Part shown: positions 1 to 64,000 of the stretch, piece by piece
Layout: every line of letters starts with the position of its first letter
How positions within the stretch are numbered: the first letter of the stretch is position 1
DNA from: Desulfomonile tiedjei DSM 6799
Lineage (GTDB): Bacteria > Desulfobacterota > Desulfomonilia > Desulfomonilales > Desulfomonilaceae
NCBI RefSeq assembly: GCF_000266945.1
Contig: NC_018025.1
Location: 2,666,001-2,730,000 of the forward strand
Reading direction: 5' to 3'
Length of the DNA: 64,000 bases
Program-made: the position numbers and the translations under genes
Notes under the pieces: model-generated
Told to the model about the DNA's origin: nothing
The model's database searches: none
Seen by the model: the letters and a program-made list of their open reading frames with translations, nothing else

Positions 1-250
1 CCGCCACCCCGGAAGCATCCAGCATCTGGGCCATAAAGATAAAGAGAGGGACAGCGACGAGAACGTACTCCTCCATGACTCCATACGTTTTATTGGCAAA
101 TATACCGAAAATCTGATCCGGAGAACCTCCCCACCCAAGAAGTCCGAACAGGACCGCCACCGCACCCAGTGAAAAAGCCAGGGGATGTCCCATGAACAGC
201 ACCACGAAAAGGGTCCCGAACATGGCGACGGCAACGAATTCAGGGCTCAT
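1..250 (-). CDS. dctM: TRAP transporter large permease (DctM), N-terminal part, cut by the window edge
   Basis: The reverse strand reads from an ATG at 250 into a hydrophobic protein beginning MSPEFVAVAMFGTLFVVLFM, and the frame is open to the window edge. This is the usual start of a DctM large subunit, the roughly 12-helix channel that carries substrate with sodium across the inner membrane. Its ATG overlaps the dctQ stop codon (ATGA, 247-250), so the two are translationally coupled. About 83 of roughly 430 residues are visible. The identification rests on the hydrophobic start and on the order dctP-dctQ-dctM, which is standard for TRAP operons. Confidence 0.85.
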   Translation of the reverse strand, partial: MSPEFVAVAMFGTLFVVLFMGHPLAFSLGAVAVLFGLLGWGGSPDQIFGIFANKTYGVMEEYVLVAVPLFIFMAQMLDASGVA

Positions 251-747
251 ATCTCTTCCCCTTTCAGCCTATAGATATCTCGCACGAAGTTGGCCGCTCC
301 TTGAAGGAAAAGTAACAGGAGCCCGACGGGCATAACTGTCTTGTACAGGTAGAGCGGAGGTTTCCATGCACTCCAGCTATGTTCCCAGCTTGCCCATGAA
401 TGTGCGGCGTACGATACGGCAGCGTAAGAAAGGCCGCCAACAAAAGGAACGAATAATAGCCAGAATGTGATGACTGACAGCCAAATTTGAACTTTTTCCG
501 GAAGCTTCTGGGACAAAATGTCTATTCGGACGTGACGATCATGGAGGTGCGTATAAGCCGCACCGAGCATGAAGTGAGCTCCGTAAAGCCAAACCGTGAC
601 TTCAAAAGCCCAGACGGTAGGAGAATGAAATATTTTCCTGGCTATAACTTCGTACACCACCACGAAGACAAGCGGCAAGATGAGCAAGGCCATGTTCTTA
701 CCAAAGAATTCGTTGAACACGTCCACAGCGCGGACGAACTTCTTCAT
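247..747 (-). CDS. dctQ: TRAP transporter small permease (DctQ)
   Basis: A 166-residue inner-membrane protein with four predicted helices (about residues 17-35, 50-67, 88-108 and 133-153), the usual size and shape of DctQ. DctQ subunits partner DctM and are needed for assembly of the transporter; the substrate is chosen by the periplasmic DctP. It lies 96 bp downstream of dctP and overlaps dctM by four bases. It has many Trp residues in its central loop (WASWEHSWSAWKPP), in line with a small subunit packed at the membrane interface. Family call is secure; the substrate must be inferred from neighbours. Confidence 0.88.
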   Translation of the reverse strand: MKKFVRAVDVFNEFFGKNMALLILPLVFVVVYEVIARKIFHSPTVWAFEVTVWLYGAHFMLGAAYTHLHDRHVRIDILSQKLPEKVQIWLSVITFWLLFVPFVGGLSYAAVSYAAHSWASWEHSWSAWKPPLYLYKTVMPVGLLLLFLQGAANFVRDIYRLKGEEI

Positions 748-842
748 CGCGGTTCCCCTTCTAAAAATCTCGATGAGGTTGTGGCCCCGGAGAGGTCAAG
801 CTCTCCGGGGGAGGGATGCTCCAGGGTCAACAGACGAATCGC

Positions 843-2012
843 CTACTGGTAGAGTTGCCCCTTGATGAGCTGCTCGTGCGGCCACGGCGCTATGCCGCCT
901 CGCATTTTGCGCCAGGGGGCAAAGTCTTTTTTGAACTGCTCTTGCGAATCCAGGACTTTCTTCACATCGGGACTCTTGGCACCCAGGTCATCGAGGTACT
1001 TCTTACTGACCCTGGCGAATTCGATGATGGTGGCATCGTCCATCTGAACGTATTCCACTTTCTTGCCCATTTGCTCGATTGCCCCGATATTGAGGTTTTC
1101 GATCCAGGCCGTGGACCAGAGTTGCGTCTCTTTCGCACAGATCTCAACGATAGCTTTCAGATCGTCCGGGAGTTCGTCCCATTTCTTCTTGTTTATGAAG
1201 ATATCTGTCTGACAGCTCGGCTGATGCACACCCGGCTCGATCACGAATTTTGTGATCTCGTGGTACCCTTGTGGAAGATTGATTGCCGGGCTACTGAATT
1301 CGCATCCGTCAATGACGCCTCTTTCCAATGCCAGGTAGATTTCCGGGCCCGGAAGCGGTGTCACGTTGGCGCCGAGCAGGTTCAGGATATCCTGGTACCA
1401 CCCCACCGTCCTTACCTTCATCCCCTTGAAGTCTTCCATCTTCGTGGCCTTTTTATTTGAGTGAATACCAAGTTCCTGACCGGAATTGCCACAGAAGAAC
1501 CCAACCATGTTGAAGGGTGCATAGAGGTCGTTCAACATCTTTGCTCCGCCGCGCTCGTAGTACCAAATGTTGTATCCCTCTACATCAAGACCGAACGGAA
1601 CGGAGGCAAATGCCACAAAGGCCTCGTTCTTCCCTTTCCAGTAACCGGGCCAGGCATGGCCCATGTCGAGAGTGCCCTTTGACACGGCATCGAAGGTCTC
1701 CATTGCGGGTACGATCGCACCGGTCTGGAAGACCTTGATATCAAGCCGACCGCCGCTTGCAGCTCGTACGCTGTCAGCGAAATGAATCAGGAAATCGTGG
1801 AAGATCAGACCTCCCCAGGGGTCACTCGCACGCCAGGTAAACTTCTTGTCAGATGTGGTCCATCTCTTCCCTTTCCATTCTTTGGCTCTCTGATCTTCGC
1901 CGAATTTCTCGATTTTTTTCGCAGGTTTTTCCTGAGCAAACGAGTTGCTTGCCGTGATGCCAAAAGCGAACGCAGTCACGAGCACTAATAACGCCAAAGC
2001 CACTCTTTTCAT
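843..2012 (-). CDS. dctP: TRAP transporter periplasmic binding protein, TakP/lactate-like
   Basis: A 389-residue secreted solute-binding protein. The chosen ATG (2012) follows a GGAGGAAGG ribosome site and opens a signal peptide (MKRVALALLVLV, cleavage near SFA-QEK). The body resembles the TakP branch that binds 2-oxoacids or calcium-lactate: it has the stretches GHAWPGYWKGK, FASVPFGLDVEG and YYERGGAKMLND, and the long-helix C-terminal part typical of that group. A five-codon-longer start exists but would bury the ribosome site. The gene sits downstream of glcD-glcF, so lactate, glycolate or a 2-oxoacid is a reasonable substrate; that assignment is inference. It starts about 200 bp from glcF and may have its own promoter. 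Confidence 0.85.
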   Translation of the reverse strand: MKRVALALLVLVTAFAFGITASNSFAQEKPAKKIEKFGEDQRAKEWKGKRWTTSDKKFTWRASDPWGGLIFHDFLIHFADSVRAASGGRLDIKVFQTGAIVPAMETFDAVSKGTLDMGHAWPGYWKGKNEAFVAFASVPFGLDVEGYNIWYYERGGAKMLNDLYAPFNMVGFFCGNSGQELGIHSNKKATKMEDFKGMKVRTVGWYQDILNLLGANVTPLPGPEIYLALERGVIDGCEFSSPAINLPQGYHEITKFVIEPGVHQPSCQTDIFINKKKWDELPDDLKAIVEICAKETQLWSTAWIENLNIGAIEQMGKKVEYVQMDDATIIEFARVSKKYLDDLGAKSPDVKKVLDSQEQFKKDFAPWRKMRGGIAPWPHEQLIKGQLYQ

Positions 2013-2225
2013 AAAGCCTTCCTCCATGGTTTTTGTTGAGATGTTAGCTATTTACTCACAAGGGCACTTTATTCGGGAAAATCGCCTCCTCTCTACCGGG
2101 AACCGGCAAATGTAGAATAAAGGACGAAGCCGACCGCTCATGTAGTCGTTTTACTGACAGTTAGAATGACAACCTGTTATGAGGAACTGTCTCCGAACCA
2201 CGAAGCCAAACTCCCCCCCTGGAAA

Positions 2226-3542
2226 TCACGCTTCTTTGTGCTCCAATGACATACGGATAACCTGAGATATGTGCGACAATGACCAAGATTTTTTCCACTG
2301 CTCCCGGGCGAATTGAAGCTGCATAAGACAACCCGGATTGGATGTTATCACCCGATCTGCACCAGTCTTATCGATAGCTGCAATCTTCGCCTCAAGTATC
2401 TTCATGGAGCGTTCACGATGGGTGATATTGTATATCCCCGCAGATCCGCAGCACTGACCTTCATCCGGAACATCGACCAGGAAGAGGTCCGGAATTCGAC
2501 GCAAGAGCTCTCGCTGAGGCGAGACAAGATTCTGACCGTGACGCAAATGACATGGATCGTGGAAACACACCTTCTCGCCAAGGGAACCAAAGTCGCTATG
2601 CGGGCCGAATGCGGAAACCAGGAATTCCGAAATGTCTTTGACTTTTCCCGAGAACATCTCGGCTCTTTTCGAAGCCCGAGTCACCGGAGCCAGAGTCTCT
2701 CTATACGACTTGAGTTCCATGCCGCATGCGGCGCAATCACTCACGATGGCGTCTACATCATGTCTCTCGAAAAGAGACACATTGTGTTCGGCCATCTCCC
2801 GGTAGATCTTGCGTTCACCTTCCGCAATATTGGGTGTGCCGCAGCATTGTTGGCTCTTGGGCACTATTACCGTGTAACCGGCTTGTGTCAGACAATGAAT
2901 GGTGTCTCGACTGATGTCCGCAAAGACCAAATTCATTGCGCATCCGAGAAAGAAACCTACTTTGCCCTTTTCCTGACCTGCAGCGGGTATAATTTCCGGG
3001 ATCGTATCGATCAGCGGTCGATCGGGAAGTCGGGGCAAAAGCGACTCCATAAAATCCAGGTCTGACGAGAGCGATTGGAGTATGTGAGATCGGCGAACTA
3101 ACCGTTGGATTCCGAGATTCTGATATAATCGCAAAGGGGAAAGATAGCGGGAAAGCTTCGTCTGATCGCGAATGGCAGATTCGAGAATGAAACGCTTCAG
3201 AAGCGGTTGTGGGGTGTGCTGCTCGATTCTGTGGCGTGCTTCGAGCACCAATTCACCTACTTTTACTCCCGCAGGACAGACTGTCTGACAATTGCGACAA
3301 TCCAGGCAGTGGTACATATGCCGGGCGAACTCTTCTTCAGGCGTCAACCGTCCATCGATTACTGCCTTGATCATGGCCACTCGGCCTCGCGGTGACTGCG
3401 TTTCGATTCCATCTGTGCGGTAGGTAGGACAATAAGGGAGGCATGAGCCGCATCGCATGCATTGCAGGACGTCTCCGTAATCATGAATGTCCAGCGTGGA
3501 CATGGACTTGGCTATTTTTTCAACGTTCATGTGCTTTGCCAC
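2226..3542 (-). CDS. glcF: Fe-S subunit of a glycolate/D-lactate oxidase (GlcF-like)
   Basis: A 438-residue soluble electron-transfer subunit. Two [4Fe-4S] motifs lie in the first 120 residues (CMRCGSCLPYCP and CLDCRNCQTVCP), followed by two CCG domains with the cysteine signatures CC-GTPN and CC-GSAGIY. This is the GlcF/LldE layout that passes electrons from the FAD subunit to the quinone pool or another carrier. It starts three bases after the glcD stop, probably at GTG (3542), with an ATG four codons in as the alternative. Together with GlcD it should oxidise D-lactate or glycolate to the 2-oxoacid. Which of the two it prefers cannot be read from the sequence. Confidence 0.88.
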   Translation of the reverse strand: MAKHMNVEKIAKSMSTLDIHDYGDVLQCMRCGSCLPYCPTYRTDGIETQSPRGRVAMIKAVIDGRLTPEEEFARHMYHCLDCRNCQTVCPAGVKVGELVLEARHRIEQHTPQPLLKRFILESAIRDQTKLSRYLSPLRLYQNLGIQRLVRRSHILQSLSSDLDFMESLLPRLPDRPLIDTIPEIIPAAGQEKGKVGFFLGCAMNLVFADISRDTIHCLTQAGYTVIVPKSQQCCGTPNIAEGERKIYREMAEHNVSLFERHDVDAIVSDCAACGMELKSYRETLAPVTRASKRAEMFSGKVKDISEFLVSAFGPHSDFGSLGEKVCFHDPCHLRHGQNLVSPQRELLRRIPDLFLVDVPDEGQCCGSAGIYNITHRERSMKILEAKIAAIDKTGADRVITSNPGCLMQLQFAREQWKKSWSLSHISQVIRMSLEHKEA

Positions 3543-3545
3543 GAA

Positions 3546-4934
3546 TTATCTCTCGGTGGGGAGGAATATCTTACCGGGATTGAGCCGGTTTTCCGGATCG
3601 AATGCATGCTTGATCCGTTTCATCACTTCAAGTGCTTTGGAACCCACCATTTTGGGAAGGTACTTGGCCTTACTAATCCCGGTGCCGTGCTCTCCGGATA
3701 TAGTGCCTCCGAGAGCGATTGCTTTCTCGAAGATGACCTCGTACGCTTGTTCGACACGATGGATTTCGTCTTTGTCTCGCTCGTCGGTCAGGCATGTCGG
3801 ATGAAGATTGCCGTCGCCGGCATGACCGAACGTGCCAATGGTAATGCCGTACTGTTCAGCCGCTTGCCTGATGGTCACCATCATCTCAGGAATTACCGGA
3901 CGAGGAACCGTGATATCTTCAAGAATAGTTGTAGGTTTTACCCGAGCAAGAGCACTCAGAGCATTCCTGCGGGCCGTGAAAAGCTCTTCGGACTCTCTCG
4001 CATTTGCTGCAATCCTCAATGAGCGCACTCTATTCGCCGTACACGCTTCTCTGATAATTTCCGCTTCTTCTCGCACGACCTCCGGATGCCCGTCAGTCTC
4101 GATGAGGAGGAGCGCTTCAACGTCCCGCGGTAGGCCGATGTTCACGTGATCCTCCACGCAGTTGATCGTTACGGAATCCATCAGCTCCAGCGTGGAAGGA
4201 ATGACTTTACGGGATATAATGGCTGAAACTGTGCGGGCGGCGTCCACAATGTCGTCATACAAAGCCAGAAAAGTTGTCTTTGTTTTTGGTTTCGGGATCA
4301 GTTTAAGAACTATTCTGGAGAATATGCCGATAGTCCCCTCGGTTCCGATCAAGAATTTGGTGAGATTATACCCGGCAACGTCCTTGAGGCACTTGGTTCC
4401 ATACCGGATTTTGGACCCGTCGATAAAGTAAGTATCGAGCGACAGGACGTAATCACCGGTGACTCCGTATTTGAGTCCCCGTAAGCCACCAGCATTCTCG
4501 GCAACATTTCCGCCGATTGTGGAAATCTTCATACTGCCCGGATCGGGAGGATAGAAGAGACCTTGAGCTTCCACAAGCGCGTGAAGATTTGCAGTGATCA
4601 CCCCCGGTTCCACTGTTGCAGACATGTCATGAGCATCTATTTCAATAACGCGATTCATCGAGGTCGTAACGATCAGTATCCCCCCGTTCACCGGCACAGA
4701 TCCGCCACTCAATCCTGTGCCGCTCCCTCGAGTGGTTACAGGTAATCCTTCCTGTGCAGCGAATTCCAGAACAAGTCGAATATCTTCCTCGGAATCGACC
4801 AACGTAACGACGTCAGGTTTGTGATAGAGCAGGGGGGTTGCATCAAATGAATAGCAGAGGAGCTCTGCATCAGAATCCAGGACTTTGCGCTTACCAAGGA
4901 TATCCCGAAGCTTACTTACGAGAGGGGAAACCAT
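3546..4934 (-). CDS. glcD: FAD-binding subunit of a glycolate/D-lactate oxidase (GlcD-like)
   Basis: A 462-residue flavoprotein of the VAO/PCMH type. The N-terminal FAD_binding_4 domain carries the pyrophosphate-binding stretch TTRGSGTGLSGGSVP (near residue 80), and the C-terminal FAD-oxidase domain ends with the conserved HAGDGNLHP and GEHGTG motifs. The start at 4934 follows an AAGGA site. It oxidises a 2-hydroxyacid, most likely D-lactate or glycolate, and works with the adjacent GlcF. The nearby FadR-type regulator and LldP permease favour lactate. A TGGT-N3-ACCA operator lies between this start codon and the predicted promoter, so the gene is probably repressed by the divergent regulator. 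Confidence 0.9.
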   Translation of the reverse strand: MVSPLVSKLRDILGKRKVLDSDAELLCYSFDATPLLYHKPDVVTLVDSEEDIRLVLEFAAQEGLPVTTRGSGTGLSGGSVPVNGGILIVTTSMNRVIEIDAHDMSATVEPGVITANLHALVEAQGLFYPPDPGSMKISTIGGNVAENAGGLRGLKYGVTGDYVLSLDTYFIDGSKIRYGTKCLKDVAGYNLTKFLIGTEGTIGIFSRIVLKLIPKPKTKTTFLALYDDIVDAARTVSAIISRKVIPSTLELMDSVTINCVEDHVNIGLPRDVEALLLIETDGHPEVVREEAEIIREACTANRVRSLRIAANARESEELFTARRNALSALARVKPTTILEDITVPRPVIPEMMVTIRQAAEQYGITIGTFGHAGDGNLHPTCLTDERDKDEIHRVEQAYEVIFEKAIALGGTISGEHGTGISKAKYLPKMVGSKALEVMKRIKHAFDPENRLNPGKIFLPTER

Positions 4935-4955
4935 GATGAATCCTTACCAGCAAAG

Positions 4956-4966
4956 TGGTATGACCA
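4956..4966. promoter_or_regulatory. Predicted operator for the divergent FadR/LldR-type repressor
   Basis: The sequence TGGT-ATG-ACCA is a perfect inverted repeat matching the half-sites known for PdhR, LldR and related FCD-domain GntR regulators. It is 22 bp upstream of the glcD start codon and covers the transcription start predicted from the facing promoter, which fits a repressor site. The regulator gene begins about 100 bp away on the other strand. Confidence 0.6.
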
Positions 4967-4967
4967 G

Positions 4968-4996
4968 TTTAATCATAGAGTCATCAAACTTGTCAA
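4968..4996 (-). promoter_or_regulatory. Candidate sigma-70 promoter for glcD-glcF
   Basis: On the minus strand a consensus TTGACA (4996-4991) is followed after 17 bp by ATTAAA (4973-4968), a weak -10 box. The start point would fall near 4961, inside the TGGT-N3-ACCA operator. The -35 box is perfect but the -10 box is poor, so a regulated or weak promoter is likely. Confidence 0.4.
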
Positions 4997-5026
4997 GTAT
5001 TTTTACAAAGACAGGAACCAAAGGAC

Positions 5027-5055
5027 TTGACAATTCATGTGCCTTTGCTTATGTA
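5027..5055 (+). promoter_or_regulatory. Promoter of the FadR/LldR-type regulator gene
   Basis: TTGACA (5027-5032), 17 bp, then TATGTA (5050-5055) make a good sigma-70 promoter. The start point would be about 5062, directly before the ATG at 5063, and no ribosome-binding sequence precedes that ATG. The transcript is therefore predicted to be leaderless. Confidence 0.6.
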
Positions 5056-5062
5056 AAAGCGT

Positions 5063-5806
5063 ATGAATGCTAAACGCAAAGCGCCCGCCGAACCCGTTTT
5101 CGAGCCTATTCGCCTGGAACGTATTTCCCACAAGGTAGCAAGTCAACTGAAGAAAGCTATTGGAGCCGGGGTTTTCAGGGTGGGGGATCGTCTTCCCTCC
5201 GAACGAGAGTTGGCCGAGCAGATGGGGGTCAGTCGACCGTCCGTTCGGGAGGCCATTCAGCAACTGGAAATACAGGGATTTGTCGACATTGTGCATGGAG
5301 GCGGGAGTCTGGTCAAGAATATCGCCGAGCAGGAAATCCAGCAACCGATGGAACTCGTGCTTGGAGATGACAAGCAACGCGTGCTCGAATTGGCGGAAAT
5401 CAGAGCTTACATGGAGTCATTGGCTGCGAGGAAAGCTGCGGAGAATCGGACCGAAGAAGAACTGAAGCGAATACGGTACTACCTGAAAGAAATGCAACGC
5501 GATTTTGAGAAGGGGCAAATTCGGTACGAGGTTGATTTCAAATTTCATACAGAGATAACGGCAGCTTCGCACAATATGATATTCCTCCATCTAATGAGCA
5601 GTATTTACCGGCTCATGAATTTCTCGATCAAAGTTCATAGAGAACAGATGTTTCTCAGCAAAGATTCTCAGAAAAAGATTCTCGATCATCATATGGCCAT
5701 ATTCAAAGGTATCCAGAAGAAAGACCCGGAGGCTGCAGAAGCCGCTATGAAGGAGCACCTCCTGTTCGTCATCGAAGAATTTCGAAGATGGTCTGCTTCG
5801 CAATAG
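5063..5806 (+). CDS. GntR-family regulator with FCD domain (LldR/PdhR-like)
   Basis: A 247-residue repressor. Residues about 18-85 form the winged helix (GDRLPSERELAEQMGVSRPS and VREAIQQLEIQGFV are the standard helix-turn-helix). Residues 100-240 form an FCD effector domain with the metal-binding pattern D-x3-H (DFKFHTEIT), then H near residue 211 and H near residue 233. Members sense small acids such as lactate, pyruvate or glycolate. It is transcribed away from glcD-glcF and near lldP, the usual place for a lactate-responsive regulator. It has no Shine-Dalgarno sequence and appears leaderless. The effector is inferred from context. Confidence 0.85.
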   Translation: MNAKRKAPAEPVFEPIRLERISHKVASQLKKAIGAGVFRVGDRLPSERELAEQMGVSRPSVREAIQQLEIQGFVDIVHGGGSLVKNIAEQEIQQPMELVLGDDKQRVLELAEIRAYMESLAARKAAENRTEEELKRIRYYLKEMQRDFEKGQIRYEVDFKFHTEITAASHNMIFLHLMSSIYRLMNFSIKVHREQMFLSKDSQKKILDHHMAIFKGIQKKDPEAAEAAMKEHLLFVIEEFRRWSASQ

Positions 5807-5907
5807 CGCTTGCCCCATTCATCCCGCCCGCACCCGCGTAAAACCTTTCCCCCACTTAAGTCTATAGTGCTTCTCAGAAGTTTTGAAGTAATCCATAAAG
5901 AAGAGTC

Positions 5908-5996
5908 TTAGTAGCGCCCGGCGTCCCTGCCGGGCACAATCAACCAATTGATTTATTTACATATTGTCCACCGGCACGGAGGCCGGTGGCTACTAA
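5908..5996. repeat. REPIN-like element: two inverted REP palindromes
   Basis: Two imperfect palindromes face each other. One is GTAGC-GCCCGGC-gtccct-GCCGGGC (5911-5937). The other, read on the minus strand, is GTAGC-CACCGGC-ctccgt-GCCGGTGG (5993-5967). They share GTAGC, CCGGC, TCC and TGCCGG in the same order, and the whole element is bounded by TTAGTAGC and GCTACTAA. This is the layout of a REP doublet mobilised by RAYT transposases. It lies between convergent genes, a common site. I saw no second copy in the window. Confidence 0.7.
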
Positions 5997-6115
5997 TTTT
6001 CGATGAATCGCTTTTCACAATCCGCGATTACTCTTGAAAATCACTACAAGTCTCATCATCTCGAGTGTAGTGTAAGATGTGCTCCGATGTCAGGAATTTA
6101 GAGTGTTGAGACAAG

Positions 6116-7756
6116 TCACTTAACCACCAGGTACGTAAAGGGAGGCACATACGCCATGAGGAAGACCAGCAACCCTACGATTACCGCCAAGACAATGCTG
6201 TGAAAAAAGACATATCGCAGGATATCTCCTTCATGGCCGTACCATTGGGTTGCAGTGCTGGCCACGACAATACTTTGAGCGTCAATCATTTTTCCCATAA
6301 CTCCACCGGTACTGTTGGCAGAAGCCATGAGATTCGAGCTGAGGCCGAGTTGCTCTGCAGATATGCGTTGCAGACTTCCAAAGAGGACGTTGGAAGCTGT
6401 GTCCGAACCTGTCAGAGCGACACCGATCCAGCCGAGGAGCGTTCCGAAAAAAGGGTAGAATGGTCCGGTCATGGCAAAGGTAAGCCCCAAAGTCGCATCC
6501 AGTCCTGAATAACGAGTGGTAAAGCCCAGTGAAAGCATGGCGGCTATCGTAAGTAACGAAAAACGAATTGATCTGATGGTCTGGAAATATACTCTGAGAA
6601 GATCTCGCAAAGAGTATCCCAAGAGAAGTCCCGATATTACTGCGGCCACCAGAATTGCCGATCCTGTAGTGGTTAGCAGGTTAAAAGAGAACACGGCCGG
6701 CTCGGCAGTTGGAGCAGACACCACAGGAGGCATCCGTACGACCGTTCCGTCCAGGCCGGGCACCGATATCTTCGCCGAGAAGATTCCATCCAGGAAAGCT
6801 TTCACCTGAGGAAGTCCCCAGACGAAGACCAGAACACTCAGGATTACCCATGGCATCCACGCCCTTGCTATCTGTCTGGTAGAGTATCCGTGAGATCCTC
6901 GTGCGGAAGCTTCGGAATCATAGCCGTTCAATCCCCAGATGTGCTGGGGATGCCAATACAGCAGAAATATGGTCGTCACCGCCATAGAACAGACAGAAGA
7001 AACGATTCCCACGAGCCAGGGCCCATGGAGGTTGGAAACCAGCACCTGTGGAACAGCAAAGGAAATCCCTGCGACAAGAATAGCCGGCCAGACTTCTAAC
7101 ATTCCTCGAAAACCGGCAAACACCCATACCAGCCAGAACGGGATCAGAACTGAAAATAGTGCAAGCTGTCTACCTGCCATTGCGCTCAGAGCCAATACAT
7201 CCAGATCGGTCACCGCTGCCAGTGTGATAATGGGAATCCCCAGTGCAGCGAAAGCCACAGGGGCTGTATTGGCAATAAGCGACAACCCGGAGGCTTGCAG
7301 CGGTCCGAAACCGAGTCCGATGAGAATTGCAGAAGTGACTGCTACGGGCGTCCCGAAACCTGCAACGCCTTCAAAGAACGCTCCGAAAGCAAAAGCGATA
7401 AGTACGAGCTGCAGCCTGCTGTCCTGAGTGATTCCGGTCAAACTGTGCTGCAGGACCGTGAACTCACCTTTTTCTTTTGTAAGCTGATAGAGGAAGATCA
7501 CGTGAAGAATGATCCAGCCGATGGGCAGAAGTCCAAAAGCTGCCCCGTAAATGGCTGTCGCAAAAGCAATTCTCGCAGGCATTCCAAAAACGGAGATGGA
7601 TACGGTCAGAGCTGCGGCAAGCCCCATGAGAGCCGCCCAATGTGCCCTCACTCGAAAGACGGCCAAGGTTCCGAGAAGCACTACCACGGGGATTGAGGCA
7701 ACCAGAGTTGAGAGAACAAAATTGTTCAGCGGATTGTACACCTGTTCCCAGGCCAT
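6116..7756 (-). CDS. lldP: L-lactate permease family transporter (LldP-like)
   Basis: A 546-residue inner-membrane protein with about 13 hydrophobic helices, the normal length for LldP/GlcA. The start at 7756 (MAWEQVYNPLNN) follows a GAGGAG site; a 17-codon-longer reading has none. Recognisable family stretches include AFGAFFEGVAGFGTPVAV (about residue 115) and the C-terminal NSTGGVMGKMIDAQS. These carriers import lactate or glycolate with protons. With GlcD/GlcF and the FCD regulator it completes a lactate or glycolate utilisation locus, although it is on the other side of the regulator and transcribed toward it. Confidence 0.9.
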   Translation of the reverse strand: MAWEQVYNPLNNFVLSTLVASIPVVVLLGTLAVFRVRAHWAALMGLAAALTVSISVFGMPARIAFATAIYGAAFGLLPIGWIILHVIFLYQLTKEKGEFTVLQHSLTGITQDSRLQLVLIAFAFGAFFEGVAGFGTPVAVTSAILIGLGFGPLQASGLSLIANTAPVAFAALGIPIITLAAVTDLDVLALSAMAGRQLALFSVLIPFWLVWVFAGFRGMLEVWPAILVAGISFAVPQVLVSNLHGPWLVGIVSSVCSMAVTTIFLLYWHPQHIWGLNGYDSEASARGSHGYSTRQIARAWMPWVILSVLVFVWGLPQVKAFLDGIFSAKISVPGLDGTVVRMPPVVSAPTAEPAVFSFNLLTTTGSAILVAAVISGLLLGYSLRDLLRVYFQTIRSIRFSLLTIAAMLSLGFTTRYSGLDATLGLTFAMTGPFYPFFGTLLGWIGVALTGSDTASNVLFGSLQRISAEQLGLSSNLMASANSTGGVMGKMIDAQSIVVASTATQWYGHEGDILRYVFFHSIVLAVIVGLLVFLMAYVPPFTYLVVK

Positions 7757-8120
7757 CCAAATTTCTCCTCGCAATGATATTAAACGGCGATGATCTGAAA
7801 GCGGCACGACGTACCGTTAAGTTCACAATGCTGAACCATGACGTCGTTTGGCTCCTGAGCGTACCTCATCTTACGTCAGGCAGTCAATCGGAATCTTCTG
7901 CGCAAGCCAATCATTTGCAGTCTCCCAAAGGGCCTGTAACATGGGCTTCATAAGACGAGGAACTACGATAGAATGACAATTCTTGGATCGGTCTGGTGGA
8001 TAACAGATAACAGTATTAAACGCCTCTGCTGCATCTATTCGGTTGAAAGTGGCGAAAATTCCCTGTAAATTCATTGATGCCACATATTACGTCAGATTTC
8101 GATTTCAACCGGGAGATCTC
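7757..8120. other. Intergenic region between divergent lldP and the HD-GYP regulator gene
   Basis: These 364 bp carry the 5' ends of two divergent genes. I see no convincing -24/-12 promoter and no TGGT-N3-ACCA operator here. The GGGAG at 8110-8114 is the ribosome site of the plus-strand gene. Reading frames that extend the regulator upstream have only a TTG start and no ribosome site. Confidence 0.5.
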
Positions 8121-9191
8121 ATGGATAGTGCATCAGCAGTCAAGATCTTAATTGTGGATGATGAGCCGCATATCTGCGAACTCCTATCGCGTTGGATATC
8201 TGCTGAAGGTTATCACTGCACTTTGGTCCACGATGGTGAAGCTGCAATAAGAGAGCTCCAAAAAGAGGCTTACGCATTGGTCGTAAGTGACATCATGATG
8301 CCTGGAATGTCAGGATTAGATCTGCTGACGATTGCCCACAAACTGTTTCCGGATTCCGCTTTCGTCATGGTGACGGCTGTTGACGATCGAAAGACAGCCA
8401 TCCTGACGCTGGAACTCGGAGCCTACGGGTATGTTATCAAGCCCTTCGATCGCAACGAAATATTGATAAATGTTGCAGGAGCTTTGGAAAGACGGAGGCT
8501 CCAGATTCTAAGCCGAGAGTACGAGCGCAGCCTTGAATTACAGGTGGAGAAACGGACGAAAGAAGTGCGAGACAGAGAGGAAGAGATCATCCTCCGTCTG
8601 ATTTCTGCGACGGGATATCGTGATGATGAAACTGGCGCTCATGTGAAAAGGATCGGGCTCTATGCAGCGGAAATGGCCACAGCGTTCGGATGGAGTCGTC
8701 TCCAAATAGAAGAATTGAGGCTTGCAGCCCCCATGCATGACGTTGGAAAAATAGGCATTCCTGACAGCATTCTCCGGAAACCGGGAGGATTGGATCCTGA
8801 AGAATTCGAAATCATGAAGACACACACGGAAATTGGAGCCAAAATACTTCACGATTCCAACGTCCCACTTATCAGGATGGCGCAAGAAATTGCTTATTGC
8901 CATCATGAGCGATGGGACGGTTCGGGGTATCCCAGAGGACTATCCGGAGAGGAAATTCCGCAATCAGCCGCAATAGTTGCAGTTGTTGACGTCTATGACG
9001 CTCTGACTCACGACAGAGTCTACCGACCGGCACTTTCGGAAGAAAAAGCATTGAACATAATGATGGGCGCAAATACCGGACACTTTGGCAAAGAGATCTT
9101 TGACTGCTTCTTGAGTCTTCTGCCAATTCTTCGCGAAATCAGAGAGACCGTGAAAGATGAAGTCATTCATGATCGAATATCTTCCGTGTAG
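8121..9191 (+). CDS. Response regulator with HD-GYP phosphodiesterase output
   Basis: A 356-residue cytoplasmic two-component protein of the RpfG type. Residues about 8-125 are a receiver domain (ILIVDDEPH acidic pocket, SDIMMPG with the phospho-Asp, KPFD lysine). A short coiled linker leads to an HD-GYP domain with MHDVGKIGIPD (HD dyad), HHERWDGSGYP (GYP motif) and DVYDALTHDR. Such domains hydrolyse cyclic di-GMP, or act as its sensors. The ATG at 8121 follows GGGAG. No sensor kinase is adjacent, so its input is unknown. All the expected metal-binding motifs look intact. Confidence 0.9.
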   Translation: MDSASAVKILIVDDEPHICELLSRWISAEGYHCTLVHDGEAAIRELQKEAYALVVSDIMMPGMSGLDLLTIAHKLFPDSAFVMVTAVDDRKTAILTLELGAYGYVIKPFDRNEILINVAGALERRRLQILSREYERSLELQVEKRTKEVRDREEEIILRLISATGYRDDETGAHVKRIGLYAAEMATAFGWSRLQIEELRLAAPMHDVGKIGIPDSILRKPGGLDPEEFEIMKTHTEIGAKILHDSNVPLIRMAQEIAYCHHERWDGSGYPRGLSGEEIPQSAAIVAVVDVYDALTHDRVYRPALSEEKALNIMMGANTGHFGKEIFDCFLSLLPILREIRETVKDEVIHDRISSV

Positions 9192-9227
9192 CGAGATCGC
9201 ATTCAGATCATCCGGAGAATCCCCATC

Positions 9228-9932
9228 CTAATGCTTTGCCGCTGCAAAGTTTTCCAAGAGTACTTGCTGTTTCGTCATCTCGTGTCGCTCTCTCTCAGTC
9301 TGTAGGTTAGCGGTAGTCTCAGCCAATTGTTTCTGCAAACGGTTAATTCTCGCCTTGTACTCAGCGAGTTCTTTCCTCAGGCGTTTTTGACCTTTCTGAA
9401 ACGTATAGTTTTGGGTTCTGTCGGAAGTGATGTCCTGAATTATAGCCATTATGTGGCGATCCGCGGAAAACCGAACAGATCGCAAATGCAGCCGCGCCCA
9501 TATTCTTTTGTCCCCGATCTTGAGGATTGCTTCCGTGTGCACGGGTTTTCTATCTGCAAGAACCTTTTCCAGGAGCGCTGTGGTCTTTTCCTTGAGAACG
9601 AGAGCTTTGTCCGGATCGTCGGGAACAGGCAACGCATCAATGAACCGTGAACCTTGTAGGTTCTCGCAATTAGAACTGATAGAATTCAGTGCGCCATTCG
9701 CATAAACAACGAAGAACCATTTGTCTATGAGCATGATGGGGATAGGAATCGCCTCGAGCAATTTTCCGAGAGCGGTGCTGCCAATACTCCTGAGATCGAA
9801 GAGTCCGGAAGAAGTGAATTCCGGAGAAAACAGATTCTTCAGATCGATGGAGCACGTTGGTTCATCTCGAAGTCCCAAGTTTTGAGGGCATTCCTCCAGC
9901 GTATCGAAGCTGTAAAATGTTTGAGATGTCAT
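9228..9932 (-). CDS. PAS-domain protein with C-terminal coiled coil, no output domain
   Basis: A 234-residue soluble protein. Residues about 53-170 form one PAS fold with a PAC end (ILKIGDKRIWARLHLRSV then IMAIIQDITSDRTQ). Residues 175-225 are a heptad-rich coiled coil (RLRKELAEYKARINRLQKQ). There is no kinase, GGDEF or DNA-binding domain, and the frame ends naturally. It is on the same strand as the PstS-like and NtrC-type genes, about 90 bp downstream of the former. It may be a sensory adaptor in that group, but this is inference. Confidence 0.75.
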   Translation of the reverse strand: MTSQTFYSFDTLEECPQNLGLRDEPTCSIDLKNLFSPEFTSSGLFDLRSIGSTALGKLLEAIPIPIMLIDKWFFVVYANGALNSISSNCENLQGSRFIDALPVPDDPDKALVLKEKTTALLEKVLADRKPVHTEAILKIGDKRIWARLHLRSVRFSADRHIMAIIQDITSDRTQNYTFQKGQKRLRKELAEYKARINRLQKQLAETTANLQTERERHEMTKQQVLLENFAAAKH

Positions 9933-10020
9933 ATTCTATCCTTATCTTGAATGCAAATTGGATGATTGCTGTGGATCGATGAAATAATCTTTGCGTACAG
10001 ATCCACTCGTTGCGTTGCTT

Positions 10021-10911
10021 TTACCGGGTAGTCAGCATCACCGGTTTTTGATCTTGAGAGATCGCCGGAATTACGCCCGAATTCGAATTCGTCGTTCTGT
10101 TGGGAACCATTGGGTAAGAGCCGTCTGCCAGGGTGAATCTGCTGGGCATTACGGGTTGCGAGTTTTCATCGTTCTTCACCGCAATCTTCCGGAGCGATTC
10201 ATGCCCCAACAAAAAGTTCAACTGTTCCATGTTCTGGGTCGGGAGAAAACCGACGCCACCCTTTACTCGATCTACATAGGGAATGATGAGGCTGACATAA
10301 CGAACTCGAGCAGCTTTGGGAGTCAAGGTAGCCTTGAGCATGTCTTCTATTTTTCCGGTGCTTTCCTGCCACGTGAACACTTTGATCTCCATGTCCGGCC
10401 CGCCGACTTGACTCCAGTTGGTATATTCTCCCGAAAACACCTTTCTCAGTTGATCGACGGTCAGAACACGCACGGGATTTTTCGGATTCGTCACAATGGA
10501 CACCAGTTCACCCCGGGCCAGTTGATCTGCTGCAGCCGTGTCGGAGGCATTTTGTGCCGGACGATGTACTGCCGGATCGGCTGGACGCTGTGTCAACATC
10601 TGTTTCCCCAGAACAGTCATGGCGTGTACGGTATCGAAATTTTGGTGCGAAATTTCCGGCTTGCCGGTCTGAGCAAGAAGCTCCGCAAGTTCAATGGGCT
10701 GTTTTCCTGAGGTCAGTTCTTTCTTCACATCTGCTACCATTTGCTTCGCGACTTCTTCCATGAGTTCTTTCTTGAGGCGATTGATCACGTCTTTGGGAAG
10801 AGCCTGGACCAGGTGCTTTGTCAAATCGCTCATTATGGAAACCTCCTGGGCATTTGCTCCTGTGACTGACGCAATCGCGAAAACCACTATTGCTACAAGA
10901 AGTCTTTTCAT
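10021..10911 (-). CDS. Secreted PstS-like substrate-binding domain protein
   Basis: A 296-residue exported protein (signal peptide about residues 1-21, MKRLLVAIVVFAIASVTGANA). Residues 25-110 are helical and lysine/glutamate-rich. Residues 130-260 match the PstS-like periplasmic-binding fold, with VSIVTNPKNPVRVLTVDQLR, VFSGEYTNWSQVGG and VFTWQESTG, in which Ser/Thr residues would bind an oxyanion. It is shorter than transport PstS proteins and no pstCAB follows, so a sensing or scavenging role is more likely than uptake. A good sigma-54 promoter lies 50 bp upstream and an NtrC-type regulator gene lies just beyond it. Confidence 0.7.
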   Translation of the reverse strand: MKRLLVAIVVFAIASVTGANAQEVSIMSDLTKHLVQALPKDVINRLKKELMEEVAKQMVADVKKELTSGKQPIELAELLAQTGKPEISHQNFDTVHAMTVLGKQMLTQRPADPAVHRPAQNASDTAAADQLARGELVSIVTNPKNPVRVLTVDQLRKVFSGEYTNWSQVGGPDMEIKVFTWQESTGKIEDMLKATLTPKAARVRYVSLIIPYVDRVKGGVGFLPTQNMEQLNFLLGHESLRKIAVKNDENSQPVMPSRFTLADGSYPMVPNRTTNSNSGVIPAISQDQKPVMLTTR

Positions 10912-10959
10912 TTTGAGGTCTCCTTTCCACGGGAATACACCTACTAAGGTATTCTCATA

Positions 10960-10975
10960 GGCAATTTATATGCCA
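10960..10975 (-). promoter_or_regulatory. Sigma-54 (-24/-12) promoter of the PstS-like gene
   Basis: On the minus strand TGGCAT-ATAAA-TTGCC gives the GG and GC pairs at exactly the 12-bp spacing required by sigma-54, with only small departures from TGGCAC-N5-TTGCW. The start point would be near 10949, leaving a 38-nt leader. The gene directly upstream encodes a sigma-54 activator. Confidence 0.65.
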
Positions 10976-11072
10976 TGCGTCCGTTTTGCTTTCACAGCAG
11001 GCTTTGGAGACCGCAACGTCACCCGGACAAACATGATTCAAAGTGAGTATGGTGTGAAAATTTGTGGGATTC

Positions 11073-11092
11073 GTCCCATATTTTCATGGGAC
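11073..11092. promoter_or_regulatory. Palindrome, candidate upstream activator site
   Basis: GTCCCAT-attttc-ATGGGAC is a perfect 7-bp inverted repeat with a 6-bp spacer. Its centre is about 133 bp upstream of the start point predicted from the sigma-54 promoter at 10960-10975, a normal enhancer distance for NtrC-type activators. No T-run follows on either strand, so a terminator is unlikely. Confidence 0.55.
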
Positions 11093-11164
11093 AAAATCAT
11101 CGACCGAAGGGAAAATACGCGGCAATGCGTCGTTCGAATCAGCAGGGAAGGGGTAGCAGACCGC

Positions 11165-12577
11165 TCAGTTATCTTCTGTGTTGATGCGGTATTGTTTTAT
11201 CTTGGCATGAATCGTTGTGTAATCTATTTGCAGGAGACGCGCTGCTTTGGCTTTGTTTCCGCCCGTTTTTCGTAGGGCTTCCTCCAGAATGCGCCTTTCT
11301 ATTTCAGTAGTGCTGCGGCGCACGAGCTCCTTGAACGAGAGCCCTGTCTCCAGGATGGATTCCATAGAATCGGAGTTGTTTTCGCACCCATCCGTGAGAG
11401 TGTCTTCAAGACCGAGGTGGTCCGGATCGATGAAATCCCTGGCTTGCAGAACCGCTCGACGGACCGCAGATCTCAATTCCCGAACGTTCCCGGGCCAGGC
11501 GTGGTTCACGACCGTATCAGATGCTGATGGAGAAAACCCTTTGACTTGCTTGCCTAATTCAATATTAGTGGCTTCAAGTATACGATTTGCGATATGCAAA
11601 ATGTCTTCTTTGCGCCCGCGAAGCGGAGGGATAGTAATAGTGAACTCACTCAATCTATAGAACAGATCGCGACAGAATGAACCATTCCGTACCCCTATGT
11701 TCAGATCTTCATTCGTTGCTATCAAAATTCGTACATCTACTGTTACCGGCTTCTTGCCTCCAACCCGAAAAAAGCTCTTTTCCTGTATGGCTCGAAGCAG
11801 CTTGATTTGAGATCCGAGGGGCATATTTCTGATTTCATCCAGGAAAAGCGTGCCTCCTGCCGCCAATTCGAATTTTCCCGGCTTTGCAGCATTCGCTCCC
11901 GTAAAAGCTCCTTTTTCATAGCCAAATAATTCGCTCTCGAAGAGAGTCTCAGGAATGGCACCGCAATCGACCGGGACCATCTGGGCTTGAGCCCTTTGAC
12001 TTGCATCGTGAATAGCGCGGGCTACCAATTCTTTACCGGTACCGGTTTCTCCTTGGATGATGACCGAGAAATTGGATGGGGCTACCAGGGCTATTTCCCC
12101 GACGATTTTGGTCACCGCATCACTCGGCCCCATCATTTCCTGCAATCTCAAAATCGCAGCATTCTGGTTTTCATCACAAAAGGTCCGTTTGGCGAGACTG
12201 GGTCTTCTGTCCTCCAAGGCTTTCCTGATTTTTGAAAGAAAGTCCTGGAAATTAAAAGGCTTTTCAACATAATCGAATGCGCCCAGCTTGACTGCTTCGA
12301 CTGCTCCGTCAATCCCTCCCCATGCGGTTATCATGATCACCGGCAGATTCGTGTCCAGGGAACGCGCTTGCTTCAGCAGTTCCATACCGGACATGCCCGG
12401 CATCCTCACATCGGTGATCATCAGATCCGGCATGCCGAGCCGTATCATCTCGAGCGCGGTAAATCCGTTATGTGCAACTATCGGCGAGAATCCTTCCTTT
12501 TCAAGTAGCCGAAAAATAAGATCGCAAATGTCTTCTTCATCGTCAACGATCAGAATTCTTTCTTTTTGACGACCCAT
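11165..12577 (-). CDS. NtrC-type sigma-54-dependent response regulator
   Basis: A 470-residue transcription activator. Residues 4-120 are a receiver domain (ILIVDDEEDIC, phospho-Asp in MITDVRMPG, EKPFN). Residues about 150-385 form the AAA+ domain with Walker A GETGTGKE, the sigma-54 contact loop GAFTGA and Walker B GGTLFLDEI. The end is a Fis-type helix-turn-helix (GGNKAKAARLLQIDYTTIHA). The ATG at 12577 follows AGGAG; an upstream TTG is less likely. No histidine kinase is adjacent. The sigma-54 promoter and palindrome downstream suggest that it activates the PstS-like gene. Confidence 0.92.
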   Translation of the reverse strand: MGRQKERILIVDDEEDICDLIFRLLEKEGFSPIVAHNGFTALEMIRLGMPDLMITDVRMPGMSGMELLKQARSLDTNLPVIMITAWGGIDGAVEAVKLGAFDYVEKPFNFQDFLSKIRKALEDRRPSLAKRTFCDENQNAAILRLQEMMGPSDAVTKIVGEIALVAPSNFSVIIQGETGTGKELVARAIHDASQRAQAQMVPVDCGAIPETLFESELFGYEKGAFTGANAAKPGKFELAAGGTLFLDEIRNMPLGSQIKLLRAIQEKSFFRVGGKKPVTVDVRILIATNEDLNIGVRNGSFCRDLFYRLSEFTITIPPLRGRKEDILHIANRILEATNIELGKQVKGFSPSASDTVVNHAWPGNVRELRSAVRRAVLQARDFIDPDHLGLEDTLTDGCENNSDSMESILETGLSFKELVRRSTTEIERRILEEALRKTGGNKAKAARLLQIDYTTIHAKIKQYRINTEDN

Positions 12578-13355
12578 ATCATCAACTCCTAGCAAACGAA
12601 CCTCATGGTAGAGAATGGACCAGAGGAAGGCTCATCATGATTTTCATATAAAATATACTTGGAACAAACAAACATACAAGGCTTGTACTGCTGGCAATAC
12701 AAAAAAAGCTCGGGCGGACCCGAAACGAGAGCTGAAAAATGTGCACACCAGTGCTCCACCCCCAAGCCACATGAACTTTTCGGAATTGCTACTTGGAAGA
12801 CGCCATCCACTGAGGACTTCGTCCTGTGCGTCCCGCTGCATACGCATCCAAGAGTTGGTTCAACTCGTGTTGTTCAGACATCTACGAAATAGACCAAAAT
12901 AGGTTAATTGACAAGAAAAATCATGAAATTTCACCCCATATGCAGTATTCTGATATCCAGTTGTTAAAGAGGACACTGAAATCGTGAAAGGCGGGAACCT
13001 TTTATCGGGCCGAACAAAGGGTTTCCCCTCAACTTCTCTGTATCGGTCGTCTCTGTCGGATTCCAATTGTGCACGAGCTGACGATCCATACAGGAATCCT
13101 TGGAAGAATTTCGTTGACAGCTACTTAAATTGTGCTAAATAGCGACGCCATCCCTGCTCAGTGATGACGAACGGTTTGCGGAACGTGTCGGGATTCGTGA
13201 CCTCAGAGCGACCGGATTTCTGTACGCCGGAAAGAACTCAAGGCGAAGGGGAAGCGAAGAGTGGTTCCAATTTCCGGAAATCTTCAACGCTGGAGCTATG
13301 GCATTATTCCCAACTGCGATGCTGAGCCGTAATTAACCTCAAAACGGAAGGGACC
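12578..13355. other. Non-coding region between divergent genes with one candidate promoter
   Basis: These 778 bp contain only short frames without ribosome sites. A candidate sigma-70 promoter for the rightward SGNH-like gene is TTGACA (13114-13119), 16 bp, TAAATA (13136-13141), which would leave a leader of about 205 nt. I recognise no RNA gene or repeat here. Confidence 0.4.
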
Positions 13356-14678
13356 ATGGAATCAAAAGAAGTCCCGGGAATTTCTACAGACGTGATGACT
13401 GGAACGGGCTGGTTCCGTAGGCTGGTGAGATCTCTACCCAATTATTACAGCACCTTGGCATTGATATTTTTCAATTGTCTGTTATTATTTGTAATTATCA
13501 ATCTGATTGCAGATGCTGCACTCGAAATGCACTCGCAAAAAAAGAAAGCGGATGCACAAAAGGGAACCCCGTGGTCGTACAGAAGGTTTCACGATTCGTT
13601 GACCCGAGTGTATCCGGGTCTTACGAACGACCAAATATCGAAACTAATGGTTGAAACTCGACATCTCAGACAGGAGTACGAATCGTATACCGAATTCAGA
13701 GAGAGTCCCTGTAATGGAGAATACGTCAACGTAGATGTCAAAGGTTACCGACCCATAAAGAATCAGGGACCCTGGCCCCCGACTACCGACAAGTTCACCA
13801 TTTTCGTCTTTGGCGGCTCTACAGCCTTCGGATACGGCGTTGCCGATGATATGACCGTGGCATCACGCATGCAAGATCTGCTTGCATCCGAGTACGGAAT
13901 CGCTGCAAACGTGTACAATCTCGGCCGTGGCAGCTATTTTTCCGTTCAGGAACGCGTGCTCTTCGAAAAACTGCTCCTTGCCGGATACGTGCCGGATATG
14001 GCGATCTTTATCGATGGGCTGAACGACCTGACACTTTACGACGGTGTGCCGGCTCGTACGCGAAACCTGAGGGCATTCATGGATGAAGGAGAAATACCTT
14101 TAATAACGAAAGTTATCAAAGGACTTCCACTCATGAAGGCCACCAAGATCGCAATGTCGTCACACGATACCGGGGATGTAAAGATCCAGGATCTGTTCAA
14201 AATAGCTTCTCCTTCGGATCGATCCAGCATAATGCAAGGTGTGGCAAAACGCTACTTCTCGAACATCAAGCTTACGGAGGCAATAGCAGCGGGTTACCGC
14301 GTGACTCCGGTTTTTGTCTGGCAACCGGTGCCTGTCTATGCATATGATCGTAAATACTGTATCTTCGGTGAATTCGATTACGAAGGGCAACTTCCAGCCT
14401 TGAAGCCCGGATACGATTTTATGGCGCGGACGTTTGCAGAGCATCCTCCAAACAAGAATGTGATCTGGGCCGCGGACATTCAACAGAATCTGAAAATGCC
14501 TCTGTATGTCGATGCAGTTCACTACAGTCCGGAAATGACCACCATTCTGGCCAAATTCATTCTCGACACTGTCATGAGTCGCGGTCTTTATGAGGAATCC
14601 CTGAATCGCCGACAGAACCGCATCGATAAGAGTCACTCTTTCGAGAAGCAATTCCAAGCGGGCCCCGCGCAGGAATGA
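13356..14678 (+). CDS. Membrane-anchored SGNH-hydrolase-like protein
   Basis: A 440-residue protein with one N-terminal membrane helix (about residues 32-54), placing the rest in the periplasm. The SGNH blocks are visible: FVFGGSTAFGYGV (block I, nucleophile Ser near residue 155), DGLNDL (block III Asn) and VDAVHYSPEM near residue 390 (block V Asp/His). SGNH enzymes remove acyl groups from sugars or lipids. The ATG follows GGAAGGGA. It overlaps the next gene by four bases (ATGA), a membrane protein with a GT-C look, so the two are probably one functional unit acting on an envelope glycan or lipid. The substrate is unknown. Confidence 0.7.
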   Translation: MESKEVPGISTDVMTGTGWFRRLVRSLPNYYSTLALIFFNCLLLFVIINLIADAALEMHSQKKKADAQKGTPWSYRRFHDSLTRVYPGLTNDQISKLMVETRHLRQEYESYTEFRESPCNGEYVNVDVKGYRPIKNQGPWPPTTDKFTIFVFGGSTAFGYGVADDMTVASRMQDLLASEYGIAANVYNLGRGSYFSVQERVLFEKLLLAGYVPDMAIFIDGLNDLTLYDGVPARTRNLRAFMDEGEIPLITKVIKGLPLMKATKIAMSSHDTGDVKIQDLFKIASPSDRSSIMQGVAKRYFSNIKLTEAIAAGYRVTPVFVWQPVPVYAYDRKYCIFGEFDYEGQLPALKPGYDFMARTFAEHPPNKNVIWAADIQQNLKMPLYVDAVHYSPEMTTILAKFILDTVMSRGLYEESLNRRQNRIDKSHSFEKQFQAGPAQE

Positions 14679-16378
14679 CTCGTGAGGAGCGACTTGTGAA
14701 CACTGCCTTCCATTCTTGTTCCTCTGAAAAGTATTGGGAAGACAGAATTCGGCAGATTTTCTGGATTGTCGGAATACTGGCCGGCGCCACTCTTACCTAC
14801 ACTACTCGCCACTTCATCAATGGTGACGCCATCAACTACATCGAAATGGGAGAGGCGTTCCGTCAGGCAAATGTCCGGGATTTTGTCAATCTCACTGCAA
14901 GTCCGGGCTATGCAGTTTTGCTGGGTCTCACGCAAAGCCTGCTGAATACGAATCCCTGGACCGAGATCCCCTTGTTGAAAGGAGTCAATTTTGTCCTGCT
15001 GTTAATTGGCATGTGGGCATGCGATTTTCTCCTCCGCTCTCTGAGGAAGAGCTACGCACCCTTGAGCGATAAGGGGATGCTCCTGCCCTGGTTCATGATA
15101 ATGGCCCTTGCCTATGCAATGTTCCTGTTTTGTGCTCTCGTTTGGATCACTCCGAAATTGGTTGCTCCTGACATGGCCACCTTCTCCACGACTCTATTGT
15201 CTATGGCCATGATTCTGCAGATTCGAGAGAACCCGCAATCATATCGGCCATATTTGTGGCTGGGTGTCTTGCTGGGTATAGCGTATCTCTTCAAAACCTT
15301 CTTCTTCTCGTTTTCGCTCATATTCCTGGGGGCAGCCGTCATAGCCTGTGGTTCGATCCAGAGGGCTATTCCGAGAATCACGCTTGCACTCGTATCTATG
15401 ATTTTGGTGAGCGCTTTGTGGATAATCCCCTTGTCCATGAAACTCGGGACCTTATCCTACGGAGAAACAGGACCGCTCAATTATGCAATATACGTGAAAG
15501 CAGAAGGAAAGGGACGTTATTGCCCCGTCATTCTCGACGACCGTCCGGAAGTGTTGCTCTATAAGACTGATTTCGTCGAGAAATGCACGCGCCCTGCAAC
15601 ATTCGACCCGAGCTATTGGAAAGTGGGTATGAAGCCGGTGTTCGATTTGAAGATTCACCTGACACTGGTCTTCGAGCATGCTCTTCAGATCTGCTCGGAC
15701 AAACCTTGGCTTTTCCTTGCAGTGCTCATCTGGATAGCATGGAATATAACAGCAGGAGGCTTCCGATTCAGAGAGTCGGGCACTTTCGTCATTCCTCTGT
15801 ATTTGGTGGTCCCATCTCTCGTCGGCATCTTGATGTACAGCGTGATCCATGTGGAAATGAGGTACATCGCTCCGTTCATATTCCTCGTCTTTCTGGGGGT
15901 GGTTCTCTGTTTGAGATACGATACAAACCACTCTTCTATGAAGAACGGCGTTATCGGGGCATTCGGAATGCTTGCGGTCATTCTCGTGCTACTGGCACTT
16001 TCCGTGATCGATCAGAGTATTCGAGGGTCGATCTCCGGTGGAACCAAACCGACGTACAAAGAAGCATACTCCGAATTATTCGCGGTAAAAGATTACCTTC
16101 AAGACCAGGGGCTGCAACCAGGGGATCAAGTAGCAGTGATAGGGTATCCGCCAATTTACTGGGCCAGAATATCGGGGGTCAAGATCTCGGCAGAAATTCC
16201 GAACGAGAAAGAAATGATGTCGGCCACAGTTGAAGACAGGAAGAAAGCCCTTGCTACTCTTCGCCCGGCTGGAGTGAACGCCGTAGTGGTTAAAGGCAAA
16301 GAGTTTGCCGGACTGATTGCAGAAGGATGGAAGCTCATTCCCGGTACCCGTGATTTCTATGCATTCACTTTCAGATGA
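14675..16378 (+). CDS. Polytopic membrane protein, GT-C glycosyltransferase-like
   Basis: A 567-residue inner-membrane protein with about 11 helices and a soluble C-terminal part of about 110 residues. The first external loop has the acidic stretch INGDAINYIEMGEAF (near residue 50), placed like the catalytic Asp of GT-C/GT39 enzymes that use polyprenyl-phosphate sugars. Later loops contain HVEMRYIAPF, also common in that group. No strict signature is complete, so the enzyme activity is inferred. Its start overlaps the SGNH-like gene stop (ATGA), which argues for coupled translation and a shared role in envelope polysaccharide or lipid modification. Confidence 0.55.
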   Translation: MTREERLVNTAFHSCSSEKYWEDRIRQIFWIVGILAGATLTYTTRHFINGDAINYIEMGEAFRQANVRDFVNLTASPGYAVLLGLTQSLLNTNPWTEIPLLKGVNFVLLLIGMWACDFLLRSLRKSYAPLSDKGMLLPWFMIMALAYAMFLFCALVWITPKLVAPDMATFSTTLLSMAMILQIRENPQSYRPYLWLGVLLGIAYLFKTFFFSFSLIFLGAAVIACGSIQRAIPRITLALVSMILVSALWIIPLSMKLGTLSYGETGPLNYAIYVKAEGKGRYCPVILDDRPEVLLYKTDFVEKCTRPATFDPSYWKVGMKPVFDLKIHLTLVFEHALQICSDKPWLFLAVLIWIAWNITAGGFRFRESGTFVIPLYLVVPSLVGILMYSVIHVEMRYIAPFIFLVFLGVVLCLRYDTNHSSMKNGVIGAFGMLAVILVLLALSVIDQSIRGSISGGTKPTYKEAYSELFAVKDYLQDQGLQPGDQVAVIGYPPIYWARISGVKISAEIPNEKEMMSATVEDRKKALATLRPAGVNAVVVKGKEFAGLIAEGWKLIPGTRDFYAFTFR

Positions 16379-16622
16379 AGCAATATTTTCCTGCCCAATC
16401 GAAAACCGCAATTGCTCTGCACCGGAGACGGCCCGCCTTTCGTGAAGACGATCTTCTTTCAACTCGGAGAATTCAGTTTCGTACGCCATGGGGTTGGTAA
16501 GAAGAAGCATACAGGTGTATGGTGAAGCGGAATTCCGGTGAGGAGTTCCATACCATTTCGCAATATGTATATAAAATGGTGAAATGGCTGTCAAATTTGA
16601 TGCAAATACAGGAGGTTTCTGC

Positions 16623-17162
16623 ATGCCGTGGTATGAATTTGAAAACAAACGTCCTCAAGTCCACTATGAGGCTTTTGTTCATCCTCAGGCAGTCCTCATA
16701 GGAGATGTGCGGATCGATGCAGGATGCTACATAGGTGCCGGAGCCGTTTTGCGGGGTGATATCGGCTTTATTCAGGTGGGACGCGGATCGAACGTCCAGG
16801 AAAATTGTGTGCTTCATACGTTTCCGGATAAGGGGACCATTCTTCATCCCGAAACTCACATAGGCCACGGAGCAATCCTTCACGGATGCGAGATTTGCTC
16901 CAACGTCCTTGTGGGGATGGGATCCATCCTCGCCGATGATGTCAAGATAAATTCCAATTGCTTGATTGGTGCCCGGAGCTTTATCAATTCCGGGGTGGAG
17001 ATTCCACCCAATAACCTCGTGATGGGAGCACCGGCCAGAATCGTGAGTCCGATCACTTCCGATCAACTGGAAAACATGGCAGAGGGTAGGGCGCTTTATC
17101 AGGAGCTTGCTCGACGGTACCTTCGAAGTTTTCATAAAATACCCGATTACCGAGTCCGCTGA
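16623..17162 (+). CDS. Gamma-carbonic-anhydrase-like / PaaY-like hexapeptide protein
   Basis: A 179-residue left-handed beta-helix protein. The ATG at 16623 sits 6 bp after GGAGGT; an earlier in-frame ATG (16584) has no such site. Hexapeptide turns run from about residue 10 to 130 (AVLIGDVRIDAG, GAGAVLRGDIGF). Three zinc-ligand histidines are present, in VLHTFPDKG and in HIGHGAILHG. The family includes gamma carbonic anhydrases and PaaY, a thioesterase linked to aromatic acid breakdown. The position before the aromatic/alicyclic acid cluster makes the PaaY-like option attractive, but sequence alone does not decide. Confidence 0.8.
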   Translation: MPWYEFENKRPQVHYEAFVHPQAVLIGDVRIDAGCYIGAGAVLRGDIGFIQVGRGSNVQENCVLHTFPDKGTILHPETHIGHGAILHGCEICSNVLVGMGSILADDVKINSNCLIGARSFINSGVEIPPNNLVMGAPARIVSPITSDQLENMAEGRALYQELARRYLRSFHKIPDYRVR

Positions 17163-17462
17163 AAACATAAATGCAAAGAAGTATGGTCTGCTGAATACCT
17201 GACGATTTGTGGGAAACGAGGGCGTTTCTCGAGATTGGAGAATCATCCGCATGCCCTGGCGAAATTAGTCGCCTTGACTTCCACGGCGACCATGCCCTAT
17301 ATCCATTCCTTGGAGACTCTCAGGCAATAGAGTATGTTACTATAAGGTTCCCTTTATCGCGATGACCCAACTCGGGAGTTCAAATCGTACGGACTCGAGT
17401 CGGCCTGCTCGAAGATCTGCTGAAATTGAACAGGAGATCGACATTTGACTGAGGAACCGGTG

Positions 17463-19409
17463 ATGAACGAGAGTAAGAAGCCGAATGAACCGACAAAACT
17501 TGATGATTTCCAAATTCCATACGACGGAGCACAGTTTAACGTTCTTGAGTTATCATCGAGAGATGAACCGGAATGGTCGTGGGAGAGATTGCACCAATCC
17601 CGACAAATTTTGGATTCCTTGCCCATGGGAATCGGCTTGGTGGTTCACGGGAAATTATTGTTCTTAAATCGGCGAATGGCCGAAATCCTGGCTGATACTG
17701 GTGAATCCAATTTAGTCGGGCGAGACTTTCTTGGGTTCATCCCTCTGGGATGCCAGCAATTAGTGGCAAAATCTCTCAGAAACGCACTGGCTACATCCGC
17801 TTTGACTCCAGTGGGAGAAACGGATTTTATTCGGACCAATGGAAAACTCATTACAACGCACATGATCGTAAGGGCGATCAAGTTCGAGGAACAAGACGCA
17901 GTACTAGCCCTTCTTTCGGAGATTTCCCCCCTCCCTGCGATGCCTGCCTCCACGGAGGTTCCCTGGAAGGAAGCAGCAGATCCTCTTCAGGAAAATGCTC
18001 ACGAAACGACTGAGGCGGTCAGAGTTCTGCTCGAGAGAATAGACGACCTTACTCAGCAGTGCGAGAGCTTGCGCAGAAGAGGACAACTCATTGGCGCAAT
18101 CTTCGACGAAGCGCAGGATCTTGTCTTCAGCAAAGACATAAACCTCCGGTACACCTTTGTAAATCCTGCCATGCAGAAATTGCACGGACGCAGTGCGTCG
18201 GAGATTCTGGGGCTTTCTGCTGACGATCTGATGCCCGGAGAGGCCGGAAAACGTGTCAATGCCGTTGATGCCAGAGTGATTGCAGGTGAAACGGTCGAAG
18301 AGGTCTATACCACCCCCATACATGGAATCCCGCTGACTTTTCATGGGATCCGAGCACCGTTGAGGAATCCTGCAGGACACATCATTGGAATGTTCGGCAT
18401 CGTCAGGAACATTACAGACAATAAAGGGATCAGAAACCCCGAACTGTCTCCTGCGAAACGCAGCTATCCTTCCCGGGTCATGAAAGAAACATTGCTACAG
18501 GCGCAATCTGTTGCTGCCTCGGACGGTACAGTGCTCCTCTTGGGTGAGAGTGGGAGCGGAAAAGACTTCATGGCTAAATGGATTCACGACCATTCCAAAC
18601 GTGCGGACGGCCGTTTCTTTTCCATCAACTGCGCCGCCGTTTCCGGTGAACTTGCCGATTCCGAGTTGTTCGGTCATGAGGCAGGTGCCTTCACTGGAGC
18701 CCGTACGGCAAAAAAAGGTCTCCTGCAACTGGCTGAAGGCGGAACTTTGCTGCTCAACGAAATCGGCGAGTTTTCTCTGCCGCTCCAGGCAAAGCTTCTC
18801 ACCTTCTTGGACACGAAATCCTTTCTCCGAGTGGGTGGAGAACAAATTATTCACGTCAATGTTCGCATTATGGCCGCAACGCACAGGGTGTTGGCGAACG
18901 AAGTTGCCGAGGGTCGTTTTCTTGCGCCCTTGTTCTACCGGCTGAATGTCCTCAAACTCGACGTTCCTCCATTGCGGGAACGAGTGGAGGATATACCGAT
19001 CATCGCGCGAGAAATCATATCCTCACTGGCGAAAGAAATGCAGTTGAAGAGAGTGCCCGAATTTGACTCATCTTCTCTGTACGCTCTGGCGAATTATCAT
19101 TGGCCCGGAAATGTCCGCGAGTTAAAGAATGTGGTCGAGCGTGCTCTCATGCTCTGGAAAGGGGGCAGCCTTCGCATAGATACGCGCTCCTTGGACGTGA
19201 TTCCGGAACCGTGGTCCCATAAGGTGAATCTCGATGCCGACAGATCGCTTCATGAAGTCCTGGACGAAGTGGCCAGAGCCCTGTGTGTTGAATCCGTACG
19301 CAGATGCAATGGGAGCAAGACAAAGGCGGCTCGCATGTTGGGCATATCTCGCGGCGTCCTCTATCGCAGCATGAAACGGACGAATATGTCGCGCGATTTT
19401 GAAACATAA
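17463..19409 (+). CDS. PAS-PAS sigma-54-dependent transcription activator
   Basis: A 648-residue regulator. Two PAS domains cover about residues 40-165 and 205-320. The AAA+ domain (residues about 335-570) has Walker A GESGSGKD, the sigma-54 loop GAFTGA and Walker B GGTLLLNEIGE, with Asn in place of the more common Asp. The C-terminal Fis-type helix-turn-helix reads GSKTKAARMLGISRGVLY. ATG 17463 follows GAGGA. There is no receiver domain, so it should sense a ligand or redox state through PAS. A sigma-54 promoter about 200 bp downstream, ahead of the CoA-ligase gene series, marks it as that cluster's likely activator. Confidence 0.9.
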   Translation: MNESKKPNEPTKLDDFQIPYDGAQFNVLELSSRDEPEWSWERLHQSRQILDSLPMGIGLVVHGKLLFLNRRMAEILADTGESNLVGRDFLGFIPLGCQQLVAKSLRNALATSALTPVGETDFIRTNGKLITTHMIVRAIKFEEQDAVLALLSEISPLPAMPASTEVPWKEAADPLQENAHETTEAVRVLLERIDDLTQQCESLRRRGQLIGAIFDEAQDLVFSKDINLRYTFVNPAMQKLHGRSASEILGLSADDLMPGEAGKRVNAVDARVIAGETVEEVYTTPIHGIPLTFHGIRAPLRNPAGHIIGMFGIVRNITDNKGIRNPELSPAKRSYPSRVMKETLLQAQSVAASDGTVLLLGESGSGKDFMAKWIHDHSKRADGRFFSINCAAVSGELADSELFGHEAGAFTGARTAKKGLLQLAEGGTLLLNEIGEFSLPLQAKLLTFLDTKSFLRVGGEQIIHVNVRIMAATHRVLANEVAEGRFLAPLFYRLNVLKLDVPPLRERVEDIPIIAREIISSLAKEMQLKRVPEFDSSSLYALANYHWPGNVRELKNVVERALMLWKGGSLRIDTRSLDVIPEPWSHKVNLDADRSLHEVLDEVARALCVESVRRCNGSKTKAARMLGISRGVLYRSMKRTNMSRDFET

Positions 19410-19494
19410 TTTGTTCGGATCGCGCGCTTTTAGACCAATCGCTCTTAGGGGACCCCATGATATATCAATAGGTTACCCCTTGGCACTGTTTCAT

Positions 19495-19506
19495 ATTCGC
19501 GCGAAT
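19495..19506. promoter_or_regulatory. Palindrome, candidate upstream activator site for the cyclic-acid operon
   Basis: ATTCGC-GCGAAT is a perfect 12-bp palindrome. Its centre is about 135 bp upstream of the start point predicted from the sigma-54 promoter at 19610-19625, almost the same distance as the palindrome ahead of the PstS-like gene. The activator gene ends 85 bp away. Confidence 0.45.
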
Positions 19507-19609
19507 GGCCCCGTCAGATTCCTTCCACTTTTGTAAGCTAACCTTTAGAATTCAATAAATACACTGATTCCACCGCCTAAAACGCCACATTTCTTTGGCG
19601 AAACCACTT

Positions 19610-19625
19610 TGGCACGTTACATGCT
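19610..19625 (+). promoter_or_regulatory. Sigma-54 (-24/-12) promoter of the cyclic-acid degradation operon
   Basis: TGGCAC-gttac-ATGCT has a perfect -24 box and the essential GC at -12 with exact spacing; one base differs in the -12 box (A for T). The start point would be near 19636, giving a leader of about 120 nt before the old-yellow-enzyme gene. It lies between a sigma-54 activator and the catabolic genes. Confidence 0.65.
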
Positions 19626-19758
19626 AACCTGACCTCGAGAGTCCCTGCGAGCAGTCGATTCCCGTATCTGAACAAAACGTTTTCACGAATCAGCAGCACC
19701 CATTGCCAAGCAGATCTCGAAGTCTGCTCATCGGCAAATTTCCTGAGGAGCTTATTAC

Positions 19759-20889
19759 ATGAAACTTTTCGAAAACTATTCGCTCAAAGACAAGCTCACG
19801 TTGAACAATCGCATCATGATGCCGCCTGTTGTGACGAGACTGGCGACAAGCGAAGGTCATGTCACCGATGCATTGGTAGATCGGTACGTCCTCTATGCAA
19901 AGGGCGGAGCGGGTTTGGTAGTCACAGAAGCCGTTTCGGTGAAGAAGCAGAAAAGCGGTCAGCTTTTGCGACTCAATGATGACGAGTTCATACCTGGGCT
20001 GAAGAAGCTGACTCAAACCGTTCATGATGAATCGGAAGCCAAAATTGCTCCACAAATAATTCATTTCCTCAAAATCTCGCGAAGCGGATACCGGCAGAAG
20101 GTTGAAGATCTCACTCTCGAAGAGATCAAGGAAATTCCAACTCTCTTCGCCCAAGCGGCTGAAAGAGCCTGTAGAGCCGGTTTTGACGCTGTAGAGCTCC
20201 ACTTCGCACATTCCTACACAATGTCTTCTTTCCTGTCACGACATAATCACAGAACTGACGAGTACGGGGGATCCTTAAAGAAACGACTTCGTCTCGCCGA
20301 AGAGGTTGTCACTGCTTCCCGAAAGGCCGTTGGAGATAATTTCGTTTTGGGAGCTCGCATCAATGGAGACGAGTTCACGCTCGGGGGAAACAGCCTGGAG
20401 CAATCAAGCGCTATTGCTGTGCGTTTGGCAGAGCTCGGTCTTGATTACATAAGCGTCTCGGCTGGTGGAAAGTTCGAGGATGCAATTCCTAAAGAGGGCG
20501 AATCGCTCGATCCGTACACGGGATACAGCGGAAACAGGAGCATGCCGCCGAAATGGATGCCTGAAAAGGTCAATGTGTATCTGGCCGCAAATATCAAGAA
20601 GGCATTGATGGCCGCGGGATACGATACGACGGTCGTGACAGCCGGGAGAATTCCCACAGCTCAGATTGCAGAGGGCGTCCTTCAAAACGGCGAAGCAGAT
20701 CTGATCGCCATCGCTCGCCCGATTCTCTGCGATCCCTATTGGCCCAAGAAGTCAAAAGAAGGCCGCGAAGACGAGATCCTGAAATGCATCTACTGTAACA
20801 AATGCAGAGAGGCCGAAGGATCTTTCGAAGAAGTCACATGTATTCAGTGGAAGAAGAAAGATGGAATTGTTCAGATTCCGAAGAGCTGA
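19759..20889 (+). CDS. Old-yellow-enzyme family reductase with Fe-S motif (dienoyl-CoA-reductase-like barrel only)
   Basis: A 376-residue FMN TIM-barrel enzyme. The barrel shows the family features NRIMMPPV near the start, FDAVELHFAHSYTMSSFLS (active-site region) and NHRTDEYGGSLKKR. Near the C-terminus CIYCNKC plus a cysteine 12 residues later resembles the [4Fe-4S] site of 2,4-dienoyl-CoA reductases. Those enzymes continue for about 300 residues with an FAD/NAD(P)H domain that is absent here, so electrons must come from another protein. ATG 19759 follows GAGGAG. As first gene of the operon it probably reduces an unsaturated or enone ring acyl-CoA; the exact substrate is unknown. Confidence 0.8.
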   Translation: MKLFENYSLKDKLTLNNRIMMPPVVTRLATSEGHVTDALVDRYVLYAKGGAGLVVTEAVSVKKQKSGQLLRLNDDEFIPGLKKLTQTVHDESEAKIAPQIIHFLKISRSGYRQKVEDLTLEEIKEIPTLFAQAAERACRAGFDAVELHFAHSYTMSSFLSRHNHRTDEYGGSLKKRLRLAEEVVTASRKAVGDNFVLGARINGDEFTLGGNSLEQSSAIAVRLAELGLDYISVSAGGKFEDAIPKEGESLDPYTGYSGNRSMPPKWMPEKVNVYLAANIKKALMAAGYDTTVVTAGRIPTAQIAEGVLQNGEADLIAIARPILCDPYWPKKSKEGREDEILKCIYCNKCREAEGSFEEVTCIQWKKKDGIVQIPKS

Positions 20890-20936
20890 TGTGCCGTCGG
20901 GAACATCAAAACCTGTCATCATAAAGGGGGATTCTC

Positions 20937-22595
20937 ATGACGTTAGAGGGGTTTACACCGTACAAACCTGAAGCAGCCCAACTTTATGAAAAGAAGCGTT
21001 GGTGGCTGGGGCTGACCATGGGAGACGTGTTTGACAAAGCCTCTGATTTGTATCCCAACAAGGAAGCGCTGGTCGGTTCAGGGAAACGCTACACTTATGG
21101 CCAACTACGGCGGATCGTGGATCGCTTGGCTTACAGGTTCCACAAGGAGGGACTGAATAAAGGCGATACGGTTTTACTGCAACTTCCTAACTGGTCGGAA
21201 TTCTATCTGGCGTACTTTGCGGCACAAAAAGCCGGGCTCGTAGTGGTCTTGCTCACTGTTAACCACAATGCAAGAGAGATCTCTCACCTTGCCAATCTGA
21301 CACGGCCGAAAGGCTGGATTCTGCCCGCAGTCTATCGAAAGACAGACTTTCTCAAAGAAGTGAGGCAGGTCCAACAAACCAATCCTGATTTGAAAAAAGT
21401 GATTCTCGTGGGCGATAACGTACCGGAAGACTGTCTGTCTTTTGAAGAACTCCTGAAGACCGAAGGAGATGAGGACGAGATCCGGAAAATATTGGAAGCT
21501 TCTCGACCGGATCCTGGAGACGTCTTACAGATATTGCCGTCGGGAGGAACCACGGGACTCCCCAAAGGTGCACCAAGGACTCATAACGATTATTTATGTA
21601 ACGTGGAATATAAATCTCTGGCATGGGACTTAAACGTGAATGACATTTGCGGTGTGGTCAGTACTGTGGGCCATAATCTTGCGCTCTTGGTTTGTGTTAC
21701 CGCTCCTGTTCTTCACGGTGCCAAAGTAGTGATGATCGATTCCACTTACGGGGAAGACTTCTGCAAAGCTGTTGAGGAAGAAAAAATCACTGCTACTTGT
21801 GCAGTTCCTACCATTGTCAGCCGATTGGTCAATACCCCAAATATAGAAAAATACGATCTGAGCTCGCTCGAGAAGATGTATGTGGGCGCTGCACACAGTG
21901 CTCCAGAACTGGTAAAAAGCATCGAATCGAAACTCGGCTGCCGGTACGTCAATGCATTCGGCATGGTGGAAGGTCCCTGCTGTCAATCACGCCCTGACGA
22001 TCCTGAGGAGGTAACCCTCAACACAATAGGGCGGCCTATATGTCCATACGACGATTTTCGGACTTTAGACGTTGACGGGAAACCGACGCCGCGCGGTGTT
22101 GAAGGGGAATTGGCAGCAAAAGGACCGGGAATCTTTACAGGATATTTCAAGAATCCCCAGGCGAACGAAACCGCTTTCACTCCGGACGGCTATTTCCGTA
22201 CTGGAGACCTCGCTGTAATAGACCACAACGGCAATGTAAAAATAACCGGCAGAATAAAAGATGTCATTATAAGAGGCGGCGAAAATATCGCTGCGCAGGA
22301 AGTCGAGGAACTCATCTCTTCCCATCCTCTGGTAGTCCACGCGTCTGCCATCGGTATACCGCATGTGGACCTTGGAGAAGAGGTGTGCGCATTCGTAACA
22401 GTCGTAGAAGGAGCCCAAATAGGGGCACAAGATATACTTACCCATCTCGAGGCGGTAGGGGCTTCTAAGCTATTGCGCCCGGCACGAATTGAATTCGTGG
22501 ATCACATGCCCCTGACAGCCGCGGGGAAGATCGATAAAAAAGCACAAAGAAACGAAATGCAGGAAAAATTGAAAGCCGAACAAGGAATGAGTTAG
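20937..22595 (+). CDS. Acyl-CoA ligase for a cyclic acid (AMP-forming, AliA/EntE-like)
   Basis: A 552-residue ANL-superfamily enzyme. The adenylation P-loop is SGGTTGLPKGAPRTH (about residues 202-216); later come YFRTGDLAVID and GRIKDVIIRGGENI, and near the end the catalytic Lys in PLTAAGKIDKK. The overall form resembles 2,3-dihydroxybenzoate and cyclohexanecarboxylate ligases. It activates a carboxylic acid to its CoA thioester through an acyl-AMP. The ATG follows AAGGGGG. Its neighbours (BadH-like SDR, AliB-like dehydrogenase, AAHS transporter) point to an aromatic or alicyclic acid imported from outside. The precise acid cannot be told from sequence. Confidence 0.85.
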   Translation: MTLEGFTPYKPEAAQLYEKKRWWLGLTMGDVFDKASDLYPNKEALVGSGKRYTYGQLRRIVDRLAYRFHKEGLNKGDTVLLQLPNWSEFYLAYFAAQKAGLVVVLLTVNHNAREISHLANLTRPKGWILPAVYRKTDFLKEVRQVQQTNPDLKKVILVGDNVPEDCLSFEELLKTEGDEDEIRKILEASRPDPGDVLQILPSGGTTGLPKGAPRTHNDYLCNVEYKSLAWDLNVNDICGVVSTVGHNLALLVCVTAPVLHGAKVVMIDSTYGEDFCKAVEEEKITATCAVPTIVSRLVNTPNIEKYDLSSLEKMYVGAAHSAPELVKSIESKLGCRYVNAFGMVEGPCCQSRPDDPEEVTLNTIGRPICPYDDFRTLDVDGKPTPRGVEGELAAKGPGIFTGYFKNPQANETAFTPDGYFRTGDLAVIDHNGNVKITGRIKDVIIRGGENIAAQEVEELISSHPLVVHASAIGIPHVDLGEEVCAFVTVVEGAQIGAQDILTHLEAVGASKLLRPARIEFVDHMPLTAAGKIDKKAQRNEMQEKLKAEQGMS

Positions 22596-22647
22596 CTGGC
22601 GGTTGACTCGAGTTATTTTGTTCTCTCGATTAATAAGGAGATGAAAA

Positions 22648-23409
22648 ATGAGTTTAGGCGGTAAGAACGCAATCATCACAGGTGGTGCGAAAGGAATAGG
22701 AAAAGCTATCGGTATGAGGCTCGCATCTGATGGTGCGAACATTGGAATTCTTGACCTCGATAGAGATTTGGCAGAAGAGACTGCAAAAGAGATAAGGCAA
22801 AAAGGCGTGGAAGCGATGCCGATCAAATGCGACGTCACCGACTACGCACAGGTAAAACAGTCCGTCGAATCATTTGTTGCCAGATTTCAGACTATCGACA
22901 TTCTCATCAACAATGCTGGTATGGACAGATCTGCGTTTTTCATCGATACGGATCAAACCCTCTGGGACAAAATGATCAGCGTAAACTATAGAAGCTTCTT
23001 GAACGCTACTCATGTGTGTATCCCTTACATGATAGAGAAGCAAACAGGCAATATCGTCAGTCTTGGTTCAGACGCCGGCCGCGTAGGCAATAGTGGCGAA
23101 CTCGTGTACTGCGGCACCAAAGCTGCCTTGATGGCCAGTTCCAAGGCACTGGCGAGAGAAGTAGCAAGATTTAATATCAGAGTCAATTGCGTCGCACCCG
23201 GGCCCGTACAGACTGACTTGCTCCTCGGCCTGCATGAAGGGGAAAAAGGGAAGAAGATTATGGAGGCTGTCGCGAAGATGATCCCTATGAAGAGACTCGG
23301 ACTTCCTCAGGATGTTGCCGATGTCGTGGCTTTCTTCGTGAGTGATGACGCGAGATACTTGACCGGCCAGGTGCTAAGCGTGGACGGCGGTCTGACCATG
23401 ATTGGTTGA
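22648..23409 (+). CDS. Short-chain dehydrogenase, BadH-like (hydroxycyclohexane-carbonyl-CoA dehydrogenase)
   Basis: A 253-residue classical SDR. The NAD(P) site is TGGAKGIGKAIG at the N-terminus, with an Asp after the second strand (LDLDRD) that favours NAD. The active site is Ser plus YxxxK in SDAGRVGNSGELVYCGTK. The stretch SDAGRVG-SGE is close to what I recall of BadH, the 2-hydroxycyclohexanecarboxyl-CoA dehydrogenase of Rhodopseudomonas. It should oxidise a ring hydroxyl to the ketone, which in this cluster would give the substrate of BamA or a close relative. The ATG follows AAGGAG. Family is certain; the substrate is inferred from context. Confidence 0.82.
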   Translation: MSLGGKNAIITGGAKGIGKAIGMRLASDGANIGILDLDRDLAEETAKEIRQKGVEAMPIKCDVTDYAQVKQSVESFVARFQTIDILINNAGMDRSAFFIDTDQTLWDKMISVNYRSFLNATHVCIPYMIEKQTGNIVSLGSDAGRVGNSGELVYCGTKAALMASSKALAREVARFNIRVNCVAPGPVQTDLLLGLHEGEKGKKIMEAVAKMIPMKRLGLPQDVADVVAFFVSDDARYLTGQVLSVDGGLTMIG

Positions 23410-23430
23410 AATGGGAAAAGGAGCCAGATA

Positions 23431-24555
23431 ATGGATTTTACGCTTCCTGATCATATCCTCAAAATCAAGTACGAAACTCGAGAGTGGGTGGAGAATGTCC
23501 TGAATCCGCTGTCAGCTCCCCTCGAGGAAGAAGAGCGCATCCCGGAAGAACTCGTGGCAGAGCTGAAAAAGGGGCGTTTCTTCGGGCTGACCATACCCAA
23601 AGAGTACGGTGGACAAGGATGGTCGGTTGTAGAGTGGTTTACGGTTCTCGAAGAAATCGCCAAAGCCTATGCCACAGTACGACTTATCGCTCATTGTATG
23701 AATGGACTCTTCTGGAGACCGTTACAACAGTACGGCACTGAGGAGCAAAGAAGAAAATATTTGCCGAAACTGGCTACCGGCGAGATCTGGGCGGCAAATA
23801 CCCTTACGGAACCGGAGGCGGGCACTGGAAAAGACATTAACTCCAAGACAACCCGTGACGGCGACGACTACCTCATAAATGGCCGCAAGTGGCTCATCTC
23901 GACGTTTCCCGATCAAACGAAACTGCTTTATTCTTTTGCCGCTACAGAAGAGGGGATTACTTCGTTCCTCATCGATCTCCCCACAGAGGGTATCACGTTT
24001 GTGCCGATGGAAAAGATGATGGGATGCGTCGGACCTCGTCACTACAACGTCATTTACAAGGATTGCCGAGTCCCGGCCTCCAGTATTCTGGGAGAAAAAG
24101 GGAAGGGCTTGGACGTGGCATTCGGAATGCTTCACTTGAGCCGAGTGTCAATTGCTTTCGGTTGCATCGGTTTAGCTCAAAAAATGTTCGACCTCGCTGT
24201 AGCATACGCAAAGAAGAGGAGCACCTTCGGAAAACTCCTGGTTCAGCGTCAGGCTATTCAGAACAACGTTGCGCAGATGGCTACCGAAATTCAAGCTGCT
24301 CGAATGCTTGCCTATGAAGCTGCCTGGAGGTTCGATCAAGGACAAGATATTGTCACCAACGCAGCCATGGCAAAGATGTTTGCCGAGCAGGTGGTGACCC
24401 GTGTATCCGAAATGGCTTTGAGAATGCATGGAGGTGTGGGGTACACGAAAGCATATCCGCTGGAAAGACATTTCCGGGATTGCCGATCTTTTCATTTCGA
24501 GGAGGGCACTGAGGAAATTCAGAAACTACTCATAGCGAGAAAATTCCTTAAGTAG
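23431..24555 (+). CDS. Acyl-CoA dehydrogenase, AliB-like candidate
   Basis: A 374-residue flavoprotein with the three-part acyl-CoA dehydrogenase fold: N-terminal helices, beta domain (WAANTLTEPEAGTGKD, NGRKWLIS) and C-terminal helices (GGVGYTKAYPLERHFRDCR). The catalytic Glu is in FEEGTEEIQ near residue 363. It starts 21 bp after the SDR gene, with a GGAG site. In company with an AliA-like ligase and BadH-like SDR it most resembles AliB, which makes cyclohexene-carbonyl-CoA from the saturated ring ester. ETF would take the electrons; no etf gene is in the window. The substrate is inferred. Confidence 0.82.
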   Translation: MDFTLPDHILKIKYETREWVENVLNPLSAPLEEEERIPEELVAELKKGRFFGLTIPKEYGGQGWSVVEWFTVLEEIAKAYATVRLIAHCMNGLFWRPLQQYGTEEQRRKYLPKLATGEIWAANTLTEPEAGTGKDINSKTTRDGDDYLINGRKWLISTFPDQTKLLYSFAATEEGITSFLIDLPTEGITFVPMEKMMGCVGPRHYNVIYKDCRVPASSILGEKGKGLDVAFGMLHLSRVSIAFGCIGLAQKMFDLAVAYAKKRSTFGKLLVQRQAIQNNVAQMATEIQAARMLAYEAAWRFDQGQDIVTNAAMAKMFAEQVVTRVSEMALRMHGGVGYTKAYPLERHFRDCRSFHFEEGTEEIQKLLIARKFLK

Positions 24556-24743
24556 GCAATCACGTTCTTAACAAAGCAGCGGAATTGCCTCAGGACATGG
24601 GCCCATAGGTGGACGGTTCTTCCGACGATAGTGATGGTCGTGACGGAAGAGCGTTCCCTATGGCGACCATGATAAGACATGGCCGCCGGTTCGAACGTGA
24701 TTGCTGCACAGCCGGCCCAACCTGGATGTGTTAGGAGGTGGGT

Positions 24744-26087
24744 ATGCGAACGATTCAGGTAAATAAGATGATTGATGAGAGCAAGTACAACAGCTTTCAT
24801 CTCTCAGTGCTTATACTCTGTCTTTTCGTTATCATCAGTGACGGATATGATTTGGTCGTTTATGGCACAATCGTTCCGGCCCTTATGAAGGACTGGAGCT
24901 TAACACCCATTCAAGCTGGCATGATAGGTAGTTACGCCATGGTCGGCATGCTGTTGGGTGCCTTGATATTCGGTCCATTGGCGGACCGAGTTGGCAGAAA
25001 AGCAGTCATCCTGGTCTGTCTTGCTCTTTTTGGCACCTTCACCGGAACCGTAGGTTTTGCGCGAGACGCTACCGAATTCGGAATTTATCGATTCATTGCC
25101 GGACTGGGGCTGGGCGGTGTCATGCCGAACTGTATCTCACTCGTCACGGAATACATGCCCAGGAAGGTGCGAAGCACGATGGTGGCTATCATGTTCTGCG
25201 GAATGCAGATCGGGTCCATAGCTGCTGCAGGCCTAGGCATCTTCCTCATTCCTGCCTACGGCTGGAAGATAATGTTCTGGTTGGGTGCACTGCCTCTGCT
25301 CTTGATACCCTTTCTTTGGGCCTATCTTCCGGAGTCCCTCGATTTCTATATGAAACGCAATCAAATGGATAAGCTTGCGCATGTAGTAAAGTCCTCAGTG
25401 CCGGAATTTGAGCCGAAGCCAGACGATGTGTACGATTTAGCCACTGTTAAAATCCATAAGATACCGGTGGTCAACCTGTTTGAAGAGGGGCGTGCTTTCA
25501 GCACTATCATGTTCTGGATTGCGTATGTTTGTAATCTTCTCATTATCTACGCAATAGCGGTTTGGTTGCCAAAACTGATGCAGAATGCCGGCTATTCCAT
25601 GGGCTCGAGCCTCTGGTTCCTGGTTGTGAGCAATATGGGAGCAGTAGTCGGAGCCGTTTCAGGATCATGGCTCTCTGACAAAGTTGATGGCAAGAAGATT
25701 TTGGTTACCTACTTCTTCCTGGCGTTTGTATCCATAAATCTCTTGGCCTTGAATGTGAACTTTGTGTTACTGTCCATCTTTGTAGCAATATCCGGAGCCA
25801 CCACCATGGGAACGCAAATAGCTGCCAATGCATATGTTTCTCAGTATTATCCGCTGAGTATGCGTTCAAGCGGTATCGGTTGGGCACTTGGCATAGGGCG
25901 TTTCGGAGCAGTGATCGGACCCACCATGGGAGGTTTCCTGCTTGCTATGAACCTGTCACTCGCCATGAACTTCTTCGTGTTCGCTGTTCCGGGACTGATT
26001 GCTTCCGCTGCCATGGCATTAGTGCAAAGAAGATATGGTTACACATGGAATCAGAGACAAGCTGCCAACATGGAGAAGGTAGCCTAG
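24744..26087 (+). CDS. MFS transporter, aromatic acid:H+ symporter (AAHS) family
   Basis: A 447-residue, 12-helix inner-membrane carrier. The AAHS signature DGYDLVVYG is in helix 1, and the loop between helices 2 and 3 has GPLADRVGRKAVIL, a standard MFS motif A. Known members (PcaK, BenK, and shikimate or hydroxyphenylpropionate carriers) import aromatic or ring acids with protons. ATG 24744 follows AGGAGG; a GTG two codons earlier overlaps that site. Placed between the ligase group and bamA, it probably brings in the acid that the ligase activates. Domain and motif evidence is strong; the solute is not known. Confidence 0.9.
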   Translation: MRTIQVNKMIDESKYNSFHLSVLILCLFVIISDGYDLVVYGTIVPALMKDWSLTPIQAGMIGSYAMVGMLLGALIFGPLADRVGRKAVILVCLALFGTFTGTVGFARDATEFGIYRFIAGLGLGGVMPNCISLVTEYMPRKVRSTMVAIMFCGMQIGSIAAAGLGIFLIPAYGWKIMFWLGALPLLLIPFLWAYLPESLDFYMKRNQMDKLAHVVKSSVPEFEPKPDDVYDLATVKIHKIPVVNLFEEGRAFSTIMFWIAYVCNLLIIYAIAVWLPKLMQNAGYSMGSSLWFLVVSNMGAVVGAVSGSWLSDKVDGKKILVTYFFLAFVSINLLALNVNFVLLSIFVAISGATTMGTQIAANAYVSQYYPLSMRSSGIGWALGIGRFGAVIGPTMGGFLLAMNLSLAMNFFVFAVPGLIASAAMALVQRRYGYTWNQRQAANMEKVA

Positions 26088-26234
26088 TCTCACGTGTCGT
26101 GAAACGGTCATGGTTGTAAGACAATGACAACAACTATAATGATTTGACTCTTTGAGCGGCTTCTCTGCCCCGGTTACAACTGCCATGAAAGGGAGACTGG
26201 GTAGGGAAGCCGTATTCAGCATAGGAGGTCGTGT

Positions 26235-27365
26235 ATGTCGTTGGAATGGTTACCAAGGGATAACAACTGCAGAGATCATATCCTCTTGGGGTCTGAGCAT
26301 TGGGGAACCGATGCTCCTTGTACAGTATACGAAAAAAAACCTTTAGTCTCTCCGGACGGGAAACAGATTGACGGACTGTATGTTGCCTGGATCCGCCTGA
26401 ACAATCCGAAGCAGTACAATTCCTACACAACCGAAATGGTCAAAGGAGTGATTGCCGGATTTTTCGCGGCAAGCCAAGATCGTTCAGTTGTTGCCGCGGT
26501 CTTCACCGGTACCGGGGATACAGCCTTCTGTTCTGGGGGAAACACCAGAGAGTATGCAGAATACTATTCCATGCGTCCCAATGAATATGGCGAGTACATG
26601 GACCTGTTCAATGGAATGGTTGACGCTATTCTTAACTGCAAAAAGCCGGTGATTTGCCGAGTGAACGGGTTGAGGGTCGCCGGTGGTCAGGAAATCGGAA
26701 TGGCTTGCGACTTGGCCATTTCAAGTGATCTGGCCGTTTACGGCCAGGCCGGACCCCGGCATGGTTCCAGTCCCGATGGTGGTGCTACCGATTTTCTTCC
26801 CTGGTATCTGTCCATGGAAGATGCAATGTGGAATTGCGTGAGTTGCGAAATGTGGAGCGCCTACAAAATGAAGGCAAAAAATCTCATTTCCAAGGCGATT
26901 CCTGTTCTCAAACAAGGGGATAAGTTCATTCGGAATCCCCTCGTAATCACCGATTCCTATGTGCAAGATGGCGAGATCGTCTACGGCGAATTCAAGACCG
27001 GGGCTGCAGCAGAAGAAGCCAAGAAAATGATGAAGGAGCTTCCTCGAGACTTTGAGTTGGTCGACAAGGAAGTAAACAGGATAGTATGGACTTTTGCCAA
27101 TCTCTTTCCCGGTTGTCTGATCAAGGCTATCGATGGAATCCGAGCCAAGAAGAAGTTCTTCTGGGATCAAACCAAACTCTGCAACCGGCATTGGCTGATG
27201 ACTAACATGAGTTACGAAGCGTACCTGGGCTTCAATGCTTTCAATGCTAAGAAGATCTCGGGTCGGGATACTATAGATTTCATCAAATGGCGCCAACGTA
27301 TCGCGGAAGCAGCTTCCATGACACCGGAAGTCTTCTCCGAAGTACTGGGAGAGCCTCAAAAATAA
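26235..27365 (+). CDS. bamA: 6-oxocyclohex-1-ene-1-carbonyl-CoA hydrolase (BamA)
   Basis: A 376-residue crotonase-superfamily enzyme of the length typical for BamA/Oah. Recognisable stretches are NPKQYNSYTTEMVKG, the oxyanion-hole region NGLRVAGGQEIGMACD, and SSDLAVYGQAGPRHGS followed by PDGGATDFLPWYL, all characteristic of BamA. It adds water to 6-oxocyclohex-1-ene-1-carbonyl-CoA and opens the ring to 3-hydroxypimelyl-CoA, the last ring step of anaerobic benzoyl-CoA breakdown. The ATG follows TAGGAGGT. No benzoyl-CoA reductase (bamB-I) or dienoyl-CoA hydratase gene is nearby, so here bamA may serve a side route or the upper steps lie elsewhere. Confidence 0.9.
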   Translation: MSLEWLPRDNNCRDHILLGSEHWGTDAPCTVYEKKPLVSPDGKQIDGLYVAWIRLNNPKQYNSYTTEMVKGVIAGFFAASQDRSVVAAVFTGTGDTAFCSGGNTREYAEYYSMRPNEYGEYMDLFNGMVDAILNCKKPVICRVNGLRVAGGQEIGMACDLAISSDLAVYGQAGPRHGSSPDGGATDFLPWYLSMEDAMWNCVSCEMWSAYKMKAKNLISKAIPVLKQGDKFIRNPLVITDSYVQDGEIVYGEFKTGAAAEEAKKMMKELPRDFELVDKEVNRIVWTFANLFPGCLIKAIDGIRAKKKFFWDQTKLCNRHWLMTNMSYEAYLGFNAFNAKKISGRDTIDFIKWRQRIAEAASMTPEVFSEVLGEPQK

Positions 27366-27434
27366 GCATTGGCAAGTTGTCTTGTTTCACGTTTCCAGGA
27401 TAACCTGAGAACGAAAAATGATAAAGAGCGTTGC

Positions 27435-27468
27435 GTTCGGTGCGACCTATAATGGAATCGCACCGAAC
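27435..27468 (+). other. Stem-loop between bamA and the thiolase gene
   Basis: GTTCGGTGCG and CGCACCGAAC form a perfect 10-bp stem around a 14-nt loop. No T-run follows, so it is not a standard terminator. It ends 13 bp before the thiolase ribosome site (AGGAGG) and could act in mRNA processing, stability or as a protein site. Confidence 0.6.
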
Positions 27469-27492
27469 ACCGTCTCCATATAGGAGGATTAC

Positions 27493-28647
27493 ATGGCCAA
27501 GGTCGCAGTAATTGGCGTCGGCCAAAGTGAGTTTGTTCGATCCTACCCGGGGTCGATACGAGAACTGGCCTTTGAGGCCTATAGAGATGCCATGAAGGAT
27601 GCGGCAATCAACTCAGAGCAAATCGATGCAACCGTAATCTGTTCCGCTCCCGAATACGATAAGCAGAGAACACCCGCAGGCCTTATGGCGGAGTACCTGG
27701 GACTCAATCCCCAACCGACGTTCTACGTAGAAAGCGTATGCTCATCAAGTTCCAGCGGGCTCAGAACAGCATACGCACTTATTGCCTCCGGGCTTCACGA
27801 TATAGTGGTGGTGTTGGGCTTTCAGAAAATGTCAGAAATCACCTCTGCAGATTCTCAGGAGAGAATGGGGCGAGGGGCTGATATTCAATGGGAAGCTCCT
27901 TTTGGAACAATGATGCCGGCCTACTATGCACTGTACGCGAGAGGACATTTTGAGAAGTACGGCACAACAGAGGAAGATCTTGCTTTGATTCGGGTCAAGT
28001 CTTCCACGTACGGCAGGATAAACGATAAAGCGGTTTTCAGAAAACCCCTGACCTTAGAAAAGGTCCTCGAGCCCAATTACATTGCTACTCCCTTGAAAGT
28101 GTTTGATTGTTGCGCGAATGCGGATGGATCTTCATGTATCATACTTGCCTCTGAGGAAAAGGCAAAAAGCCTCTGCAAAAAGCCTGTGTGGATAAAAGGG
28201 CTTGGAATGGCCACCGCCCCTATAACCATGACGGAAAGAGATACTTTCAGCGGACTAAGATGTGCACAATTGGCTGCAAAACGTGCTTACCAGATGGCCG
28301 GCATAACACCCGGCGATGTGGATGTGGCCGAGGTGCATGATTGTTTCACGATAGCGGAGATGATGGCTTATGAAGACCTTGGATTCGCCGAACCCGGCAA
28401 AGGCAAGGATCTTATCCGAAACAAAGAAACTTATAAGGAAGGGAAAATACCGGTCAATGTGGATGGTGGCTTGCTGTCGAAAGGGCACCCCATAGGGGCT
28501 ACCGGCGGTTCGCAGATTCGCACCATTGTCTTGCAGTTAAGAAGTGAAGCGGGTGAAATGCAGGTTCCGAACGCCAAGATCGGTTTAGTCCATAATATCG
28601 GAGGAGTCGGAATCTACGGTAATGTGAGTATATTCGGGGTCGAGTGA
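27493..28647 (+). CDS. SCP-x-type thiolase
   Basis: A 384-residue thiolase-fold protein of the non-specific lipid-transfer/SCP-x branch. The nucleophile Cys is in VESVCSSSSSGL (near residue 83); the His residues are in AEVHDCFT and in GHPIGATGG. It would cleave a 3-oxoacyl-CoA, for example 3-oxopimelyl-CoA after ring opening. The next gene encodes the zinc/OB-fold (DUF35) partner that this thiolase branch usually needs, with only 17 bp between stop and start. ATG 27493 follows AGGAGG. The catalytic residues look complete. Confidence 0.87.
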   Translation: MAKVAVIGVGQSEFVRSYPGSIRELAFEAYRDAMKDAAINSEQIDATVICSAPEYDKQRTPAGLMAEYLGLNPQPTFYVESVCSSSSSGLRTAYALIASGLHDIVVVLGFQKMSEITSADSQERMGRGADIQWEAPFGTMMPAYYALYARGHFEKYGTTEEDLALIRVKSSTYGRINDKAVFRKPLTLEKVLEPNYIATPLKVFDCCANADGSSCIILASEEKAKSLCKKPVWIKGLGMATAPITMTERDTFSGLRCAQLAAKRAYQMAGITPGDVDVAEVHDCFTIAEMMAYEDLGFAEPGKGKDLIRNKETYKEGKIPVNVDGGLLSKGHPIGATGGSQIRTIVLQLRSEAGEMQVPNAKIGLVHNIGGVGIYGNVSIFGVE

Positions 28648-28664
28648 CATTCCTGGAGGAAAAG

Positions 28665-29078
28665 ATGGGTTTCGAGCAGTTCGGCATTATAAGTTTTACT
28701 GGCGTAACGAAGGTTGATGAGTTTGTGGGGTACCTCAAGGATCAGGAAATACGCGGCACCTTGTGCATGCGATGCGGTACCAGATTCTTTCCACCTCGCA
28801 GCGATTGCGATGTTTGCCTTAGCAGCATCATGCAATGGTTCCCCATCACCGGCGAAGGGACTGTCATCACGTATACGAAGGCGATGTACGCTCCTGCGGG
28901 ATTTGAAAAAGACGTCCCATACGTACTCGCTGTTGCAGAGTTTTCCGATGGGGTCAAAGTATTCGGTCGAATGGATCGTACTATTCCGGAAGACCGAATC
29001 AAAGCGGGCATGAAGGTGAAAACACGCGTAACGAATCTTGAAAACGATCGCTTCACATATGAATTTGTCGTCAACTAG
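28665..29078 (+). CDS. Zinc-ribbon/OB-fold (DUF35) partner of the thiolase
   Basis: A 137-residue protein. Residues about 30-55 form a rubredoxin-like zinc ribbon (CMRCGTRFFPPRSDCDVC), and residues 60-137 an OB fold. Proteins of this family bind acyl-CoA and assemble with SCP-x or HMG-CoA-synthase-like thiolases. The ATG at 28665 follows GGAGG; the longer frame starting at 28644 overlaps the thiolase stop and lacks a ribosome site. The tight spacing to the thiolase gene supports a heteromeric complex. Confidence 0.87.
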   Translation: MGFEQFGIISFTGVTKVDEFVGYLKDQEIRGTLCMRCGTRFFPPRSDCDVCLSSIMQWFPITGEGTVITYTKAMYAPAGFEKDVPYVLAVAEFSDGVKVFGRMDRTIPEDRIKAGMKVKTRVTNLENDRFTYEFVVN

Positions 29079-29680
29079 GAGGCTGTTGCGGAACACGATT
29101 TTTTGTAGTAGGTACGATCACCATCTGTTCGGCGATGTCTCTCCTGAGGACGACGGAGAAGATGGCTATTTATTTTAATTGTAGAAGCCTCTCCGGAACG
29201 GAATCGAGTCGGATTTTCACGGACGCGGCAAAAGCCGGCGCAGGCCTGGATCAAGCGACACCGGGAAATTTTCCCGACCGCAGTGCAGGTTCGCCCTCTC
29301 GGCATGGAGTAGGCTTCCCGACTTGTCGCCGCCTTCATGAACATTCACTGGAGAGCCTGGAGTTGAATAGATGACGGATCTGGTCAAAACTTGAGGTATT
29401 TCCCCTCTGGGAGGTAATGGCTTTCTTAACGAATTCGATGTGCCAAACCATCGTCGTACCATGACCCGGCAGGAAGGGCTGTTGCAGCTTTACTGTCGTT
29501 AGCACACTACAGGTCTATCGTGTGCATCAGCATTCGTTCCGGTTGTGTACGCTTTGGGGTGGTTTTGTCAACGGGGTTGGCTTAGCGGTTATATTACCCG
29601 TTTCGTCATAGTATGGGAACCGCCTATGCAGCCCGGCCCGGAACTCTTTTGTTCCGGAAAATCCTTTTAAGGAGCCTCGC
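29079..29680. other. 602-bp gap inside the cyclic-acid gene series
   Basis: No frame here has a ribosome site or recognisable product, and I found no -24/-12 or clear sigma-70 promoter. It separates the thiolase pair from the glutaryl-CoA branch, so the downstream genes may have their own promoter. An AAGGAG site near the right end belongs to the dehydrogenase. Confidence 0.4.
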
Positions 29681-30853
29681 ATGAGCGACGAGTACGATGT
29701 GGAGTTGTCTGAAGAGCATATAATGCTCCGAGATATGGTTCGTAAATTCGCGGATAACGAAGTAGCACCTGTTGTCGATAAAGATGAGAACGATCACCGT
29801 TTCCAGCGTGAACTGGTGAACCAGATGGCTGAATTGGGTCTTTTTGGCTGCCCGGTCCCTGAACAATACGGCGGCAATAACATGGGCTATCTGGCGCACG
29901 CGATAGCCACCGAAGAGATCGGTAGGGTCTCGGGATCGCTCAGGGTCGCTTTCAACATGCAGACGATGGGCACTTCGATGTCCATTTTGAAATGGGGAAG
30001 TGATGAGTTAAAACAAAAATATATTCCAGCTCTTGTTTCCGCTGAAATTCTCGGTTGTTTCGGTATCACCGAGCCTGATTCGGGATCCGATACCGCAGCC
30101 ATGGCTACCACGGCAGAGAGGGATGGAAACGAGTACGTGCTAAACGGCCGGAAGATGTGGATCACCTGGTGCCCGGTCGCTGATATGGCCGTCATCTTTG
30201 CCATGACTGACAAAAAGGCCAAACACAGAGGTATGAGCGTCTTTGTCATGGATATGGATTCTCCGGGTGTCTCCACCATAGCCACGAAAGACAAACTCGG
30301 TCTTTGGGCTTGCCCCACCGGCGAAATCATCATGGAAGACGTGAGAATCCCTGCTGGTAACCGCCTTGGCGAAGAAGGCAAAGGATTCGGTTATCTCATG
30401 CAGGAGCTTATAAGCACGAGGCTTTCTGCAGCGGCAGGCGCAGTGGGCACTTGCCAGGCAGCTCTAGACGAATCAGTCAAATATGCAACCGAACGGCGAC
30501 AATTCGGCCAATCCATAGCCGAATTCCAGATGGTCCAGGAAGTCATAGCAAGGATGGTTGCTGAAACCGAAGCTGCTCGGGCGCTTGTCTGGCGATGCGC
30601 AATTCAGAAGGATCGCGGGCTTGTGCACAACATGCGAGAGACCGTGCTCGCAAAGTATTATGCATGTCGAGCGGCTGATGAAGTACCCAACCTCGCTCTC
30701 GAAGTGTTGAGTGCATATGGATATTCCAATGAATATCCCATAGCCAGAATCCTTCGTGACGGAAAAGTGTACAAGATTCTCGAAGGCGCTACCAACATTA
30801 TGAAGATGATAATCGCCCAGGACGCTCTGGGCCTCAAAAAGGCGAACAGATAG
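29681..30853 (+). CDS. Glutaryl-CoA dehydrogenase, probably non-decarboxylating
   Basis: A 390-residue acyl-CoA dehydrogenase. It resembles the non-decarboxylating glutaryl-CoA dehydrogenase known from Desulfococcus: FNMQTMGTSMSIL-like N-terminal region, CFGITEPDSGSDTAAM, YGYSNEYPIARILRD, and an end reading NIMKMIIAQDALGLKKANR. The catalytic Glu is in ILEGATNIM. Such enzymes stop at glutaconyl-CoA and leave decarboxylation to a biotin enzyme. That fits the biotin carrier and GcdA genes just downstream. The ATG follows AAGGAG. The non-decarboxylating call is from family resemblance plus context, not from a residue test. Confidence 0.83.
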   Translation: MSDEYDVELSEEHIMLRDMVRKFADNEVAPVVDKDENDHRFQRELVNQMAELGLFGCPVPEQYGGNNMGYLAHAIATEEIGRVSGSLRVAFNMQTMGTSMSILKWGSDELKQKYIPALVSAEILGCFGITEPDSGSDTAAMATTAERDGNEYVLNGRKMWITWCPVADMAVIFAMTDKKAKHRGMSVFVMDMDSPGVSTIATKDKLGLWACPTGEIIMEDVRIPAGNRLGEEGKGFGYLMQELISTRLSAAAGAVGTCQAALDESVKYATERRQFGQSIAEFQMVQEVIARMVAETEAARALVWRCAIQKDRGLVHNMRETVLAKYYACRAADEVPNLALEVLSAYGYSNEYPIARILRDGKVYKILEGATNIMKMIIAQDALGLKKANR

Positions 30854-31372
30854 TCGAAGCGCGGAGAGATCGACTCCTTCCGGGGTGAATGCAAAGGTCC
30901 GGCAGTGGCTGCGGTGATCCGAGAGTTCGAGAAGAACCGGTCCGAGCCGATAAATTAGAGGAATTTCTCGTCGGATCTCGCCGTCACCCCGTACGAAAAT
31001 AAAGGCGAAGAGGCTGTGAATTTCTTCAGCTCTTCGCCGGAATAACGGTACCGCTTGCTTTAGATGCATGAAGGACCGCGCTGATATATCTCTACTGCCA
31101 TTTTTTTTGAGAGAGGGATTTTAACAAATTCTTTGCCTCCATCTTGTCCGTGAACATTAAGAACTTATCCTGGAGGGCATGCACAATTTGCTGTGCAACC
31201 CCAGGGTGATCGAAGTCGTACGACATAAGGCCGCACAATGGTGACTCTTGAAAGATCGAATCTGCTGAAAAAAGAATAACCTGAACGTAATGTCTTGAAA
31301 ATGTGCGTATTACGAACAGTGTCCCGGAATCGGAACTGTTTGTCAGGAACACGATTGTAGGAGGTTTTCAAC
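30854..31372. other. 519-bp non-coding gap before the biotin carrier gene
   Basis: Only antisense and short frames occur here, with no ribosome sites. I see no repeat, RNA gene or strong promoter. The GTAGGAGG at the right end serves the biotin carrier. Confidence 0.4.
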
Positions 31373-31585
31373 ATGGCGGAAATCACCATGCCCATGAACG
31401 GCAAGGTTATCGCGATAACGACCGAAGTGGGCGAGGGCGTCTCGGAAGATGCCGAGCTGGTCATTATAGAGGCAATGAAGATGGAATTGCCTGTGGTCGC
31501 CACCCATGATGGAACAGTAAAAGAAATCAAGGCCAAAGTTGGCGAGTCATATAACGTCGGGGACGTTTTGCTCATAATAGAGTAA
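31373..31585 (+). CDS. Stand-alone biotin carrier protein
   Basis: A 70-residue single biotinyl domain. The biotin-accepting Lys is in EAMKMEL (about residue 35), and the flanking PMNGKV and VGDVLLIIE strands are standard. Unlike GcdC-type subunits there is no Ala/Pro-rich linker or membrane anchor; the whole protein is the domain. It should carry the carboxyl group taken from glutaconyl-CoA by GcdA, the next gene. ATG 31373 follows AGGAGG. Confidence 0.9.
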   Translation: MAEITMPMNGKVIAITTEVGEGVSEDAELVIIEAMKMELPVVATHDGTVKEIKAKVGESYNVGDVLLIIE

Positions 31586-31838
31586 GAATTTCTGTCAGAT
31601 TGCTGTGGAAGAAGAAGGAAGCGTTATTTCGACCTTTGGACATTCCATCGGCTTTTCACGCAATTTTCAAATGCCGAGAATATGAGGCTGATTAAACCTG
31701 GAGATGCACGAAGTTGCCCGCAGGAAGGGGACAAGGATTGTCCCTCAATCCATGAACAATGGCTACCGTGCCTCTATAGCCGAAGAAGATCAAATCTACT
31801 CCGTTGAAGTGAGAATGTTCGACGGAGGGAGGAAAACA

Positions 31839-33572
31839 ATGAGACCATACTTCGAAAGCATGGCAAAGATCGGAAAACCGCTCAGCCAGGCTAGAATCAA
31901 GAATACGCAAGAAAACGTCGAACAGATCAGGGCAATAGAACAGGAATTGGCAGCAGCCATAGAAGACGTCAAGAATGCCGGAATTCCTGCAAAGAAGATC
32001 AATGAAAGAGGACAACTCACTGTTTGGCAACGCCTCGAATACCTGGTTGACCCTGGAACCTGGTGCCCCTTGCACTCAATATTCAATCCCAAGAACAACG
32101 AAGAAGGGACTACCGGCGTCGTCAACGGTTTAGGCAAGATAAATGGCAAATGGGCGGTTATCATAGGCTTTGACAACAAGGTGATAGCCGGCGCATGGAT
32201 CTCTGGTCAGTCGGAGAACATCCTCAGAGTCACCGACATGGCGAAGCGCCTTCGTATTCCTCTGGTTTGGCTGGTGAACTGCTCAGGCGTGAAACTCACC
32301 GAACAGGAAGAAGTCTATCCGGATCGAAGGGGTGGAGGAACCCCGTTTTTCCGCCACGCAGAATTGGAACAGCTCGGGATTCCCGTCCTGGCAGGGATTT
32401 GGGGAACCAATCCTGCGGGTGGTGGTTACCAGGGCATCAGCCCCACGATCCTCCTCGCGCATAAAGACTGCAATATAGCTGTAGGTGGAGGAGGAATAGT
32501 CAGCGGGATGACCCCGAAAGGGTACTTCGATGAAGAAGGAGCTGAACAACTCATCGAAGCGACAAGGCATTTCACCGAACTTCCCCCGGGGAGCGTTCAG
32601 GTCCATTATGATAGCACGGGCTTTTTCAAGGCGGTGTTCGAGACTGAAGAAGCTGTTCTCGATGCACTCAAGGGCTATATGGACATGATCCCTGCTTACG
32701 ACCCGAAGTTTTTCCGTGTGGCAGAGCCGGCGGAACCTCAATTCGGCAAAGAGGATCTGAACCACATCATCCCCGTGAACCAGAAATCGGTGTACGCCTT
32801 TGATGAAGTGCTCGCACGACTCACCGACAACAGCGAGCACATGGAGTACAAACCGCAGTACGGTCCGGAAGTGTACACAGGATTGGTCAAACTGAACGGA
32901 TTCCTGGTCGGAGTCATCGGCAACAAGCAGGGATTTCTCGGGGCAGGATATCCGGAATATGCGCCATATCCCGGCATTGGAGGCAAGCTGTACAGGCAAG
33001 GGCTCATCAAAATGAATGAGTTCGTTACTTTGTGCGGCAGAGATCGACTCCCCATAATTTGGTTCCAGGATACGTCGGGGATAGACGTGGGTGACATCGC
33101 GGAGAAGGCTGAGCTTCTCGGACTGGGGCAGTCGCTCATCTACTCTATTGAACAAACCGATGTTCCCATGATGCTCTTCGTGCTTCGTAAGGGAACTGCT
33201 GCCGCCCACTATATTATGGGCGGGCCGACAGCGAACAATCATACCGCTTTTGCACTGGGTACTCCTGCCACCGAGATTTACGTCATGCATGGTGAGACCG
33301 CCTCAGCCGCATCTTTTGCCAGACGCCTCGTGAAAGAAAAGGACGCAGGTAGACCCCTACAGCCGATCATTGACAAGATGAACGCTCTTGCCAAGCAATA
33401 TTCCGATCAGTCCAAACCAATCTATTGCGCCAAGAGAGGATTCGTGGACGAGGTGGTTTCTTTTACCGAGATGCGCAAATACATGCTCGCATTCGCAGAG
33501 TGCGCATACCAGAATCCCGGCTCGATTTGTCCTCATCACATGATGATGATTCCGAGGATAGCAAAAGGATAA
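31839..33572 (+). CDS. gcdA: Glutaconyl-CoA decarboxylase alpha subunit (carboxyltransferase)
   Basis: A 577-residue carboxyltransferase. The start at 31839 (MRPYFESMAKIGKPL) follows GGAGGGAGG and matches the start of known GcdA proteins; a frame 45 codons longer has no ribosome site. Two crotonase-like halves are visible: GIWGTNPAGGGYQGISPT and VGGGGIVSGMTPKGYF, then IWFQDTSGIDVGD and RKGTAAAHYIMGGP. It moves CO2 from glutaconyl-CoA to biotin, giving crotonyl-CoA. In fermenters the sodium-pumping beta subunit (GcdB) releases the CO2; no gcdB lies in this window. A strong terminator follows, closing the cluster. Confidence 0.93.
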   Translation: MRPYFESMAKIGKPLSQARIKNTQENVEQIRAIEQELAAAIEDVKNAGIPAKKINERGQLTVWQRLEYLVDPGTWCPLHSIFNPKNNEEGTTGVVNGLGKINGKWAVIIGFDNKVIAGAWISGQSENILRVTDMAKRLRIPLVWLVNCSGVKLTEQEEVYPDRRGGGTPFFRHAELEQLGIPVLAGIWGTNPAGGGYQGISPTILLAHKDCNIAVGGGGIVSGMTPKGYFDEEGAEQLIEATRHFTELPPGSVQVHYDSTGFFKAVFETEEAVLDALKGYMDMIPAYDPKFFRVAEPAEPQFGKEDLNHIIPVNQKSVYAFDEVLARLTDNSEHMEYKPQYGPEVYTGLVKLNGFLVGVIGNKQGFLGAGYPEYAPYPGIGGKLYRQGLIKMNEFVTLCGRDRLPIIWFQDTSGIDVGDIAEKAELLGLGQSLIYSIEQTDVPMMLFVLRKGTAAAHYIMGGPTANNHTAFALGTPATEIYVMHGETASAASFARRLVKEKDAGRPLQPIIDKMNALAKQYSDQSKPIYCAKRGFVDEVVSFTEMRKYMLAFAECAYQNPGSICPHHMMMIPRIAKG

Positions 33573-33677
33573 ACACCTCAGGGTTCAGGATGAAAACAAC
33601 GTCACAATGAACGTGGAAAACTGAGCTCCACCGGGGAGCGACAGAAGCAGCTTAGACCCCCAAAGACCAAAATGGCA

Positions 33678-33702
33678 GGACCGCCGCACAGCGGTCCTTT
33701 TC
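33678..33702 (+). terminator. Rho-independent terminator after gcdA
   Basis: GGACCGC-cgcaca-GCGGTCC is a perfect 7-bp stem followed by TTTTCC, about 105 bp after the gcdA stop. Confidence 0.85.
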
Positions 33703-33878
33703 CGTTCTGCGAAGTTGCGGTCGTTTATTTTGGCAATGCCTATACGTGTGAGATAGCGTCTGAAGTCGGAAATTGACTGCCAGGCGGTAGTCCGGTAGAT
33801 TCCAGAACTGAAGAGAGCTATACTGCGACCCCATTATTCTTGTGATCAAACATATCTCCAGATTTTCAGGATGAATCC

Positions 33879-34394
33879 ATGGAAGTGAACAGACAAGCTC
33901 GGCTTTATGCAGGAATAACCTTGCTCATTCTTGCGACGATCTCGCCATTATTCGGATTCCTGGTTGTTAAGACGAATTGGTCCGCGGTGATGAAAACCAC
34001 GATAATCGGACTGTTGACAGCCGGTATTCCTGAAGTTCTCATCTTTGCTGCAGCGGCGATTCTCGGAAAAGAGAATTTCCAACGTATCAAGTCAAAAGCC
34101 TTCTCACTTATGAAACGTCTGAGACCGACTGCACGGGTGGGCAAGACCCGATACTCTATCGGGCTAATAATGTTCCTTATCCCACTGGTTCCCACCTATG
34201 TCATGGCTTATGCGCCTCAATGGCTTCCCGACGACTCTCCTGCCAGACTTTACGTTAACCTGGCTGCTGATTTCATTTTTGCTGCGAGCCTATTTGTTCT
34301 CGGTGGAGACTTCTGGGACAAGCTTACGGCATTGTTCGTATACGATTCCAAAGCACAATTCGACGACAAGGTACAGCCTGGGGCCTCTCAATGA
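33879..34394 (+). CDS. Small membrane protein, transporter-suffix-domain-like
   Basis: A 171-residue inner-membrane protein with four helices (about residues 10-30, 38-60, 93-112 and 124-145). The C-terminal stretch FVLGGDFWDKLTALFVYDSK matches what I recall of the 'transporter suffix' family, found alone or fused after carriers. Its role is unknown. It stands alone between two terminators, so it is its own transcription unit and not part of the gcdA operon. Confidence 0.65.
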   Translation: MEVNRQARLYAGITLLILATISPLFGFLVVKTNWSAVMKTTIIGLLTAGIPEVLIFAAAAILGKENFQRIKSKAFSLMKRLRPTARVGKTRYSIGLIMFLIPLVPTYVMAYAPQWLPDDSPARLYVNLAADFIFAASLFVLGGDFWDKLTALFVYDSKAQFDDKVQPGASQ

Positions 34395-34433
34395 TCTCAT
34401 ACCAACTCCCATGGCGCACAACGCCACAACAAA

Positions 34434-34470
34434 CAATAAAAGACCTGATGCAGTATATGGTCTTTTATTG
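34434..34470. terminator. Terminator, perfect 12-bp stem
   Basis: CAATAAAAGACC and GGTCTTTTATTG pair perfectly around a 13-nt loop. The stem has A- and T-runs on both sides, so it could stop transcription from either direction. It is 40 bp after the small membrane protein gene. Confidence 0.75.
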
Positions 34471-34833
34471 GAATGTGCGTTCAAAGAAGTAATCCCACCA
34501 TCGGCGGGAGCAAATTCGGTCCCGGCATGCCTCCGAAGCGAAGTCAGGCGGTTCCGTTCGTAGGGAAGGAGATTTGCCGGGACCGGCAACTAACAGGTTT
34601 CTCAATATTCCCTCTATGAAAGCACATTGGTACCAGACATTGAAAAGCGTGGTTCTCTTGTTGCATCGTTTCTTATAAGGGCAGGTCTTTAGATATCATT
34701 TCGTAATGCCCTGTTCCTTTTGCATTCGAGGCGACCAAATTGACGGATCCGTGCACAATGTCTTACAGTGAGAAATTAGAATTAGTTTCGGCATGATTGA
34801 TATTGTTGAGAACAGAAAAGGGGGATCATTATT
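34471..34833. other. Intergenic region with a possible promoter for the hemerythrin-like gene
   Basis: No gene is visible in these 363 bp. TTGACG (34740-34745), 17 bp, TTACAG (34763-34768) is a weak candidate promoter for the gene at 34834, whose ribosome site is AAAGGGGGA. Confidence 0.3.
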
Positions 34834-35568
34834 ATGAGTGAAATTATCTTATGTGAAACTCGAAGAACATTTCTAACGAAAGCGGGAATTCTTCTTACCG
34901 GTACCGCTGTGATCAATTCTACAGCCCACATTGCCCATGCAGAATCAAAAGAGAAAAAAAAGAAAAAAGAAGAGAAGAAAGCCGAAGAGGTTTCCCCACC
35001 CGAGGACCTGATGCGTGAGCATGGGGTCCTTCGTCGAATCTTGCTTGTCTACGAAGACATTCAGGGTCGCCTCATGGGTGGGAAAGAATTTCCTGCTGAA
35101 GTGCTTTCAAATGCAGCCGGAATAATACGTAAATTCGTCGAGGACTATCATGAAAAACTCGAGGAAGACTACCTGTTTCCTCGGTTTGAGAAAGCCGGCA
35201 AGCTGGTCGATCTGGTAACGATCCTCAAAGAGCAGCACAAGGCGGGCCGTCGCTTGACGGAATTCATCAAGAAATCTGCCGAGCCTGTAACATTAAAGGA
35301 TGCTCCGAAACAGAAAGAATTGGCTGAAACGCTGCACTTGTTCATAAGAATGTATCGACCCCATGCTTCACGCGAAGACACCGTCCTATTTCCTGCCTTG
35401 CGAACCATTGTATCCGGGAAAGAATTTGATTCTCTTGGTGAAGAATTCGAGGAAAAGGAAGAGAAACTCTTCGGTGAAGGCGGTTTTGAAAAAATAGTTG
35501 CTCAAGTGGCGGAACAGGAAAGAACTCTGGGCATCTATGAACTAGCTCAATTTACGCCACCCAAGTGA
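34834..35568 (+). CDS. Exported hemerythrin-domain protein
   Basis: A 244-residue protein with a likely Tat signal (RRTFLTKAG, residues 10-18, then a hydrophobic stretch ending AHA). A lysine-rich linker (residues 37-50) leads to a four-helix hemerythrin-like domain. Iron ligands can be placed at EHGVLRR, YHEKLEEDYLFPRF, EQHKAGRR and HASREDTVLFP. Such proteins bind oxygen or nitric oxide at a di-iron site or act as oxygen buffers. Export by Tat would fit folding with cofactor in the cytoplasm. It is followed after 16 bp by a PAP2 gene. The ligand set looks complete; the physiological ligand is unknown. Confidence 0.82.
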   Translation: MSEIILCETRRTFLTKAGILLTGTAVINSTAHIAHAESKEKKKKKEEKKAEEVSPPEDLMREHGVLRRILLVYEDIQGRLMGGKEFPAEVLSNAAGIIRKFVEDYHEKLEEDYLFPRFEKAGKLVDLVTILKEQHKAGRRLTEFIKKSAEPVTLKDAPKQKELAETLHLFIRMYRPHASREDTVLFPALRTIVSGKEFDSLGEEFEEKEEKLFGEGGFEKIVAQVAEQERTLGIYELAQFTPPK

Positions 35569-35584
35569 GAAAACCGGGGTCACA

Positions 35585-36181
35585 ATGAAAACCAAAGACG
35601 TGGTGTGGCTGGTTCTGCTCATCATGGCAATTTTGCTTACAATTTGTCTCAATTACTATCCCTATCTTCCGGGGGACGTGAGCAGCACCCGACTGATACA
35701 ATCCTTGCTGCCCGAATCTAAACACTGGGCTCAAGTCCTATCGTCAACAGCCAAAAGCCCGTTCGTCTTTATCTTGATTGCGATCACGTTTGCCCTTTCA
35801 TGGGTGATTGCGGGCTGGCGTGCAGCTTTGTTGTCTGTCGCCAGCTTCATTGGTCTGTGGTTGCTGGGAACATGGCTTGGTCCGGTAATTTCCCAGCCAC
35901 GACCTTCCCCGGAACTGGTTCAGGTGACCGAAGCAAGTCCAGGCTCTGCATTTCCGTCGATCTTCGCTTTCAATTTCATGGCGACAGTCGGCTTCCTGGC
36001 TGTTCTGGCCGGAGTCAAGGCGTCGGGAGGTCTTCGATGGGGTCTGATGGTGATCTGCATCTCGCTTCTTATTATTGGAGGGATTGCAAGAATTGCCCTG
36101 GCAGCGCATTGGCCCAGTGATGTAGCCATATCGTACTTGATAGGGCTTCTCTGGATCACTTTGCTCATTCGATTCATTTGA
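35585..36181 (+). CDS. PAP2-family membrane protein with degenerate active site
   Basis: A 198-residue, roughly six-helix membrane protein. The third PAP2 motif is present (ARIALAAHWPSD, Arg-x5-His-x3-Asp). In motif one RP is kept (SQPRPSP) but the usual Lys seven residues before is Gly. In motif two PSGH is replaced by PSIF (FPSIFAFN), so one catalytic His is missing. PAP2 enzymes normally remove phosphate from lipids such as undecaprenyl diphosphate. This copy may be inactive as a phosphatase or use other residues. It starts 16 bp after the hemerythrin-like gene. Confidence 0.75.
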   Translation: MKTKDVVWLVLLIMAILLTICLNYYPYLPGDVSSTRLIQSLLPESKHWAQVLSSTAKSPFVFILIAITFALSWVIAGWRAALLSVASFIGLWLLGTWLGPVISQPRPSPELVQVTEASPGSAFPSIFAFNFMATVGFLAVLAGVKASGGLRWGLMVICISLLIIGGIARIALAAHWPSDVAISYLIGLLWITLLIRFI

Positions 36182-36184
36182 AGA

Positions 36185-37369
36185 ATGAGAAATTCAGAAA
36201 GCAGGAAAGCAAGGGAGCGATTGGTGAAAGTGAACGAGAATTATTCTTTTCTGATCGATGTAGCGTCTACATGCAATTTGAAATGTCCTTCCTGTCCGCA
36301 GGCAAACCCGAAGAACCCGGTTCGCAGAAATGAACTCATGGAGCCGGAACTGCTGGATTCTATACTGAGAAAAGCAACTTCAGAGTGCCAAATCTCTTTT
36401 GTCTATCTCTACAACTGGGCAGAGCCTTTCTTGAATCCCAAACTGCCCGACCTCATCGACATAGTGAATTCCCATAATATTCCTTGCGGAGTAAGTTCCA
36501 ACCTGAACATTAGACGCAATATAGATCGCGTTGTGGCAAGCAATCCCGCGAACTTTGTTATCAGCACTTCGGGCTTTAATCAACATACATACGGGAAAAT
36601 GCACGCGGCAGGAAATGTCGAGCGGGTCAAAGAAAACATGATTTGGCTTTCTGAGGTGAGGAAGAATACTAACAGCCGCACTCGGGTAGAAGTTAATTAT
36701 ATACGCTATCTTGGTAACTTGGACGAGCTCGTGCTCATGCGGAAATTTGCCGCCTCACTTGGGTTCTTTTTCAGACAATCCATAGCTGCGCTATTTCCTC
36801 TGGAAAGATTGTTAAAGTATCTCTCCGACTCGCAAAAAAAGGAAAGGACGATCGACGAGGAAAAAGAACTGTTTGAAATCCTGCTTTTTCCCTATGAAGA
36901 ACTGATGCAACTATCAGGTCCCTTCAAGAGATTTCCATGCAGTTATCGGGAAGAGCAAATCGTGCTAAATTCTCGCGGACAGGTCCAGCTCTGTTGTCTT
37001 GTTTTCGATCCGACCAGGTTCACCATAACCGATTTCTTGTCTGATTCCATTGAGCGGATACGAGAGCTGAAACGAGGACAGGATTTCTGCAAGTCATGCA
37101 TTGAAAAGGGAATTCATACCTTAGGCCTGAGATTTGGTCCTAATCTCAGACCGGTTGTTTTAAAGAAAGTCGCCGATTACTACTCCGAGGCTGGCGTGGA
37201 CTTTCACAACCTGCCTCGAACTTCAAACGGCCTTTGGTTCGATCGGTCAGTCAGACTACTAAAGGAGTCAGCCAGGCGCTCGATCGTACTTCGTCGCTTG
37301 ACGCGGGAGGCTGTCACCAGATTCCCCGTATTGAAGAGACTGCCTGGAGATATATTGTCTTTAGAATGA
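36185..37369 (+). CDS. Radical SAM protein with SPASM-like C-terminal cysteines
   Basis: A 394-residue enzyme. The radical SAM cluster motif CNLKCPSC (C-x3-C-x2-C) is near residue 36, followed by the barrel strands FVYLYNWAEPFLNP and VSSNLNIRR. Around residues 255-315 extra cysteines (FPCSYRE, LCCLVF, CKSC) look like a SPASM-type auxiliary cluster site. Such enzymes modify peptides or nucleic acids, or act on small molecules. No precursor peptide is evident next to it. It lies three bases after the PAP2 stop, so it is probably cotranscribed. The substrate is unknown. Confidence 0.85.
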   Translation: MRNSESRKARERLVKVNENYSFLIDVASTCNLKCPSCPQANPKNPVRRNELMEPELLDSILRKATSECQISFVYLYNWAEPFLNPKLPDLIDIVNSHNIPCGVSSNLNIRRNIDRVVASNPANFVISTSGFNQHTYGKMHAAGNVERVKENMIWLSEVRKNTNSRTRVEVNYIRYLGNLDELVLMRKFAASLGFFFRQSIAALFPLERLLKYLSDSQKKERTIDEEKELFEILLFPYEELMQLSGPFKRFPCSYREEQIVLNSRGQVQLCCLVFDPTRFTITDFLSDSIERIRELKRGQDFCKSCIEKGIHTLGLRFGPNLRPVVLKKVADYYSEAGVDFHNLPRTSNGLWFDRSVRLLKESARRSIVLRRLTREAVTRFPVLKRLPGDILSLE

Positions 37370-37381
37370 AATAAGGGAGGC

Positions 37382-37498
37382 ATGAACTCATCCGTGTCAC
37401 CTAGACCAACCGAAGTCGCACTTCTATTTCTCAAGTTGGGCATTATCGCGTTCGGTGGACCGGCAGCCCACATAGCGATGATGCACAATGAAATGTGA
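37382..37498 (+). pseudogene. chrA: Remnant of chromate transporter chrA (first 38 codons)
   Basis: A good ribosome site (AAGGGAGG) and ATG are followed by 38 codons that match the start of Chr[21 protein letters not shown], then a stop. Full ChrA proteins have about 390 residues. Nothing ChrA-like continues in any frame after the stop, so the remainder has been deleted. It follows the radical SAM gene by 12 bp. Confidence 0.7.
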
Positions 37499-37867
37499 AA
37501 CGAAAATCTTTGTCTGGCCGACTGGCTGGTTCAATCAGTGTTTTTGAAAGAGGTCTCGGGGTATCAGAGACTCCATCTACAAACGCAGGTTTGTGGGACC
37601 TGAGCCCATCATTCAAGTCATGGGAGCAGCAGGATTTTACCATCGCCCATGTTATGGACCGTGTCTCTACAGTTTTATGGCCGGCTACAGTCAGATCGTG
37701 ACAAAACACTCCGGTCAGCCCAGGCCGAATTCCTCTTTGGCAGGCGCGGCGTATAGCCTTGAGGTAGACGGAGCTATCAATGTGAGACCTGACATTCTAG
37801 TTGGGATATTCGGCGCTTACCATAGGCTTCAGCTTGACATACTTGTTCTGAGAGCTGTTTTTTCCTC

Positions 37868-38656
37868 TCAAATGATTCCTGCCCCCAAGGCAATCGCCAG
37901 CAACAGCAGCATCATTCCGACAATCATCTGCACAGTCTTCATGGTGATCTTTTTCATAAGCCTTGCCCCGATGAATGAACCTGCAAAAGCTGCGGCTATT
38001 CCGGCCATGATGAGTCCAGTCCCGTCGTGAGTTCCCAATAGGGCAGAATCCCTTGCGACGAACGTGCTGCTATAGATGACGAGTCGGGACATATCCACTG
38101 CCACAGTTGACACCACACCAGTCGCAATAAAGGCCTCTTTGCTCAGACCGCATCGGATCAGGAATGCGCTCCGCAAAGCTCCTTGAAGCCCTGAAAGACC
38201 ACCAAAGAACCCTGACATCGCACCCCCAACGGGGACATATTTGGAGTCGAACTGCAGCTTCTCGAAATAAGGTAACAGGTCCCACAAAGCGAAAGAAGCA
38301 ATCAGAGCTCCCATAACTGTCTTTACTACAGTAATCTCATACAAATGGCCACCCAAGCTATATTGTGTGAGAGGTTTCATATCGGAGAGATAACCGAGCA
38401 GGAAAGCGCCGACCGCTGCGAACAATGCGGCTGGAACTGTGAATCTCAATGCAGTTTTCGCGTCCGCATGCCTGCCTACCAACAGAACCTTAAATAGATT
38501 GTTCGCCAGATGAACCACCGCTGTGGCGGCCACCGCGAAATTGATGGGAAAAAAGATAGCAAAGGCTGGCATCAAGAGAGTTCCCAAGCCGAATCCCGAA
38601 AACAGAGTCAGCGCTGACACGACAAGGGCAACGACACAAATGACGAAGTATTCCAC
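37868..38656 (-). CDS. TauE/SafE-family membrane transporter
   Basis: A 262-residue inner-membrane protein with seven to eight helices. It has the family N-terminal motif (FGLGTLLMPAF) and the repeat in the second half (FFGGLSGLQGALRSAFLI). TauE/SafE proteins are believed to move sulfite, sulfoacetate or other small anions outward. It begins two bases after the PadR regulator gene ends, and both are read leftward, so PadR probably controls it. Substrate unknown; the metal-resistance context and sulfur metabolism both fit. Confidence 0.85.
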   Translation of the reverse strand: MEYFVICVVALVVSALTLFSGFGLGTLLMPAFAIFFPINFAVAATAVVHLANNLFKVLLVGRHADAKTALRFTVPAALFAAVGAFLLGYLSDMKPLTQYSLGGHLYEITVVKTVMGALIASFALWDLLPYFEKLQFDSKYVPVGGAMSGFFGGLSGLQGALRSAFLIRCGLSKEAFIATGVVSTVAVDMSRLVIYSSTFVARDSALLGTHDGTGLIMAGIAAAFAGSFIGARLMKKITMKTVQMIVGMMLLLLAIALGAGII

Positions 38657-38658
38657 GA

Positions 38659-39015
38659 TTAATCCTTATTCCCATTTCTCGGCGTCTTCGAGCTCGGTTT
38701 CGTTTGGGCAGTTTCTAACCCGAAAAGCTCACCAAAGAGTTCAATGAGCTTTTCCTTCGCCTCATCCAAGACCGTCTTGCCCAACTCGGTTGTTTTGTAA
38801 AGCCGACGAAATTTGCCGTTGTTCAGCTCTTTCTCTGACAGCAATAGCCCCCTTTCCTCCATTCGATGGAGAAGCGGATACATGGTGCCTGGGCTAATTT
38901 TGTAACCATGGCTGCCGAGTTCCTCCAGAATGCCGAGTCCGAATATAGGTTCCTCGGAAGCATGGTGAAGTACGTGCAGACGGATGAATCCGGAAAAGAA
39001 CTCGTTAGGTTCCAT
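38659..39015 (-). CDS. PadR-family transcriptional regulator
   Basis: A 118-residue winged-helix protein. Residues 5-90 form the PadR domain (FGLGILEELGSHGYKISPGT and YPLLHRMEERGLL are characteristic), followed by a short helical dimerisation tail. PadR proteins repress nearby genes until a ligand binds. ATG 39015 follows GGAGAT. It is the first gene of a two-gene unit with the TauE-like transporter. A TATCG-N5-CGATA palindrome lies 25 bp upstream and is its likely operator. Confidence 0.88.
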   Translation of the reverse strand: MEPNEFFSGFIRLHVLHHASEEPIFGLGILEELGSHGYKISPGTMYPLLHRMEERGLLLSEKELNNGKFRRLYKTTELGKTVLDEAKEKLIELFGELFGLETAQTKPSSKTPRNGNKD

Positions 39016-39039
39016 ATTATCTCCAGTATCGTAGTTCGT

Positions 39040-39054
39040 TATCGTAATTCGATA
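39040..39054. promoter_or_regulatory. Candidate PadR operator
   Basis: TATCG-taatt-CGATA is a perfect 5-bp inverted repeat ahead of padR, and a further TATCG lies at 39028-39032. The site is placed where the promoter of the padR-tauE unit is expected, consistent with autorepression. Confidence 0.4.
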
Positions 39055-39140
39055 TTAAATCTCGGAAAGATGCCTGTCAAGTGGAAAGGCATCCTTTGCC
39101 GAGATCCTATTGAGATGCTCGGATGATCTTGCCGAGCACG

Positions 39141-39275
39141 TCTCTCTGGCGCATGAGCTCTCATCATTCTAGATGCATCGCACGGATGGATTGAACCGAA
39201 CTGCTTGATCATTCGGTGAGCAAAGCTACCGATAATGGCCAAGGGCTGTCTCAGTTCATGAGCTACTTCCGTGCC
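39141..39275 (-). pseudogene. Histidine-kinase fragment (H-box region)
   Basis: The minus strand encodes about 45 codons including VAHELRQPLAIIGSF-AHRMIKQ, a clear HisKA phospho-acceptor box. There is no start codon with a ribosome site, no upstream sensor part, and no ATPase domain after it. It lies in a non-coding gap and is best read as a gene remnant. Confidence 0.6.
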
Positions 39276-39290
39276 AGCTCGACACTCCTT

Positions 39291-39327
39291 ACCACTGGGG
39301 ACACTTCAGGCCCCCAGTGGTTTTCTT
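39291..39327 (+). terminator. Strong stem-loop, plus-strand terminator-like
   Basis: ACCACTGGGG and CCCCAGTGGT make a perfect 10-bp stem around an 11-nt loop, followed by TTTCTTC on the plus strand. It lies 18 bp beyond the end of the leftward small secreted protein gene, so it may also end that message even though its T-run faces the other way. Confidence 0.6.
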
Positions 39328-39344
39328 CGCTTGTGCCTGAACAC

Positions 39345-39593
39345 TTAAGGCATCGGCTCCCAGGCTCTGATGTTGCCATAAGGACTTGGATGCGTACGCG
39401 ATTCAGGGAGAGCATCGCCCGATCGGGCCTCTCTCTCAATGGCTTCGAATTTCTCCGATTGTCTTTTCTGCTGAGCCTCGATTCTTTTCCATTTTTTATC
39501 TAGATTAAACCGGGTGTGCCCGCCTCTGCCAAAGGCAACAGGAACGGAGACGAGGAACGCTAAAAGCGTCAACATGGTAATAAGCTTCTTCAT
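39345..39593 (-). CDS. Small secreted protein of unknown function
   Basis: An 82-residue protein with a signal peptide (MKKLITMLTLLAFLVSVPVAFG). The mature part is highly charged and helical (KKWKRIEAQQKRQSEKF) and ends WEPMP. It shares this plan, and the WEP ending, with the adjacent 75-residue protein, and more loosely with a third protein at 51550-51792. ATG 39593 follows AAGGA. The cluster is next to copper/silver genes, which may hint at an envelope metal-stress role, but no metal-binding motif is visible. Confidence 0.6.
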   Translation of the reverse strand: MKKLITMLTLLAFLVSVPVAFGRGGHTRFNLDKKWKRIEAQQKRQSEKFEAIEREARSGDALPESRTHPSPYGNIRAWEPMP

Positions 39594-39681
39594 TTCACTA
39601 TCCTTTGCGCTTATGCGCTGTTAGATGCAGATTCTGCCAGCAGTTCTGTGGTAATAAGCCTAGTATTTCAGCTATCCTGCT

Positions 39682-39909
39682 TCATGGCCAAGGCTCCCAG
39701 AGCCGTGGCAAATTGTACACATATGTCTTGTAGGCTTCTTCCCTCTCAGCGAGGGTTTTGGCCGTCATGACTGCTCGCCACCGTTTCTGATCGCCCTGCT
39801 GCTGTTTCCAAATATGCATGAGATAATCCCGGCTCGCATCCCTGGCCACGGCGAATGGAGCAGGAGCCAACATTGCCAACAACATGAATATGACTAGAAG
39901 TTTTTTCAT
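39682..39909 (-). CDS. Small secreted protein, RDASRD type
   Basis: A 75-residue exported protein: signal peptide (MKKLLVIFMLLAMLAPAPFA), then VARDASRDYLMHIWKQQQGD and the ending RLWEPWP. The start ARDA-SRD-x-L-x3-W-x2-QQ also occurs in the protein at 51550-51792 (ARDA-NRD-x-L-x3-W-x2-QQ), so this is a small paralogous family. ATG 39909 follows GGAG. I do not recognise the family and propose no function beyond export. Confidence 0.6.
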   Translation of the reverse strand: MKKLLVIFMLLAMLAPAPFAVARDASRDYLMHIWKQQQGDQKRWRAVMTAKTLAEREEAYKTYVYNLPRLWEPWP

Positions 39910-40117
39910 CTATTTTCTCCGTTATCCCAAGTTCTTGTGTCCCGCACGCATTAGCGGATAATGCACGCCCAAGCTTGAAACTGGACTGCGCCCTTTTCGT
40001 TCTCGATTGCACAGGTTCAAGCAGGGTATCGGGATAATCTCTTCTTGCGCCAAACGACGCTCATGACTGAGCTCAAATTATCCAAATGCTCGAAACAGTG
40101 ATAAACAGTGATAAGAC

Positions 40118-40495
40118 TTAAATGAGGAGAGCGATCGTACGAAGTGAGGTAATAAGAGGATTGACAGGCAACTGTCCCTGAAGGAACAAGTTTCCTCTTG
40201 AAATTTGCGGGCTAGAGACCGCAGGGGATATGAGGGTGGAGAACCCCCACTGTGCGCCCATCAGGTAAGTACCCTTGAATTGTGAAGTCTGGGATTCCGA
40301 ACCGTTAGCGACTGCAGAAATGTTCGGGCACGGTCCGCAGTCGCAAGATTCTGAAGCGCCGGTAGACGATCCTATAGCACAGGGAGTATATTCCTGGTGG
40401 TGAAACACACAACAACACACTTGCGTACCCATTGTTACCAGGAATATCAGGGTGATGAAGTATGCTCCATAATGAGGTCTCGCCATGATCGTCAT
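40118..40495 (-). CDS. Cys-rich exported protein, copy A
   Basis: A 125-residue protein with an N-terminal hydrophobic segment (residues 10-25) followed at once by VCCCVFHH and later ESCDCGPCP. The C-terminus reads SLRTIALLI. The same plan (membrane segment, a C-x-C or CCC cluster, Cys/His patches, leucine/isoleucine end) is shared by the proteins at 47855-48256 and 52102-52542. ATG 40495 follows GGGAG. The cysteine clusters and the Cus/NosL neighbours suggest periplasmic copper or silver binding. The family is not one I can name with certainty. Confidence 0.6.
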   Translation of the reverse strand: MTIMARPHYGAYFITLIFLVTMGTQVCCCVFHHQEYTPCAIGSSTGASESCDCGPCPNISAVANGSESQTSQFKGTYLMGAQWGFSTLISPAVSSPQISRGNLFLQGQLPVNPLITSLRTIALLI

Positions 40496-40618
40496 GGATT
40501 TTATTCTCCCTGATTAAACCATAAGACGTCCAATTGCGCTGTCAAGGTGGCTCGGTACAAATCTGAATGCTTCATGGAATCTATGCGGGTCAGTAACATA
40601 CTTCTCCATCAATACTCA

Positions 40619-41380
40619 TCAATGATGACCACCGCCGTGATGCCCACGCCCACCCACAGAAGGTTCGTACGGGTCTGATCGTTGCCTCCGTTGGGGCGCT
40701 GTGCGTCTTCTGGGAGCCTCAATTGCTTGTTCTTTGGGTTGAGCCGTACTCGGTTCGACTGCGGGAGCCGGCACCTTCTCTTCTGCAACGCTCGGTGGCT
40801 CCGTTTTTTCTTTTACTCCGATGTCTGCGGGCTCTTCCTGTGCTGCTCGGGCCACTTCGTGGAGCTGAACAATCCATTTTCCATCGTTGTTAGATGCAAA
40901 TTTTGCTGCTCCATCCATATTGCTGAAGGCAATAAGCTCATACCCCATGGGCCCTTTGACCTCGCTGCCAAGGACTAGAAAGGCTGTCCGAAGTTCAATC
41001 ATCTTCTTAGTCACAAAATCGGTGACATACTGGCGGGCGAGATCTGCAACGTTTATATCGTATTTCTGAGGCACTGAATTGTAGATGAATAAGCAGCGTG
41101 CCCCATCGAAACCCACCACGCGTCCATCCTTAAAAACAGCAGCAGCCACTCCATGAAATCCTACTACTCGTCCTTCTTTGAATGTGACGGTGACACCCTG
41201 TCCGTCTCTTCCGCCTATAACCATTCCGCAAACCGGACACTTATGAGATAGATCCACTTTGGACCCATCGGGCAGTTGAAGAAATTGGTCTGCATGCGAA
41301 ACATGGATTGCAACAAAAACAAGGATGATCGATATGGTGATTACTCGCGAAAACATCCGGGGACTATGCTTTTCATACAT
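40619..41380 (-). CDS. nosL: NosL-family copper protein with His-rich tail
   Basis: A 253-residue exported protein. After a signal sequence (residues 10-30) the NosL motif KCPVCGMVIGG gives the Cu(I)-binding Cys/Met set. Residues about 65-95 contain a short duplication, FKEGRVVGF-HG and FKDGRVVGF-DG. A Pro/Glu/Ala-rich linker then leads to a tail ending GRGHHGGGHH, likely another metal site. NosL proteins deliver copper; no nitrous oxide reductase gene is present. ATG 41380 follows GGGAGA and sits two bases after the stop of a CusA remnant. Confidence 0.85.
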   Translation of the reverse strand: MYEKHSPRMFSRVITISIILVFVAIHVSHADQFLQLPDGSKVDLSHKCPVCGMVIGGRDGQGVTVTFKEGRVVGFHGVAAAVFKDGRVVGFDGARCLFIYNSVPQKYDINVADLARQYVTDFVTKKMIELRTAFLVLGSEVKGPMGYELIAFSNMDGAAKFASNNDGKWIVQLHEVARAAQEEPADIGVKEKTEPPSVAEEKVPAPAVEPSTAQPKEQAIEAPRRRTAPQRRQRSDPYEPSVGGRGHHGGGHH

Positions 41381-41382
41381 TT

Positions 41383-41490
41383 CTATTCTCCCTCTTGTAC
41401 CAACTTGTTCCTTCGTTTAAATTCAATTTCCTTCTCCAGACAATAAATAGTCGGAACGACGAACACGGTAATCAGGTCCAGGAACATTCC
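41383..41490 (-). pseudogene. C-terminal remnant of a second CusA-type RND pump
   Basis: The minus strand encodes about 35 codons reading GMFLDLITVFVVPTIYCLEK-EIEFKRRNK to a TAG stop. The intact CusA ends ATITIFVVPTIYCLEK-EIVFKRR. The similarity stops abruptly at 41490, so this is the tail of a lost paralogue. The nosL start lies two bases after its stop. Confidence 0.8.
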
Positions 41491-41596
41491 TTTTCATAGC
41501 CCAAAGCGATCTCACTCTTTAAGGGCCGAGGCTGTGGTGAACGGCGCCCGTAAGACCACCCTCCTCTGTCCCTCTCGTCAAGGCCGTCAAAGGAAT

Positions 41597-41611
41597 CCCG
41601 CGTTTCGCGGG
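41597..41611 (-). terminator. Short GC-rich hairpin after the Met-rich protein gene
   Basis: CCCGCG-ttt-CGCGGG, followed on the minus strand by ATTCCTTT, could end the leftward cusB-cusA-Met-rich message. The T-run is weak. Confidence 0.4.
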
Positions 41612-41741
41612 GTCTCCCCTGGCGGGACAGGAAAGTGAGGGCGATTCCTATTCTGTTTCAAGAGCGCAATTTTCAATAAGCTTCATCATGCTCCGTTGCG
41701 CTCGCAATGACAATTTCCTCCAGAACGCGGCGATCTCATTC

Positions 41742-42284
41742 CTATTGGTTCGGTTTCTCCTTCGGCGCTGGAGTCTCCTGACCAGACTCCAACTTCTTCC
41801 CGGCTTCGTGGACATGACTATGACCTTCGTCCAGCTCCTTTTTTCCTTCGGTCATCTGCTCCTTCTTATCCATCATTTTCATGCCCGACTGCATCATCTT
41901 GCAGCCTTTCATCATCTTCTCCATCTTCTCCATCATGGGCTTCATCTTCTCGCCCATTTTACCGCCCATCATCTTCTCTTGAGCGGCATCTGCCAGCTTC
42001 TGGCCCTGCTGCATCATCGCTTGGCCCTTTTCCATCAATTGCATGGCGTCTTCCCTGTTCTTGCCCTTCTCCAACATGTCCGCGCCTTTTTTCATCATCT
42101 CGGAGCCGTCCATGATGAGCTTTATGCCGTTCTTCAACTCCGGCGTCGCGGATGGAGTCTCGGATACCTTTGGCGTCTCTTTGACTTCCTGTGCCAGCGC
42201 TGGTGACGTGGCAGCGAGTTGCAGGCCGAACAACGCCAAGCAAGCCATAAGGATCCATCCCGAATTCATAAGTCTCGATCTCAT
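41742..42284 (-). CDS. Met-rich exported protein, probable Cu/Ag-binding
   Basis: A 180-residue protein with a signal peptide (residues 1-31, ending ALA-QE). The mature part is a long helix rich in Met, Lys and Glu: repeated MM pairs, KMGEKMKPMMEKMEKMMKG, one Cys, and a HSHVHEAGK patch. Met clusters are typical of Cu(I)/Ag(I) binding in the oxidising periplasm. It starts 22 bp after cusA on the same strand with a GGAGGTT site, taking the place that CusF or similar chaperones hold in other operons. Sequence similarity to CusF is not evident. Confidence 0.75.
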   Translation of the reverse strand: MRSRLMNSGWILMACLALFGLQLAATSPALAQEVKETPKVSETPSATPELKNGIKLIMDGSEMMKKGADMLEKGKNREDAMQLMEKGQAMMQQGQKLADAAQEKMMGGKMGEKMKPMMEKMEKMMKGCKMMQSGMKMMDKKEQMTEGKKELDEGHSHVHEAGKKLESGQETPAPKEKPNQ

Positions 42285-42305
42285 TTCTCGAACCTCCTGT
42301 TCTTT

Positions 42306-45300
42306 CTATGTGGTTTCCTCTGTAATTCTCCTCTTGAACACGATTTCTTTCTCCAAGCAATAGATGGTGGGTACGACAAAAATGGTGATTGTTGCCACCA
42401 GCATGCCTCCAAACGTGGGCAGCGCCATGGGGACCATCACGTCCGAGCCGCGTCCTGTGGACGTCAAGACTGGGATGAGAGCCAAAATCGCGCACGACGC
42501 TGTCATGAGAGCGGGCCTGATTCTCTTGATACCCGCTTCAACTGTTGCTTCCCTGATTTCAGAGACAGAATGAAAGGTATGTTTTTCGAACACTTGATCC
42601 AGATACGTGGAGTATATGACGCCGTCGTTTGTGGCTATACCGAAGAGAGCGAGAAAACCGACCCACACCGCCACGCTGAGATTGTACGGCCTCACCTGGA
42701 ACAGATGCCGCATGTTTACGCCGAAAATGCTGAAATCCAGGAACCACGGTTGCGAATAGAGCCATATCAGCAGGAATCCGCCTGACCATGCGACGAATAT
42801 CCCCGAAAAGACGTTCAGGGAAGTCGGAATCGACCTGAACTGAAAGTACAGGATCAAAAACACCAACAACAATGTTGCCGGAATAACGATCATCATGGTC
42901 TTCTCTGAACGAACCTGGTTCTCGTATGCCCCCGCAAACCAGTACGAAGTATTGGGGGCCAGTTTAAGCTCTCCTGTCATTATCTTGTGTTTCAAATAGT
43001 TATCCGCGTCCTGAACGACATTTACCTCGGCTACTCCGGGCTTTTTGTCAAAGATCACGTAGCTCACAAGAAAAGTGTCCTCGCTTTTAATCACCATAGG
43101 GCCTCGGACATATTCTATCTGGGCCACGAGATTCATTGGAATGTGTGCGCCATTCACGGCAGGGATCAAGATATTTCTTAGCGCATCAACCGAGTCGCGT
43201 AATTCTCGGTCGTAGCGGACTCGAACCGGGAAACGCTCTCGGCCCTCGACGGTCGTGGTGATTTGCCTGCCTCCAATGGCTATTTCGATGACATCATTTA
43301 CATCCTGAATGTTGACACCATATCTGGCTATCGCTTCCCGGTTGATGACGATCTCAAGATATGCAGCGCCGATGAGCCGGTCCGCTATAACTGAAGACGG
43401 CTCTATGCTTGGGACTTCCCTGAGATACTTTTCGATTTGGAGACCGGCTTTTTCAAGGTCCTCCAGACTATTTCCTCTGATCTTGACCCCCATTGCCGAT
43501 CGCATTCCTGTCTGCAGCATGATTACTCGTGTAGCTATTGGCTGCAGCTTCGGGGCCATGGTAACCCCGGGAATATGTGCGGCCTTCGCGATCTCATCCC
43601 AGATGTCATCCATGGACTTGATCTCCGGTCGCCAGTTCCGGATTGGCTTGCCCGTCTTTGGATCGATCTCATGGTGGCCTTTTTCTGGTTCCATCTTGTA
43701 CTCGGGCACTACGGTTATTATTGTTTCCACCATTGAAATGGGTGCGGGATCCAAAGCGCTTTCCACGCGACCGATCTTTCCCACCACGGATTGGATTTCA
43801 GGAATTGCCTTGATTGCAAGATTCTGCTTTGCAAGGATATCAAGCGCGACTCCGATGGAGGCGTGCGGCATAAGCGTGGGCATGTACAGAAATGAACCTT
43901 CCTCCAGATGCGGCATGAACTCCTTGCCCAGCCCGGGGAAGAGTCCTGCAAGCTTCCTCCACACCTTGGTCTCTCTAATCGGACCTTTGGGCATCTCAGC
44001 TTCGCCCGGCTTACCTGTGCCCATGTCGTGGCTCATGCCGGGCATGCCGGCTTTGGGGGTTTTCGTTTGCTGCGTTTCCTTTGCCTCGACGCTGATCGTG
44101 GGGCGCACTATACCCGTCCACTCCGCAGCAGCAGGAATAAACGAGAAAACTTTGTCGAACCCGAGCCATATCACCAAGCCAAAAATCACCAGTGATATCG
44201 GGATAGTCAGAAAAGTCGCTTTGTGGTCCAGAGCCCAGGCCAAGGCACGGGGATAATAGATGGTAAGGACCTTGTTGAAGGCCAGCAGCACAAAAATGAT
44301 TCCCGCTGCAAAAATCATATTCCTAGTCAGTCCTTTTTCGACTCCGAGGGGCATCCAGTGCTCCGCTAGCAGAAACACTACCAGAACCAACGCGACCAGA
44401 TTCATGATGGTAGGGATTTTCCCTCGAGCCTTCTCTGGCAAGAACAGTGATACAACTTTGATGACGCCCATTAGCATGATGGCCATCCCAATGGGCCAGG
44501 AGAGTGAATATCCAATTCCAAAACCCGCGACTACTACGAGGCCGTAGACGGTGGCAAGGGTCTTATTCTTGAAGTTTCTCTTGGTAAAGAGAATGTGAGC
44601 CAGAGGCGGGATTATTGAGAGGGCCAACAACAGAGATGCTGCAATAGCAAATGTCTTGGTGAACGCCACGGGCTTGAAAAGCTTCCCTTCAGGTCCCGTT
44701 AGAGTGAACACAGGAAGAAACGCTATGATCGTAGTGGCCGCCGACGTCATCACCGCTCCACCGACTTCGGTTGCAGCCTCATGGACTATTTGAAATCGGC
44801 TTTTTCCCTGTGGCTCATGCTCTATGTGCCTCAGAATATTCTCGCAGAGAATGATGCCCATATCGACCATTACGCCGATGGCAATGGCTATACCGGAAAG
44901 GGCCATAATATTGGCATCAACCCCGAACGTCTTCATGGTCATGAACGTCATTAGCACTGCCAAAGGCAGAATCAGCGAAATGAGGCCAGAACTCACCAAA
45001 TGGTTGACCATCACCACGACGACGATAATGGCCACTAGGATTTCGTCGGTAAGAGCATTTTTCAGTGTGCCCAGGGTCTCATGGATCAGTTGAGTGCGAT
45101 CGTAAAATGGGACAATTTTGACCTGAGAAACGCTTCCGTCCGGCAATGTTTTTTTAGGCAGGAAAGGAGCGACCTCTTCGATTTTTGCTTTGACATTCTT
45201 AATTACCTGAAGCGGGTTTTCGGCAAAACGAACTACTACGACCCCACCTACTGCTTCTGCCCCCGCCTTATTGAGAGCACCCTGTCTGAAAGCAGGGCCT

Positions 45301-46172
45301 AAAGAGACCTTGCCCACATCCTTCACATAGAGAGGAACATTGTTAGTTACCTTCACGACTGCGGTCTCGAGGTCCCCGATCGAACGGATAAATCCTAAAC
45401 CACGAATCATGTAGTCCACGTTGTTCAGTTCTATGGTGCGCGCACCAACGTCCAGGTTTGATTTCTGCACTGCTCTGTACACATCCTGGAGCATAACACC
45501 GTGGGCCCTCATCGCGTTCGGATTGACATCTATCTGGTATTCTTTCACATATCCACCCACGGACGCGACTTCGCTCACGCCTCTGGCAGACTGCAAGTAG
45601 TAGCGCACGTACCAATCCTCTATGGTGCGAAGCTCCTCTCGGCTGAATCCCTTGCCTTCGACCGTGTACCAAAATACCTGCCCTACGGCTGTAGCATCCG
45701 GGCCGAGCGCAGGCTGGACCCCTACGGGCAAAACGCCGGGCTGGAGGGAGTTGAGCCGCTCCAATATTCGGGTGCGTGACCAGTAGAACTCGATGTTCTC
45801 CTCGAACACCACATATATGGTAGAGAACCCGAAGTACGAATAGCTTCTGATTGATTTGACCCCAGGGATTCCCAACAACTGCACGGTCAGAGGATAGGTA
45901 ATCTGATCCTCAACGTCTCTTGGTGACCGACCGGTCCAATTGGTGAAGACAATCTGCTGATTCTCACCTATGTCCGGGATCGCGTCCACAGGTACAGGAT
46001 TTCTTGGGACCAGGGGGAGCTCCCAGTCAAACGGAGCTACCGCTAGGCCAACGAACAGGAGTGTTATAAGGCCCACAAATACAAGAAGCTTTTGTGTCAT
46101 CCAAAAGCGCATCATTCTCGAGAAGAATGTGTGCGTTGCAACTTCGGTTTCACTATTCTGTGTTGACATCAC
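42306..46172 (-). CDS. cusA: CusA-type RND heavy-metal efflux pump, extended form
   Basis: A 1288-residue inner-membrane pump, about 240 residues longer than typical CusA. It has the HME-RND features PVDAIPDIGENQQIVFTNW and GVMVDMGIILCENILRH at helix 4 (Asp for proton relay). The extra length sits in the middle, about residues 540-740: several added hydrophobic helices followed by a Met/His loop (GMPGMSHDMGTGKP). It exports Cu(I)/Ag(I) or related metals across the envelope with CusB and an outer-membrane channel not found nearby. It overlaps cusB by four bases. Confidence 0.93.
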   Translation of the reverse strand: MMSTQNSETEVATHTFFSRMMRFWMTQKLLVFVGLITLLFVGLAVAPFDWELPLVPRNPVPVDAIPDIGENQQIVFTNWTGRSPRDVEDQITYPLTVQLLGIPGVKSIRSYSYFGFSTIYVVFEENIEFYWSRTRILERLNSLQPGVLPVGVQPALGPDATAVGQVFWYTVEGKGFSREELRTIEDWYVRYYLQSARGVSEVASVGGYVKEYQIDVNPNAMRAHGVMLQDVYRAVQKSNLDVGARTIELNNVDYMIRGLGFIRSIGDLETAVVKVTNNVPLYVKDVGKVSLGPAFRQGALNKAGAEAVGGVVVVRFAENPLQVIKNVKAKIEEVAPFLPKKTLPDGSVSQVKIVPFYDRTQLIHETLGTLKNALTDEILVAIIVVVVMVNHLVSSGLISLILPLAVLMTFMTMKTFGVDANIMALSGIAIAIGVMVDMGIILCENILRHIEHEPQGKSRFQIVHEAATEVGGAVMTSAATTIIAFLPVFTLTGPEGKLFKPVAFTKTFAIAASLLLALSIIPPLAHILFTKRNFKNKTLATVYGLVVVAGFGIGYSLSWPIGMAIMLMGVIKVVSLFLPEKARGKIPTIMNLVALVLVVFLLAEHWMPLGVEKGLTRNMIFAAGIIFVLLAFNKVLTIYYPRALAWALDHKATFLTIPISLVIFGLVIWLGFDKVFSFIPAAAEWTGIVRPTISVEAKETQQTKTPKAGMPGMSHDMGTGKPGEAEMPKGPIRETKVWRKLAGLFPGLGKEFMPHLEEGSFLYMPTLMPHASIGVALDILAKQNLAIKAIPEIQSVVGKIGRVESALDPAPISMVETIITVVPEYKMEPEKGHHEIDPKTGKPIRNWRPEIKSMDDIWDEIAKAAHIPGVTMAPKLQPIATRVIMLQTGMRSAMGVKIRGNSLEDLEKAGLQIEKYLREVPSIEPSSVIADRLIGAAYLEIVINREAIARYGVNIQDVNDVIEIAIGGRQITTTVEGRERFPVRVRYDRELRDSVDALRNILIPAVNGAHIPMNLVAQIEYVRGPMVIKSEDTFLVSYVIFDKKPGVAEVNVVQDADNYLKHKIMTGELKLAPNTSYWFAGAYENQVRSEKTMMIVIPATLLLVFLILYFQFRSIPTSLNVFSGIFVAWSGGFLLIWLYSQPWFLDFSIFGVNMRHLFQVRPYNLSVAVWVGFLALFGIATNDGVIYSTYLDQVFEKHTFHSVSEIREATVEAGIKRIRPALMTASCAILALIPVLTSTGRGSDVMVPMALPTFGGMLVATITIFVVPTIYCLEKEIVFKRRITEETT

Positions 46173-47695
46173 TGTCCCTCCTTCCCATGGGCGGAATGGG
46201 GATCTGCCTCAGGAGCCTTCTCAACGGGAGCCTTCGGCTCCTTCTCAGGTGTTCCATGGCCCGCGTGATCTTCTTGGGGTTCAGGTTCCTCAGAAATTGC
46301 CTCTCTCGCGGATGGAGTGGCTTTCTCAGGCTCAGCGGGACTCATCATGCTGGGCTGGCCGGAAATCTGAACAGAACTGTCGATCTCGAAATTCCCATTG
46401 ACAACAACGCGTTCCCCTTCCTTCAGGCCGTCGGAAATCACATATTTATTTCCCGCCCTGGGCCCCAAAACTACATCCCTCTGTTCGTACGTCGGCTGAT
46501 CCTGATTCGGTACTTCCACGTACACCAGGGATCGCCTTCCGGTAAAAAGTACCGCTGTCTCAGGAACCACAAGAGGAAGATGCGGATTCTCGACACCGGA
46601 ATATCCGTATGCTGTAGCAGGCTGTAAAGGTTGTTTGGTTTTGGGGCAAGTTCCTGGAACGTCGCTGACTTCTTTGGGATCAAATGGGCAGATATATTTT
46701 CCAACCCATTCCGGTTTTATTACCCTGCCCTGGTCGTCTATTTCCGCTTCCAGCTCGGCATTGACGAACATATGCGGTTTCAACTCATAGTCCGGGTTTT
46801 CTGCATCAACCCTTACCTTGACCGTACGAGTCTCCATTTCTAGCACAGGCTCTATGAATATGACTTTGCCCTTGAAAGTCTTTCCAGGAAACGATGGTGT
46901 CGTAAAGGTGACCTCTTGTCCGTACCTTATCCATGGGAGGTCCGGCTCATAAGCATCCAGCTTCACCCACACATGGGACAGGTCATTGATGACGAACATG
47001 TCCTGACCTTCCTTCACGAATTGGCCAAGAACCGCCATCTTCTTCATTACGATGCCGCTGATGGGAGCTCTAAGGGTTACGTACAGCTCGGACTTCATGC
47101 TCTCTCGAATCCGCTTCACCTGCTCGTCAGTCATCCCGTATTGCTTGAGCTTCTCTTCTGCCCCGCGGATAACGCCTTCAACATCTCTGCTCCTGATGCT
47201 CTCGAACAATTCCACCTGGCTCTTGATCAGCGTCGGGCTCCATATTGTCACCATGGGATCGCCTTTGTTTACTTTTACCCCGGTAAAATCTATAAATACC
47301 TCGTCAAGCCGCCCGTCGATCCGTGCGGTCAGAGTTGCGACTCTCGTCTCAGCGTCGATGACCATCCCCACCATTCTCAACTTCTTTACGGCCTTCTCTC
47401 TCTTCACTTCCGTGGTCTGCACTTGCGCCAGCATCTTGGCTTCTTCGGACATGGCGTAGCGGACGGGGCCTCCGCCCGTGGATTCTACCCTCGCGGGCAA
47501 ACCATGGGCATGTCCCCCGGAAGCAGGACTCTGTGTCTGCTGTCCCGTCTGACTGGATTTAGTCTGAGATTCAGTCGGCGCCTGCTCGTGTCCTGAGCCC
47601 TTGATCAAGTAGATCGCCAATGCGACAACGACGATCAGCGAACCCAATAAGACTCTCTTCAAAGTCTTCTTTGAAATGGACACTGTGTCATTCAT
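46169..47695 (-). CDS. cusB: CusB-type periplasmic adaptor with heavy-metal-binding insert
   Basis: A 508-residue membrane-fusion protein. The ATG at 47695 follows GGGGGA; a longer frame has no site. One N-terminal helix (about 10-30) anchors it. The barrel-sandwich and hairpin parts read TLTARIDGRLDEVFIDFTG and APISGIVMKKMAVLGQFVKE. Residues about 330-350 form an inserted metal-binding knuckle, YICPFDPKEVSDVPGTCP. The C-terminal tail is rich in Glu/Pro/His. It should link CusA to an outer-membrane factor and hand over metal. Its stop overlaps the cusA start. Confidence 0.9.
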   Translation of the reverse strand: MNDTVSISKKTLKRVLLGSLIVVVALAIYLIKGSGHEQAPTESQTKSSQTGQQTQSPASGGHAHGLPARVESTGGGPVRYAMSEEAKMLAQVQTTEVKREKAVKKLRMVGMVIDAETRVATLTARIDGRLDEVFIDFTGVKVNKGDPMVTIWSPTLIKSQVELFESIRSRDVEGVIRGAEEKLKQYGMTDEQVKRIRESMKSELYVTLRAPISGIVMKKMAVLGQFVKEGQDMFVINDLSHVWVKLDAYEPDLPWIRYGQEVTFTTPSFPGKTFKGKVIFIEPVLEMETRTVKVRVDAENPDYELKPHMFVNAELEAEIDDQGRVIKPEWVGKYICPFDPKEVSDVPGTCPKTKQPLQPATAYGYSGVENPHLPLVVPETAVLFTGRRSLVYVEVPNQDQPTYEQRDVVLGPRAGNKYVISDGLKEGERVVVNGNFEIDSSVQISGQPSMMSPAEPEKATPSAREAISEEPEPQEDHAGHGTPEKEPKAPVEKAPEADPHSAHGKEGQ

Positions 47696-47854
47696 GTTTT
47701 CCCCCATTGAACAGCGTTTCTTCTCTTTGGACACGTCGTGGCGAATATGCCGGCACCACTTACTCGCGAGAGTCAGTTTTCACCATTTGGTCTTAGTTAC
47801 CACCGAGGAGATGAGCCCGGCTACGTGCCAAGATAATCTTCTGTACTGGAGGAA

Positions 47855-48256
47855 TCAAGAAAGGAAAGAGCAGGTCTGTAAAAGAAGTGACACAGGTTTC
47901 TCCGGACGAGAAACGGATGTAAGCGGATTTGACCACGCAAATCTCAGAAACCGGCCGGTATTGTCAACCGCTATAGGCAGGGTCAAAACCTGGTGTTGTG
48001 TCAGAAGCGTCTCAGGTTCAGCCAGTTTCGCTGGAGTAGGGCCCTGAGCGCATCCAAAAGACGGACACCCATTGTCATGGTTTGCCACACTTTTTTGATT
48101 GCAGGAGGAACCGTGCCGATCGGTTTGACAATCATCACAGGAACACTTCATCATGTCCGGAATATCAACTGGGCAACAGCATATCGCGGACAGTCCGAAA
48201 GCTGTATTTGCCCAGAAGAATAATAGCATGATTATACCTGTAACTGGACGATTCAT
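47855..48256 (-). CDS. Cys-rich exported protein, copy B
   Basis: A 133-residue protein starting at ATG 48256 after GGAGATTACAGG. A signal-like segment (MNRPVTGIIMLLFFWANTAFG) leads to SAICCCPVDIP and KCSCDDCQTDRHGSSC, then NGCPSFGC, and a hydrophobic end LLLQTCSFLS. It is the same plan as copies A (40118-40495) and C (52102-52542), with the most cysteines. It is the gene upstream of cusB on the same strand, so probably first in the cus operon. A role in periplasmic metal capture or sensing is inferred. Confidence 0.65.
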   Translation of the reverse strand: MNRPVTGIIMLLFFWANTAFGLSAICCCPVDIPDMMKCSCDDCQTDRHGSSCNQKSVANHDNGCPSFGCAQGPTPAKLAEPETLLTQHQVLTLPIAVDNTGRFLRFAWSNPLTSVSRPEKPVSLLLQTCSFLS

Positions 48257-48593
48257 CCTGTAATCTCCATTTTTCCTATAATCATGGTGTTCCTTTGAAA
48301 AGTCAAGGTCTGCTCGATTCTTTATAGTAGAACTCAAAAACAACTGAGAAAAAACCGATTTCAACCCCAATCAGGCCGATTACAGTCGCAAACTGCAATT
48401 ACGTGTCTGCTGAAAGACCAAGTTTCTCGAACGCCGGTTCAGGGCTTTATTCGTTGTTCACTCCGCTGCCTGACTCCATGCTACCTTGCCAAGTTGACCC
48501 TGGGGCCTATCGTATGTATATCAATAAGAAACCGTGATCAGAATGACGTGAAATCATGCCAAATCCTTTCTGAGAGCTTTGCAGGGAGTAAAA
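48257..48593. other. Intergenic region between divergent cus and phosphatase genes
   Basis: It should hold the promoter of the leftward metal operon and that of the rightward PP2C gene. I found no unambiguous -35/-10 pair or dyad, and no other feature. Confidence 0.35.
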
Positions 48594-49307
48594 GTGAGAA
48601 TCGGGCATAAGACAGTCCCAGGTAAACATAGATCGACCAATGAGGATAATCTGTTTGTGGACAGCAATGTGGGATTATTCATAGTTGCTGATGGCATGGG
48701 CGGCCACAACGCCGGGGAAGTGGCCAGCAGAATAGCCGTGGACGTGACTGTAAAGTCAGTTCTTGAAGGACTCAGCGCCGGAAAGGAAGCGGAGCAAACC
48801 GTTCGGGATGCTTTTTCAAACGCCAACAGATCAATCTACGACAAATCCCTAAATAACCCTGCGTGGGAAGAAATGGGGACCACTCTCTTGGTGGCCCTCA
48901 TAAATGCTTACGAGGTGATAATCGGTCATATCGGCGACACTCGAGCCTATTTGATAAGAAACGGCAGGATAGAGCAACTCACAGACGATCATACATTCGT
49001 GTCCGAGTGGCTGAAAGAAGGGCTCATAACTAAGGAAGAGGCTCGATCGCACCATGCTCGCCACGGATTGACCGAAGCGGTAGGTATAACTGATGAGGTG
49101 GAGCCGGAGGTTGCGGTTTGGCCGTGGGATGGCAATACGTGCCTGCTTCTATGCTCCGACGGCCTGACAGACGTGCTCGAAGACAAAGAAATCCTTGCGA
49201 TTGTGGAGACTTCTTCAGAACCTCAACCAGCCTGTGACTCATTAGTGAGTGCCGCCCAGCTAGGACGGGGGCAGGATGATATTACCGTCATACTCATCTG
49301 TAATTAA
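48594..49307 (+). CDS. PP2C-type serine/threonine phosphatase
   Basis: A 237-residue cytoplasmic phosphatase of the PrpC/Stp type. Metal-binding motifs are all present: RSTNEDN, VADGMGGHNAGE, GTTLLVALI, HIGDTRAYLI, LLLCSDGLTD and GQDDITVILI. GTG 48594 follows AGGGAG at a good distance; a TTG five codons earlier lies in that site. It faces a Ser/Thr kinase gene end to end with about 60 bp between stops, so the two probably act on the same phosphoproteins. Confidence 0.9.
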   Translation: MRIGHKTVPGKHRSTNEDNLFVDSNVGLFIVADGMGGHNAGEVASRIAVDVTVKSVLEGLSAGKEAEQTVRDAFSNANRSIYDKSLNNPAWEEMGTTLLVALINAYEVIIGHIGDTRAYLIRNGRIEQLTDDHTFVSEWLKEGLITKEEARSHHARHGLTEAVGITDEVEPEVAVWPWDGNTCLLLCSDGLTDVLEDKEILAIVETSSEPQPACDSLVSAAQLGRGQDDITVILICN

Positions 49308-49325
49308 AGGAGGAGAGTCTCCTTT
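49306..49325. terminator. Hairpin between convergent phosphatase and kinase genes
   Basis: AAAGGAG-gagagt-CTCCTTT is a perfect 7-bp stem beginning in the phosphatase stop codon, with no long T-run. It may end both convergent messages. Confidence 0.45.
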
Positions 49326-49365
49326 ATCCGCGAGAAGAAATTGTCCGAACGGCAAGACATTTCAA

Positions 49366-51402
49366 CTACCTGCCGCTTTCATCGATATTTTTCGCACAAC
49401 GAAATCCCACGTCTTCGAAAGCCATGGACGGGTCCTGAGCAATGCCTGGAATCGGGGTCGATCCAGCCAGCATGGTGCCCCTCATCCCGCCCAGCACCAC
49501 GAATTGAGGCTTTGCGTTGGGCGCCACCCCAAGTCTCACACCCCATTCACTTACGTTTCTCATCAGGCCTCTGATCCCGTCCACATTCGGTTCAAAGCTG
49601 AGCACAGGGTAGGGAATGGTCGAAGCGCCCTGGTTCTCAGACGAATCCGGCAGTCCTTCGTTCTTTGGCGAAATCGATCGACTCCGCTCTGGAGAAGCAT
49701 CGCCTGAGCTGGTTTCCTCTTTGAATGCTCCTGCCCAGGCTTCCATTTCCTTTTCGAGATTGTCAGTATCGCGGGCTGGGTCAGCACTGGTTTGAGTAGG
49801 CTTCTTCAATGCATCTTCCGGCCGACTCGCTGCACGAAGCCATTCTGTTTCCGTTGGAAGTCGCTCACCATAAAATGTGGCATAGGCAGCGGCTCCAAAA
49901 CCTGTAACTTTCACAACCGGATGCGAAGCTCCACCTTCATCTTGCAATAAGAATCTGCCGTTTCTGTACACGATCGGCTCGTACCCACTGTAGACAGGCC
50001 CCAGAACTAGCCATGGCTGCCCATCGACACGAACGATACCGTCCTTGACCTCGACCTTTGAAAGCACCTGGTTCAGAAATTCCACGTACTTGAAGTTGGT
50101 AACCTCCGTCTCGTCTATATAGAATGGAGGAACTTCAACAACTTTGCCTCCCTCGGCTCCAACATAACTCGGCAGCTTGACCTGGCCTGCCGGGACCAGG
50201 TGCATAATAGTGCCGTCCTTGGCTGTTAGGGTGGGGACTGCGGGCTCATATTCTGGAATTGCGCGTTCGGACGTCTTTTCCGATTCTGTGGGTTGTGTGA
50301 CTTCTGGCGTCGAAACATGCGAAGGCATGGAGACTTCATGGGTCATTATAAAATGGTGGTATATATTCGACACGGCCACAATGATGAATAACACGACAAT
50401 GATGGCAATTATCTGCTTGCGGTGCAGACCCCTGAATAATGGGCGCTCCGAAGCCTCCGTTTTCTCCAGAAGCCTTTCCAGAGACTCTCGTAACGCGCTA
50501 ACAGAAGGAATTCTCTTTTCCTTATCCTCTGCTGTGGCCTGTTGTATGATGGGGTCCAATTCTTTCAAGAAAGGGGTGGAGGGATTTGCAAGGCACACAC
50601 CCTTCAGGGGACACGCTGTTTTGCTGTCCACCATCTTCCCCTGAACCGCTTCATAGAGCATCTTGCCTAATGCGTACACATCGGCCCGACCGTCAGTCTC
50701 CGCGAGATCCATAAATTGCTCTGGTGCCATATAGGTAATAGTGCCCTCGACGTGGTGGCTTTTGGTGAGCTGCGACCACGCAGGACCCCCTGCAATTCCA
50801 AAGTCGATAATCTTTGGGGTCTGGCCATCCAGGAGAACATTTTCGGGCTTCATGTCCCGATGCACGATGCCAAGAGCATGGACTGTCTCCAGCCCATCAA
50901 ATATGGGGAGAAAGTACGTTCGAATCCATTGCCGGAGATCTCGTTCATCTCTATACCCTTCAAAGGGCATTGTATGGCGGAGTGTGCGGCCGCCAGGCAC
51001 GTATTCCATTACGACGTATTGGACTGTGATTTCTTCCCCATTCTTGCTTATCACCGCCGCATCCTGGTCATACACTTGAGCAACGTATGGATGCCGTATC
51101 TGGGCCATAGCCAGAGCTTCTCGATGGAACCGCTGAATTTCGGTGTTCACTTCCTCCGGATCGTCTCCGAACTCGGCCAGATACTCGACTGAGACTATTT
51201 TTACCACCACTTCTCGATTCAAATTGGTCTGTCTGGCTCTATAGACTTCTCCCTTTCCTCCCGTAGCAATGTGCTGCAGGATCTCCCATTTCTCATTAAG
51301 AACCGTCCCTACTTTCAGGAGCGGCTTTTTGGTTCTGGAACTGGTTGTAGCGCTCACCGACTCCTTCGTTCCGGAAGTGGTTCTCGTTGTCGTGGAATTC
51401 AT
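49366..51402 (-). CDS. Membrane Ser/Thr kinase fused to an FGE/SUMF1-type domain
   Basis: A 678-residue protein. Residues about 38-310 are a Hanks-type kinase: GGKGEVY loop, VVKIVS lysine (about 68), HRDMKPEN (about 181), DFGIAG (about 200) and APEQFMD. One membrane helix (about 330-346) follows. The external part (about 390-678) is an FGE-sulfatase-like fold: VEVPPFYIDETEVTN, YATFYGERLPTETEWLRAAS, LMRNVSEWG, and a GFRCAKN end. ATG 51402 follows AAGGA. Such fusions are thought to sense envelope conditions through the outer domain. No sulfatase gene is nearby. The convergent PP2C is its likely antagonist. Confidence 0.88.
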   Translation of the reverse strand: MNSTTTRTTSGTKESVSATTSSRTKKPLLKVGTVLNEKWEILQHIATGGKGEVYRARQTNLNREVVVKIVSVEYLAEFGDDPEEVNTEIQRFHREALAMAQIRHPYVAQVYDQDAAVISKNGEEITVQYVVMEYVPGGRTLRHTMPFEGYRDERDLRQWIRTYFLPIFDGLETVHALGIVHRDMKPENVLLDGQTPKIIDFGIAGGPAWSQLTKSHHVEGTITYMAPEQFMDLAETDGRADVYALGKMLYEAVQGKMVDSKTACPLKGVCLANPSTPFLKELDPIIQQATAEDKEKRIPSVSALRESLERLLEKTEASERPLFRGLHRKQIIAIIVVLFIIVAVSNIYHHFIMTHEVSMPSHVSTPEVTQPTESEKTSERAIPEYEPAVPTLTAKDGTIMHLVPAGQVKLPSYVGAEGGKVVEVPPFYIDETEVTNFKYVEFLNQVLSKVEVKDGIVRVDGQPWLVLGPVYSGYEPIVYRNGRFLLQDEGGASHPVVKVTGFGAAAYATFYGERLPTETEWLRAASRPEDALKKPTQTSADPARDTDNLEKEMEAWAGAFKEETSSGDASPERSRSISPKNEGLPDSSENQGASTIPYPVLSFEPNVDGIRGLMRNVSEWGVRLGVAPNAKPQFVVLGGMRGTMLAGSTPIPGIAQDPSMAFEDVGFRCAKNIDESGR

Positions 51403-51549
51403 ATCAAATTCCTTCAACCAATGCTCATACGTCCAACCAATTTAGACAACAATGAAGTGGACTGAGCGACGAGAAACCACCAGCAAAATGATGGTTCCTC
51501 TCGCTCAATTTAATTCTTCGATTTCACGTTTGTTCTTGTCGCAGCCAGA

Positions 51550-51792
51550 TTAGCGCATCGGTGACCCGGTACCGTGATGCACAGGGATTCTTTTGGTCCT
51601 TCCCGGAAAACCGGAAACTACTGCGGAGGTTTCCAACTCAAATGCCCTGAGCTTGGATAGATCCTGCCGTTCTTTCACTTGCTGAGCGTTCCACTCACTG
51701 CGTAATACGTCCCGGTTGGCATCTCTGGCCATAACGGATGGTACAGCGATAATTGAGACAAGAAAAGCCACTAGCAAGGTTACTTTTTTCAT
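51550..51792 (-). CDS. Small secreted protein, RDANRD type
   Basis: An 80-residue exported protein: signal peptide (MKKVTLLVAFLVSIIAVPSVMA) then RDANRDVLRSEWNAQQVKER. This repeats the motif of the protein at 39682-39909, and the two are paralogues 12 kb apart. The second half is basic and ends HHGTGSPMR. ATG 51792 follows GAGGAG. Function unknown; both copies border metal or Cys-rich protein genes. Confidence 0.6.
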   Translation of the reverse strand: MKKVTLLVAFLVSIIAVPSVMARDANRDVLRSEWNAQQVKERQDLSKLRAFELETSAVVSGFPGRTKRIPVHHGTGSPMR

Positions 51793-52012
51793 GACTTTTT
51801 CTCCTCAGCGTCCCGCGACGCTCTGTGGGAAGGATTCCAAGTTTATTACGCGGCCGCTCTTCAACCTCTTTGACCTTCTCCGGCTGCACGTGCCGAACCT
51901 TTGATGCACTAGCCTGCGGACAGACCGTGTATCGAAGAGCGACTCCGGCTGACTCAAAAAGGATCGAGGTCAAAAATGCAATAGCGTCGGCCGTTCCAAC
52001 CAGCTTCTTCAT
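51695..52012 (-). CDS. Doubtful small exported ORF overlapping the RDANRD gene
   Basis: A GGAGG site precedes ATG 52012, which begins MKKLVGTADAIAFLTSILFE, a poor signal peptide. Only the first part (to about residue 73) is outside the next gene; the rest reads the 5' end of the gene at 51550-51792 in another frame. It may be a decayed member of the same small secreted family that lost its frame, or a short gene with an accidental extension. Confidence 0.3.
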   Translation of the reverse strand: MKKLVGTADAIAFLTSILFESAGVALRYTVCPQASASKVRHVQPEKVKEVEERPRNKLGILPTERRGTLRRKSHEKSNLASGFSCLNYRCTIRYGQRCQPGRITQ

Positions 52013-52101
52013 CGTCTAGCCTCCACTTGTCATGGAAACAACTATGAAAAGGCACGCATGGTTTTAGAGCCACAATAACGCGATGGATTGCTGCGAAATT
52101 C

Positions 52102-52542
52102 TCAAATCAGGAGAATTATCGTCCGAAGAAGGGTGGTCTGGAGTCTCGGATGGACGAGAAAAGGCGGGTCTCCGCTATTGATGGCGGCCCCTATAGTTAA
52201 CAATGAGGCATTCGGCAGGGTTCCAATCGTCATGCTCTTGCTTTGAGCTGACATCTTCTCCGGAGGATTGGCTATGTGGGGTCGTGGGCCTTGAACAAGA
52301 AGGGTGAGGCAATGACAACAATGGGCTGAGATTGATGCATGGTCGAGCACACCGAGACGATCGTGAGTACCTGCGGAAAGCTTCGCAGAGTCGTGCGAGC
52401 AACTGTGAGTCACATGACGCTTTTCGCCTTGCTCCCCAACCATACGGCAAGAACATCTGAGAGCCACATTTGTCACCATGAGGGCAATATACGGCACGAG
52501 TATCGCGTATCCGAGGATTCTCATTGTTGCCGATGCTCTCAT
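52102..52542 (-). CDS. Cys/His-rich exported protein, copy C
   Basis: A 146-residue protein (start uncertain: ATG 52542, or 52524 six codons in; neither has a strong ribosome site). A hydrophobic segment (about residues 8-24) is followed by LRCSCRMV, many histidines (RHVTHSCSHD, HASISAHCCHC) and the ending LLRTIILLI, very like copy A (SLRTIALLI). It belongs with copies A and B near the Cus genes. Probably periplasmic and metal-binding, by inference from Cys/His content. Confidence 0.55.
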   Translation of the reverse strand: MRASATMRILGYAILVPYIALMVTNVALRCSCRMVGEQGEKRHVTHSCSHDSAKLSAGTHDRLGVLDHASISAHCCHCLTLLVQGPRPHIANPPEKMSAQSKSMTIGTLPNASLLTIGAAINSGDPPFLVHPRLQTTLLRTIILLI

Positions 52543-52866
52543 CCGTCGACTCTTGTTGGCCACGTTTCCTTTACAAAAAGGATAGGAGATTATGATATTG
52601 ATGTCAACTGTTACTTGAGAAAAGTTATCAAGAATAAGCGGTTCGCCCACCCTGTCGTTGCAAAAAAAGCATTCTGAGGAGCGTATTAGAAGTCGATAGT
52701 ACTCAGATCTTCTCATTATGTTAGAGCGAGATTGTTTATATGATCAGTCATGAACAGTATGAATTGCGTTGACTTTTCGCTAAAAACTGGCATCCTAAAA
52801 TATATTGCAAGGGGCGTCCACCTCACATGAACGTAAGGTGATTTTTGAAAGACAAAGGGGAGTATC

Positions 52867-53118
52867 ATGATGAAACGTTTCTCAGCTAGCATTGTTCTGG
52901 TGATTCTGCTTGTGACGGTTATGCTGGTTTCCGGAACTGTCGTCCTGGCCGCGGACGTGACCGGGGAAGGGCGAACTAAGCCTCACATCAACTGCTGCTT
53001 CCAGGACGGCCAATGCCTCAAAACCAGGAAAGACAATTGCGCTCTTAAGAAAGGCATTGTCGTGCAGGATTGTAGCGAGTGCCCTGGCGTGTGGGGCAAA
53101 GGCAAGAAAGAGAAATAG
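52867..53118 (+). CDS. Small Cys-rich exported protein
   Basis: An 83-residue protein with a signal peptide (residues 1-29, ending VLA-AD). The mature 54 residues contain seven cysteines (INCCFQDGQC, DNCALKKG, QDCSECPG) and a basic tail. The spacing suggests disulfides or a metal site. The ATG follows GGGGAG. A strong terminator follows directly, so it is a single-gene unit. I do not recognise the family; it is not related in sequence to copies A-C. Confidence 0.65.
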   Translation: MMKRFSASIVLVILLVTVMLVSGTVVLAADVTGEGRTKPHINCCFQDGQCLKTRKDNCALKKGIVVQDCSECPGVWGKGKKEK

Positions 53119-53127
53119 ACTTTCGGA

Positions 53128-53168
53128 AACGGATAGCAGCACGAGCAGGTGCCCTATCCGTTTTTTCT
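53128..53168 (+). terminator. Rho-independent terminator
   Basis: AACGGATAG and CTATCCGTT pair perfectly (9 bp) around a 17-nt loop, with TTTTTTCT at and after the stem end. It is 10 bp after the small Cys-rich protein gene. Confidence 0.85.
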
Positions 53169-53397
53169 CTACCAATCCGTGATTTTTCCAATCCTGCGAG
53201 CATGCTTTCCTGGAGATGCTCGTCCGCTCGATCTTTCCCTCTAATCTTACACGTCTGATCCTGTTTGTCCCTCCTGCTTTGAACGCCGATGATCGTATAG
53301 ATGATCATTGCAGCACGTGGTATTCAGGACCGTCATCAAGACGCAATGCGACGGACTCACTGGAGATTTGTTATAAAAATAGCCATATTTCAATGTA

Positions 53398-53426
53398 TTG
53401 ATAAGAATACCTCCAGTATATATAAT
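53398..53426 (+). promoter_or_regulatory. Strong sigma-70 promoter for the barrel-protein gene
   Basis: TTGATA (53398-53403), 17 bp, TATAAT (53421-53426) in a very A+T-rich stretch. The leader to the ATG at 53538 would be about 105 nt. Confidence 0.65.
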
Positions 53427-53537
53427 CCTATTTCTAAGTTATAAATCTAATTATTTGAAGCAATAGTCATTTTTGCCTTGACATTCTCTGAGCCCCCTGT
53501 AAAAGGGCTGTCAGAAACTTCACTCGGGAGGGCGGGT

Positions 53538-54563
53538 ATGTTGAGAAGGACCCAAACGCTATTGGTATGCCAAATTCTCGTGATCGCATTCGTGGCGCTG
53601 TCTGCTCACGCTGGAAACCCCACACAACCTTCTTTTCAAGCCGACGGGGGTGTTGCTCTGGTGACTTCCGCCACCTCACACGCCTCAGGCTCGCAAATCG
53701 CCTCAAAACAAATTGTGAAATGTCGTCCCGCCATTGAACAGCATTTAGCGGCCCGGCTCTTCGACAGGCACTCAAGTTCGGCAACATCAGAGCACGGGTT
53801 GGAGTGTGCCCTTCTTGAGCACCCCACGAAAGGATGGGAATTGGGTGGAGATGTTTTCTTTGCAAGAACAAAAGGCAAGGTGCGTTTCTCCAGAGGAATG
53901 ACCGGGGGATATTATGGTTTGGACGATGTGGATCTTAATGCTGATATGGGGCTTGACGACCATGGTGCGATGGGTTCGTTCATGGCAATGTACAAGTTTA
54001 AATCGAAATGGGCACTTCGATATTCTGTTATGCCCATGATGATGATGGGGTCAGGACAGCCGGGAAAATCCTTTGTGTTTGGAAATTCTCAATACACAAC
54101 GGGCCAAAGAGTGAACATAGAATGGGAACGTCTGGAACAACGTCTGGGACTTGTTTACGATGCTGTTCACACCCATTCCTCCAGAATTAGCCTTTTCGGT
54201 GATTACGTTAGGATAAACGACCGGATAAAGCTCATGCAAATGCAAATGGGAATGGGCGGCGACGTCATGGACAATGATTTGAACATGGCCATGGCAGGCC
54301 TGGAATTCGAGAAATGTCTGAAATCCACTCGCACAAAGGCAGTTCTCTCTTTGGCGTGCAAAGCCAGCGGGGCTTTCCTGGACGATGCCGTCGGTGGTGA
54401 GGCCGAAACCGCCTTGAAATACAGCATACCAATGAACAACGGCCGATGGGGATTCGTAAAAGGTGGTTACAGGTATGTGACATACAAGAAGAAATCTGAT
54501 GATGCCCGGGTATTCGATATGGCGATGGAAGGAGGTTTTCTCCAGATGGGCCTGGTTTTCTAA
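53538..54563 (+). CDS. Probable outer-membrane beta-barrel protein, Met-rich
   Basis: A 341-residue exported protein. ATG 53538 follows GGGAGG and gives a signal peptide (MLRRTQTLLVCQILVIAFVA); a frame 20 codons longer does not. From about residue 100 the sequence alternates polar and non-polar residues in barrel-like strands and ends in Phe (FLQMGLVF), the usual outer-membrane insertion signal. Met-rich segments (VMPMMMMGSG, LMQMQMGMGGD) recall metal-binding envelope proteins. It may be an outer-membrane component of the metal system, but no pump gene is adjacent and similarity to CusC is not seen. Confidence 0.6.
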   Translation: MLRRTQTLLVCQILVIAFVALSAHAGNPTQPSFQADGGVALVTSATSHASGSQIASKQIVKCRPAIEQHLAARLFDRHSSSATSEHGLECALLEHPTKGWELGGDVFFARTKGKVRFSRGMTGGYYGLDDVDLNADMGLDDHGAMGSFMAMYKFKSKWALRYSVMPMMMMGSGQPGKSFVFGNSQYTTGQRVNIEWERLEQRLGLVYDAVHTHSSRISLFGDYVRINDRIKLMQMQMGMGGDVMDNDLNMAMAGLEFEKCLKSTRTKAVLSLACKASGAFLDDAVGGEAETALKYSIPMNNGRWGFVKGGYRYVTYKKKSDDARVFDMAMEGGFLQMGLVF

Positions 54564-54709
54564 TCGAACCGGACAAACACCATTTATTGTTCTTTGAGGC
54601 CCCCCCTCCTTCTTAGCTCGACCGCGCTGTACCTGATTCCCAGCTCTGCAGTGGTCGGGCTTTCTTTTGGGTGCATTTTCCCGATGAATCAGCTCACAAC
54701 CGGCTTCAA

Positions 54710-55573
54710 TCACCTTTTCACCCCATCCAGTTTTGTGCCATCTAGATTGGCCCCATTCAAATTTGCTCCAGACAGGTCCGAATCCGTGATATCGGCTCCT
54801 TGCAGGTTGGCTCCAGACAGATCTGCGCCGGACAGGTCACTTCCCGGCAGGTATGCTCCTGTTAGATTAGCCGCGGATAAATTGGCTCCCGAAAGGTGGG
54901 CTCCGGATAGGTCAGTAAAGGACAGGTCCACTCTGGACAGATTAGCTCCGTTCAATCTCGCTCCGCTCAGGATTGCTCCGGATAAATCGGCTCCGGAAAG
55001 GTCTGCGCCCGAAAGATCGGCCCTGGAAAAATCCACAGCAGACAACGCTGCCTTCTTAAGCTTTGCACCAAACAGGTCTGCGCCTGAAAGATCGGCGAAC
55101 GGCAGAAGCGCTTTCGAAAGATTTGCCCCCGACAGAATTGCTCTGGACAAGTCAGCCTGAGAGAGATTGGCTTTAGAAAGATCGGCACCACACAAGTTGG
55201 CTCCGCACAAGTTCGCTTGAGTGAGGTTGATCTCCACGAGTTTTGCAGCCGCTAACCTGGCGCCCAATAGACCTGCACAGGAAGCATTTGCGTTAGACAG
55301 ATTGGCCCTATCCAGTTTGGCCACTGTTAGATGTGCTCGATCCAGACTGGCTCCAGACAAATTCGCCTCCGACAGGTCTGCTGAGCTCAGTTTTGCATTG
55401 GATAAATTAGCGAAGGACAAGTCTTCGCCAGACAATTGAGCCAGCGTTAGATCCACCCCAGCATCTATAGCGGATTCTATCAATTCCTTGACAGAGTTTG
55501 CCTCTCCGCTGAATATGCATTCATTCGCGCCCGCACCCAGACCCTTTATGTTAATCTTTTTGGGCATTTTCAC
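54710..55573 (-). CDS. Pentapeptide-repeat protein
   Basis: A 287-residue protein. From about residue 45 to 285 nearly all of it is tandem A(D/N)LSG-type pentapeptides (SGADLSGADLSGAILSGARL and so on), close to 48 repeats, which fold as a right-handed square beta-helix. The first 40 residues are a separate cap containing ANECIFSGEANSVKEL. The roles of this family range from gyrase protection to unknown. No neighbour suggests a partner. The DNA also repeats, so the reverse strand is open in long false frames. Confidence 0.85.
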   Translation of the reverse strand: MKMPKKINIKGLGAGANECIFSGEANSVKELIESAIDAGVDLTLAQLSGEDLSFANLSNAKLSSADLSEANLSGASLDRAHLTVAKLDRANLSNANASCAGLLGARLAAAKLVEINLTQANLCGANLCGADLSKANLSQADLSRAILSGANLSKALLPFADLSGADLFGAKLKKAALSAVDFSRADLSGADLSGADLSGAILSGARLNGANLSRVDLSFTDLSGAHLSGANLSAANLTGAYLPGSDLSGADLSGANLQGADITDSDLSGANLNGANLDGTKLDGVKR

Positions 55574-55835
55574 TCCTATTGCTGTTGAACTCCGCTGACT
55601 CCGTTGTTAAACCGGTACTCGTGTGAGACATCCGGAAACATGAAAATTTCCAAGCGACTCAGCAATCAGGCAATTTAAGGTCCGCAATCGCATGTCGTTT
55701 AGGCTGCAAAAGGAATTCAAACCTGTTGATTCAATTTTTCAGGTTCTCTCGACCGTCTCTCGGCGCAATGATGGACATTTCCCGTGGCAATCCTTATGTT
55801 ATCTTGAAGGAAACGTGACGAAGTGTAAGAAGAGC

Positions 55836-56402
55836 ATGAACGAATCAGAATTGCAGATGCTGGAACCAAAGGAACAGGTAGGCCTTGTTGTGGTCATTAC
55901 AGGACATGGAAAGGGTAAAACGACTTCAGCTCTCGGCACTATTGTGCGAGCTGTAGGTCATGGTTTGCGAGTATGTCTGGTACAGTTTATGAAAGGTGAC
56001 ATGTATGCCGGAGAAATCGACGGATTGAAAAAATTGGCTCCTTATGTGGAGCATCATCTCATTGGGAAGGGATTTGTAGGACTCAAAGGAGACCCAGTGC
56101 CGCCAGCCGAACATCGTGCTCATGCCCAAGAAGCAATTAAACTTGCCGAGGAGAAAATGTTGTCAGGGGAGTTCGATATCCTCATATGTGATGAAATCAA
56201 CAATGCACTAAAACTAAAGCTTGTCGATCTTCCCCAGGTGCTGGATCTTATCCAAAATAAGCCGGCGCTGATGCACCTTGTCCTCACGGGTCGAGACGCC
56301 CATCCCAAAGTGATTCAGCGAGCGCACACAGTATCCATAGTCCAAGAAATGAAACATGCCTATCGTGAACGGATAGCACCTCAGAAAGGGATCGATTACT
56401 GA
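55836..56402 (+). CDS. cobO: Corrinoid (cob(I)yrinic acid a,c-diamide) adenosyltransferase
   Basis: A 188-residue cytoplasmic enzyme of the CobA/CobO/BtuR family. The P-loop is GHGKGKTTSALG (about residue 25), followed by VCLVQFMKGD and the DILICDEINNAL strand. It transfers the adenosyl group of ATP to cobalt to make adenosylcobalamin. ATG 55836 (MNESEL) is chosen because the family begins near here; the frame stays open 48 codons further up without a ribosome site. No other cobalamin gene or B12 riboswitch is visible, so it may serve salvage. Confidence 0.88.
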   Translation: MNESELQMLEPKEQVGLVVVITGHGKGKTTSALGTIVRAVGHGLRVCLVQFMKGDMYAGEIDGLKKLAPYVEHHLIGKGFVGLKGDPVPPAEHRAHAQEAIKLAEEKMLSGEFDILICDEINNALKLKLVDLPQVLDLIQNKPALMHLVLTGRDAHPKVIQRAHTVSIVQEMKHAYRERIAPQKGIDY

Positions 56403-56540
56403 CGGCCTCCCGTGCCTGTCATATTTCGTAAACATACGCTTTAAAGACCTCTCGATTGCTTTTAGACAGACGCAGTCTCACGGCGGCACTACAGGGACGA
56501 CTGATGAAGCCACAGCGAAGCCGATAATTAAGGAAGACGC

Positions 56541-56858
56541 ATGAAAGAAGTGAGTTTGAGGCTATGGCACCGTCAGTTGGGGATAATACTGGCGATTTTC
56601 ATTATCATCCAAGCTGGAACCGGTTTCGTCCTGAACCTCGGGCAACTGGCTGCTCCCCACACCCATGAACAAGACGTACATGAACAGCCAAGTAGAATGA
56701 GTAACGTTGCCATCACGATCCATCACGGAGGCGGTATAATCGGCACTCTCTACCGATTATTATTGGGGGCAGGGCTTGTGATTCAGGCGTTTTTGGGGAT
56801 CCTGATCTTCATCAAAATCCGGTCTCGTTCCAGGGGGCTCTCTGTACGAAACCAATGA
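56541..56858 (+). CDS. Small PepSY-type membrane protein
   Basis: A 105-residue protein with two membrane helices (about residues 13-34 and 67-91). WHRQLGIILAIFIIIQAGTG resembles the first helix of PepSY-associated membrane proteins and small cytochrome-b-like anchors. His residues lie at HRQLG, in the loop (HTHEQDVHEQ) and in IHHGGGIIG, so heme or metal binding is possible. It starts about 138 bp after the corrinoid enzyme gene with only a modest AAGGAAGA site. Function unknown. Confidence 0.6.
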   Translation: MKEVSLRLWHRQLGIILAIFIIIQAGTGFVLNLGQLAAPHTHEQDVHEQPSRMSNVAITIHHGGGIIGTLYRLLLGAGLVIQAFLGILIFIKIRSRSRGLSVRNQ

Positions 56859-56990
56859 GCCCGAACCGAAGGTTCATGACGCCATCCATTCAGATTCAGG
56901 CTTCGGTGATGCTTTTGATTTCCGCTATCCAGAAGTTTTAGGGCTAAGTACCGCTACATCCTGTGCTTGAAGACAGTCAGGAATCCATGG

Positions 56991-57127
56991 CCCAGAGCGT
57001 GCGAAGCATTGGCGCTTAAGAAGCCCTGGCCTCGTTTTCACGATCTGCGTCACACGTGAAAGACGAATGTCCGGCGATCGTGAAAGGACCCGGAGATTCG
57101 TGAGGCAATCCTTGGCCGTTCTTCCAA
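56991..57127 (+). pseudogene. Tyrosine-recombinase (phage integrase) C-terminal remnant
   Basis: The plus strand reads PWPRFHDLRHT, the arginine box of tyrosine recombinases, then a TGA, KTNVRRS, a second TGA, and KDPEIREAILGRSSK. Related integrases have Trp and Gly at the two stop positions (HDLRHTWKTN, RRSG), so both TGAs appear to be point mutations. No start, N-terminal domain or final catalytic Tyr is found. Confidence 0.7.
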
Positions 57128-57388
57128 ACAGAACGCCCTGCCATCAGGATAGCAACCCCGGTGGGGATTGCACAAGAGTTGTCCAAAATAAAGTCCGATT
57201 GATTTCTTCAGGGTGTCGGAGCATCCCATTCACTTCGAGCGACGCAAGGCCGTCGAATCTTCGATCACGGGATCTCCCGCCACCCTTCAAAAGACGTCGA
57301 TTGTGTCAGAACTCTTTTTACAACTGCTATATCAGCCAACCTTGATTCTTGAGTGGAGCAGGTCTACGCGCGAATTCGTCTTTGGTAC

Positions 57389-57428
57389 TTGACAACAGCA
57401 TAGTGGCATAGTAGTATATTACACTATG
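57389..57428 (+). promoter_or_regulatory. Promoter and palindromic operator of the GntR gene
   Basis: TTGACA (57389-57394), 17 bp, TAGTAT (57412-57417) is a good promoter whose start point falls at about 57424, two bases before the ATG. A perfect inverted repeat, CATAGTG (57399-57405) and CACTATG (57422-57428), surrounds the -10 box and includes the start codon. This suggests autorepression and a leaderless message. Confidence 0.65.
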
Positions 57429-58385
57429 TCAGTTGTGCTGCACAAGAAAAGCCCCTTCGGGATAAAGGACCAAATCAAGCGCCAAATTCGAATCATGGTC
57501 GATAGCGGCGAACTGTCGGTTGGGCAGTCTCTTCCTTCAGCAAGAGACATGGCCAAGACCTTGAATATAAACAGGAACACAGTGTTGGCGGCCTATCGCG
57601 AGCTAGTCACCGAAGGGATTCTCGAAACGGTAGTTGGTTCCGGGACCTTCATCAAGGAGAGGAAAGTGCAACGCGAAACGGAAGCGCTCAAACAAATCGT
57701 GGACGAAGCTTTTGAAAAGGCGCTTCACGCTGGCTTCAGTCCGGATCAAATCACTGATTTCTTGCTCAACCAGGCTACCAGTTATTTTCAAGACACGGAA
57801 GGCGCCCGGGTCCTCGTGGTGGAATGCAACAGCGACGCTCTTGATGACATCTCGACTACCTTGCGGCGAGATCTTTCCGTCCGGACGACAAACGTGTTCA
57901 TTCAAGATCTGGAGTCTGATCCACGGCTGGCAGCAAATCTACTCTCCGACATAGATCTGATCGTTTGCGGGTTTAATCACGTTGAGGAGCTGAGAAACGT
58001 CATGCCATCACCCCCCGTGGAAGTGGTGGCTGTGCTCCTTAAGCCGGAAATTCGCATAATGAACGAATTGCTGCAACTTCCTCCCGGCACTTCAGTCGGT
58101 TTTACGTGCGCCACCCAACGTTCAACGGAGACTTTCTATAGAGAAGCCATTTTGTCGGCAGGCTCCTCACTCATCAAGATCTGGGCAGGTCTGGATCAAG
58201 GACCCGAACTCCAGAAACTGCTGGAGAAGTGCTCGGTGATATTCGCATCGCACTATGTGTACGATCGAATAATTCGTATGACAGATGCTGACAGGCGCGT
58301 GATCAAGGTGGAGCTGACCATCGACCGGAATAATATCGAGCTGATACGAGAGAGACTTGCTGTGAGCCGGGCACTTAGACGGTGA
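57426..58385 (+). CDS. GntR-family regulator, YtrA-like with large C-terminal domain
   Basis: A 319-residue regulator. Residues 10-80 are a GntR winged helix (GIKDQIKRQIRIMVDSGELS, LPSARDMAKTLNINRNTVL and AAYRELVTEGILE). The remaining 230 residues lack an aminotransferase or FCD domain; a stretch LVVECNSDALDDISTTLR and VAVLLKPEIR looks like an alpha/beta ligand-binding fold. YtrA-type members are normally about 130 residues, so the C-terminal part is unusual. It probably represses itself through the CATAGTG palindrome and may control the downstream Fe-S/cupin genes. No ribosome site precedes the ATG. Confidence 0.8.
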   Translation: MSVVLHKKSPFGIKDQIKRQIRIMVDSGELSVGQSLPSARDMAKTLNINRNTVLAAYRELVTEGILETVVGSGTFIKERKVQRETEALKQIVDEAFEKALHAGFSPDQITDFLLNQATSYFQDTEGARVLVVECNSDALDDISTTLRRDLSVRTTNVFIQDLESDPRLAANLLSDIDLIVCGFNHVEELRNVMPSPPVEVVAVLLKPEIRIMNELLQLPPGTSVGFTCATQRSTETFYREAILSAGSSLIKIWAGLDQGPELQKLLEKCSVIFASHYVYDRIIRMTDADRRVIKVELTIDRNNIELIRERLAVSRALRR

Positions 58386-58560
58386 ACGAGTCCACGCATG
58401 GCAAGCAAGAAGATCGCGTGACGCAGCAGAACCAAAGCTCTCTGGCGAAGTGGTTATAGGGCCCGGAACGCTGAATTTCGGTAAGGAAGATTCTTGTGGC
58501 TGTTACTGATTTGAGCAAGCGTGTCAGACCAAGTCTTATTTCAACCGGAGGTTAATCCCA

Positions 58561-59643
58561 ATGGATAATTACGAAAAGCTGCGAGAAATCCTGCACAAGA
58601 ACCCGATCGGCGCTCCGCCGTCAAGGGCCTTTGACGAGATTCTCCGAATTTTGTTCACGCCCGAGGAAGCGGAAGTTGCGGTTGGCATGACATTCGTGCC
58701 CCAGAGTGTCGAGCAGATCGCGAAATTTTCAGGCGTTTCAAGGGACAAGGTTGAAAGCGTTTGCGAATCGATGGCCACGAAAGGCATCGTATTTAGCCGG
58801 CAGAAGAAGGGACAAATGGGTTATTCATTGCTGCCGACGATGCCCGGCCTATTCGAGTTTCCTTTCATGGCCGGCGGCGGAACTCCGGTGCACGACCGGT
58901 TGGCCAAACTTTGGACGGCTTATCACGAGGAGGCTCTCAGCCACGAATTCGGAGGAAGCAAGACCCCGGTCATGCGCGTGATACCGATCGAGCAGACCAT
59001 CAATGCCCACTCCGAAGTACTGCATTTCGAGCTTGTTTCAAAGATGCTGGAAAAGGCCGAGACGTTCGGGCTGGCTCACTGCGCGTGCCGGGTCAGTGTG
59101 GGTGCGTGTAACAAGCCCAGGGAAACGTGCCTGATGTTCGACAGCACTGCCCGATTCCTCATCCACCGCAAGTTGGCTCGCGAGATCACCAAAGAGGAGG
59201 CTATCGAGGTCCTACGGCTCTCAGAAGAGGCGGCCCTTGTCCACACGTGCACCAACAGTCAGGATCGCCTCGCTGTAATCTGCAACTGCTGCCCGTGCTG
59301 TTGCATGGTGTTGAGGGGATGGACCCGACTCAAGAATCCCAATGCGTTCGCAAAGAGCCGGTGGCACGCGTCCGTCGATGCTGAACTGTGCGCTGGTTGC
59401 GGTACGTGCCGGGACGAGCGATGCCCTGTTTCCGCAATTGAACTCATCGACGAAACAGCCCGGGTTGAGAATGAACGGTGCATCGGATGCGGTCTCTGCG
59501 TGAGCGCGTGCCCTGAACAGGCCATTAGTATGCTCCCTCGAAAGGATCCCGTCTTTCCGTCGGCTACTATCCAGGAGATGGGCGTGCGCGTGTTGACGGA
59601 AAAAGGACGCCTTGAAGATTACCTGTCGCTGAACAAGCGATAG
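58561..59643 (+). CDS. Fe-S protein with two C-terminal [4Fe-4S] motifs and helix-turn-helix-like N-terminus
   Basis: A 360-residue protein. The first 100 residues contain a winged-helix-like part (VEQIAKFSGVSRDKVESVCE). The centre has many cysteines (AHCACRVSVGACNKPRETC, ICNCCPCCC). The end is a typical 2x[4Fe-4S] ferredoxin domain, CAGCGTCRDERCP and CIGCGLCVSACP. Such proteins are often annotated as 4Fe-4S ferredoxins in anaerobes and may move electrons or sense redox state. The ATG follows CGGAGG. A cupin gene follows at about 95 bp. Substrate or partner unknown. Confidence 0.8.
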   Translation: MDNYEKLREILHKNPIGAPPSRAFDEILRILFTPEEAEVAVGMTFVPQSVEQIAKFSGVSRDKVESVCESMATKGIVFSRQKKGQMGYSLLPTMPGLFEFPFMAGGGTPVHDRLAKLWTAYHEEALSHEFGGSKTPVMRVIPIEQTINAHSEVLHFELVSKMLEKAETFGLAHCACRVSVGACNKPRETCLMFDSTARFLIHRKLAREITKEEAIEVLRLSEEAALVHTCTNSQDRLAVICNCCPCCCMVLRGWTRLKNPNAFAKSRWHASVDAELCAGCGTCRDERCPVSAIELIDETARVENERCIGCGLCVSACPEQAISMLPRKDPVFPSATIQEMGVRVLTEKGRLEDYLSLNKR

Positions 59644-59737
59644 TCGCCCCTCCGGACCACGGAGGACCGGGGAGATGATTGTCCCAACGAGAGCCGCAGG
59701 ATTTCGCACTGCATGTTACGGATAGGAAGGAAAGCAC

Positions 59738-60055
59738 ATGATCGTCACATCGCAAGAGGCCAAAAGAAGAAGTTTTCTCGGAGTCGATTTTGTCGTCCTG
59801 GCTCATGGTCCGGAGACGATGGTAACAAAGATGCTCTACAAGCAGTCAGACCATGTCCCCTTTCATAAGCACCCAAATGAACAGAGTGGATACGTGATTT
59901 CCGGAAAATACAGAATAGTATTCGGAAAGAATGACCAAGTGATCGGTCCGGGCGATTCCTATTCCATTCCGCGAGATACCGACCATCGCATTGAAATAAT
60001 TGAAGCAGGGGAAGTAATAGACTGCTTCAGTCCTCCAAGACAGGATTATTTGTAG
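59738..60055 (+). CDS. Cupin-domain protein
   Basis: A 105-residue single cupin barrel. The two metal motifs are visible: HVPFHKHPNEQSGYVISGKY (His, His, Glu) and PGDSYSIPRDTDHRIE (terminal His). Small cupins bind a metal and act as sensors, isomerases or dioxygenases. It is preceded by AGGAAAG. With the Fe-S protein upstream it probably forms a two-gene unit. No precise activity can be given. Confidence 0.82.
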   Translation: MIVTSQEAKRRSFLGVDFVVLAHGPETMVTKMLYKQSDHVPFHKHPNEQSGYVISGKYRIVFGKNDQVIGPGDSYSIPRDTDHRIEIIEAGEVIDCFSPPRQDYL

Positions 60056-60403
60056 TACATGACCGTCTGTGGCACCTGTCGGCAGCGCAGTTTCCGCTCA
60101 TGTGCGTCGTTTCTTCTGGAGGCCGAAGATGTCAGCGAGTCAGGCGAGGTGGTCGTTTGCTTTGAGCAAGCCCGGATAGAGGTCTTAAGGGATTCCTCTG
60201 CGATTGCATCAGACCTTTGCTCTGTGGAAATTGCTTCAGCGGGCATCAGGTTCCAGGCCTATGGATTTCGGACCGAGCAAATTAGTCGTGCTTGCCGTCG
60301 CCCTGGTCATGAAACAAGAATGCCATGTTACGGCATCAACCGAAAGGCTGCACTTGCAAGATTCTGTGCTAAACTATCAGTGAAATCCTTGGAGGCGGGA
60401 ACC
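60056..60403. other. Intergenic region before the toxin-antitoxin pair
   Basis: These 348 bp are open in the antitoxin frame but that stretch has no ribosome site and no domain, so I treat it as non-coding. The toxin-antitoxin promoter should lie here; I could not pick one with confidence. Confidence 0.35.
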
Positions 60404-60667
60404 ATGCCCCACACACCAGCAACGATAGAAGAAAGCAATCTTTCTGACGCGATTGAACGGGTAAGCACTGAGAGTGAGCGGTTAATTATTGTCCGAGAGG
60501 GTAAGGGAGTTGCCGCAATAGTCCCGCTCGATGACTTGGAATCGCTGGAAGAGCTTGACGAGATACTTGACCAGGCGGACATCCCGGAGCTTGAAGTTGC
60601 TCGCAAAGAAGCCCAGGAGAAGGGCACGCTTCCATTGTCTGAATTCATGGCCAGACTCGGCCTCTGA
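60404..60667 (+). CDS. Antitoxin of a type II pair, Phd/YefM-like
   Basis: An 87-residue protein. ATG 60404 follows TTGGAGGC. Residues 5-50 read like a Phd/YefM DNA-binding fold (SLSDAIERV-type helix, then LIIVREGKGVAAIVPLDDLE). The C-terminal acidic helix (LDEILDQADIPELEVARKEA) would wrap the toxin. Its stop codon overlaps the toxin start by one base (TGATG), normal for such pairs. It should neutralise the toxin and repress the operon. Confidence 0.85.
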   Translation: MPHTPATIEESNLSDAIERVSTESERLIIVREGKGVAAIVPLDDLESLEELDEILDQADIPELEVARKEAQEKGTLPLSEFMARLGL

Positions 60668-60987
60668 TGTCCCCGGAGCCATACCAGGTTGAACTCTCGC
60701 CGGCAGCTCAACGCCAGCTCGCAAAGCTTCCCCTTGAAGAGCAAGCCCGCCTCGGCCTTGCTATCAAACCTCTTGCAACGGACCTCCGTCCGCAAGGTTC
60801 AAAGAAGCTGAAAGGCCAGGCCAATACCTACCGACTCCGTGTAGGCAAATACCGCATTCTTTATGATGTCTATGATCGAGTGTTGTGGGTCCTGATTCTC
60901 AAAGTAGGGCATCGAAAGGAAGTCTACCGAGGCGAATCGATCAGCAAGTCCCTGAGAGACCTGATAGAGCGCAAGCTCGTGAAATAG
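60667..60987 (+). CDS. RelE/ParE-superfamily toxin
   Basis: A 106-residue basic protein. The fold markers are VELSPAAQRQLAKLPLEEQ at the start, GSKKLKGQANTYRLRVGKYR, then ILYDVYDRVLWVLILKVGHR. This is the RelE/mRNA-interferase pattern, with Arg and Lys residues placed for RNA contact. It overlaps the antitoxin gene by one base. When free of the antitoxin it should cut mRNA on the ribosome and stop growth. RelE is more likely than gyrase-targeting ParE because of the K-x-R-Y-R core, but this is not certain. Confidence 0.87.
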   Translation: MSPEPYQVELSPAAQRQLAKLPLEEQARLGLAIKPLATDLRPQGSKKLKGQANTYRLRVGKYRILYDVYDRVLWVLILKVGHRKEVYRGESISKSLRDLIERKLVK

Positions 60988-61676
60988 ATCATTTGTGGAA
61001 ACGTGAACAAACTGGGGTCGAGTCTACTCTGGACTCATCTCCCGAGACTCGCTGCATTCGATAGCAAGCACGCCATGAGCGAAGACGAGACTTAACTCAT
61101 AGGCCTTGACGAGCAACGCCGGCTTCGGTCTGCCGCGACCTTAGAGGTCGCTCTCAGACAGAACTGTCGTTCGAAGCCCACGGAGCGAAGGAATAAGGTT
61201 CGCAGGGAGCCGCAAGAAGGAAAGGGGAGATGAAAAAGTGAAAAGAGTTCAAACCTGCCCTTCACTCATGTTGCGGTGGACATACGATGGCATCTGCCTC
61301 AGAAATTTACTTCTGAGGACACTATACTCAACTGGTTTGACTTTGGCTGCTGGTGCGGACCCTCTCGCCCGAACTACACAAAGACCAAATGCTGAACAGT
61401 CGCTCCCCTGTGCTTGTTGAAAATCATGGGGTCAGATCGAATAAATCAGGATGTCAATCCAACATGCTGTCCAAGAATTCATTGGTGGAGATGAAGGAAT
61501 TTTCATGAGATCGGGTATTTCCTTCTAGAGCGATTTTATAGATCGTCCTGGCAAAAGGGTTGCCTGAAGATTCACAAGAGAAAATTCTAGCCAAGAAACA
61601 AGGCAAGGTGCATTAAGTATGGTGTGCCCAGAATTACAGAATTACAGAATTAGCCGGAATTGACGGAATTGCCATT
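60988..61676. other. Non-coding accessory stretch with a hairpin and short repeated phrases
   Basis: No credible gene is seen in 689 bp. A perfect hairpin GCGACCT-tag-AGGTCGC lies at 61135-61151. The phrase TGGGGTC-AG/GAG-TC occurs near 61013 and 61428, and a run of GAATTAC/GAATTG repeats lies at 61632-61670. These may be remains of a mobile element. Confidence 0.35.
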
Positions 61677-62381
61677 TCATTGTATTCGACACATTACAAT
61701 AAACCAATGTGGCTCAATTTGTTTGTAAAGACAGTCGTATTGGCCAAATTCTTGTGGATAATTGTTCAGGGATTCTGTTATCCGGTTATAACCTGCCATG
61801 GGAGTAGTGGGGAAAGACAGATTCCTGTTAGTCACTTTGGGGACAAAAGGAATGTAGTAATATTTCTTGGAGATCAGATTACCTTCAATAGTAATTTTCT
61901 TGCCATATGTGTAGCCTAATAGGACTCCAGAAAGTTTTCTACTTTGCGCATCATAGTGCAGGTAACCACCTCTTTGAAAACATTTTGGTGACTTGCGTTT
62001 TATAATATCGATATCTCTGGAGTATGGATCGGGAGGAATCCATTGGTAGCCGTCGGCGCTCACTGAGCTGACATTAACTCTTCTCATAATCGTATTGATT
62101 TCCGGTGTAGGAATCAATGAGTTAAATTCTACGGGAACCCGTGAGTCTTGCTGATAAATCCAGACTAATCGTTCGAATTCCGTCCGATGATCCTGGAAAT
62201 TTGCAATCATCTCTTCATCACTGGGAAGAGGTCTGAACAATAGCGGCAAGTCTGCAAAGGAATAGAAAGCGAGAAAGAATAACAAATAGCATGCCGTAAA
62301 CAGCAAAAAGATGCTAAGTCCCAAACAAAGGAGTACTTTCAACCAAGTAAGTCTCTGTTTTGCATGCGCATCTTGACTCAT
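61677..62381 (-). CDS. Uncharacterised membrane-anchored protein
   Basis: A 234-residue protein. ATG 62381 (MSQDAHAKQRL) is preferred over a frame 26 codons longer because the membrane helix then lies at about residues 15-42, but neither start has a clear ribosome site. The outer part of about 190 residues has no motif I recognise; GGYLHYDAQSRKLSGVLLGY looks like a beta-sheet segment. It stands alone between the toxin-antitoxin region and the tRNA fragment and is A+T-richer than its neighbours, as expected for accessory DNA. Confidence 0.55.
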   Translation of the reverse strand: MSQDAHAKQRLTWLKVLLCLGLSIFLLFTACYLLFFLAFYSFADLPLLFRPLPSDEEMIANFQDHRTEFERLVWIYQQDSRVPVEFNSLIPTPEINTIMRRVNVSSVSADGYQWIPPDPYSRDIDIIKRKSPKCFQRGGYLHYDAQSRKLSGVLLGYTYGKKITIEGNLISKKYYYIPFVPKVTNRNLSFPTTPMAGYNRITESLNNYPQEFGQYDCLYKQIEPHWFIVMCRIQ

Positions 62382-62540
62382 ATCACTATCTTTGATGCAT
62401 TTGACGAAGCCTGAGGGTATATCCCGTTTTGATTTGTTAACTTGCCGGAGACCCCACAAAAACCTAGTTAGCTATTTGCTAGCTAGAACGAAAAAAGCAG
62501 GACACTTCCGAAATGGATATCCCGCTAAGTAGTGATCTTG

Positions 62541-62588
62541 TGGTGGAGATGAAGGGATTTGAACCCTCGACCCCCGCGTTGCGAACGC
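62541..62588 (-). other. 3' half of tRNA-Ala (anticodon CGC): probable attachment-site fragment
   Basis: On the minus strand the sequence runs from an anticodon loop TTCGCAA (anticodon CGC) through stem CGCGG, a variable loop, the T-arm GAGGGTTCAAATCCCTT and the acceptor CATCTCC to ACCA. Upstream of the anticodon stem the sequence no longer folds as a tRNA and no matching 5' acceptor GGAGATG is present. A 3'-only tRNA piece is the usual mark left by an integrase. By orientation, the inserted element should lie at higher coordinates. Confidence 0.7.
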
Positions 62589-62918
62589 ATTTCAGGGGGC
62601 AGCAGTATCAGCTACTTGTGGCAAATCCCTATAAGTGTCAACCACTGTCGTCACGTTTGGTTACGTTTCGTGACACGTCGTTTCGAAATTTGTTAGCTAA
62701 TGTTAGCTGAAATTCTGACCGCCGACAAGCTAATTGGATTAGACTACCCTTACACAGACCCCTTTGATGGAACCTTGAAAGAGAGAATATAAGCTCTCCG
62801 GCGCGCACCCTCTTGTGTCCACCGCGCCAGACACGTTCGATGGACCCAGTAAATTCCCGGAATGAAGAATACGCATAGGCTATATCGGGAATGCTTATGT
62901 CTCCCACCACGAATTGAC

Positions 62919-62956
62919 TTGACAACAGCAAGCATAACCCCTAATACGTTTAGGGG
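62919..62956 (+). promoter_or_regulatory. Promoter and palindromic operator of the abiE operon
   Basis: TTGACA (62919-62924), 17 bp, TAATAC (62942-62947). The inverted repeat CCCCTAA-tacgt-TTAGGGG (62938-62956) covers the -10 box and the start point. AbiEi antitoxins are known to repress their operon by binding inverted repeats, so this is the likely site. Confidence 0.65.
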
Positions 62957-62988
62957 TATTGGTTAAATATGTCAAATCAGCCGTGACC

Positions 62989-63789
62989 ATGAAACTCTTG
63001 GATTTCTTCGCCCGCCGACCGATATTCACCTACGAGGAGTTCGCTGCGTCCCTCGATGCCGATGGACCTCGAAGCATAAAGACCCGTGACTCGCTCCTTG
63101 CTCATCACATGAAAACCGGGCGCATACTCCGTGTCAAGCGGGGGTTATATGCCTCGGTTCCCTTTGGAGCCTCTCCTGATACCTTCCCTGTGGATACATT
63201 TCTCCTCGCTGGAAAAATGGCGGACGATGCCGTGATTGCCTACCACACGGCTCTTGAGTTCCACGGTAAGGCTCACTCAGTTCGGGAAGAACTCCTCTTC
63301 CTCACCGGGAAGGCGATACGTCCCTTGAGTTTCCGAGGTTACGAGTTCCGCGCGGTGCGCTTTCCCAGTGCCCTGGTGGAAGAGAAACAAGAGTCCTTTG
63401 CCGTTGATACGGCTGAAAGGGCGGGGCTTGCGGTCAGAGTCACGAGCCTGGAACGTACCCTGGTAGATGTCCTGGATCGTCCCTCGCTCGGAGGAGGATG
63501 GGAAGAGATATGGAGGTCTCTGGAAAGCGTTGAATTCTTCAACGTGGATAGGGTTTTGGACTACGCGCTCCTTCTGGCGAATGCCTCCACAGCAGCCAAG
63601 GTTGGATTCTATTTGGAACAGCACCAGAAAGAATTGATGGTGGACGACGCTCATTTGGACCGTATCCGGCGACATGTCCCAAAACAGCCCACGTATATGG
63701 CGCGGAATGCCAAGGGGCGTCTGGTGAAGCAGTGGAACCTGGTGGTTCCCTCACAAGTCGTTGACCGGGCGTGGGAGGAAATCTCTTGA
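62989..63789 (+). CDS. abiEi: AbiEi-type antitoxin/transcription regulator
   Basis: A 266-residue protein (ATG 62989; a TTG 10 codons earlier is possible, neither with a clear ribosome site). Residues about 5-60 form the N-terminal winged helix (MKLLDFFARRPIFTYEEFA, HHMKTGRILRVKRGLYA). The rest is the AbiEi C-terminal antitoxin domain (AVIAYHTALEFHG, VTSLERTLVDVLDRP). In type IV AbiE systems AbiEi represses the operon and counters the AbiEii nucleotidyltransferase, giving phage-triggered growth arrest. Its stop overlaps the abiEii start. Confidence 0.88.
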   Translation: MKLLDFFARRPIFTYEEFAASLDADGPRSIKTRDSLLAHHMKTGRILRVKRGLYASVPFGASPDTFPVDTFLLAGKMADDAVIAYHTALEFHGKAHSVREELLFLTGKAIRPLSFRGYEFRAVRFPSALVEEKQESFAVDTAERAGLAVRVTSLERTLVDVLDRPSLGGGWEEIWRSLESVEFFNVDRVLDYALLLANASTAAKVGFYLEQHQKELMVDDAHLDRIRRHVPKQPTYMARNAKGRLVKQWNLVVPSQVVDRAWEEIS

Positions 63790-64000
63790 AATTTTCCAGA
63801 GAATTCCTCCTTGCCGAGTCAGAGTCCACAGGGTTCCGTCCAGAGATTCTGGAGAAGGTCATTCACCTTATCGGTCTTCTGAATGGCTTCAACGTCCATC
63901 CCTTCCTCAAAGAACGGCTGGCTCTCAAGGGAGGGACGGCTTTGAACCTGTTTCTTTTTGATCTTCCCCGACTTTCCGTGGACATTGACCTCAACTACGT
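63786..64000 (+). CDS. abiEii: AbiEii-type nucleotidyltransferase toxin, N-terminal part, cut by the window edge
   Basis: About 71 residues are visible from a TTG at 63786, which has GGAGG seven bases upstream and overlaps the AbiEi stop (TTGA). The stretch LALKGGTALNLFLFDLPRLS followed by VDIDLNY is the nucleotidyltransferase core of AbiEii (GG motif and D-x-D). The toxin is believed to act by nucleotide transfer, in some relatives onto tRNA. The remaining roughly 200 residues lie beyond the window. Confidence 0.9.
   Translation, partial: MKFSREFLLAESESTGFRPEILEKVIHLIGLLNGFNVHPFLKERLALKGGTALNLFLFDLPRLSVDIDLNY

Follow-up and report, generated by a model that had tools for sequence, protein, structure and literature searches.

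We describe in Desulfomonile tiedjei DSM 6799 a short old yellow enzyme (OYE) homologue with four C-terminal cysteines that, judged with about even confidence from its sequence and gene context, would be an ATP-independent, probably ferredoxin-driven ortho-hydroxybenzoyl-CoA reductase. It is predicted to carry two cofactors, FMN and a [4Fe-4S] cluster, and its substrate would most likely be 2-hydroxybenzoyl-CoA (salicyl-CoA). The gene lies in a stretch of 64,000 nucleotides of contig NC_018025.1 (the window, to which all coordinates without a locus number refer). From strand and spacing we infer that the genes between 17445 and 33572 form one operon, with the following features.

17445..19409, + strand: PAS-domain sigma-54-dependent activator, likely the operon regulator (Pfam PAS_4, Sigma54_activat and HTH_8; role from position)
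19610..19625, + strand: putative sigma-54 promoter site (differs from the consensus at one position)
19759..20889, + strand: short four-cysteine OYE homologue, the subject of this report (open reading frame, Pfam, alignment)
20200..20217, + strand: codons H148-F-A-H151-S-Y153, by analogy the likely substrate-oxygen-binding and proton-donating site (alignment)
20785..20841, + strand: codons C343 to C361, the putative ligands of a [4Fe-4S] cluster (all four cysteines unchanged throughout the 12 aligned sequences)
20937..22595, + strand: CoA ligase of the DHB/salicylate-AMP ligase type, with the conserved HN pair (DhbE H234-N235) (NCBIfam, structure matches, alignment)
22648..23409, + strand: SDR (best NCBIfam match BadH, 260.6 bits, cut-off 431.2)
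23431..24555, + strand: acyl-CoA dehydrogenase ACD1 (Pfam, NCBIfam)
24738..26087, + strand: MFS transporter, aromatic acid:H+ symport type (TIGR00895, 385 bits, cut-off 418.55)
26235..27365, + strand: 6-oxocyclohex-1-ene-1-carbonyl-CoA hydrolase, Oah (TIGR03200, 544.6 bits, above the cut-off of 464.45)
27493..28647, + strand: thiolase (NF004720, 439 bits, above the cut-off of 420)
28644..29078, + strand: DUF35/ChsH2-type OB-fold partner of the thiolase (profile search)
29681..30853, + strand: acyl-CoA dehydrogenase ACD2, glutaryl-CoA dehydrogenase type (NF045552, 461.1 bits, slightly below the cut-off of 470)
31373..31585, + strand: biotin carrier protein (PF00364)
31704..33572, + strand: carboxyltransferase, candidate glutaconyl-CoA decarboxylase subunit (PF01039; putative role)

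A complete OYE gene ending after four cysteines

The reading frame runs from an ATG at 19759 to a stop at 20887-20889 and encodes 376 amino acids; the next ATG (20937) follows 47 bp after the stop, so the clean ending described in the initial annotation is borne out. The only Pfam match is Oxidored_FMN (PF00724), at 176.1 bits against a curated cut-off of 27, with nothing C-terminal of the barrel. The cysteines near the end had been described as a CxxCNxC-x12-C-like set; all four are present, but the last spacing is x11 (C343-x2-C346-x2-C349-x11-C361). The protein continues for 33 residues after C343 and 15 after C361, in agreement with a stop reported about 30 residues beyond the cysteines. 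It has the make-up by which we recognise a short four-cysteine OYE, namely the barrel and a C-x2/3-C-x2/3-C-x8-16-C set with the end soon after. Its six closest homologues (L006, L007, L012/L041, L013/L042, L014/L043 and L112) are 65-79% identical to it, and in all seven proteins the cysteine set is complete and 11-15 residues follow its last member. On this shared ending we reject a frameshift or pseudogene for the window gene; the initial annotation had likewise seen no obvious frameshift.

The H148-x2-H151-x-Y153 motif and the four cysteines are common to all 12 aligned members of a wider clade, in which A150 is invariant along with H148, H151 and Y153. In YqjM-type OYEs, the His pair holds the carbonyl or phenolic oxygen of the substrate and the Tyr gives a proton. 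The best NCBIfam match is BaiCD (NF041087), at 220.5 bits far under the cut-off of 825, which places the protein outside that family. Because of the motif and this best match, the barrel is better called 'enone type' from its sequence; the earlier description as a dienoyl-CoA-reductase barrel was right as to the OYE fold and less apt as to the subtype.

An AlphaFold model built from a six-sequence alignment has a mean pLDDT of 79.2, with values mostly below 50 in the tail (344-376) and in a loop (237-261); it is unreliable in these stretches and therefore no guide to the cluster geometry. Among the matches listed, VIA-align places an ordinary OYE (8pun; Z 39.5, rmsd 2.3, 307 residues) and 2-naphthoyl-CoA reductase (6qkg; Z 39.1, rmsd 2.9, 342 residues) in a tie, followed by DCR (1ps9; Z 37.1, rmsd 3.4, 327 residues).

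No pyridine-nucleotide-disulfide-type FAD/NAD(P)H domain was found among the 38 window proteins given to Pfam, a subset of the window's open reading frames, and a separately encoded partner nearby was rejected on this search. An FAD-linked oxidase of a different fold is encoded at 3546-4934. The region 843-7807, which encodes a TRAP-type DctP protein, a CCG/Fer4 protein, an FAD-linked oxidase, an FCD-GntR regulator and an L-lactate permease, is probably a lactate or glycolate utilisation locus. On the other side of the operon, 42306-51417 encodes an RND efflux pump with a membrane-fusion protein, and a protein in which a protein kinase domain is followed by an FGE-sulfatase domain.

The short form is common

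The homologue survey that the initial annotation had called for found short four-cysteine OYEs widely in a sample of the phylum. A match at 1e-30 was present in 209 of 395 genomes drawn. Twenty rows were chosen by hand from among the open frames of 359-501 amino acids, and all 20 carry the four cysteines and end 12-53 residues later. A tree of 59 OYE rows, a sample enriched for short forms by choice, comprises 38 short four-cysteine sequences, 17 long ones and 4 in neither group; twice-fetched loci (L011, L041-L045, L047 and L048), repeated sequences and pieces under 330 amino acids were dropped, and one long piece of the broken L017 was retained as 'noFeS'. On the best tree, the switch between short and long forms has to occur four times (bootstrap 3-5); strongly supported branches force only one such change, so that a single origin of the short form is possible. 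The D. tiedjei genome itself (6,527,027 bases, two contigs) encodes five OYEs: L002 and L004 are long with Fe-S cysteines, L001 lacks these cysteines, and L003 joins the window OYE as a second short four-cysteine protein. The truncation, put forward initially as unusual, is therefore conserved yet ordinary rather than rare, and we do not count it as the novelty. Searches for further homologues matched 1 of 5 genomes in the order of G047 and 1 of 21 in the order of G172, both previously in the set, and 2 of 299 in the class of L007's genome, one of them new (G603/L112).

The operon and its ligase

The operon may serve to convert an aromatic acid to crotonyl-CoA. Its putative sigma-54 site ends 133 bp before the OYE ATG; the window has two such sites where chance alone would give 1.82, and this one is suggestive through its position only. 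ACD1 matches cyclohexanecarbonyl-CoA dehydrogenase models at 206 bits (cut-off 650). Benzoyl-CoA reductase, Dch and Had are absent from the annotated genes at 17445-33572, as are ferredoxin and ETF genes, and a search of the window at 1e-6 gave no monooxygenase match.

The ligase gives a clue to the substrate. All of the 13 solved structures that it matches best are aryl-AMP ligases acting on 2,3-dihydroxybenzoate or salicylate (among them 3o82, BasE), and it scores higher with the DHB-AMP ligase model (380.6 bits) than with the cyclohexanecarboxylate-CoA ligase model (277.6 bits), both under cut-off. In DhbE, N235 is described as binding the 2-hydroxyl and S240 the 3-hydroxyl (PMC11253843). 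The window ligase keeps the HN pair that includes the N235 equivalent and has Val at the place of S240. The pair is also kept in the other five of six aligned ligases of the DHB/salicylate type (window, L006, L007, L041, L042 and L048) and in the DHB-type ligase of L043; it is missing from two other CoA ligases (L008 and L071), the only contrast used. Since HN is kept and Val replaces S240, the analogy points to an ortho-hydroxybenzoate without a 3-hydroxyl as the ligase substrate. We found no report in the literature of D. tiedjei growing on salicylate.

A proposed route to the Oah substrate

The initial annotation had suggested that ferredoxin or ETF supplies the electrons and that a ring acyl-CoA or enone is reduced. 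A ferredoxin-like one-electron donor and a substrate of this kind would fit the operon, the four intact cysteines and the absent NAD(P)H domain, and the neighbouring genes led us to the sharper hypothesis of ortho-hydroxybenzoyl-CoA and Oah. In what follows, the cofactors, donor, substrate, reaction and every functional step are predictions from the observed genes, families, conservation and synteny.

The transporter would import the acid and the ligase would form its CoA thioester. H148 and H151 would then hold the ring oxygen and favour the keto form, so that the ring would behave as a dienone. A one-electron donor, probably reduced ferredoxin, would charge the FMN via the cluster; because this donor is proposed to dock at the cluster, an NAD(P)H/FAD domain would be needless. 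Hydride from FMN and a proton from Y153 would yield 6-oxocyclohex-1-ene-1-carbonyl-CoA, and the co-encoded Oah would open its ring to 3-hydroxypimelyl-CoA. Oxidation (perhaps by the SDR) and the action of the thiolase, the glutaryl-CoA dehydrogenase and the decarboxylase would complete a route that bypasses benzoyl-CoA reductase, Dch and Had. By atom count, 2-hydroxybenzoyl-CoA plus 2[H] is, after tautomerisation, isomeric with the Oah substrate.

We roughly estimate the potential of the 2-hydroxybenzoyl-CoA step at about -0.43 V, possibly off by 0.1 V, from the -622 mV given for benzoyl-CoA reduction (PMC6502838) and background values for dehydroxylation and alcohol oxidation. A couple at this estimated potential would be too low for NADH under usual conditions and reachable by ferredoxin, which would explain both a dispensable NAD(P)H/FAD part and a retained cluster.

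Gene neighbourhoods of the anaerobe-type relatives

Gene lists for the related loci were made with a simple longest-ORF script, which misses genes beneath antisense ORFs, and similarity searches were run too. Genes for the OYE, ligase, SDR and ACD1 occur together in six of the seven members of the clade, counting the window, although the contig of L006 ends within ACD1; the exception, L043, instead encodes two ligases along with proteins of the Rid family and the MaoC type. In four of the seven, PpsB-like, amidohydrolase, HAD and unknown genes precede the OYE in varying order. An amidohydrolase of the ortho-benzoate decarboxylase superfamily lies near the OYE in four of the seven, and also in L044 and L047 of the second anaerobe-type clade described below. 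Its best match is ACMSD, followed by 5-carboxyvanillate, gamma-resorcylate, 2,3-DHB and salicylate decarboxylases, and the superfamily is described as known for ortho-carboxylation of phenols (PMC6644310).

Genes of the PpsB-like, amidohydrolase_2, HAD and unknown 'U212' kinds were noted near the OYE at L006:4272-7989, L007:4496-7987, L041:10126-13137, L042:10117-13578 and L047:6144-11510, with a PpsA-like gene additionally in L042 and L047; the U212 protein of L006 matched no Pfam or NCBIfam family at 0.001. The set is a candidate for phosphate-activated ortho-carboxylation of phenols.

A second anaerobe-type clade (about 50% identical) has five intact members and two with internal TAA stops (one in L017/L046 and three in L020/L050), for which a pseudogene, an assembly error and unusual decoding are all candidate explanations. 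Among its seven loci, a ligase was matched in four, an amidohydrolase in two, an SDR weakly in one (L050) and ACD1 in none. Aldehyde:ferredoxin oxidoreductase genes adjoin two of its OYEs (L044:1624-3480 and L047:3842-6092), a hint at the electron donor, and a small ferredoxin-like ORF, recognised by eye, lies just upstream of the OYE in L047. Across the 14 loci of the two clades, which are of unequal length, no monooxygenase match was found at 1e-6.

Placement of Oah and competing explanations

A second Oah, 81% identical to that of the window, is encoded elsewhere in the D. tiedjei genome. Beside it are a BzdQ subunit that exceeds its cut-off, an ORF that looks like a ferredoxin by eye and a gene that resembles Dch without reaching the cut-off (245 bits against 292.5), neighbours from which the window Oah appears to be a second copy; no catalytic BCR subunits were identified in the stretch around this other Oah. 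In nine other OYE-carrying genomes with Oah, the gene lies beside Had-like (by eye) or Dch-like ORFs in seven and near the OYE in none, so that the linkage is seen in the window only. Oah at 1e-60 was absent from 3 of 13 OYE-carrying genomes, that of L008 included. A search of the D. tiedjei genome for an AmH-type amidohydrolase, run without a positive control, gave no match.

The confinement of the Oah-OYE linkage to the window counts against the salicyl-CoA reductase reading. Its main weakness is that the conserved SDR and ACD1 have no obligatory place before Oah. The second anaerobe-type clade also speaks against it, with no SDR or ACD1 relatives beyond the one weak match and with three of seven loci devoid of a ligase, and the operon supplies no carrier gene of the ferredoxin or ETF kind. 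The N235 argument, moreover, is an analogy with AMP ligases that has two CoA ligases as its contrast. It is because of the poorly fitting SDR and ACD1, the placement of Oah elsewhere and the absent carrier gene that we regard this reading as evenly balanced between right and wrong.

The best of the alternatives, which we consider unlikely, gives the SDR and ACD1, the conserved partners, a job: the OYE would reduce ortho-hydroxybenzoyl-CoA, the SDR would reduce the ketone, a crotonase would remove water and ACD1 would re-aromatise the ring, delivering benzoyl-CoA to the BCR pathway. The other clade-A genomes with Oah are consistent with such a dehydroxylation, since Oah stands beside Had- or Dch-like ORFs in three of five (L067, L071 and L073; not L066 or L072), as in the classical pathway, and Azoarcus evansii is described as converting anthranilate anaerobically to benzoyl-CoA (PMC4539516). 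However, Oah is the sole crotonase of the window operon, and the operon's second Oah, thiolase and glutaryl-CoA genes would be redundant.

A substrate with two hydroxyls (2,6-, 2,5- or 2,4-dihydroxybenzoate) seems to us rather improbable. Here, the OYE would reduce an easily tautomerised ring, the SDR would reduce one ketone to a beta-hydroxy group and Oah would cleave 2-hydroxy-6-oxocyclohexanecarbonyl-CoA or its dehydrated form. Resorcinol-type rings are easier to reduce, a BadH-like SDR suits a ring beta-ketone, and gamma-resorcylate and 2,3-DHB decarboxylases are among the enzymes that the relatives' linked amidohydrolases resemble. Yet the Val at the S240 place speaks against a 3-hydroxyl, there is no direct pointer to a second hydroxyl, and ACD1 is left unexplained. 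The salicyl-CoA reading and these two alternatives all begin with the reduction of an ortho-substituted benzoyl-CoA.

In an alicyclic route, the ligase would activate a cyclohexane(ene)carboxylate, ACD1 and the SDR would act as in the Bad route, and the OYE would interconvert 2-oxocyclohexanecarbonyl-CoA and 6-oxocyclohex-1-ene-1-carbonyl-CoA. The BadH-like SDR, the cyclohexanecarbonyl-CoA dehydrogenase matches of ACD1 and the presence of Oah in the operon all suit this scheme, but the ligase is closer to the DHB-AMP model than to the cyclohexanecarboxylate-CoA model and keeps N235, the relatives adjoin aromatic genes and a low-potential Fe-S cluster would be needless; we find it about as improbable as the dihydroxybenzoate reading. 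Least probable is a generic ene-reductase or detoxifying OYE that takes NAD(P)H directly, as barrel-only OYEs such as YqjM do, with cysteines that are structural or bind another metal: the Blastocatellia relatives L113-L117 persist without the second cysteine, as this would allow, but the gene is the first after the regulator in a catabolic operon, its synteny is conserved and its four cysteines are invariant in the 12 aligned members.

Blastocatellia relatives and ACMR

In the class of L008's genome, Blastocatellia, 52 of 162 genomes were matched (53 rows) and six loci were examined. In a chosen set of 39 rows, the Blastocatellia OYEs form one group (98/96) that stands beside the window's clade at 91/89, below the star threshold of the tool. 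All six loci are tryptophan-to-anthranilate clusters with genes resembling Trp dioxygenase and kynureninase (family-checked in L008 only), and the substrate of these OYEs is therefore probably 2-aminobenzoyl-CoA. L008 has its four cysteines intact. In the other five (L113, L114, L115, L116 and L117), the second Fe-S cysteine is replaced by Gly or Thr, in L113-L115 by Gly, and the other three are kept. In L008 (8001-9422), L113, L114 and L115, the cysteines are followed by a C-terminal extension of about 110 residues that looks fibronectin-type-like by eye; that of L008 has no Pfam match.

A separate monooxygenase is encoded in the L116 and L117 loci, and that of L116 matches the N-terminal half of salicylyl-CoA 5-hydroxylase/oxidoreductase (471 bits over 1-385). 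These two loci (L116:5559-8493; L117, OYE at 6405-7889) encode the FAD monooxygenase and the OYE as distinct proteins within Trp-to-anthranilate clusters and appear to represent a split form of 2-aminobenzoyl-CoA monooxygenase/reductase. The pattern of an intact cluster where there is no oxygenase is imperfect, since the cysteine set of L113-L115 is incomplete although that monooxygenase is missing from their surroundings; one gene of L114 weakly resembles PaaA (54.9 bits against 280).

The known enzyme, ACMR (PRK08255, 2-aminobenzoyl-CoA/salicylyl-CoA monooxygenase-reductase), is described as aerobic and bifunctional, making 2-amino-5-oxocyclohex-1-ene-1-carbonyl-CoA (PMC4539516, PMC3534580). 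Like the enzyme proposed here, it has an OYE-type domain for an ortho-substituted benzoyl-CoA, with SDR, ECH, ACD and ligase genes alongside in two operons (plasmid records). It differs in its fused FAD monooxygenase and aerobic action, in lacking the Fe-S cysteines in two examples, and in an OYE domain that is not a near relative. The window OYE scores 154.5 bits against 1078 with NF006101 and has no fused monooxygenase, and so falls outside ACMR. The tree gives no support to shared ancestry with the ACMR reductase domain, and a long-branch join of ACMR with L001 makes the place of ACMR unsure. The similarity of ACD1 and SDR to their counterparts in the ACMR and Blastocatellia clusters (29-37%) does not go beyond the superfamily level, whereas ECH and ACD of the Blastocatellia are closer to the proteins of the ACMR operon (42-56%). 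Together, these systems suggest an ortho-substituted benzoyl-CoA as the common thread.

Relation to known reductases and significance

By sequence and cut-offs, the window OYE is a member of the OYE family and of the loosely defined short four-cysteine set, and lies outside BilR, BaiCD and ACMR. The short form of BilR, a published precedent for a barrel-only enzyme, also has an OYE barrel without the FAD/NADPH domain and is accompanied by BilS, described as a flavodoxin-like protein in its own right that probably transfers electrons; the term 'Fe-S' is absent from the text of that paper (PMC10769871). The window OYE differs from BilR in lacking the HGDR motif, in scoring 163.9 bits with NF045592 against a cut-off of 425, and in gene context.

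With 2-naphthoyl-CoA reductase (NCR) and other type III aryl-CoA reductases, the window OYE would share ATP-independent, low-potential reduction of an aryl-CoA by a [4Fe-4S] OYE, in its own case as a prediction. NCR is described as depending on one-electron donors of low potential, not NAD(P)H, to reduce its aryl-CoA (a couple of -493 mV), and as using FAD and [4Fe-4S] (PMC6502838). NCR, AprD and AprE differ in combining FMN, FAD and the cluster and in acting on polycyclic rings, AprD and AprE at about 73 kDa (PMC6502838, PMC13365417). The window OYE departs from this architecture of FMN, [4Fe-4S] and FAD domain, the 15 residues after C361 leaving no room for an FAD domain, and may nevertheless act like the type III enzymes.

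The truncation is ordinary, and it is the predicted role that would be new. Class I and class II benzoyl-CoA reductases dearomatise benzoyl-CoA and lead to the Oah substrate, and they require Dch and Had. They are proteins unrelated to the window OYE and are driven by ATP or bifurcation, and anaerobic dearomatisation of a single benzene ring is described as needing one or the other (PMC6502838); OYE-type enzymes are described as known only for polycyclic rings (PMC13365417). No paper naming a salicyl-CoA reductase in its title or at the start of its abstract was found, in a search of mainly open-access papers.

A wider scenario, which we offer tentatively and hold to be possible rather than probable, is that a monocyclic aryl-CoA reductase can be built from no more than an OYE barrel and a single [4Fe-4S] cluster, ferredoxin-driven and ATP-free, converting ortho-hydroxybenzoyl-CoA directly to the Oah substrate. 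The relatives' amidohydrolase and phenylphosphate-synthase-like genes would then belong to an anaerobic phenol route via ortho-carboxylation, and the Blastocatellia would hold an aerobic sister version, with the cluster mostly decayed and a separate monooxygenase added in some.

If the proposed function is correct, a barrel and a cluster would suffice to reduce a monocyclic ring that bears a hydroxyl, and the enzyme would represent an aryl-CoA reductase in minimal form. A sulfate reducer would thereby spare ATP, and the purpose of the FAD domain in NCR would become easier to understand.
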